From a virus, in the IMG/VR virus record IMGVR_UViG_3300032291_001599, positions 1-28,422 of that record: DNA of 28,422 bases. One strand, written 5' to 3'. Positions 1 through 28,422 of the stretch are shown here, in pieces. How positions within the stretch are numbered: the first letter of the stretch is position 1; each line of letters starts with the position of its first letter. A program made the position numbers and the translations under genes. The notes beneath the pieces were generated by a model. It saw nothing but the letters and a program-made list of their open reading frames with translations, had not been told where the DNA came from and did not search any database.

Positions 1-1866
1 GGTAACATCGGGTTGAAACACCTTAAAGTTATCAAAGAAGACACAATTAACAAGTGGGACAAATTAGGCTTTTTGGATGGTCTAAGAGGTCACTTAAAAG
101 AAAACGTGGCTCAATTATATGAGAACCAAGCATCTTACTTAATTAACGAAGCAACTTCAGACGGAGGTTCAAACGGAGCGTTCGAAACAGTTGTTTTCCC
201 AATTGTAAGACGTGTATTCTCTAAATTATTGGCTAACGACATCGTTTCAGTACAAGCTATGAACTTACCAATCGGTAAATTGTTCTACTTTGTACCAAGA
301 ATCCAAGGTTATGCTAATGACGTACAAAATGACGGAGGTGCAGTTCATTACCCACCAATCGGTTCACCTGAAGCGGTAAACGACGGAACAAATAATCCAG
401 GTCAAGGTTACCCAGGTTCAAACGCATCACCTAACTACCCTTACGGTAAAAACCTTTATGACTTGTTCTACGAAGGTAATGAGGCGGCTTTAGATCCTCC
501 AGGATTGTTTGACTACTCTAAAGGTAGATGGACTGCTTGTTCTAGTAACACTACAGTTCAAACATGGGTAAATGGTGAATTAGTTGACGCAAACACTATT
601 GGTTTATTAAGTGTTTACACTGGTAACACAAGAAAAGTATTGATGAAACTTTGTGGATTTACTCCTGTAGGTGCTGGTAAACTTATCGGTCCTGATGGTC
701 AAGAAATGGACACTGAATCATTCTTATCTGATTTAACTATCCAAAGTTTGGCTGGATTGGGTGTAAACGCAGTTACACCATGTACTGTAGGTAGTGGACC
801 ACTTTTATTTAGAGTTGTTACACAAATCTACGGAAAAGGTATCGTTCAATACGGTAACCAAACTCAAACAAACTTCAACAACTACACATACAGTTCAAAC
901 CCAACTGCTATGGCAACAAACGCAGGAAATGGTGGTAACTATTGGGATATCTGTGACTCACAAGGTTGTATTTATCTTGAAGTAGATCTTTCTTGTCCAG
1001 CATGTGCTAACTGTGGTGATACATCATTAGATGGTTACACAGGTACTACAATTAGTGCTATTACTTCAGGTACTTCATTTATCGCTACTTGGAGACGTTA
1101 CGAAGAAATGGAATTCGAAGACAAAATTGGTGAAGTTTCTTTTGACCTTGAGTCAGTAACTGTATCTGTTACAGAAAGAAAACTAAGAGCACAATGGTCT
1201 CCTGAATTAGCTCAAGACGTTGCGGCATTCCATAACATCGACGCTGAGGCTGAATTGACAGCATTGTTGTCAGAACAAGTAGCAGCTGAGATCGACCGTG
1301 AAATTTTACGTGACTTACGTAAAGGTGCGGCTTGGAACTTACGTTGGGACTACAACGGATGGAGAAGAATTAACGCTACTACATCTTACACTCAAAAAGA
1401 CTGGAACCAAACTTTGATTACAGCAATCAACCAATTGTCTGCACAAATCCACAAATCTACTTTGAGAGGTGGTGCTAACTGGATCGTTGTATCTTCTGAG
1501 GTTTCTGCAATCTTTGATGACTTAGAATACTTCCACGTATCTAACGCGGCTCCTGATCAAGATCAATACAACATGGGTATTGAAAGAGTTGGAACATTAT
1601 CAGGTCGTTACCAAGTTTATCGTGATCCTTACTTCCCACCAAACCAAGTTTTGATTGGACACAAAGGAACTTCATTGTTAGACACAGGTTACATTTATGC
1701 ACCGTATGTTCCTCTACAATTAACACCTACAATGTATAACCCATTCAACTTCACGCCAATCAAAGGTATTATGACCAGATACGCGAAGAAGATGGTAAAT
1801 AACCGCTTTTACGGAAGAATTACCGTAGATGGTGTTAGAACATTCGATTTAAGAGAATTGAGATAA
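1..1866 (+). CDS. 23: Major capsid protein, T4 gp23-like (5' end probably outside window)
   Basis: This is the shell-forming protein of a T4-like head. Landmarks shared with T4 gp23 are the VFPIVRRVFSKLLANDIVSVQ segment near residues 61-81, where T4 has VRRAIPNLIAFDICGVQPMN, the ELAQDVAAFHNIDAEAEL segment near 398-415, EIDREILRDL after it, and the C-terminal YIYAPYVPL. LINE|A at residues 43-47 (TTG numbering) matches the T4 prohead-protease site LTE|A, so a short propeptide is probably removed on maturation. The frame is open from base 1. The only in-window start is a TTG at 13 without a visible ribosome site, so the true start may lie upstream. At about 617 residues it is longer than T4 gp23 (521). 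The extra length lies in the central insertion domain, which holds a cysteine cluster (C314, C319, C328, C331, C334). A strong terminator follows. The family call is secure; the start is not. Confidence 0.95.
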   Translation, partial: GNIGLKHLKVIKEDTINKWDKLGFLDGLRGHLKENVAQLYENQASYLINEATSDGGSNGAFETVVFPIVRRVFSKLLANDIVSVQAMNLPIGKLFYFVPRIQGYANDVQNDGGAVHYPPIGSPEAVNDGTNNPGQGYPGSNASPNYPYGKNLYDLFYEGNEAALDPPGLFDYSKGRWTACSSNTTVQTWVNGELVDANTIGLLSVYTGNTRKVLMKLCGFTPVGAGKLIGPDGQEMDTESFLSDLTIQSLAGLGVNAVTPCTVGSGPLLFRVVTQIYGKGIVQYGNQTQTNFNNYTYSSNPTAMATNAGNGGNYWDICDSQGCIYLEVDLSCPACANCGDTSLDGYTGTTISAITSGTSFIATWRRYEEMEFEDKIGEVSFDLESVTVSVTERKLRAQWSPELAQDVAAFHNIDAEAELTALLSEQVAAEIDREILRDLRKGAAWNLRWDYNGWRRINATTSYTQKDWNQTLITAINQLSAQIHKSTLRGGANWIVVSSEVSAIFDDLEYFHVSNAAPDQDQYNMGIERVGTLSGRYQVYRDPYFPPNQVLIGHKGTSLLDTGYIYAPYVPLQLTPTMYNPFNFTPIKGIMTRYAKKMVNNRFYGRITVDGVRTFDLRELR

Positions 1867-1890
1867 TCAAAATCTTAAAAAAATAACATT

Positions 1891-1918
1891 AAAGGGACAA
1901 GAGATTGTCCCTTTTTTT
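1891..1918 (+). terminator. Rho-independent terminator after the capsid gene
   Basis: A perfect 10-bp stem, AAAGGGACAA (1891-1900) with TTGTCCCTTT (1905-1914), closes a GAGA tetraloop and runs into a T-rich tail to 1918. It starts about 25 nt after the capsid stop codon and should end capsid transcription before the HNH gene. The rest of the 1867-1972 gap shows only A/T-rich sequence. Confidence 0.9.
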
Positions 1919-1959
1919 ATATTTAATATGAACTATATGTTTTTTGGTCAATTTGATTA

Positions 1960-1967
1960 TATTTATA
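1960..1967 (+). promoter_or_regulatory. TATTTATA box before the HNH gene
   Basis: TATTTATA lies 5 nt before the ATG at 1973. It is the same octamer found upstream of four other starts in the 1973-10763 region. It could be a late promoter element read by the gp55-like sigma factor. Here it lacks the leading GA seen in the best copies, and chance occurrence in AT-rich DNA cannot be excluded. Confidence 0.35.
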
Positions 1968-1972
1968 TGTAG

Positions 1973-2653
1973 ATGAAAAAAATAGATTTAACAGAGTCTC
2001 AAATAAATGAAATTATAAAATTATACACTCAAGATTTATTGGGTTCTCCCGCTATTAGTGAAAAATTAAAAATACATAAAACAATTGTTTTGAATACTTT
2101 AAGAAATAATGGTATTATTCTTGGACCATCGGGTAGAAGAAATATTGGTGGTAAAAAAATTGCCGATAAAAAATGGAGAGAAAAAAACAAAGAATCGGTA
2201 AAAGAATACGTTAAGAGTTGGTATGAACAAAATAAAGAACATCGTAAAGAATATCTTAAAAAATACCGTGAAAAAAATGCTGATAAAATCCGTGAAACTA
2301 AAAGAAACTACGAAAAAACTCGTAAATCAAATGATCCCCTCTATAAACTAATCAGTAATTTCAGAACCGCAATTTATCAAGTATTAAAAGAAAATAATGT
2401 TAAAAAAAACGGACATTATTTTGATATTTTAAAATACACTCCCCAACAATTAATAGAACATTTAGAAAAACAATTTAGTGATGAAATGACTTGGGATAAT
2501 TATGGTTTATGGCATGTTGACCACAAACACCCTATTTCATTATATAATATTGAAGAAATTGGTGATGATGAATTTTTAAAATGTTGGTCTTTAGATAATT
2601 TACAACCAATGTGGGGTAGTGAAAATATTAAAAAATCTAATAAGTTACTTTAA
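1973..2653 (+). CDS. HNH homing-type endonuclease with N-terminal helix-turn-helix
   Basis: The 226-aa protein has three parts. Residues 5-50 look like a helix-turn-helix recognition segment (TESQINEIIKLY, then SPAISEKLKIHKTIVLNTL). Residues 62-115 are a basic linker of repeated E-Y-x-K-x-x-x-E-x-N-K units. Residues 170-226 are an HNH nuclease domain: HVDHKHPIS (181-189) and the LDNLQPMWGSENIKKSNK block (208-224). This layout is typical of free-standing phage endonucleases that cut DNA at a conserved site and spread by homing. It sits behind the capsid terminator, so it is likely transcribed separately. Its 3' end overlaps the stop of the converging small gene by 9 nt. The nuclease call is firm; the target site is unknown. 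A neighbouring conserved gene such as the capsid gene is the usual kind of target for such elements. Confidence 0.9.
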   Translation: MKKIDLTESQINEIIKLYTQDLLGSPAISEKLKIHKTIVLNTLRNNGIILGPSGRRNIGGKKIADKKWREKNKESVKEYVKSWYEQNKEHRKEYLKKYREKNADKIRETKRNYEKTRKSNDPLYKLISNFRTAIYQVLKENNVKKNGHYFDILKYTPQQLIEHLEKQFSDEMTWDNYGLWHVDHKHPISLYNIEEIGDDEFLKCWSLDNLQPMWGSENIKKSNKLL

Positions 2654-2848
2654 TAAAGTTCTAATTGCTTTTGAAATGATTTCCGTCTCACCGATCGTAA
2701 AAGATCCTTTTCTATGTGCGGACTTCACAGATTCAACTAAATAATATAGAGCGTGTTCATTATCCATAGTGGATAATATAAGTTCTAAATGTTCTTCAGA
2801 TAATAAATCTATTGTCCCGAAAAGATTTCCGTATTTTTCTTGTTCCAT
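2645..2848 (-). CDS. Small acidic protein of unknown function
   Basis: The 67-aa ORF runs opposite to its two flanking genes and fills the whole gap between them. It has no recognised domain: the product is largely helical-looking, acidic in its N-terminal half (LLSEEHLELILSTMD) and has no membrane segment or signal peptide. The ATG at 2848 has no Shine-Dalgarno. On its strand a TATAAATA octamer, identical to the T4 late-promoter consensus, lies at 2871-2864, 15 nt before the start. The same bases read on the other strand form the GATATTTATA box of the next gene, so which gene it serves is unclear. It is probably a real gene because it fills the gap almost exactly, but it rests on ORF structure alone. 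Confidence 0.55.
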   Translation of the reverse strand: MEQEKYGNLFGTIDLLSEEHLELILSTMDNEHALYYLVESVKSAHRKGSFTIGETEIISKAIRTLLK

Positions 2849-2861
2849 AACAGAAATATAA

Positions 2862-2871
2862 GATATTTATA
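2862..2871 (+). promoter_or_regulatory. GATATTTATA box before the 314-aa gene
   Basis: The 10-mer GATATTTATA ends 11 nt before the ATG at 2883. The same 10-mer ends 12 nt before the starts at 5150 and 6645 on the other strand. The constant spacing suggests a late promoter or start-proximal signal. Read in reverse it contains TATAAATA, the T4 late promoter core. Confidence 0.5.
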
Positions 2872-2882
2872 CTTATAATCAA

Positions 2883-3827
2883 ATGGGTAAGTTAGATAGA
2901 ATAATAAAAAAAGTCATTAAGGAGGCAACTGGCGATAGTAGTGGAGGTAGAGGAAGTTATGCACCACCGATGCAACCTGGTCTTAGATATTGGGAAGATT
3001 CGTCTTTGGGTCCTTTTACAGATGCGGTGTCAGACTTTAAAAGTCCTTTAGTTCAGTATGATAGTTATGATGAAAAATTCGATCTTAGAAGAAACCAAAT
3101 TATTAAATTAGAAAAAAACGCAGCTAAAATACAAAATTTTATCAAACATCACCCATATTCAACATTTTCAGATGATGATGGTAATCCTGTAAATCCATAC
3201 ATGCAAGATGGATTTAATCCAAATGTGAAAGAAAAATTATCACCATTCACACAAAAAGTCCCATTTAATGAGTGGATAGAATTGTCTGATGATAATTTAT
3301 TAAATGAGACTAGCACTACAGTTACCGCAGGTTTATACAACGCACCTTTAGAAATTGGTATTTATAAATGGAAAAATGAATTAGACCCTTTTACCGATTC
3401 TGTTGATTCATTTTATAATAGAACAATTAAAAAAAACACTCTTAAAAATAATATAAAAAGAACAGTTGGTGTTTGGGAAAAAGATAAAAATGGATCGTAT
3501 AAAAGAGATATAGATTATCCTGACACAATTAATGAAGATTTAGCTGTGTGGTTTGGAACAAAGAAGAAACCTAAAGGATCTTCTCAACCAAAAGGACCGT
3601 GGGTAAACATTTGTCGTAAAGTCGACGGAAAACACCCCCCTTGTGGTAGAACGGATACAAGTAAAAGTGCTTATCCAAAATGTCGAGCGGCTGGCGTGGC
3701 ATCTAAAATGAGTGATTCACAAAAAAGATCTGCTTGTCAACAAAAAAGAAGAGCCGAAAATAAAGATACTCAAACAGGTAAAGGTCAAAAACCTATTATG
3801 ACTTCATACAAACCAAGAAAAAAATAA
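2883..3827 (+). CDS. Putative internal head or virion protein with capsid-targeting N-terminus and Cys/Lys-rich tail
   Basis: The 314-aa protein is not a family I can name. It begins with a short basic amphipathic segment ending VIKE|A (residues 11-15). That fits the I/L-x-E|A pattern cut by T4 prohead protease and recalls the removable targeting peptide of T4 internal proteins. The body has a degenerate repeat: PFTDAVSDF at 44-52 and PFTDSVDSF at 169-177, each preceded by a Trp/Tyr-containing stretch. The tail (about 236-314) is very basic and has C244, H251, C254, C267 and C285 in a WVNICRK...HPPCGR...YPKCR...SAC arrangement. I have seen similar tails in other environmental phage proteins, but without a known function. 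Zinc or DNA binding is plausible. It sits between the capsid gene and the tail genes and carries the GATATTTATA box. Packaging into the head is inference. Confidence 0.7.
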   Translation: MGKLDRIIKKVIKEATGDSSGGRGSYAPPMQPGLRYWEDSSLGPFTDAVSDFKSPLVQYDSYDEKFDLRRNQIIKLEKNAAKIQNFIKHHPYSTFSDDDGNPVNPYMQDGFNPNVKEKLSPFTQKVPFNEWIELSDDNLLNETSTTVTAGLYNAPLEIGIYKWKNELDPFTDSVDSFYNRTIKKNTLKNNIKRTVGVWEKDKNGSYKRDIDYPDTINEDLAVWFGTKKKPKGSSQPKGPWVNICRKVDGKHPPCGRTDTSKSAYPKCRAAGVASKMSDSQKRSACQQKRRAENKDTQTGKGQKPIMTSYKPRKK

Positions 3828-4256
3828 TTACTTACTATTTTCGATATGTTGGTTTATTTTGTTTAATAAAGTGTCTAATGAATTTTTGATATTTGATTTA
3901 ACCATCACTTCAGTATTTGTTCGTCTTTTTTCGGTTTCCGTATCGTATAAATAAATAACTCTTTCATGATCTCTTTTTGACAAAACGACATCATAATGAA
4001 ATACATGATTTGTAATTTCAACTTTATTCCAATTAATAATGATAAAAAGATTGAGATCTTCATTGATTACATATCTTTTATCAGATAATGGAGCGATCAT
4101 GAAATCTGAAGTTGGGTGTGATATGACTTTAACACAAATTTTGAATGCAGTTTTTTCGTGTAAATCTACTTCTTCATGAGTAACCATATTGTTTCTCATT
4201 CTTTTAGCCATTCTAACCTTAAATCTTTTGTAGAATCTTCTAAATAATTTATTCAT
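3828..4256 (-). CDS. Hypothetical protein with basic N-terminus
   Basis: This 142-aa protein has no recognised family. The first 22 residues are strongly basic (Arg/Lys-rich: FRRFYKRFKVRMAKRMRNN). The remainder looks like a mixed alpha/beta domain with several hydrophobic strands (FKICVKVIS, LFIIINWNKVEI, RVIYLYD) and a helical C-terminus. No signal peptide or clear transmembrane helix is seen. Its stop codon directly abuts the stop codon of the converging 314-aa gene, with no base between them. It has its own well-formed Bacteroidetes-type promoter in the 69-nt gap upstream, unlike its neighbours. It may therefore be expressed early by unmodified host RNA polymerase, possibly as a nucleic-acid-binding host-takeover protein; that is speculation. 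An internal ATG at residue 16 is an alternative start. Confidence 0.65.
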   Translation of the reverse strand: MNKLFRRFYKRFKVRMAKRMRNNMVTHEEVDLHEKTAFKICVKVISHPTSDFMIAPLSDKRYVINEDLNLFIIINWNKVEITNHVFHYDVVLSKRDHERVIYLYDTETEKRRTNTEVMVKSNIKNSLDTLLNKINQHIENSK

Positions 4257-4271
4257 GGGTTTATTTATTAT

Positions 4272-4310
4272 TGTTCTACAAACATAGTAAATAAATTTTC
4301 TTAAAACAAA
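4272..4310 (-). promoter_or_regulatory. Bacteroidetes-type promoter (TTTG - 20 nt - TATGTTTG)
   Basis: On the minus strand TTTG (4310-4307) is followed after 20 nt by TATGTTTG (4286-4279). This matches the -33/-7 consensus of Bacteroidetes primary sigma factor promoters (TTTG and TAnnTTTG). The expected start of transcription is near 4272, about 15 nt before the ATG at 4256. The site is the main direct hint of host phylum in the window. Confidence 0.6.
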
Positions 4311-4325
4311 TATAAAATTAAAAAA

Positions 4326-4769
4326 TTAACAATAAGGTGGGGAACATTTTTTCTTCCCGTCTAATCCTTTTATTTTACCTTTACATACTTGGACAGCGTG
4401 GCCATTACTATAAGCTGAGGGATACACGTCATATTTTGCCTTAGCAGATGCCTTACCTCTAGCACAAAGTTTTGTTCCTGTTTTTTTTCTACCTTCCATC
4501 ATCATGTCATCAGAATGGTCTTCACCCTCCACTTCATTCATTATAAAATCAAAAACTTGATCCATATTGTTTTTTGCTTCACTAATATGATCTTGAGCCC
4601 AATCATGTCCATTTTCTAATATTTCTTCAATCATAGATTGATCCATATCTAACAATAAATCACATTGTCTTTTCATTTGTTCTAAATTTGAAAAGAACAT
4701 ATATCTTGAAGATTTTTCTTCGTGTGTTTCTCTAATAACTTTTCTAATGATTGAGTTTAAATTTTTCAT
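4326..4769 (-). CDS. Putative internal head or virion protein with capsid-targeting N-terminus and Cys tail
   Basis: The 147-aa protein begins with MKNLNSIIRKVIRE|T, nearly the same as the first 14 residues of the 314-aa protein encoded at 2883, although the two are otherwise unrelated. Residues 15-90 are acidic and helical. Residues 93-147 form a compact basic tail with C102, C129, C142 and C147 and the pattern KLCARGKASAKAKYDVYPSAY, a recurrent C-terminal module in environmental phage proteins of unknown role as far as I recall. Its ATG lies 3 nt after the stop codon of the 125-aa gene upstream, so the two are probably co-expressed. The acidic middle with a basic, cysteine-bearing end suggests a packaged or scaffold-like protein. 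This is inferred from the shared N-terminus and the context. Confidence 0.7.
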   Translation of the reverse strand: MKNLNSIIRKVIRETHEEKSSRYMFFSNLEQMKRQCDLLLDMDQSMIEEILENGHDWAQDHISEAKNNMDQVFDFIMNEVEGEDHSDDMMMEGRKKTGTKLCARGKASAKAKYDVYPSAYSNGHAVQVCKGKIKGLDGKKKCSPPYC

Positions 4770-4772
4770 ATA

Positions 4773-5150
4773 TTAGTTGTTTAAACCATTTGGTCCTCCT
4801 AATTGAACCGCATTTAATTGTGTCACAGCATTTCCATTATTGTTTGTCCAAACAGGGTGTGGGAATTGTAATTCAACAAGATTTCCATCACAATCTCTTG
4901 TGCAAAGAGTATATGCGGTATTTGCAGATAAAGGGATATATTGATTACAGTCATAACAAGAATCAAATAAAGTTCCTATATTATATACTGGTCCAGGAAG
5001 TAATGGGGATCCACCAACGAATGTTGCACAATATGTAGTTCCTGTTAAACTTACAGAATAAGTTTCACCCGTATTTGGGGTTAACGCTGCGGTGTCTACT
5101 TTAATGTAAACCCCAGACTGAAAACACACCTCAAATCTTTCTATTGCCAT
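4773..5150 (-). CDS. Cys-rich small protein, probable virion component
   Basis: The 125-aa product looks like a small all-beta domain rich in Gly, Thr and Pro, with six cysteines (C9, C41, C65, C68, C83, C87), two pairs of them close together (SCYDC and LCTRDC). Units of this kind, with a YCATF strand and a DSCYDC turn, remind me of repeats in large virion proteins of environmental tailed phages, but I cannot name a family. No signal peptide is present. The ATG carries a GATATTTATA box 12 nt upstream, the mark shared by late genes here, and the gene lies between structural genes. A decoration or fibre-associated role is a guess; paired cysteines could bind zinc or form disulfides in the finished particle. 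Confidence 0.65.
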   Translation of the reverse strand: MAIERFEVCFQSGVYIKVDTAALTPNTGETYSVSLTGTTYCATFVGGSPLLPGPVYNIGTLFDSCYDCNQYIPLSANTAYTLCTRDCDGNLVELQFPHPVWTNNNGNAVTQLNAVQLGGPNGLNN

Positions 5151-5162
5151 AATATTTTATTT

Positions 5163-5172
5163 TATAAATATC
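5163..5172 (-). promoter_or_regulatory. GATATTTATA box before the 125-aa Cys-rich gene
   Basis: GATATTTATA on the minus strand ends 12 nt before the start codon at 5150, in the 25-nt gap after the 489-aa gene. It is identical in sequence and spacing to the box at 6658-6667. Confidence 0.5.
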
Positions 5173-5175
5173 TCT

Positions 5176-6645
5176 TTATTCTGATTTAACATTTACAATA
5201 AAGAAATTAATTTGTTGTTTGTAAACATTAATTTGACCTGAAGTGGTCACTTTAATATCCACAAAGTATTCATTTGGTATTTTGTCTCTTGTATCAAACA
5301 TGAAATAATATTCATTTGGAGTTCTATTCAAAGTTGTCCAATCTTGAACGACAACCTCAGTTGTTCCCTCTTTAACATACACTCTATATTGACCATCTAC
5401 ATTCGGAAGTTGTTTATTAGTGGTATATGCTTGTTTAATAATAACTCCAACTTTTCTAATATCTGTATTTAATATTCTTTCATCTTGTTTTAACCCATAA
5501 TAAGAAAACCCGTATTGTGATGGATCGTTTGTGTTTGTTCCAATTTGAATTGATTTTTTAAATGGATATAATACAAATTCATTAACTTGATTTGGTAAAT
5601 TAAATCCATTTAATTCAATATTGGACCAAGTATCTGTAAATGTGCAAGGTGTTTGATAACCGATTAATGGGGGTAATGTAACTTCATAAACACCTCTTGT
5701 TCTTAAACATGTCGAAAGATTTTGAAGCCCTTGAATTGGATTTCCTTGTGAGTCAGAAATTGAAACTAAAGGATTTTGATCTAAATTAATAAAATTACCA
5801 TCTTCATAAACATATAGATATAGTTTATTTGATCTTCCCATTGAAAAGTTATTTCTATCATCTTCGATTAAATCGTTGTATGTTGTTAGAAGATATGGTT
5901 CGTAGAATGTTTGAGTATGTCTAGTGAAAAACCCAACTGAATATGAACCTGTTGTCCCTGATAGATTTTCAACTTGAGGTAAATAAGCAATTCCCCATCC
6001 CCTTGGGTTTTGAATAGCACCACTTAAAACATCGTTAATTTCTGAAGTCATATCAAACTCAATATCTTCATTACCAAATTCAAAGTGTTGTATATCAACA
6101 ATTGTGATAGATGAAAATGGAACTAATCCACCATTTGTATTATCATATATTCCCGCTTGTTGCCAATCATTAATTGTTGTTCTTTCAAACCAATTTGATG
6201 GTCTATCTGAATACGCTCTATTTGGGCCCAATGGTTCAGGTATATCATAAAAATCATACCCAACACCTTCGTCCCAAGTTTGAGGAAGTGCCGGATCAAA
6301 ATTAATGGGGGGTATTCTAAAAAGTATTAAATCAAATGAAGTTGCTCTCATACTACCGTCAGGCATTGAGGTATTTAATAGTTCATTATTAAATGATGAG
6401 GTATTTGTCATCTTTAATGTATGAGTCATTTCACTATTTAAACAATTTGTGGAAATTATACCTTGAGCGATTTTTTCTCTTAATGAAGTTAAATCTATAT
6501 CAAAGATAAAACGTGAATAACCAACAGGGTTTACTAAACCACCGTCCCCATAATAAAGTTGCATAACAGGATTTCTTCCTGTGTTAACATAACTATTATA
6601 TACTATCGTGTTGTTTCTACTAAAGTAGGAGTTATGAATTGACAT
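5176..6645 (-). CDS. Putative virion structural protein (tail/baseplate region)
   Basis: This 489-aa protein appears to be built of beta-sandwich domains. Residues 1-260 have an N-terminal strand-rich part (YSRFIFDIDLTSL near 43-55) and a segment with GWGIAYLPQVEN, YSVGFFTRHTQTFYEPYLL and DDRNNF. That pattern recalls carbohydrate-binding-like or DNRLRE-type domains, though I do not claim a match. The second half carries two immunoglobulin-like stretches (LYLYVYEDGNFINLD and the closing IKVTTSGQINVYKQQINFFIVNVKSE region). It has no signal peptide or membrane helix. It lies next to the gp5-like spike gene, whose stop overlaps its upstream GATATTTATA box, so a tail, baseplate or neck role is likely. 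It could also be a receptor-facing or adaptor protein. It is clearly a real gene, but the exact function is unknown. Confidence 0.7.
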   Translation of the reverse strand: MSIHNSYFSRNNTIVYNSYVNTGRNPVMQLYYGDGGLVNPVGYSRFIFDIDLTSLREKIAQGIISTNCLNSEMTHTLKMTNTSSFNNELLNTSMPDGSMRATSFDLILFRIPPINFDPALPQTWDEGVGYDFYDIPEPLGPNRAYSDRPSNWFERTTINDWQQAGIYDNTNGGLVPFSSITIVDIQHFEFGNEDIEFDMTSEINDVLSGAIQNPRGWGIAYLPQVENLSGTTGSYSVGFFTRHTQTFYEPYLLTTYNDLIEDDRNNFSMGRSNKLYLYVYEDGNFINLDQNPLVSISDSQGNPIQGLQNLSTCLRTRGVYEVTLPPLIGYQTPCTFTDTWSNIELNGFNLPNQVNEFVLYPFKKSIQIGTNTNDPSQYGFSYYGLKQDERILNTDIRKVGVIIKQAYTTNKQLPNVDGQYRVYVKEGTTEVVVQDWTTLNRTPNEYYFMFDTRDKIPNEYFVDIKVTTSGQINVYKQQINFFIVNVKSE

Positions 6646-6657
6646 TTAGTTTTTCTT

Positions 6658-6667
6658 TATAAATATC
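6658..6667 (-). promoter_or_regulatory. GATATTTATA box before the 489-aa structural gene
   Basis: GATATTTATA on the minus strand ends 12 nt before the ATG at 6645 and overlaps the TGA of the gp5-like gene (6666-6668). The leader from box to start is A-rich and lacks a Shine-Dalgarno. Confidence 0.5.
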
Positions 6668-8243
6668 AATTAATTCGAATATTTTGATTTAATATTGAAT
6701 TATCTGCGTCTTGTAGAATTTTGTTAATTTCATCTAACTTGGTTCCGTCAGTTCCTATTGGAATTGGGGCTTCGTTTATATTGTGAACATGTGATCCTAA
6801 AAATTTAACAATTAACGTAAGAAGTTTCATTAATTCATTTCCTCTTACCATTGGATCTGTATTTGGTAAAATTTCTTCTGTAAAATATTCTTGTGGAATA
6901 CCGTATAGAGTTTCTTTTGGTTGTAGGTTGATTTTACTTTTGGATGGTATATCTGTTTTATGAGATAAAAAATAAATAAAATCTGAAGCCAATGTTCCGT
7001 AAGAAACAGGATTTGGTGTATAAATGTTTTGTATTAAAGTTGTGTTTTGTAATGTTAATTGTTGACCAACAACGTTTTTTGACCAAACTAACACACTACC
7101 AAATTGTCTATCTGATGGTAATAGTTTTATTTTTCTAAAAAAGTTATTAATCATATTAAAATCTGTAGTTCCCGTCGACGATAATCTATCAACACTATCT
7201 TTTGATGGTCTAAAATAAAAAGGGAATTGACCTTTTAATCTTGTATCGTTTTCTAATGGAAATTGGGTATATCCATCTACATTAATTTTCCCTTGATTAA
7301 CACCATTTATAAATTGATTAATAATCTTAACACCCTGTTCCAAAGTTTTTCCTGTAAATTCCAAAGTATATTCAGGACCACTTTTGAATTGTTCTAATGG
7401 TGTTGTCATATCAATTTCGTTGGTTTTAGTTTTGTCTTTTGGAAGTAACGAATATAATTTAATATTACCGTTATATGTCGTTGTTCCTGTGACTCCACCA
7501 CCACTGGTAAAACCTGTTAATGTGAATTCATCAGTAATGTCCCATTCAATTAATTTTTTAACTACTTGAGAAAGATCAGTGAAAAGTCTTTTTTTGATTG
7601 GGTCAAATACTTTTTTTTCTTGATCGTAAATTGATATTTGTAAAAAACTTCTATTTTGTCTTGGTGTTGGTAAATTAAATCCTGCGGTTTGTGTTGTGAT
7701 GTTTTTTCCTGCTCTAACTAAAACTTCATTTTGTTTAATAATAACATCAGAAGTTCCTCGACCTAAAATTGCATTATCACCTGGCTCAGGATATATACCT
7801 TTTGAATTTCCTTTATTTTCAAAAGTTAAAGGATCTTTTATATTGTTTGCTTGTTTTAAAAACTCACCACTTGCCAACATCGATTCTGAGTTATGCCAAT
7901 TTTCAAAAAAGTTATTTTGAGGTCTTGTAATTGGTCCTTGAATATAAAATTTTGAGTTGTCAATTGTTTGATTTGTGTTGTAGAAAAATATATGAATATA
8001 TTCATCAACTTTTGGAACTTGACTTATATAGTAAGGTAATAGTGGTAAATAAATTAATGGGTCTCTTGAAGTCCATATATCTTTTTCAGGATTCCAATCT
8101 TCAGGTAATACATCTGATTCAACCTCATCTATAGGTAGAGCACGAATTCTACCAAGCATCAAAGGATCTTGGTTATTAATTACAAAACCTTGAAAGATGA
8201 TTTTGTCATGTAATGCTTCAGTTATTTTACCTTTTAAATTCAT
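6666..8243 (-). CDS. Baseplate central spike/hub protein, gp5-like OB-fold
   Basis: The 525-aa protein opens with an OB-fold like that of T4 gp5 and VgrG. IIFQGFVINNQDPLMLGRIRAL at 15-36 parallels T4 gp5 FVGVVEDRMDPLKLGRVRVRV, and VDEYIHIFFYN...YIQGPI near 79-105 closes the fold. A GRGTSDVII...EVLVRAGKN strand pair at 161-181 resembles the start of a spike beta-helix. HVHN at 485-488 sits in a C-terminal segment of the kind found in spike proteins. I see no lysozyme domain between OB-fold and spike, although T4 gp5 has one. It is probably the central part of the cell-puncturing device at the tail tip. It is coupled by a 4-nt ATGA overlap to the 80-aa gene upstream. The gp5-type OB-fold is a good call; the trimeric spike is inferred. 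Confidence 0.8.
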   Translation of the reverse strand: MNLKGKITEALHDKIIFQGFVINNQDPLMLGRIRALPIDEVESDVLPEDWNPEKDIWTSRDPLIYLPLLPYYISQVPKVDEYIHIFFYNTNQTIDNSKFYIQGPITRPQNNFFENWHNSESMLASGEFLKQANNIKDPLTFENKGNSKGIYPEPGDNAILGRGTSDVIIKQNEVLVRAGKNITTQTAGFNLPTPRQNRSFLQISIYDQEKKVFDPIKKRLFTDLSQVVKKLIEWDITDEFTLTGFTSGGGVTGTTTYNGNIKLYSLLPKDKTKTNEIDMTTPLEQFKSGPEYTLEFTGKTLEQGVKIINQFINGVNQGKINVDGYTQFPLENDTRLKGQFPFYFRPSKDSVDRLSSTGTTDFNMINNFFRKIKLLPSDRQFGSVLVWSKNVVGQQLTLQNTTLIQNIYTPNPVSYGTLASDFIYFLSHKTDIPSKSKINLQPKETLYGIPQEYFTEEILPNTDPMVRGNELMKLLTLIVKFLGSHVHNINEAPIPIGTDGTKLDEINKILQDADNSILNQNIRIN

Positions 8244-8482
8244 TTCAATTTTGTTCGTTCAGAATATTCTTTATATAACAAATTATAAGTGTTTTCTAAT
8301 TTATCTAAATGGTGTGTTAATTTAACTAAAGATTCTTTTGTTAAATTAAAATCTTCTTGGATAAAATCCATTGCTAGTTGTAAATCTTTGTTAGATCTAT
8401 CTTTATGTTCTCTAATTATGTCAAGAATTTCTTGAGACTTAATTTTTTTTTCGTTGATATTAAATGAATTTTCCATATGCAT
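8240..8482 (-). CDS. Small coiled-coil protein, baseplate operon
   Basis: The 80-aa product is almost entirely charged helix with heptad-like leucine spacing (ESLVKLTHHLDKLENTYNLLYKEY), so a coiled coil is likely. No family is recognised. Two start codons compete: ATG at 8482 and ATG at 8476 (MENSF...). Both overlap the end of the 641-aa gene, by 23 and 17 nt. Its stop overlaps the start of the gp5-like gene (ATGA). Such coupling on both sides suggests a stoichiometric partner or assembly chaperone of the baseplate proteins, which is inference from position. Confidence 0.65.
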   Translation of the reverse strand: MHMENSFNINEKKIKSQEILDIIREHKDRSNKDLQLAMDFIQEDFNLTKESLVKLTHHLDKLENTYNLLYKEYSERTKLK

Positions 8483-10385
8483 CTGTTGGTATTGTTATTC
8501 CTGCTGGAGTTATGGTTATTGGCCCAATCCCAATTGCGACTTTTCCATTTTCGTCCATTTCTTGTGCATTACCATCAATCATTGCTTTTATTGATGCCAA
8601 AAATTTATTTGGACTACCGTCTGGCATTGGTCCTGTTGGGACTCCAATCTCTTCTAAATTTTCAATTGTATTTAAAAAAGACCTTGTTGGTGAATATCCG
8701 TCTAATAATTTGGCGGATAATAAAAGTGGAAGTGGTAATTCTCCACCACTTTCTGCCAATTTATCTAATCTTTTTTTAACGCCAATATTCAATAATTGTA
8801 GTAGTTCATCTAAAACACTTTTACACTCTCTAAAATCTTTTACAATTTGTGTTAAGACAGGAATTATGGCAACTATCGATAAGATCATTCTGTATTTCTT
8901 TTTTGTTTTTTCATCCGCAATATCCTTTAAAAGTAATGCGACTAAAATTTTAATTTCTTTTTTTAACTCTTCAAACACCGCTTTGGTAAAGATTGCAGCA
9001 ACTTTAGTTAAAAGTTCGTTGAAAAAGTTTTTAAATCTTTTTAAAAAATCTTCTAAATTAGATATTTGATCAAATATTGGTTGATTTACCATACCGGCAA
9101 CTACCATTATGGGTAACACAGTTTTAGGTGACAATACAGTATTTACAATTGCTTTAATAAATTGTTGAAAAAACCCTGAATCTAAAGATAGTTTGAAGGC
9201 CGGATCTTCATCAACAACAGGATATATAATACCTAAAGCGTCATTTATTTCATTAACATCAGAAGTATCTTCATTAAATTGTAAATTGTCTAAAGCGGTT
9301 AAAACGGCATCTAAATTCATTGGGACTTTTACATTATCGCAATCTTCAAATTCTAAAACACCTAATTTTATGTCTGAAGTAATTTGATCAATTATTCTTA
9401 AATCAACATCGTTAAATTCATAAAACGATTCATCAACATTATCAACTTCAGAAACTTTTGATGTCCCTCCGACATTTATTTCTTTATTAGAATCCGAACA
9501 TAGACCTAATATTCTTTGCATTATTATTAAAGATTTTTGAATTGATGAAAGTTTTAATTTACCATCACCTCTACCGAAAGAAATTGCTCCTGTAACAAAA
9601 TTAACTAAATTGGTAAAAAATGTTTTATAATCTAATATGTCAATAGTGCTATAATAGTCGTTCAAAAACTCATCTACCAATGGAATATTTTGTCTAGGTT
9701 TCAAGTCTATTTTAAAGAAATTACCTTGAATTGTTTGGTTATTTATATCAACATAACTCTCAACATAAGATATATCAAATAAATTTTGTGACGATGTGCC
9801 TAAGTAATCGTTTCCCGCAATAGAGGAGTAAGTTTGATTCAAATTTTGAGTTCGGTCATAAAGCTCCCTATTCATCGAATAGGGAAATTGGTTAAAAGTG
9901 GTTGCGCTAACTTCATAATAAAGTTTACCAATTCTATCTATAGGTGACGATTCAAAAATTCCAAAAAGATCCACAGATTTTACAGGTATATAATAAGTTG
10001 TGTTAAATTGATATCCTTGTAAATTACTACATGCAAGAGATTTTTGAACCTCTTCTATTATAAGATTTTTTATTTCAGGTTTTGATTTTTTTAAAGAATT
10101 TACAAAAATTCTTTTTATTACGGTGTCAGTTTCTAAACCTGACCCCTTTAGTTCTTTAAGTTGTTTAATTAACTCATCTAAAAAAGTTTTGGCAACAACC
10201 GTATGTTTTTTTCTAAATTTAACAAAATCATCAAGTTGATTTGATAAAAATTTGTTTGAGGTTTCTTGTGAATTTCCAGCTTTTTTCTTAAGATTTTCAT
10301 AATCTTTTTTGTATTCTTTATATTTTTTATAAACTTTGGTTTTATTTGCCGCCTTTTTTAAATCTTCATTGATATCAACTGCCAT
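8460..10385 (-). CDS. Large virion/baseplate-associated protein of unknown family
   Basis: This 641-aa protein begins with a highly charged helical region (1-120, Lys-rich, coiled-coil-like). A mixed domain follows with strand-rich segments (YQFNTTYYIPVKSVDLFGIFESS near 123-145, then a stretch to about 240). A long helical part carries two hydrophobic stretches, TVLPIMVVAGMV around 430 and MILSIVAIIPVLTQIV around 505. The C-terminal end is Gly/Pro-rich (GIGPITITPAGITIPTDAYGKF), a repetitive beta-type ending. Position and size fit a baseplate hub or tail-tube-linked component such as a gp29 or gp48/54 counterpart, but I see no motif that fixes it. The hydrophobic helices also fit a tape-measure-like or membrane-penetrating role at DNA injection. 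It overlaps the next gene by about 20 nt. Confidence 0.6.
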   Translation of the reverse strand: MAVDINEDLKKAANKTKVYKKYKEYKKDYENLKKKAGNSQETSNKFLSNQLDDFVKFRKKHTVVAKTFLDELIKQLKELKGSGLETDTVIKRIFVNSLKKSKPEIKNLIIEEVQKSLACSNLQGYQFNTTYYIPVKSVDLFGIFESSPIDRIGKLYYEVSATTFNQFPYSMNRELYDRTQNLNQTYSSIAGNDYLGTSSQNLFDISYVESYVDINNQTIQGNFFKIDLKPRQNIPLVDEFLNDYYSTIDILDYKTFFTNLVNFVTGAISFGRGDGKLKLSSIQKSLIIMQRILGLCSDSNKEINVGGTSKVSEVDNVDESFYEFNDVDLRIIDQITSDIKLGVLEFEDCDNVKVPMNLDAVLTALDNLQFNEDTSDVNEINDALGIIYPVVDEDPAFKLSLDSGFFQQFIKAIVNTVLSPKTVLPIMVVAGMVNQPIFDQISNLEDFLKRFKNFFNELLTKVAAIFTKAVFEELKKEIKILVALLLKDIADEKTKKKYRMILSIVAIIPVLTQIVKDFRECKSVLDELLQLLNIGVKKRLDKLAESGGELPLPLLLSAKLLDGYSPTRSFLNTIENLEEIGVPTGPMPDGSPNKFLASIKAMIDGNAQEMDENGKVAIGIGPITITPAGITIPTDAYGKFI

Positions 10386-10391
10386 AATATA

Positions 10392-10763
10392 TTATTTTTT
10401 CATTTTATATGAACCATCACTACTAATGTCTTTTTTTAATAAATTTTGAAATGTTTCGTCATCTAAATCCAAGTCTGAAAGAGTGAAATCTTCTTCTTTT
10501 TCTGTATTTTTTTGCCACATAGTGGATTGTAGTTTAGATAATGTTAATTTTTTCTCAACACAATCGTTAATAATTTTTTGTTGCTTTTCAATGACAGGAC
10601 CAATAAGAGTCATATCTTCAGGTTCTTTCATCATCGTCAACATTTTATTTTGGATTCTAATTGCCGTATTTCTTTGTTCAACAAGTTCGTTATAGATTTC
10701 TTGCATCAAAGACAACATGGATTCTTTGGATAAGTTAATTTCTTTTTTTGGTGGTCTTGGCAT
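10392..10763 (-). CDS. Small helical protein at the head of the baseplate operon
   Basis: The 123-aa protein starts with a basic, Pro-rich peptide (MPRPPKKEINL). It continues as predicted helices with heptad character (SMLSLMQEIYNELVEQRNTAIRIQNKMLTMM, split by a short loop, then KQQKIINDCVEKKLTLSKLQSTMW) and ends with an acidic patch (DLDLDDETFQNLLKKD). No family is recognised. It is the first gene after the late sigma factor, with a TATTTATA box between them, and ends 6 nt before the 641-aa gene. A structural or chaperone role in the tail module is the likeliest reading. A small regulator is possible too. Confidence 0.6.
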   Translation of the reverse strand: MPRPPKKEINLSKESMLSLMQEIYNELVEQRNTAIRIQNKMLTMMKEPEDMTLIGPVIEKQQKIINDCVEKKLTLSKLQSTMWQKNTEKEEDFTLSDLDLDDETFQNLLKKDISSDGSYKMKK

Positions 10764-10767
10764 AATA

Positions 10768-10775
10768 TATAAATA
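10768..10775 (-). promoter_or_regulatory. TATTTATA box between sigma factor and tail operon
   Basis: TATTTATA on the minus strand ends 4 nt before the ATG at 10763 and directly follows the TAA of the sigma gene (10776-10778). It may mark the start of late transcription of the tail module. The spacing is shorter than at the other boxes and the leading GA is absent (it reads AATATTTATA). Confidence 0.4.
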
Positions 10776-11519
10776 TTAGTTTTTAAGTAATTCTTGGACT
10801 AACTCAAAATACAACTTTTTATATTTTTTAATTGAATTTCTTATTTCTTTAGTCGATAAATTAGTCATCTCTCTAAGCTCAAATAAAATAATATTTTTGT
10901 TAAATTTGTTATTATTTGTATCAGGAAATATAGTTCCATAATTCTCAAACAAATCACATATTGCAGATCCTAATTTATGTTCTTGTTCATTACATTCACT
11001 ATCATCAAGATCTTGTTTTAGTTTTTCTAAAAACTTTTTAATTACATATTCAGAACTCAAATCGTCATTATCAATTACGTATGACATTTCAGTTCTATTA
11101 GTAAGATCTGAAGAAATATCCTCATAAGAAATCTTTCTGTTCATTTCCTTTTGGTCTTTCATAATCTGACCCATAAGGTAATTTTTACAAATAGTCCCTA
11201 AGTATGAATACGCTTTCTTTTCTTTTGAAGGTTTAAATTTTTCAATCTTCGTCATCAAAAACGAATGAGTGTCGATATGTATTTCTTCATAATCCATATC
11301 TTTTCTATATAATTTATATCTTCTAATGATAGAAGATATCATCTTATCTAAAGGATCTTTTAAAAACTCATTATATATTTTGTTACGTTCTTCAAAAGTT
11401 TCGGCCGTAAGAAAGTTTCTCACGGCCTCTTCTTCTCTTACATCAAAATAATTGTTAGTTGTTGGTTTACGTCCTTTCTTTTTCTTTTCTACCGATATTT
11501 CTTCACCATTCCCTAACAT
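10776..11519 (-). CDS. 55: Late-transcription sigma factor, gp55-like
   Basis: In T4, gp55 is the small sigma factor that directs host RNA polymerase to late promoters. This 247-aa protein has the same core: a helical sigma-2-like segment at about 55-125. Here IIRRYKLYRKDMDYEEIHID...IEKFKPSKEKKAYSYLGTICKNYLMGQIMKDQKE lines up with T4 gp55 KRFNF...KQEMIADG...[34 protein letters not shown]. A basic N-terminus (EKKKKGRKPT) and a longer C-terminal helical part with LSTKEIRNSIKKYKKLYF (a possible helix-turn-helix) make it larger than T4 gp55 (185). Its ATG overlaps the stop of the upstream glycosyltransferase (TAATG), so it is made together with the sugar operon before the late genes. The TATTTATA boxes downstream are candidates for its target. 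Confidence 0.85.
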   Translation of the reverse strand: MLGNGEEISVEKKKKGRKPTTNNYFDVREEEAVRNFLTAETFEERNKIYNEFLKDPLDKMISSIIRRYKLYRKDMDYEEIHIDTHSFLMTKIEKFKPSKEKKAYSYLGTICKNYLMGQIMKDQKEMNRKISYEDISSDLTNRTEMSYVIDNDDLSSEYVIKKFLEKLKQDLDDSECNEQEHKLGSAICDLFENYGTIFPDTNNNKFNKNIILFELREMTNLSTKEIRNSIKKYKKLYFELVQELLKN

Positions 11520-12325
11520 TAAATTTCTTGGGGTTCGTAATTTATATCCCTCTCATTTGTGAAGAAATATTCTTTTTTCGCCGAGTCAATCCAAAATTTC
11601 GCTTCATCTTGTGTGATTCTATTGTCACCATTTTTGTAATTCCAAAAAATAGATCCTTCTCTCAAATTCATATGTTTGTATCCAATTCTAGGAATGGTCA
11701 TAATTCTTGCTGAGTTGTGAGTCAAACGTAAAAATAACTCGTAACCAAAAGTAAGTTTTAAATTAGATTTAAATCCGCCTACTTCTAAAAATTTTTCTTT
11801 TTTGAAAACCATACCTGATGTTTGGAAGTTTTGAAAAGTTTGTAAAGTTTCATTTGTTAAAATACCCATTTCACTTGAAATATTCTGTGCAAATGTTGCT
11901 TCATTTGTAAATCCTGCGAATACTAATTTATCATCAATGTCAACAACAATCGGAAGAAATGCATCAACATTTTTGTAAATATCCATATAGTTAATGGCAT
12001 TTTTAAACCAAATATTTGAATACTCATCATCAAATTCTAAAATTGAACACCAATTAGAGTTTGCAATTGAAACTCCGTGATTAACTTGTTTTCCAAAATT
12101 TGGTTCTTCAGACCAACTTTCTAAAACTACATTTAAATCACCAAAATCGTATGAAGTTAAATGTAATGTTAAATAATCTTCTGAACCATGAACAATGATT
12201 AATTCATTAACATAGTCTTTTTGATTTTTAACTGATTGAATAGCCTTGTCAAAAAAATCAACAAAACTGATTGCTTTTCCTGATTTGATTGGTAATATAA
12301 CCGATACTTTATTTTCTGTGTTCAT
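11519..12325 (-). CDS. Family 2 (GT-A) glycosyltransferase
   Basis: The 268-aa protein has a GT-A fold typical of family 2. It opens with a strand VSVILPIKSG (8-17) and an ELIIVHGSED strand near 41-50. LEFDDEY (97-103) occupies the place of the metal-binding DxD. GGFKSNLKLTFGYELFLRL matches the acceptor-loop segment, where other family-2 enzymes have GGFDE...EDxDLxxR. The acidic motif is D-D-E rather than the usual D-x-D, which may alter metal or donor choice. It probably transfers a sugar from a nucleotide sugar to a glycan or protein in the cytoplasm; no transmembrane segment is seen. It begins 2 nt after the stop of the GT-B enzyme upstream and is coupled to the sigma factor downstream. 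Donor and acceptor are unknown. Confidence 0.8.
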   Translation of the reverse strand: MNTENKVSVILPIKSGKAISFVDFFDKAIQSVKNQKDYVNELIIVHGSEDYLTLHLTSYDFGDLNVVLESWSEEPNFGKQVNHGVSIANSNWCSILEFDDEYSNIWFKNAINYMDIYKNVDAFLPIVVDIDDKLVFAGFTNEATFAQNISSEMGILTNETLQTFQNFQTSGMVFKKEKFLEVGGFKSNLKLTFGYELFLRLTHNSARIMTIPRIGYKHMNLREGSIFWNYKNGDNRITQDEAKFWIDSAKKEYFFTNERDINYEPQEI

Positions 12326-12327
12326 AA

Positions 12328-13386
12328 TTAAATAGTTTCAAATTTTGATAGTTGATCTTCAAATGAAGTGATTCTTTTTTCAAAAATGTCACCAAATAAA
12401 CTTAAAGTTTCATTTTCAAATTTTTCTTTATTACTAATTGTTTCGAGTGTTAGATTCATTCTGTCGAACAATTCAGGATTTAAATTGTCTTCTAACCAAT
12501 TTTGAATAAAATCGGATAAAACATCTACAATAATCGTTTTGTTGTTCACCCAAAGTCCATTATCTTCATTCATCCAAGAAGGAACGACATCAGGAACTAA
12601 ACCTAATACAGGAATCCCCATTTTCATAGACTCTAATGGAAATGTTCCAAATGAACTTGTTTGGTCAATCCAAATAGAAATAAAACTATCTTTCATTGCT
12701 TCTGCAAATTCATTTTCACTTAAACCTCTGAGGTCTCTAAAAGTAATCCATCTATATTGTGGAAACTTTACGTAAAAAGTTTTGATAAGATTTGCGGTGT
12801 CTCTCTGATCTCTTGTATGGATATTAATAATTGTTTTTGGTGGGTATTCATTCTTTTGAAAAACATCAGAAATATAAGGAGCCACAACATCTACTGTAAC
12901 ATTTCTCATTACAGATTGGATTAGTTCTTTTTGTTTTTCTGAAGTTGTAATACATTTGTAGAATCCTAATTGTGTCCAAGATTGACCAGGTTGTAAAGTT
13001 TCAAACATATGATCAAAAGCTTGACTTAAAACAATTTTACCACATGGTAATTTAGTGATTTGATCCATAACAAATCCATAAATTTCAGGGATAATAATTA
13101 AATCATCAGGTGAAATTTCTAAACTTGTTCCTTCGATTGCACGATGGTCCAACTCAGTCATATATTCTTCACCTAACCATGATGATACTCCAAAGTATTC
13201 AGGTTTTTCATGTAAAATAATGGCGTTATATCCATTTCTTTTTAATGTTAATGCCATTTGGTAAATGTATCTAACAGATGCCTTGGCGTTTCCTTTTGTG
13301 TCTTGAACCATAAAATAAATTCTTGAAAGTTTTTCTTTCATTTTATTTATGGACATTTCTAATTTTTCGTGATTGTCGTTGTTCAT
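12328..13386 (-). CDS. GT-B glycosyltransferase (family 4-like)
   Basis: This 352-aa protein resembles retaining GT-B enzymes. An N-terminal Rossmann half begins with RIYFMVQDTKGNAKASVRYIYQMALTLKRNGY (22-53). The C-terminal half carries SFGTFPLESMKMGIPVLGL (245-263), the counterpart of the nucleotide-binding FGxxxLEAMACGxPV motif. The key Glu of that motif is present. The first 18 residues are a charged extension, and an internal ATG at residue 16 is an alternative start. No membrane anchor is visible. It belongs to the continuous minus-strand sugar operon. The glycosyltransferase fold is secure, while donor and acceptor cannot be read from the sequence. Confidence 0.8.
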   Translation of the reverse strand: MNNDNHEKLEMSINKMKEKLSRIYFMVQDTKGNAKASVRYIYQMALTLKRNGYNAIILHEKPEYFGVSSWLGEEYMTELDHRAIEGTSLEISPDDLIIIPEIYGFVMDQITKLPCGKIVLSQAFDHMFETLQPGQSWTQLGFYKCITTSEKQKELIQSVMRNVTVDVVAPYISDVFQKNEYPPKTIINIHTRDQRDTANLIKTFYVKFPQYRWITFRDLRGLSENEFAEAMKDSFISIWIDQTSSFGTFPLESMKMGIPVLGLVPDVVPSWMNEDNGLWVNNKTIIVDVLSDFIQNWLEDNLNPELFDRMNLTLETISNKEKFENETLSLFGDIFEKRITSFEDQLSKFETI

Positions 13387-13392
13387 ATCTTA

Positions 13393-13650
13393 TTATATTT
13401 TGTTTATTATGTTTTTTACTCTTAAACTATTAAAAGAAATTTTAAATGGTATTGTTAGTTCACTATTATTAGGTCCTAACTTTTCATCAACGGGTTCAAT
13501 TTCAGTTAAGATGGTATCAACCATCATTTTAACCATTTCATACTTAACTAAATGGATTTGAGACTCACCCGAAGAATTTGTCATTTCCACTTCTTTTTCA
13601 ACTTTATCCAAATCGATGTAGTAATTTTCACCAAAAAGACTAAACAGCAT
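13393..13650 (-). CDS. Small protein of unknown function
   Basis: The 85-aa product has no recognised domain. It looks like a short alpha/beta domain: FGENYYIDLDKVEKEVEM at the start, then a helix (LVKYEMVKMMVDTILTEI), and a last strand (TIPFKISFNSLRVKNII). It overlaps the end of the upstream HAD-like gene by 11 nt and precedes the GT-B gene by 6 nt, so it is read as part of the operon. Its position between a nucleotidase-like protein and glycosyltransferases gives no clear clue. Confidence 0.6.
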   Translation of the reverse strand: MLFSLFGENYYIDLDKVEKEVEMTNSSGESQIHLVKYEMVKMMVDTILTEIEPVDEKLGPNNSELTIPFKISFNSLRVKNIINKI

Positions 13651-14302
13651 TATGTTTTAAATTTTTAATTATTTCTTGAAACTCAGAAAGTGAAGATATT
13701 TCGAGTTCTGAAGAAATGTGTTTATTGTATGTGGTATTATATTTTACAACAATTTTATCCACAGGTTTATTTAATAATAAGTCAGGGTTTGCTGTAAGTA
13801 AAATGTCTATTTGATCCCACATGTTATTTTTGGTGATTTCACTAAAAAAAACAACTTTTTCTAAAAGACAACCAAATTTTGATAAAAAGAAAAGTGATGA
13901 AGGTTTAGATTTACCAATTTCATTGGAGACGATAACAAGTTCGTTTTCTTCTCTTAATTCAAAATATAGATCGTTTAAAATGTTAAAAGTTGTCATTTCT
14001 GTTGATGGTGCATGACCAAATAATTCCATGGCATATTCTTCATACATAAAACTAAAAAGTTCTTCATTATTTTTAAATGAAAAATGTTTTATTAGATCAA
14101 GACTGGATACATCAGATAACTTTTGATATTCAAAAGATTCTTCAGTTGATTCAATCATTTCGGTATTTCCTGACATATCAAGTTCGTATGTCTGACCTAA
14201 AAAATCGTCTTCACTTTTTTCAATTAAATGTTTTTCATAAAGTTGTTCAAATTTTCCAATAGTGTCTCTTAACACACCATTAATATCAAGCCCTATTCTC
14301 AT
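13640..14302 (-). CDS. HAD-like protein with altered motif I (D-x-N)
   Basis: From ATG at 14302 the product is 220 aa and opens MRIGLDINGVLRDT. This is HAD motif I, whose nucleophile is D6, but the second acidic residue (normally Asp, acid/base) is N8. Motif II is VIVSNE (Ser of the T/S-N type). A helical cap appears to span about 20-110. The frame extends upstream to an ATG at 14365, adding 21 residues without family features and a long overlap with phoH. The ATG at 14302 reduces that overlap to 17 nt and starts exactly at the HAD strand, so I prefer it. The overall layout suggests a nucleotidase-like or phosphatase-like protein. Loss of the second Asp may mean weak or altered catalysis, or a binding role. 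Confidence 0.7.
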   Translation of the reverse strand: MRIGLDINGVLRDTIGKFEQLYEKHLIEKSEDDFLGQTYELDMSGNTEMIESTEESFEYQKLSDVSSLDLIKHFSFKNNEELFSFMYEEYAMELFGHAPSTEMTTFNILNDLYFELREENELVIVSNEIGKSKPSSLFFLSKFGCLLEKVVFFSEITKNNMWDQIDILLTANPDLLLNKPVDKIVVKYNTTYNKHISSELEISSLSEFQEIIKNLKHNAV

Positions 14303-15020
14303 CGTATTTTTGTAAAATTTTAGAAATAAGTGGATTTCTAACCACGTCTTTATCATTGAACTCAAAAGTCCCTATGTCATTTATAAAGTTAAATCTTGTT
14401 ATTGCATCGTAAAGACCTGATTGTTTTTTATCCTTATACCTATCAGTTTGTTCTAAATCTCCCGATATGAAAAATTTTGAACTAGATCCAATTCTTGTTA
14501 AAAGAAGTTTCATTTGATTAGGGGTTGAGTTCTGCGCTTCCTCAAAAATTAAAATTGAGTTGTCGATGTTCATTCCTCTCATATACGCCAAAGCAAAAAC
14601 CTCAATAATTTCAGCGTCTTTTAATTTTTCTTTTGCGTCTTTACCAATCAATTTGTTCAGTAAGTAATAAGATGGAAAAATATACGGATCTAATTTTTCT
14701 TCTAAATTCCCTGGTAATGATCCTAATTTTTCTTCTGCCTCAACCGCCGGTCTAACAATAATAATTTTTTCATAACCATTTCCAGGTTCCATTAAAAGAT
14801 CTACAGCCGCTTTCATTGCTATATAACTTTTACCAACACCAGCAGGTCCTGAACATATTGTGATTTGGTTTGATACTAAAATGTTGTAGTATTCTTTTTG
14901 ATTTTCAGTAAGAAATTTACTCCTTTGTTTTTTCTTTATTACCGAGTTTATAAAATCTTTTTTTGATTGTAGATTATTAGAGGACTCTTCATTTTGGATT
15001 GGTGTTTTTCTTCTTACCAT
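14286..15020 (-). CDS. phoH: PhoH-like P-loop ATPase
   Basis: This 244-aa protein matches the PhoH ATPase/RNA-helicase-like family common in marine and freshwater phages. It has Walker A GPAGVGKS (58-65), the family hallmark VRPAVEAEEKLGSLPG (89-104), a Walker B IFEEAQN (158-164) and the sensor-like SGDLEQTD (186-193). Most PhoH proteins have DEAQN; here the first residue is Glu. The N-terminal 40 residues are basic and low-complexity. The family binds ATP and has been linked to phosphate starvation in hosts and to RNA metabolism, but its role in phages is unsettled. It starts 3 nt after the cytidylyltransferase stop and overlaps the HAD-like gene downstream. The function label is by family only. 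Confidence 0.93.
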   Translation of the reverse strand: MVRRKTPIQNEESSNNLQSKKDFINSVIKKKQRSKFLTENQKEYYNILVSNQITICSGPAGVGKSYIAMKAAVDLLMEPGNGYEKIIIVRPAVEAEEKLGSLPGNLEEKLDPYIFPSYYLLNKLIGKDAKEKLKDAEIIEVFALAYMRGMNIDNSILIFEEAQNSTPNQMKLLLTRIGSSSKFFISGDLEQTDRYKDKKQSGLYDAITRFNFINDIGTFEFNDKDVVRNPLISKILQKYDENRA

Positions 15021-15023
15021 GTA

Positions 15024-15470
15024 TTATTTTAAAAAACGTTTATTTGATTCTTGGTTGTAAATTCTTTCTCTTAAATTTGTGGTTGAAAAGTTATGATCTC
15101 GTTTATTGTATACTAATTTTATACCTCGTTTTTGACAAATATTTTTAGCCGTAAATTCAGTGTCTTTATATTCCTCACCAATAATTCTTACATCTAAATC
15201 TAATGAAGAAAATATAGTTATCAACTCTTCTTCAGTATTATATGGAATAATCTTATCTACGTATTGAACGGAGTCTAATTGAATGTATCTTTCAACTAAA
15301 GATTGTATGGGTTTGTTTTTTTCAGGTCTATCTATCGACGGATCAACTTGCAATGCACATATTAGGTAGTCACAATATTTTTTACATTCTTCTAACATTA
15401 TAATGTGACCAGCATGTAACAGATCAAATGTTGAGCAAGTTATTCCTATAATTCTATTTTGTTTGTCCAT
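15024..15470 (-). CDS. Cytidylyltransferase-like nucleotidyltransferase
   Basis: At 148 aa this is a compact nucleotidyltransferase of the TagD/RfaE-C type. It has the signature TFDLLHAGH (14-22) with the HxGH motif H19-A-G-H22 that binds the nucleotide, and FSTTNLRERI near the end, corresponding to the ISTTxLRxRI signature. Its family joins CTP (or ATP) to a phosphorylated alcohol or sugar, for example glycerol-3-phosphate or heptose-1-phosphate. Close linkage to a GDP-mannose epimerase and a HisC-like PLP enzyme suggests that it makes a CDP-activated unit for the glycan. The unit could be glycerol, ethanolamine or a sugar, and this cannot be resolved here. It overlaps the epimerase gene by 17 nt. 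Confidence 0.85.
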   Translation of the reverse strand: MDKQNRIIGITCSTFDLLHAGHIIMLEECKKYCDYLICALQVDPSIDRPEKNKPIQSLVERYIQLDSVQYVDKIIPYNTEEELITIFSSLDLDVRIIGEEYKDTEFTAKNICQKRGIKLVYNKRDHNFSTTNLRERIYNQESNKRFLK

Positions 15471-16542
15471 TTACTTGATTATCTATCCATTTAAAAGTTT
15501 TTTTCATTCCAAGTTCAAGAGGTTCCGAAACAACCCACCCAATTTTTTCTTCGTATAGTTTATTATCAGAATTTCTACCTCTAACACCTACAGGACATTT
15601 AAAACCGTATTTTTTGATAAAATCCTCACCTTCTAAATTTTTAATGGTAATATTTTTACCTGAAATATTAATCGCCATTTGGGCTAATTCGTTTATTGTT
15701 ACCATTTCTTCCGACCCAATGTTAACAGGACCAATAAAGTTACTTTCCATTAGCCTTAATACCGATTCAACACATTCATCAATATATAAAAAAGATCTGG
15801 TTTGATTTCCATCTCCCCATACTTCTATTTCACCACCATCCGGTGTTTCAGATACTTTACGACACATAGCGGCAGGAGCCTTTTCTTTACCATCCTTCCA
15901 AGTTCCGTAAGGTCCAAAAATATTGTGAAATCTAGCAACCCTAACATTAAGATTGTAATTCCTCATAAACGAAAAATATAATCTTTCACTAAACAACTTT
16001 TCCCAACCATATTCAGAATCAGGATTTGCAGGATATGCCGATGATTCCTCACAATTAGGATTGTTCGGGTCTAATTGATTATGTTCGGGATACATACATG
16101 CCGATGACGAATAAAATAATTTTTTAACACCCGATAAAGATGAATAGTAACTCACATTTAAATTCACTAATGCCGAATTGTGCATGACATTTGCATCATT
16201 TTCTCCTGTAAAGATATAACCGGCCCCACCCATATCTGCGGCTAATTGGTAAACCTCATCAAATGGTATTATATCTGTATAAGGTTGTCTAAGGTAAGAG
16301 TAATTTTGAATGGCGTGATCTATAGTTTCTATTCTTAGAACTGATTCAACTATTTTAGGGTCTCTTAAATCGCCTAATATAAATTCACTACAATATTCAT
16401 TTTCTTTGAAGTATTCATGTTTTTTAATATCAACGACTCTAACGTAATTACCTTCATTAAATAATCGTTTAGATAAGTGGCCACCAATAAATCCCCCACC
16501 CCCGAGAATTAATATTTTTTTACCATTTTTTTGAGATTTCAT
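15454..16542 (-). CDS. GDP-mannose 3,5-epimerase-like NAD(P)-dependent enzyme
   Basis: The 362-aa protein is an extended SDR enzyme that closely follows plant GDP-mannose 3,5-epimerase. It has the Rossmann start ILILGGGGFIGGHL (10-23), LAADMGGAGYIFT, and SSSACMYPE with C149. EYGWEK has Y178 and K182 as the SDR Tyr-x3-Lys pair. FHNIFGPYGTWKDGKEKAPAA contains K221. Then follow WGDGNQTRSFLYIDECVESVLRL and GVRGRNSD. With a +4 shift the Cys/Tyr/Lys/Lys set coincides with the catalytic residues known for the Arabidopsis enzyme (C145, Y174, K178, K217). That enzyme turns GDP-mannose into GDP-L-galactose and GDP-L-gulose. About 20 extra residues lie before LAADMGG. The product would be a donor for one of the transferases in this operon. 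GDP-mannose must come from the host or from genes outside the window. Confidence 0.88.
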   Translation of the reverse strand: MKSQKNGKKILILGGGGFIGGHLSKRLFNEGNYVRVVDIKKHEYFKENEYCSEFILGDLRDPKIVESVLRIETIDHAIQNYSYLRQPYTDIIPFDEVYQLAADMGGAGYIFTGENDANVMHNSALVNLNVSYYSSLSGVKKLFYSSSACMYPEHNQLDPNNPNCEESSAYPANPDSEYGWEKLFSERLYFSFMRNYNLNVRVARFHNIFGPYGTWKDGKEKAPAAMCRKVSETPDGGEIEVWGDGNQTRSFLYIDECVESVLRLMESNFIGPVNIGSEEMVTINELAQMAINISGKNITIKNLEGEDFIKKYGFKCPVGVRGRNSDNKLYEEKIGWVVSEPLELGMKKTFKWIDNQVNGQTK

Positions 16543-17155
16543 TTACCGAATAATTTATATTTAGTTTATTGAAAATTTTATCACAACTCATTTTATCTGA
16601 AAACCAATTTGTTAACTCTTCTTTATTGAAGTGTTTAGAATTAACCCACCAATCTTCATAAAATAATGTCGGGTGGTCTTTTTGTGAAACGTCCCCACAT
16701 ATAAGAATATAACCGTTTTGTTTTAATAGATCTCTTTGAGGTAATTTTTCAAATGTTTCATATTCACTACTAAGGTATGAATCGTGTTCAATTGTTATTA
16801 CTTTAAATTCATATTTCGTCTTTAATACTTTTTCTAATAATTTAAAACGATCCCCAAGTACTTCCATATCTAAAGAAAGATAGTCAATAACTTTAGTATC
16901 ATAGTGAGAATCTAATAGTTCGTCTAAATTTACATTCATACAATCCTGTTGGATGAATTTATTTTTTCTTTCTTTCCATTCTTCACTATAATCTATAATA
17001 TCAAGGGATATCCCTGACCATCCATTTAATTCTAAAAGATAAGTATTATTAATGTTTTTAGGAAGATAACATCCTAAATCTAAGAATGTTCCGTTGTTTT
17101 TATTTAAGATATTATATACAAATATATCTTGTCCACATTGTGAGTATGATTCCAT
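16520..17155 (-). CDS. FkbM-family methyltransferase
   Basis: The protein follows the FkbM/methyltransferase-21 pattern: an N-terminal SYSQCGQDIFV, then the SAM-binding LDLGCYLPKNINNTYLLELNGWSGISLDI segment, then YLSLDMEVLGDRFKLLEK and the strand KVITIEHD. Family members O-methylate sugars or polyketide hydroxyls. I take the ATG at 17155 (211 aa) because it forms a TAATG overlap with the dehydrogenase stop, as at several junctions in this operon. The frame also reaches an ATG at 17173, adding six residues. Placed between the dehydrogenase and epimerase, it most likely methylates a sugar of the glycan. The acceptor is unknown. Confidence 0.85.
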   Translation of the reverse strand: MESYSQCGQDIFVYNILNKNNGTFLDLGCYLPKNINNTYLLELNGWSGISLDIIDYSEEWKERKNKFIQQDCMNVNLDELLDSHYDTKVIDYLSLDMEVLGDRFKLLEKVLKTKYEFKVITIEHDSYLSSEYETFEKLPQRDLLKQNGYILICGDVSQKDHPTLFYEDWWVNSKHFNKEELTNWFSDKMSCDKIFNKLNINYSVNEISKKW

Positions 17156-18369
17156 TATTTTTTTAAGTTCCAAGGATTTATTATTGTTTTATTTGATAAA
17201 TCATGTTCCATTATAGATTTATCATTGTGCATTATTAATATGATGTCAGACCATTCTACAAATTTATTTAAATATGGTATAGTTTCATTTGTGGTAACTA
17301 AAGGATCGTATGTTGATACTTTATAATTTTCATAAATTAATTTATCATATAAAAAGTAACCAGCAGATTCTGTAACAACAGTGGTTTTTGGTTTAAAAGA
17401 TAAACCATATATCCCTATTTTTTTATCTTTATATTCCGATACTTTATTGTATAAAAGATTAAATTGATTTTCATTTATTTTTTGGGTTGCCTTAATGTGA
17501 ACCGCATCTAAACCTAAATTTTCGGACATTTTAATAAATGCCCAAGTATCTCTTGGAAAACAAGTGCCCCCAAATGGTAATCCACTCTTTATGTAATAGG
17601 GGGAAATTCTTCTATCGTAACCAAGAGCTTTGGTTATATTATTTGGATTACAATTAAATTTATCCGAAATATTACCGATAAAATTAGCGAAACTAATTTT
17701 CATCGTAATGTAAGCGTTCAAACTTACCTTAGTTATCTCACTTTCAATCAAAGACATTCTAACAACAGGTGCGTTGTTTTTAATTATTTTGGAGTATATT
17801 GTTTCGGCAACATCGCCATATTTTTCATTACTTTCACCCATTATTAATAAATCAGGATTCTCAAAATCTTTAATAACAGAACCTAAAGCAACCAAATCAG
17901 GTATATAAACAAAACCAAAATCTTCGTTAAGTTTTTTATTTGTTTCAGATTCAATTTTGTTGATTAAATCAAGATGGGTTCCAGGCATAACTGTAGAACT
18001 CAATATGATTAAGAAATCACTTTTATTTGTTTTTTTTATTTTTTTACACAATTCTGTAATTGCTTCGTAAATGTACTTATTTGAAAAGTCCCCGTTTTCC
18101 GTTGATGGGGTGTTAACCAAAATTATAAAAACATCAGTTTCATTAACAACATTATCAAATGTCGTGTTTAGATCTATATTTTCATAACCACCATTAAGAT
18201 ATTCGTTTAATTGAGGTTCAAAAAAAGGAATTTTTTTAGCTTTAAGTAGGTTTATTTTATCTTGGTCAATATCAATACCAATTATTTTTTGATTGTTGTT
18301 TGCAAAAGTAACAAGTAGTGGGAGACCTAATTTACCTAAACCCACTAATGAAATTTTATCAATATTCAT
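17155..18369 (-). CDS. UDP-glucose/UDP-sugar 6-dehydrogenase family
   Basis: This 404-aa NAD-dependent dehydrogenase oxidises the C6 alcohol of a nucleotide sugar to a carboxylate in two steps. Features present are the dinucleotide fold GLGKLGLP (10-17), VNTPSTENGDFS (85-96), LSSTVMPGT, EITKVSLNAY with K214, and the active-site block GLPFGGTCFPRD with the catalytic C270. The usual substrate-loop PEFLxEG is replaced by PDLVALG (157-163), so it belongs to a less common branch. The substrate might be UDP-glucose, UDP-GlcNAc/ManNAc or GDP-mannose. It overlaps the HisC-like gene upstream by 11 nt. The uronic acid made would be a natural substrate for the CapK-like adenylating enzyme two genes earlier in the operon. 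Confidence 0.88.
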   Translation of the reverse strand: MNIDKISLVGLGKLGLPLLVTFANNNQKIIGIDIDQDKINLLKAKKIPFFEPQLNEYLNGGYENIDLNTTFDNVVNETDVFIILVNTPSTENGDFSNKYIYEAITELCKKIKKTNKSDFLIILSSTVMPGTHLDLINKIESETNKKLNEDFGFVYIPDLVALGSVIKDFENPDLLIMGESNEKYGDVAETIYSKIIKNNAPVVRMSLIESEITKVSLNAYITMKISFANFIGNISDKFNCNPNNITKALGYDRRISPYYIKSGLPFGGTCFPRDTWAFIKMSENLGLDAVHIKATQKINENQFNLLYNKVSEYKDKKIGIYGLSFKPKTTVVTESAGYFLYDKLIYENYKVSTYDPLVTTNETIPYLNKFVEWSDIILIMHNDKSIMEHDLSNKTIINPWNLKK

Positions 18370-19411
18370 AAATTATTTTTAGTGTCTTTATAATTGTCAT
18401 CATATCATCCATCTCCCCAATCGTGATTCTTACACAATTTTCTAAACCTATGAAATTTGACCTATCTCTAATAAGTATGTCTTTTTCCATAAGTCTGTTA
18501 ATTAGAAATGAACTATCTTTAACTCTAATTAAAACAAAATTAGACATAGACTCAATAAACTCAATATTTAATTTTTTTAATTCATTTACAAAAAATTCTT
18601 TATTCTTATTAACTTGATTTACTCTTTCTTTAATATATTGAATATTGTTTAATGCCGTTACTCCTAAGGTTTGGGCAAATGAATTGACTTCTTTTGTGTT
18701 TTTTATTTTATCAATTTGGTCAATATTAGTTTCATTTGTGCAGATATAACCTAATCGTATTGATGCTAATGAAAATGCTTTAGAAAATGTTCTTGTCACT
18801 ATGATATTATCAAAATCATTAGTTAAATCCACACAAGTCTTATCTGAAAACTCATAGTAAGCTTCATCTATTATAAACAACTTACTTGGGTAGAGTTTTA
18901 ATAATTCTTTAATAACTTCGGGTTCAATTATCTTACCTGTTGGGTTATTAGGGTTTGTAATGTACACAACATCATTATCATTAATATCCTCAAAATTATA
19001 TGTGTGATTACCGAATGGATCATTAATGTGAGAATAGTTTAAATTATTTGAATACAGTTGGATATAGCTTTCAACCTGATTGTAATTTGGGTAATACATT
19101 AACACTTTTGTTTCAGGATTTAAAAATGTTGCAAAAATATAATGTAATGCGGAGTCAGATCCATTAAATGTTTGAATTTTGTTTTTGTTAATCCCGCAAT
19201 AATTTTCTAATGCAATTAGTAACTCATCATTATTAATGTTTGGGTATTCGCTCAGGTTAACATTAAACACAGATCTTCTTAGTTTTAATAAGTAGCCCTC
19301 ATCAAATGTTAAATTACATTCATTCCAGTCTAATTTTTTTGTATCGATATTTTGAGACCTTTTTGACGGCGTATAATGTTTAATTTTAAGTAAATTTCTA
19401 TTAGTTTCCAT
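18359..19411 (-). CDS. HisC-like fold-type I PLP enzyme (aminotransferase or phospho-amino-acid decarboxylase)
   Basis: The 350-aa protein has the full fold-type I set: FNGSDSALHYIF (82-93), NPNNPTG (153-159), D182 in IDEAYYEF, the Schiff-base lysine K211 in RTFSKAFSLASIRLGY, R219 and a C-terminal LENCVRITIGEMDD. All are close to histidinol-phosphate aminotransferase. No other histidine genes are nearby, so a biosynthetic HisC role is unlikely. In Campylobacter capsule loci, HisC-like enzymes act on small phosphorylated substrates, giving serinol phosphate or ethanolamine phosphate. The adjacent HAD phosphatase and adenylating enzyme make this the better comparison. Its ATG overlaps the stop of the CapK-like gene (TAATG). 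Confidence 0.85.
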   Translation of the reverse strand: METNRNLLKIKHYTPSKRSQNIDTKKLDWNECNLTFDEGYLLKLRRSVFNVNLSEYPNINNDELLIALENYCGINKNKIQTFNGSDSALHYIFATFLNPETKVLMYYPNYNQVESYIQLYSNNLNYSHINDPFGNHTYNFEDINDNDVVYITNPNNPTGKIIEPEVIKELLKLYPSKLFIIDEAYYEFSDKTCVDLTNDFDNIIVTRTFSKAFSLASIRLGYICTNETNIDQIDKIKNTKEVNSFAQTLGVTALNNIQYIKERVNQVNKNKEFFVNELKKLNIEFIESMSNFVLIRVKDSSFLINRLMEKDILIRDRSNFIGLENCVRITIGEMDDMMTIIKTLKIIYEY

Positions 19412-20745
19412 TATTTTATTTCAGTTATTACACATCTTATTTTACCTGTTGATGGATCTCTTGGTATTTCACTAACAACCTCAACAACTAAAGGGACATT
19501 ACCAATTCTTTGGGTAACTTCGTTCTTAAGTTTAACTAAAGAATTATCATCAAATCCCTCATTAATAACAATACTTAATTTTGTTGATTTATCAATTTTT
19601 TGATAAAACTGAAACATTTTTATTTCTTTAATTTTAGACATTACAGTGTAAAAATTAACAGAAGGTATTTTAGAATTACTCTCAGAAACTATCATATCAT
19701 CAACCCTACCATCAATCTCTTCAATAATTAATGGTGATGAAAAGTTATAATTCGGAGCCTCCATTAATTTTACAACATCATTAGTTTTATATCTAATGAA
19801 TGGCATAACACGATTCATAAATGAGGTTCCGATTATTGTATTATTTTCATCGTATTCTGTGAAAGAATATGTTAAACTCTCGTGATAATTTTCACTAAAA
19901 GATGATTGGTAAGCAAAAGAAACCTTTTCAACTTGACCATAGTGCATTTTTAAATCAAAACCAAAGACACTTTTTATTTTTTCTGACCACATAGGGAGAC
20001 ATTTTTCAGATGCACCATGAATAGATTTCACCCTATCTAATCTCAAATTGTTTGTTTCTAATAAACAAGATAACCAATAAGCGGTTGATGGGTAAGTAAT
20101 AATTGTTTTGGTTTTTGATTGATTAATGATTTTTACGTAATCGTAAATAGTTTCATCGTTTAAATGAAATGCTGACAAATAAATCCTTTTTAATTCATAA
20201 TCTTTCACAACTAAATTATTTTTATCTTTAGGTGAATGTCTTCTAATCCAAACCGACCATTCACCATATAGATCACTACCATGTGATTTAAAACTATGTG
20301 AAATATATGCGGCCTCTTTTTTAAACATCGAATCTTCTCCGTAAAATTCTAATCTTTTACCGGTAGATCCTGAGGTTTTGAATAATATTTTTTTACCGTT
20401 AAAATTTTTTGATATCAAATCATCAAAATTATCCATAATAACTGTCTTAGTTAAGTATGGTAATTTTTTCATGTCATCAAATGATTGGATGTTTGGGTTA
20501 AACTCATGCTCAGCAAATAATTTACCGTAGTATGGTACATTTTTTTGTGAGTCAATCAAAACATTTTTAAGTTTATCTAATTGATATTGTCTCGTCCTGT
20601 CGTAACCCCAAAGATCAACCTCATCTAAAAAGTTAGATGTGTCATTATAAGTTTCACCATATCTTTTATTAAATGGGATTAAATTATAATAAATCTTTTT
20701 AATAAAATTAGGTTGTTTTTTTATTATTCTACTTACCACCCCCAT
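19411..20745 (-). CDS. CapK/PaaK-like adenylate-forming enzyme
   Basis: This 444-aa protein belongs to the phenylacetate-CoA ligase-like branch (CapK) of adenylate-forming enzymes. TSGSTGK (124-130) is the ATP-binding loop. IHGASEKCLPMWSEKIKSVF and MHYGQVEKVSFAYQ carry the middle motifs. FIRYKTNDVVKL and IDGRVDDMIV give the Arg and Asp-containing hinge, and IPRDPSTGKIR holds the C-terminal catalytic lysine region. CapK-type proteins occur in capsule loci and should activate a carboxylate as its adenylate, but few have proven substrates. The first 20 residues are basic and amphipathic (SRIIKKQPNFIKKIYYNL), perhaps for membrane contact. A carboxylate made by the nearby dehydrogenase, joined to an amine made by the PLP enzyme, is a testable guess. 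It overlaps the HAD gene by 17 nt. Confidence 0.85.
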   Translation of the reverse strand: MGVVSRIIKKQPNFIKKIYYNLIPFNKRYGETYNDTSNFLDEVDLWGYDRTRQYQLDKLKNVLIDSQKNVPYYGKLFAEHEFNPNIQSFDDMKKLPYLTKTVIMDNFDDLISKNFNGKKILFKTSGSTGKRLEFYGEDSMFKKEAAYISHSFKSHGSDLYGEWSVWIRRHSPKDKNNLVVKDYELKRIYLSAFHLNDETIYDYVKIINQSKTKTIITYPSTAYWLSCLLETNNLRLDRVKSIHGASEKCLPMWSEKIKSVFGFDLKMHYGQVEKVSFAYQSSFSENYHESLTYSFTEYDENNTIIGTSFMNRVMPFIRYKTNDVVKLMEAPNYNFSSPLIIEEIDGRVDDMIVSESNSKIPSVNFYTVMSKIKEIKMFQFYQKIDKSTKLSIVINEGFDDNSLVKLKNEVTQRIGNVPLVVEVVSEIPRDPSTGKIRCVITEIK

Positions 20746-21052
20746 TGAAAAAATCCTCAGAATTTATTCCTTTATCGTCAATAAAAAAATCTGAGTTAAA
20801 CTTTACTCCGGTTCTTAACTCATGAAATTTTAACCCAAAGTCAACAAGTTGGTTATATGTTTGTTCATACCAATTTTTTTTAGATACACAACCCCTTGCG
20901 GTCTCAACAATAATGTAATGACCGTCATTGTATAGATCGTTAACTTTATTTATTCTATCTGTAAATGGTTTTGCGTTTAAGTAGTCCCAATTACCCTCAC
21001 TATTTTTTTTAGTATCACATAGTGTGTTATCTAAATCAAAAACGTATCTCAT
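20729..21052 (-). CDS. Small HAD phosphatase of capsule-biosynthesis type
   Basis: At 107 aa this is a minimal, capless HAD enzyme. Motif I is FDLDNTLCDT with nucleophile D6 and acid/base D8, motif II is the T/S of VETARG (about 49-54), and the acidic motif IV is FIDDKG (about 90-95). Short HAD proteins like this occur in capsule and O-antigen loci and remove phosphate from sugar or alcohol phosphates. Both Asp residues of motif I are intact, unlike the HAD-like protein at 13640. The gene is held between glycosyltransferase and CapK-like genes by overlaps of 4 and 17 nt. It may dephosphorylate the product of the PLP enzyme or cytidylyltransferase substrates. Confidence 0.82.
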   Translation of the reverse strand: MRYVFDLDNTLCDTKKNSEGNWDYLNAKPFTDRINKVNDLYNDGHYIIVETARGCVSKKNWYEQTYNQLVDFGLKFHELRTGVKFNSDFFIDDKGINSEDFFNGGGK

Positions 21053-21819
21053 ATTAATTCTCTATCTTCATTTTTTATAACCCCACCTAAAACATCTGAA
21101 TGCCTCTCAACTATAATTCTTGAGTTTCTATGATGTGCATTATTATGTATGGTTTGATTCTTTTGTCTACCAGTCCCCCAACTTGGTTCTGAATCATAAT
21201 CAATCCAATATAAACCACTAACCTTTCCTAATTCTTTATAAGCCCTATATGATATGTCGTGATCATCATATGAATTAGGTGCCAAATACTCATCAAAAAA
21301 ATTTAACTTTGTTAAATCTTTATAATTATACATTAAAGGCCCTCTGTTAGCAATTTCTCTGACCGCAAATTTATCTCTCGGATACCCAAGTCTTCTATCT
21401 GCGGATCCTGTTGTAATGACCGTATTACCTTGGACCTGGTTATTATGTGCGGTTTGAGATGTTACGGCAAAAACATCTGTAAATGTTAAAAATGGTTTTA
21501 ACATTCTTTTATCGAAATCTTTTTCTTTAATGATCATGTCATCTTGAATTAAGATTACGTAGTCGGATGTCACTTCTTTTAACCCCTCATTATTGGCTTT
21601 AGTCTCAAAAACATCGTCAGTGTAAATATATTTAACATTAATATTAATATCCTTTAACACTTGTTTTACAATTCCTTCAGTATTATCAACACAACCATCA
21701 AATACAACTATAATTTCTTTAGTCAATTCTGATATATTATTTATAATACCATAACAAACGGATTCTATCATATCCTGTTTATTATGTGTGGTTAAAAGAC
21801 AGGTAATTGTATTATCCAT
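21049..21819 (-). CDS. Family 2 glycosyltransferase
   Basis: From ATG at 21819 the product (256 aa) starts with the typical first strand TCLLTTHNKQDMIES. It continues with EIIVVFDGCVDNT (35-47), the second strand with the donor Asp, and LIQDDM (90-95), which stands for the DxD metal site. DEYLAPNSYDDHDISYRAYKELG is the acceptor/ED segment. A frame extension to an ATG at 21855 would add 12 residues and a 44-nt overlap, so 21819 is preferred (8 nt overlap). No membrane segment is present. It lies between a methyltransferase and the HAD phosphatase in the glycan operon. The sugar and acceptor are unknown. Confidence 0.85.
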   Translation of the reverse strand: MDNTITCLLTTHNKQDMIESVCYGIINNISELTKEIIVVFDGCVDNTEGIVKQVLKDININVKYIYTDDVFETKANNEGLKEVTSDYVILIQDDMIIKEKDFDKRMLKPFLTFTDVFAVTSQTAHNNQVQGNTVITTGSADRRLGYPRDKFAVREIANRGPLMYNYKDLTKLNFFDEYLAPNSYDDHDISYRAYKELGKVSGLYWIDYDSEPSWGTGRQKNQTIHNNAHHRNSRIIVERHSDVLGGVIKNEDRELI

Positions 21820-22534
21820 GTTTAATTTTTTTAAATACTCGATTATGACCAACACAAATTAATTCTATAAATTGTTCGTTATTTTCTAAATTATCTTTAA
21901 TTGCATTACACACATCTATATGTCCTTTAAATTTATCATCACTTAAATTTTTAAAACAAGATGAATCGTCAAAAACAACGTATGTTCCTAGTTTACTAAC
22001 ATCATACATCAACTTTATGTCTGAAACAACACAATCATAATCATGACCTCCGTCTATATAGATTAAATCAAATTCCCCCAATTCTCTAACTTTGTTTTTA
22101 ATTAGTTCATCAGTTGATAACCCATTGATAATATTTGTATTGATATCAAATTCTAAATTAAAATGATTAAACAGATCAATAATAGTTTTACCATAATTAG
22201 TCACTTCATAATTAGAAAATTTATCACCTGAATTATCTAAAGGTGTTACCCCAACATATTTAACTGATTTTTCATAGTTATCTGATAATAATTTAACTAA
22301 ACTTAAAACTTGTCCTTTATACACCCCAATTTCTAAAAAATTAAAATTATTGGGTAATTCTTTAACTAATTCGCGCCAAATAACGTGAAAAGGTTTTTCC
22401 CCAAAACCTAAATTATTATGTTCAATATGGGATCTATGATTTATTAAAATAGGATCGTTATTATATTCATTTAAAAAAATATCATAAGTTTCATTTAAAT
22501 TATTTTTTTCGTATTTGTTAAATATATTATTCAT
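21812..22534 (-). CDS. Class I SAM-dependent methyltransferase
   Basis: The 240-aa protein carries motif I FLEIGVYKGQV (66-76). The later EFDLIYIDGGHDYDCVVSDI (154-173) with VVFDDSS is the pattern of methyltransferase-24-like enzymes acting on sugars or small glycan precursors. The N-terminal 50 residues are a polar helical extension. It ends 8 nt into the start of the glycosyltransferase and overlaps the upstream gene by the 4-nt ATGA. It is the second methyltransferase of the operon. Two different methyl groups on the glycan, or one on a glycan and one on a lipid or small-molecule unit, are possible. Confidence 0.8.
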   Translation of the reverse strand: MNNIFNKYEKNNLNETYDIFLNEYNNDPILINHRSHIEHNNLGFGEKPFHVIWRELVKELPNNFNFLEIGVYKGQVLSLVKLLSDNYEKSVKYVGVTPLDNSGDKFSNYEVTNYGKTIIDLFNHFNLEFDINTNIINGLSTDELIKNKVRELGEFDLIYIDGGHDYDCVVSDIKLMYDVSKLGTYVVFDDSSCFKNLSDDKFKGHIDVCNAIKDNLENNEQFIELICVGHNRVFKKIKHG

Positions 22535-23259
22535 ATTATAAAATTTGGATTTCTATGATGTAAAAACAACTGAGGTGTTGTTCTAAGTCCACATTTATTT
22601 CCCCATTCAGACGGGTCAATTTCTAATTTAATGTTGTATTTAGAACACATTAATGACAGAATACTTTGATCGTGTCTATGATCTTTAAATGATGGATAAT
22701 TTATGCCAGTTATATTTGGTAAGTCAGTTATAATATTTTCATTTTCTGACCATTTAAGTAATTCTTCAACAAAGTTAATTGTATTTGGTGTTTTTTTATA
22801 AATTTGGTAAGACGCATTTACATGAGGATCATTAATTGTTTTTTCATTATCAAGTCCCATAAGCACAAAAGAATCCTTTTTTGTCCAGTCCATGTTTTTA
22901 GGTGGATTTCCGTCAGACATACCATCTCGATTATCAAAAAAAATCATATCAGTATTTCCATCTAATTTATCATATAAAAAAGAAGGATCCTCTAAAAAAA
23001 TATTACCAGCATCAACATAAAATAATATATCACCCATTTTTATTTCAGATAACACTTTGTAAATAAAATATGGTTTCCATAACCAATAACCAGCACCTCT
23101 TTTTTGGTTTAAAATGTGTTCATTTTTTAATTTAAAGTTTTGATCTATGTCGTCAAAATTGAATGAGTGGATTTCACAAAAAAAATTTTTAGAACTTTTA
23201 ATTAAAGATGAGGTTGCGTTTTTATAATTTTCTGTGCCAAATATTACCAAATGTTTCAT
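22531..23259 (-). CDS. Putative GT-A glycosyltransferase with GYWLWKP motif
   Basis: The 242-aa protein has KRGAGYWLWKPYFI (53-66) followed by GDILFYVDAGNIF (76-88). The D-A-G takes the place of a metal-binding acidic motif. DHRHDQSILSLM near 205-220 is another typical acceptor-side motif. This arrangement is found in poorly studied capsular glycosyltransferase-like proteins, near family 8 in layout. No signal peptide or membrane segment is visible. It is coupled by a 1-nt TAATG overlap to the gene upstream and by ATGA to the methyltransferase. Function as a sugar transferase is likely but not certain. Confidence 0.7.
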   Translation of the reverse strand: MKHLVIFGTENYKNATSSLIKSSKNFFCEIHSFNFDDIDQNFKLKNEHILNQKRGAGYWLWKPYFIYKVLSEIKMGDILFYVDAGNIFLEDPSFLYDKLDGNTDMIFFDNRDGMSDGNPPKNMDWTKKDSFVLMGLDNEKTINDPHVNASYQIYKKTPNTINFVEELLKWSENENIITDLPNITGINYPSFKDHRHDQSILSLMCSKYNIKLEIDPSEWGNKCGLRTTPQLFLHHRNPNFII

Positions 23260-23921
23260 TACAAATAAAAATTATTTGATTTACGTTTAAGATATATATT
23301 TCTATCGATATTATCGAATTTACTATTATCAAAATGAACAAAATCTCTTTGCCCAAATCCTGCATCTGGGTGTTCATGTTTAATGATAATCTGATCAGAA
23401 TACGTTTGTTTTTTCAATAGATTCGCAACATCCATAAATTCATTATCAGCCCATAGTGAGGTATAATCTGGATGGTAAATGTAATCAAATCTCTCATAAT
23501 ATTTTCTACCTAAAATGCATAAAGTGTTTAACTTATCTTTTTGGTGTCCGTCGTTGAACCATAAAACTCCATCCGTATCGGGGTATAACTCAATCATTTT
23601 ATTTCTAATTATGTCGTCATATCCCATAACTTTTGGGATCATGTCGTCGGAGGCTAATAAAATAATATCTGAATCACCTATAATAAGATCTCTATTTACC
23701 GCATGGATTTTATTTTTACTTACACCTAAAGTGTATTTTAAATTTTTATACTCGGTTAATTTTGATAAAACAATTTCATTATTCATGGTTTCATCATCAC
23801 TATCTATTGTAATTTGAAACTCCATGTTATCTTTGTTAGATGCTAATTGATAGTATACATCTAAAACTTGAAAGAATTTATCTTTTCTACCTCTTGTTGG
23901 AAATTTGATTAATATTTTCAT
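23259..23921 (-). CDS. GT2-like glycosyltransferase
   Basis: The 220-aa product starts with MKILIKFPTRGRKDKFFQVLD, a GT2-like first strand. It has ITIDSDDE (37-44), LLASDDMIPKVMGYD (88-102) with an S-D-D acidic motif, and a closing DFVHFDNSKFDNIDRNIYLKR segment. H/E-rich KHEHPDAGFGQRD may take part in catalysis. It lacks a membrane anchor. Compared with the family-2 members in this operon it is short and its acidic motif is not a canonical DxD. It overlaps the next gene by one base (TAATG) and is separated from the upstream transferase by a single base. Confidence 0.72.
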   Translation of the reverse strand: MKILIKFPTRGRKDKFFQVLDVYYQLASNKDNMEFQITIDSDDETMNNEIVLSKLTEYKNLKYTLGVSKNKIHAVNRDLIIGDSDIILLASDDMIPKVMGYDDIIRNKMIELYPDTDGVLWFNDGHQKDKLNTLCILGRKYYERFDYIYHPDYTSLWADNEFMDVANLLKKQTYSDQIIIKHEHPDAGFGQRDFVHFDNSKFDNIDRNIYLKRKSNNFYL

Positions 23922-23922
23922 A

Positions 23923-24483
23923 CTAGTGTCTTACATTATAATATATTTCAGGTGCAATTACCCAATTATCTGTTAAATTTTTTAATTTCATTAATAAATC
24001 AAAATCTTCACCATCTCTATTACAGTCAAAAAATAAATTATCAAATTTATTTTTATAACAAAAAGATATACCTACACTACCAAAAATCAAGTCGCTCGAT
24101 CCTAATGGTGGCAACACTCTACCATTTTCGTAAATCATTCTATAAACCACAAAATCTTTGTCATAGTAATCCTTAAAAAGAGTTTCCACATACTTTGGAT
24201 GTATTGTATCATCATCATCTAAAAAACCAATCCACTCAGTTTTACATTTCTCAATTCCAAAATTTCGAACAATGCCCGATTGACCGTTGTTAGGCCCAAA
24301 CAATCCTGACTTTTCTATTTTAAAACAATGTATTCTTGAATCATCAAAAACAGGACCATCAACACCATCATATACAATTATACACTCCCAATTAGGATTT
24401 GTTTGATCCAACAACGAATTAATACTTTCCCCAAGTGTAGGTCGATTTACTGAGGGTATTATAAATGTAATTTTTTCTGCCAT
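23923..24483 (-). CDS. Family 2 glycosyltransferase (short)
   Basis: At 186 aa this is a minimal GT2 domain: FIIPSVNRPTLGESINSLL (7-25), ECIIVYDGVDG (33-43) and GFLDDDDTIHPKYVETL (86-102) holding the DxD. The GEDFDLLMKL segment contains the ED catalytic dyad. The Asn/Gly-rich loop GPNNGQSGIVRNFGI (63-77) is the nucleotide-binding part. Despite its size all core motifs are present. The start lies 6 nt after the stop of the large two-domain transferase. Acceptor unknown. Confidence 0.85.
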   Translation of the reverse strand: MAEKITFIIPSVNRPTLGESINSLLDQTNPNWECIIVYDGVDGPVFDDSRIHCFKIEKSGLFGPNNGQSGIVRNFGIEKCKTEWIGFLDDDDTIHPKYVETLFKDYYDKDFVVYRMIYENGRVLPPLGSSDLIFGSVGISFCYKNKFDNLFFDCNRDGEDFDLLMKLKNLTDNWVIAPEIYYNVRH

Positions 24484-24489
24484 TTAATA

Positions 24490-25986
24490 TTATTTAAAAA
24501 GTTTATCGTAATTTTTTTTTACAAAAGGAGTAAAAACATTAGTGTAATCGTTTGCCTCACCTTTTGCATTTACATCTGATTTCCCCCTTGTTTTACTTTC
24601 GTAGTGGTAAGCAACTAAAGATCCGTCATAATAATTATTAAAACCATTTAATCTTACTGCTAGATTTAATTCAACATCTTCAAAACAAGTTGTATAATTT
24701 TCATTATATCCACCTATTTTATCAAATACTTTTTTTCTGATCATCATTAGTGCCGCTGTATTTCCCATAATTTCTTTAACTGTTGTTGTATAGGTATAAT
24801 AACACCCTAATGATGCGTGAGTTAAACTAACTTGTTCATTATTAGGGTTTTTTACAAAAACTACTCCGTCATGTTGAATTGTGTTGTCTTCAAAATGTAA
24901 TCTACAACCTACGGTTCCTGACTTTGGTTTTTCTTTAAATATCTTTAACATCCCATAAATAACGTTATTTAAAATCTTAATATCATTATTACAAAATAGT
25001 AAAAATTCATGGTTATCTGTGACATGGTTTTTTACAACATCATTATTAATTTTGGCAAAATTATAATAGTCGTATTCAATAAAATTAATAAAACCTAAAT
25101 TTAGTATGTTATTTTGAATCCACTCTTTTTCGGCATCTGTTGAACCTGTGTCGGCAATGAAAATTTCAAAATAATCTTGATTACAATGATCGTAAAAAGA
25201 TTTCACACATTCATATAACATATTAATATTTCCTTTTGTCGGAATAATCACAGCAACTTTACCCACGTTTTTAAGTGGTTTTTCTTTAATTTCAGGGTAT
25301 TCCACTTTAAAAGGTTTTAAATCTAATGGTAGTTTAGATCCCCATTTTTGAACGAACTTATCTTTGCTCTCCCAAAATTCGTCATTTGGTTTACCAATAG
25401 ATTCGTGAGTTATTTCAAAAGAAGAAGTAACTCCCAATTTAACACCGTCTACATAATTTGGAACACAAAATCCATGATCGTAAAAATGGAACTTACCAAT
25501 TGTTTCATCAAAGTGGTGTTTAATTTTTGTCTTATCAAAAGAAATAAATAACCCATCAATTGTTACAACAGGAATTAAATATGGTAGTTTAACCGAATAT
25601 CTATTAATCCATTTTTTTTGACCTTCAGGGTGGTGATAAACTTGACCAACCATTGTTTGATGCATCTTTTCCCAATATACTCCTGACTCAGGAAAATAAC
25701 AAGAACCTGCCTTTCCAATTACAGCAAACTCGGGGTTATTAGAAAAATCTTCTAAAAGTTTTTTACCCCAATTTTTTTCTAACTTTATATCATTATGACA
25801 ACAAACAACAATATCATAAATCGATTCTGTAATTCCGCTATTATAAACTTGCGCCAAAGAATATTGATTGTAATTAACATATTCTAATATTTGAATATCT
25901 TTTACGCCAACGGTTTGTAACAAATGTTGTTTGAACTTGTTATTGTAATTTTGATCTTTATGTGTTGAATATATTATTGTTATCAT
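24490..25986 (-). CDS. Two-domain GT2 glycosyltransferase
   Basis: The 498-aa protein carries two GT-A-like units. Residues 1-225 contain ITIIYSTHKDQNYNNKFKQHL, VVCCHNDIKL and a TIDGLFISFDK segment, the layout of a GT-like domain often fused to family 2. Residues about 244-498 are a full family-2 domain with VAVIIPTKGNINMLYE, FIADTGSTDAEKEWI, FCNNDI for the DxD, IGGYNENYTTCFEDVELNLAVRL with the ED pair, and YHYESKTRGK near the end. Chain-polymerising capsule enzymes often have two such domains, so it could add two different sugars. The upstream gene overlaps it by 4 nt. Only the second domain has all the expected active-site motifs. Confidence 0.85.
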   Translation of the reverse strand: MITIIYSTHKDQNYNNKFKQHLLQTVGVKDIQILEYVNYNQYSLAQVYNSGITESIYDIVVCCHNDIKLEKNWGKKLLEDFSNNPEFAVIGKAGSCYFPESGVYWEKMHQTMVGQVYHHPEGQKKWINRYSVKLPYLIPVVTIDGLFISFDKTKIKHHFDETIGKFHFYDHGFCVPNYVDGVKLGVTSSFEITHESIGKPNDEFWESKDKFVQKWGSKLPLDLKPFKVEYPEIKEKPLKNVGKVAVIIPTKGNINMLYECVKSFYDHCNQDYFEIFIADTGSTDAEKEWIQNNILNLGFINFIEYDYYNFAKINNDVVKNHVTDNHEFLLFCNNDIKILNNVIYGMLKIFKEKPKSGTVGCRLHFEDNTIQHDGVVFVKNPNNEQVSLTHASLGCYYTYTTTVKEIMGNTAALMMIRKKVFDKIGGYNENYTTCFEDVELNLAVRLNGFNNYYDGSLVAYHYESKTRGKSDVNAKGEANDYTNVFTPFVKKNYDKLFK

Positions 25987-27551
25987 AAGTTATGTTTGTT
26001 AAAATAATCTTTTGCTCTTTGTTCGTCTTCATCATACATTGATCTATTATTCATTGCTGAATGACCATGACTAACTTCTGAAAAATAAGCATGAGTTGAA
26101 GATTTATAAATGTTGTAGTTTTTATATTTGTAACCTTTATCAACCATTTGTCTAAACCATAAATCCCCTATATCAAGTCCATAATAACCACCAAAAGGAA
26201 CTACATCACCATTTGGAATCGCTTCTTTTTTATAATCATCAATATTAATTAATGCACACCATTCATTGACTCTACATTCCGGCATTGGAAATGGTTTTTC
26301 TTTATTAATAAATGGTTTACCAATAGTTGAGGTTCTAGTTGTTGGGTATTTATCAATTAAATTAATAATTTCATTATAAGGTAATTGTTTTTCACAATTT
26401 GATTCTAATAAATGTGAATCACAAATATTTTCGAACTTTAAAGGACAATTCCAGCATTGACCAATATTCCCAATGGTAAAACTATCACCAATCTCGGATA
26501 ACAATTCAGATACAATATCACCAGTAAATAACACATCGTTATGAATAATAAGAAGATGTTTTTTGTCAGTATTTTCTAAACCATACTGATATCTTAAAGA
26601 TAATCTATAATCTTGATCGACAATAGACCTATGGGTGTCACTTCTATTAGTCCAAAGGTAATGTTGGGGAATAAATTTAATTAGTTTATCATATTTTAAA
26701 TTTTCCTCGATTATTTTATAATCATAATCAATCGGTTGTTCCCGTTCTTCGATAAAATAAATTTTATCAATCAAATGACCCGAATGATTAAGTAATGTTT
26801 TTAAGGTAATTAAAGTTTGATAAGGTTTACCAAAAACATTTATACATACATCAATTTTTGTTATAAAATTGTTTTTAATTGATTTATATTCCGTTAAATT
26901 AAAATTTAAATTATACTTTTCCATTAAAAAGTTTAATTCTTCTTGTGGTTCCTTACTAAACCTATTTTTATAATTAGAACCAACTGGTTTTGTGTGTTCA
27001 ATTTCAACATCATCAATAATTGCAATTTTATCTTCAGGATAATTTAAAATTTTTGGCCACAACAAATCTAAACCCCAACCTGATTCGGAATAATCAAAAG
27101 TATTGAGTAAAGACAATAAACAATCTTTACTCATCAATGGACACATAATTTCAACAAAATTTGTATATCTTAAAATATTATCACTTTTTTTGTTTGTAAT
27201 ACTATGAGATGTATGACCATATACTGATGGTTGAGATAAATATAAACTATACTTCTTGTGTAAATCAAAAAGTTTATTTATTGATTGTGAATCTATATTT
27301 AGATCATCATCAGGAAACCAAAATAGGTCGTAATTCTTTAAAAATTCACGATTATCATTTAAAAAAGTTTTTATTATTTTCCATTTTTCACCTATGACTT
27401 TAAAAGAATTAAACCCTTTGTTTTTTAGTTCAACATGGAAATCGTTATCTTCATAACACAAAAATATAATGTCAAAATTATCATTTGGTCCTAACCAATT
27501 AAAATATAATGATTCTTTACCTGTTGGAGTTATAATTAAATTTTTTTTCAT
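25983..27551 (-). CDS. Putative fusion: DUF707-like N-domain plus GT-A-like C-domain
   Basis: Residues 1-215 resemble DUF707 proteins: FWFPDDDLNIDSQSINKLF (78-96), LSQPSV, LRYTNFVEIMCPLM (127-140), GWGLDLLWP (158-166) and IIDDVEIEHTKPV (178-190) occur in the family's order. DUF707 is found in plants and bacteria and is glycosyltransferase-like, with no settled reaction. Residues 223-522 start a second domain (IDVCINVFGKPYQTLITLKTLLNH) with LLIIHNDVLFTGD near 345 and GGYYGLDIGDLWFRQM near the end, the look of a GT-A enzyme. The combination on one chain is unusual and may be a bifunctional transferase. It is the first sugar gene after dUTPase, starting 2 nt after its stop. Confidence 0.72.
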   Translation of the reverse strand: MKKNLIITPTGKESLYFNWLGPNDNFDIIFLCYEDNDFHVELKNKGFNSFKVIGEKWKIIKTFLNDNREFLKNYDLFWFPDDDLNIDSQSINKLFDLHKKYSLYLSQPSVYGHTSHSITNKKSDNILRYTNFVEIMCPLMSKDCLLSLLNTFDYSESGWGLDLLWPKILNYPEDKIAIIDDVEIEHTKPVGSNYKNRFSKEPQEELNFLMEKYNLNFNLTEYKSIKNNFITKIDVCINVFGKPYQTLITLKTLLNHSGHLIDKIYFIEEREQPIDYDYKIIEENLKYDKLIKFIPQHYLWTNRSDTHRSIVDQDYRLSLRYQYGLENTDKKHLLIIHNDVLFTGDIVSELLSEIGDSFTIGNIGQCWNCPLKFENICDSHLLESNCEKQLPYNEIINLIDKYPTTRTSTIGKPFINKEKPFPMPECRVNEWCALINIDDYKKEAIPNGDVVPFGGYYGLDIGDLWFRQMVDKGYKYKNYNIYKSSTHAYFSEVSHGHSAMNNRSMYDEDEQRAKDYFNKHNL

Positions 27552-27553
27552 TT

Positions 27554-28156
27554 TTAAATACCTGTTGATCCAAATCCGTTATCGTTTCTATCTTTATTTC
27601 CCAAATCATTTTTTTCTATTAATTTGACCCACTTTCCTGAAACTACAGGACAAAGAACGGCTTGTGCGATTTTTTGACCTTTTTCTATTTTTACTTTTTC
27701 TCTTGTGGTATTAAATAAAATAATTTTTATTTCACCTAAATAACCTTGATCTACCGTGCCAGGTGAATTTAATACCATAAGACCTTGTTTTAAAGCCAAA
27801 CCACTTTTAGATCTTACTTGAATTTCATAACCTTCTGGTATGTCAAAATGTAATCCTGTTGATACTAATTGTCTATCGAGGGAATGTATCCATACGTCTT
27901 CAGTTGAATATAGATCAAACCCTGAATCGCTAATATATACGTATTTTGGATCTACCGCGTTTTCTTTTGTTTTCTTATATGAAAGATCAATAGTTGGTAT
28001 ATATTCTTGAATCTCTTTTTCTAATTCAGGTATATCTAACCCTAATGTTTCCATAATGGCGTTATAATCAACATCATTATTTTCATCATCTAATGAATCC
28101 AAAAATTTTAACATGTCTTGCATTTCTTTTTCAGAAACATCATTAAAATTACTCAT
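27554..28156 (-). CDS. dut: dUTP diphosphatase (dUTPase) with acidic N-terminal extension
   Basis: The 200-aa enzyme hydrolyses dUTP to dUMP and pyrophosphate, keeping uracil out of phage DNA and feeding dTMP synthesis. All five trimeric dUTPase motifs appear in order: SGFDLYS (78-84), RSKSG (115-119), NSPGTVDQGYLGEI (130-143), GQKIAQ (160-165) and NDNGFGSTG (191-199). The first 70 residues are acidic and absent from the minimal family (about 140-150 aa). They could be a protein-interaction tail. The start overlaps the stop of the exonuclease gene upstream (TAATG). It is nearest the DNA-metabolism end of the operon. Confidence 0.96.
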   Translation of the reverse strand: MSNFNDVSEKEMQDMLKFLDSLDDENNDVDYNAIMETLGLDIPELEKEIQEYIPTIDLSYKKTKENAVDPKYVYISDSGFDLYSTEDVWIHSLDRQLVSTGLHFDIPEGYEIQVRSKSGLALKQGLMVLNSPGTVDQGYLGEIKIILFNTTREKVKIEKGQKIAQAVLCPVVSGKWVKLIEKNDLGNKDRNDNGFGSTGI

Positions 28157-28422
28157 TACTTTAAACTTTTTAATTTCATTATCGCATCTATTAACACATT
28201 TACATCTTTTTCACAGTAGTCTGATATTTCTTTTAATCTATTGTGATTCCAATATGCTTCGTGAACCATACCACCATTTACTTCACCATCTTTTGGTGTT
28301 GGAATATCTAAACACGCACACATCAAATCTAAAGAACCAATTGCGGTATATGCTCCGTATTGCCAAATTTCTTTTGTGTCAATTGCTTTAACTTCCCAAG
28401 GTTTTGTATCGTATGATGGTAA
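28156..28422 (-). CDS. 3'-5' exonuclease (DnaQ/PolB-exonuclease-like), C-terminal part only
   Basis: The minus strand is open from the window edge to a TAA at 28158-28156, giving 88 residues. They read as the end of a ribonuclease-H-like 3'-5' exonuclease: KEIWQYG, SLDLMCACLDIPTPKDGEVNG and LKEISDYCEKDVNVL. The last contains the Y-x3-D of exonuclease motif III (YCEKD), typical of proteins related to the PolB exonuclease domain. The rest of the gene, with the first two motifs, lies beyond 28422. TAA and the dUTPase ATG share a base, as at other junctions here. A role in phage DNA replication or repair is likely, but the missing half prevents a firmer call. Confidence 0.75.
   Translation of the reverse strand, partial: LPSYDTKPWEVKAIDTKEIWQYGAYTAIGSLDLMCACLDIPTPKDGEVNGGMVHEAYWNHNRLKEISDYCEKDVNVLIDAIMKLKSLK

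Follow-up and report, generated by a model that had tools for sequence, protein, structure and literature searches.

A putative T4-type capsid-targeting leader on many unrelated cargo proteins, some of them modular, in a lineage of T4-like phages

The window analysed here, meaning the whole stretch of 28,422 nucleotides, is a genome fragment from IMG/VR (28.4 kb) and belongs to a T4-like phage. It opens inside the gene of the major capsid protein (MCP) gp23 (1-1866, + strand; PF07068, E=1.2e-73), the 5' end of which lies before the window start. Directly 3' of the capsid gene, an endonuclease VII/HNH-like ORF (1973-2653, +; phrog_1035, 4e-15) probably encodes a homing endonuclease. The two genes considered in this study, those of cargo protein A (2883-3827, +; 314 amino acids, modular) and cargo protein B (4326-4769, -; 147 amino acids), are each defined by an ORF, by orthologues and by alignment. 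A long run at 11519-27551 (-) holds apparent glycosyltransferase, sugar-nucleotide and glycan genes, as judged from the ORF sequences only. Relatives were collected by a capsid-protein search of IMG/VR, which returned 80 related loci, and the contigs examined comprised three long ones (296, 273, and 229 kb), three shorter ones (152, 104, and 90 kb) and the cultured Flavobacterium phage immuto.

Proteins A and B have in common a 14-residue N-terminal segment ending in [IV]-x-E, beyond which their sequences differ. The original prediction had described this sharing, and both ORFs do have the N-termini it gave: upon translation, protein A starts MGKLDRIIKKVIKE|ATG and protein B starts MKNLNSIIRKVIRE|THE, and the segment is kept in the orthologues. 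It had also held that the two proteins diverge entirely, which is correct for their sequences but not for their organization, since each consists of modules, the last of which is small, basic and Cys-containing.

In protein A, the leader MGKLDRIIKKVIKE occupies 2883-2924 (+), with a predicted cut after E14 (base 2924), and a helix is predicted at residues 3-16 with low confidence. It is followed by module A1 (ATGDSSGGRGSY...; 2925-3308, +), which ends in LLNE with a predicted internal cut after E142, by module A2 (TSTTVTAGLYNAP...; 3309-3536, +), which ends in TINE with a predicted internal cut after E218, and by the basic, Cys-containing module A3 (DLAVWFG...CRK...CGR...KCRAAG...; 3537-3824, +), a member of phrog_23735, for which no function is named. 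Residues E218-G225 are invariant in the protein A alignment, and the TAGLYN module that follows A1 is preceded by E in 5/5 distinct examples, with V, I or L at P3. Orthologues in relatives keep the leader segment, in many cases with the cut context [IV][KR]E|AT[SG]D. For protein A, AF2 gave a model of low quality (mean pLDDT 49).

In protein B, the leader MKNLNSIIRKVIRE (4728-4769, -; predicted cut after E14) precedes a helical module B1 (YMFFSNLEQM...GHDWAQDH...; 4494-4727, -), which has a predicted cut after E92 (MMME|G), and module B2 (GRKKTGTKLCARG...YPSAY...VQVCKG...; 4329-4493, -), which is again basic and Cys-containing and belongs to phrog_27331, function not named. The AF2 model of protein B gives pLDDT values mostly of 80-94 for residues 23-80 and below 50 for residues 83-97, so that the predicted E92|G93 site falls within a disordered stretch linking folded parts. 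Protein B is present in 20/20 larger relatives searched, and E14 of its leader is invariant in 39 aligned orthologues, of which the leaders are the 14-residue form, MRITESQLNNLVKKIVTE, or the 22-residue MKRIVKLTESDLNRIIEKVIKE, all ending at the same invariant E. For proteins A and B there is no Pfam family, searches of PHROGs and of PDB sequences gave no function either, and a Foldseek search with the protein B model returned no match.

The original prediction had read a LKVIKED stretch as the start of the capsid protein. This does not hold, as the capsid proteins of relatives begin with MGALLESGLVGNIGLKHLKVIKED... and the similarity is internal; the stretch looked N-terminal because the window opens inside the capsid gene. 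The second feature it had pointed out in this protein, LINE|A, is a genuine and invariant site. The maturation site LINE|ATSD lies at 139-162 (+), with the cut expected after base 150, and INE|A is invariant over 94 rows with 29 distinct contexts. INE|ATSD sits at about the position where T4 gp23 loses its propeptide, which is 65 residues long according to PMC5694885.

A look for a gp21 homologue just upstream of the window had been proposed. Of 23 relatives, 21 encode an S77 (gp21-type) protease, and in the mapped genomes its gene lies about 2-4 kb upstream of the MCP gene; the window begins downstream of where this gene would lie, and S77 is known from the relatives. It is encoded in 18/18 leader-bearing contigs with a strong gp23 match. 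Leader contigs without S77 are also without this terminase and without gp23, except for one weak, sub-cutoff gp23 match, and they contain no S78 protease. These contigs are therefore probably fragments, and we rejected the idea that they represent leader-bearing phages without the protease.

The predicted cut sites within proteins A and B follow one rule. [ILVMF]xE stands directly before the DLAVWFG module of protein A in 36/36 distinct sequences, and hydrophobic-x-E directly before the LCARG module of protein B in 33/33. When only mutually dissimilar upstream contexts were kept (17 for DLAVWFG and 16 for LCARG), P1 was E and P3 hydrophobic in 33/33, with P4-P12 mixed. [ILVMF]-x-E thus precedes both downstream modules in every relative, despite unrelated preceding sequence. 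Further, each of these modules has small free-standing counterparts elsewhere, whose first residue lies only a few positions away from the predicted cut. Stand-alone B2-type proteins of 52-56 amino acids starting MAKLCARG are present in P-SCSP2 and HTVC106P, and in the Prochlorococcus phage P-SCSP2 the MAKLCARG... gene adjoins the scaffold gene. The stand-alone relative of module A3 is gp52 of pelagiphage HTVC023P, where gp51-gp52 (L304:4998-5650) represent the C-terminal modules of A and B as adjacent stand-alone genes. Since the two are adjacent in this unrelated phage, the C-terminal modules of A and B probably work together.

The proteases of T4 and SPN3US cleave after glutamate, and T4 Alt is cleaved at both ends, at ITE-6 and LTE-619 (both from PMC5694885). 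At the level of sequence, the [ILVMF]-x-E of the junctions is the cleavage rule of T4 gp21. The proposal that the shared segment ends in a prohead-protease site is consequently well supported, as the edge of conservation exactly after [IV]xE, the internal junctions, the S77 protease of relatives and the MCP site all agree with it.

The segment was further suggested to be usable for finding more cargo. This is borne out, except that the commoner form proved to be a 22-residue leader, MKRIIRLTESDLTRIVKRVIKE, which replaces the 14-residue form on the same cargo in some relatives. Many leaders in the six related contigs conform to MK(K/R)(I/V)(I/V)(R/K)LTESDLxRIVKRVIxE. A search of these six genomes for the motif [ILVMF][IVL]x[KR]x[ILV]xE found 61 occurrences in the first ~30 residues of proteins vs. 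about 6 expected from the motif density elsewhere in the same proteins, so that leaders, short or long, are about 10-fold over-represented at N-termini. Plain chance as the source of the shared segment was rejected on this count; that orthologues of A and B keep the segment, with E14 invariant in those of protein B, likewise argues against chance.

An IMG/VR scan with a DNA pattern for the long leader, which fixed residues 1-3 and 6-12 only, yielded at least 110 leader ORFs. Among the matches listed together with the genomes, there are at least 102 families, mutually unrelated past the leader, among at least 124 leader proteins. In the same set, columns 13-22 are conserved although they lie outside the search pattern, and conservation stops right after the E: E22 still carries 3.2 bits of information, column 24 only 0.4. 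About half of the long leaders have Q or E at P1'. All synonymous codons are used and vary freely at the conserved columns, therefore the constraint acts on the peptide, and conservation at the RNA level was rejected.

In the literature that could be searched, no paper described this leader, and there appears to be no earlier account of the leader family, of its scale or of the chained modules. A tblastn search of cultured phages with the 23-residue leader alone gave no match, the query probably being too short, and the leader is not known from a cultured phage. In Flavobacterium phage immuto, S77 and IVSE|A in the MCP are present, but no LTESDL-type leader genes were seen.

Leader and cargo can also be recombined. 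The 14-residue leader of protein B is replaced by the 22-residue leader in L179, L200, L235, L285, and L294. A second leader with its cargo is fused in frame behind protein A in L002, L004, L014, L020, L032, L056, and L274; for example, the fusion in L004 reads ...TNE|NMKRIINLTESDLQRIVLRVLNE|QKEE.... In L237, protein A and the second leader cargo are two adjacent genes, not fused, and some other protein A relatives finish in a leader-like tail (NESLDRLIDKIIKEIK). A leader with its cargo therefore behaves as one unit, which phages gain, exchange and fuse.

Little can be said of the cargo from similarity. The 43 leader proteins compared match 8 PHROGs, none with a named function, vs. 40 PHROGs matched by 44 size-matched control proteins, including thymidylate synthase, nucleotide kinases and tail tube. 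No leader was seen on identified housekeeping genes. Leader proteins show scattered matches to NUDIX, LysM and peptidoglycan-binding domains and one DHH-like match, which do not in themselves mark virion proteins. As a separate observation, a protein of 423-460 amino acids encoded just upstream of the terminase gene (G001 157237-158508; L109:18637-19905; relatives in L013, L020, L023, L024, and L041) bears a leader [IV]xE|APVDYGDYPERM, and is a candidate internal head protein.

A ATATTTATA-like element with the core TATTTAT is over-represented before genes. The core is located 14-40 bases upstream of the start in 17/21 long-leader genes and 15/32 head/tail genes, compared with 3/24 replication/metabolism genes and 130/847 other genes (for long-leader genes, Fisher p=1e-10 vs. 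others and 4e-6 vs. replication genes); among genes with other motif matches it precedes only 7/27. In the window, one TATTTAT (2864-2870, +) lies 19 bases before gene A, and another (5164-5170, -) lies before gene 4773-5150 (-), which precedes gene B with a 3-base gap. Head genes are expressed late in related phages, as reported in PMC9723584, and we infer that the TATTTAT-type element is a late promoter. The TATTTATA element might be recognized by the product of 10776-11519 (-), which is a weak match to the late sigma factor of T4 (phrog_234, E=0.0035).

Taken together, we hypothesize that the shared N-terminus serves many cargo proteins, some of which are modular polyproteins cut at several sites, as a capsid-targeting sequence of the T4 type that they lose in the prohead, a reading that we consider probable. 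An amphipathic leader of 11-22 residues would bind the prohead core and bring in the protein it heads while the head is being assembled. After that, the S77 (gp21-like) prohead protease would cut after [ILVMF]-x-E, taking the leader off and, in proteins such as A and B, also cutting between the downstream modules, so that several small proteins would stay with the DNA in the mature head, and the mature cargo pieces may be delivered along with it. The phage lineage would put one exchangeable leader, mostly the 22-residue MK(K/R)IIRLTESDLTRIVKRVIKE, on many unrelated, fast-changing cargo proteins. We hold the predicted cleavage of the leader by the prohead protease with high confidence, and the predicted targeting of leader proteins to the head is likely; for putative delivery of the cargo to the host, the balance tips slightly in favor. 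Packaging is supported indirectly, by the element that leader genes have in common with head/tail genes, by the lack of leaders on identified housekeeping genes and by an architecture like that of T4 IPII and IPIII. Features that weigh against this reading are the frequent Q or E at P1', the DHH-like, NUDIX, LysM and peptidoglycan-binding matches among leader proteins, the leader variant on genes of Bacteroidales metagenome-assembled genomes, and the low share of TATTTAT elements (7/27) before genes with other motif matches.

Alternatively, the leader proteins might be core or assembly proteins, which, like T4 gp22, gp67, and gp68, dock and are processed for head assembly with nothing delivered. 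The protease rule would then be identical, A and B are kept in place beside the capsid gene in many relatives, and the basic A3 and B2 modules could bind DNA or the core. However, the extreme diversity of the long-leader proteins, with at least 102 families among at least 124 proteins, suits accessory cargo better, as does the arrangement of their genes in strings scattered over the genome (e.g., G002 234152-238341), and we regard a pure assembly role as unlikely.

It is less plausible still that the leader is a docking helix for a membrane, a replication compartment, RNA polymerase or the ribosome, with the E capping the helix and no cutting taking place. The leader is basic, amphipathic and modelled as a helix, some cargo is enzyme-like and the cut is a prediction. 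Yet xE is also kept at internal junctions, where there is no leader helix, and in shrunken leader forms (MNSKKKHISE|A and MKNNKIHINE|G), and the leader co-occurs with S77. We consider it very improbable that shared ancestry alone explains the leader, as a mobile start region or N-terminal exon that was copied between genes and retained for expression or translation. Copying and recombination are evident from the strings of leader genes and the in-frame fusions, but the conservation lies in the amino acids and not in the choice among synonymous codons, and three leader types stop at the same invariant E.

The principle of a capsid-targeting tag is already known from T4, in which the capsid-targeting sequence (CTS) of IPI, IPII, IPIII, and Alt is likewise a short N-terminal peptide on unrelated proteins with hydrophobic-x-E at the cut, and the leader lineage shares with T4 a gp21-type protease and a gp23 capsid protein. 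In database sequences, T4 IPII and IPIII have MKTYQEFIAE|A in common but differ beyond it. Work with mutants of the T4 peptide showed that residues 4 and 7 are needed for targeting, and residues 8 and 10 for processing (PMC9026906). These residues correspond to P7, P4, P3, and P1, all of which are strongly conserved in the leader (columns 16, 19, 20, and 22), and P7 and P4 (columns 16 and 19) are hydrophobic. Over the 10 residues that can be compared with MKTYQEFIAE, the hydrophobic spacing matches, but the residues do not. The leader matches the T4 CTS in those features that sequence can test, which suggests that it would work in the same way. By contrast, it has another, mostly longer sequence, and it occurs on far more proteins per genome, with about 10-20 motif matches in each of the three largest contigs, a few of them by chance. 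Further, P1' is A at the T4 IP sites examined, as at the MCP site here, whereas it is often Q or E in the new leader, which is also found internally and at the C-termini of fused proteins.

Other systems share individual features. The SPN3US prohead protease cuts after A-x-E in head propeptides of the SPN3US/phiKZ type (gp53, gp54, and others), and two diverged SPN3US ejection-protein paralogues have identical N-terminal 15 residues; however, many of these propeptides exceed 100 residues, and the accessible part of the source describes no genome-wide standard leader (PMC5694885). In the polyvalent proteins of phages, several domains make up one polypeptide, for which packaging followed by splitting into units has been proposed (Iyer et al., 2017, PMC5512222), but these proteins have an internal peptidase domain and large enzymatic domains, in contrast to the small modules found here, for which the proposed cutter is the prohead protease. 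The Bacteroidetes phages that encode bS21 have the same kind of head-gene cluster, and the accessible part of the paper describing them covers bS21 and transcription with no mention of the leader (PMC9723584). In G002, a bS21 gene (ribosomal protein S21; PF01165, 7e-8; 185278-185532, +) lies inside the head cluster on the opposite strand.

If the proposed capsid-targeting role is correct, one short pattern would predict which small proteins without assigned function are virion passengers in large Bacteroidota phages, and probably the first to reach the host. Many hypothetical proteins would thereby become candidate early effectors or counter-defence proteins that can be put to the test. It would provide a cargo tag for Bacteroidota phages comparable to the T4 CTS, and would suggest that head proteins are made as chains of modules and cut in the prohead. 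More broadly, an exchangeable standard tag might, in a large Bacteroidota T4-like group, bring into the head a wide and rapidly changing range of host-takeover proteins, most of them uncharacterized and some of them module chains diced by the prohead protease; we see the case for this broader proposal as evenly poised, and if it holds, the tag alone would list the injected repertoire of any such genome.

The leader pattern was also searched in bacterial and archaeal genomes (257 billion bases in all), where it occurs in 17 stretches, about ten of them leader-like and almost all of these in metagenome-assembled genomes (MAGs); one MAG with three leader-like stretches also carries an S77 gene. 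A leader gene in a Prevotella MAG has a weak ADP-ribosyltransferase resemblance (E=0.006), which recalls T4 Alt but proves nothing. In Bacteroidales MAG contigs (L309, L315, L319, and L325), a gut-type variant, MKKxIRLTESDLHRIVKESVKRVLxE, heads short genes, and the product of one of these bears the weak likeness to ADP-ribosyltransferases. It is found on about seven Bacteroidales MAG genes, at least some of which (L309 and L325) have ordinary chromosomal neighbours, and these are possibly captured phage genes. Finally, a recurrent N-terminus, MKIIITE[ND]QY..., at G001 166712 and G002 237417, may represent a further class of leader in the same genomes.
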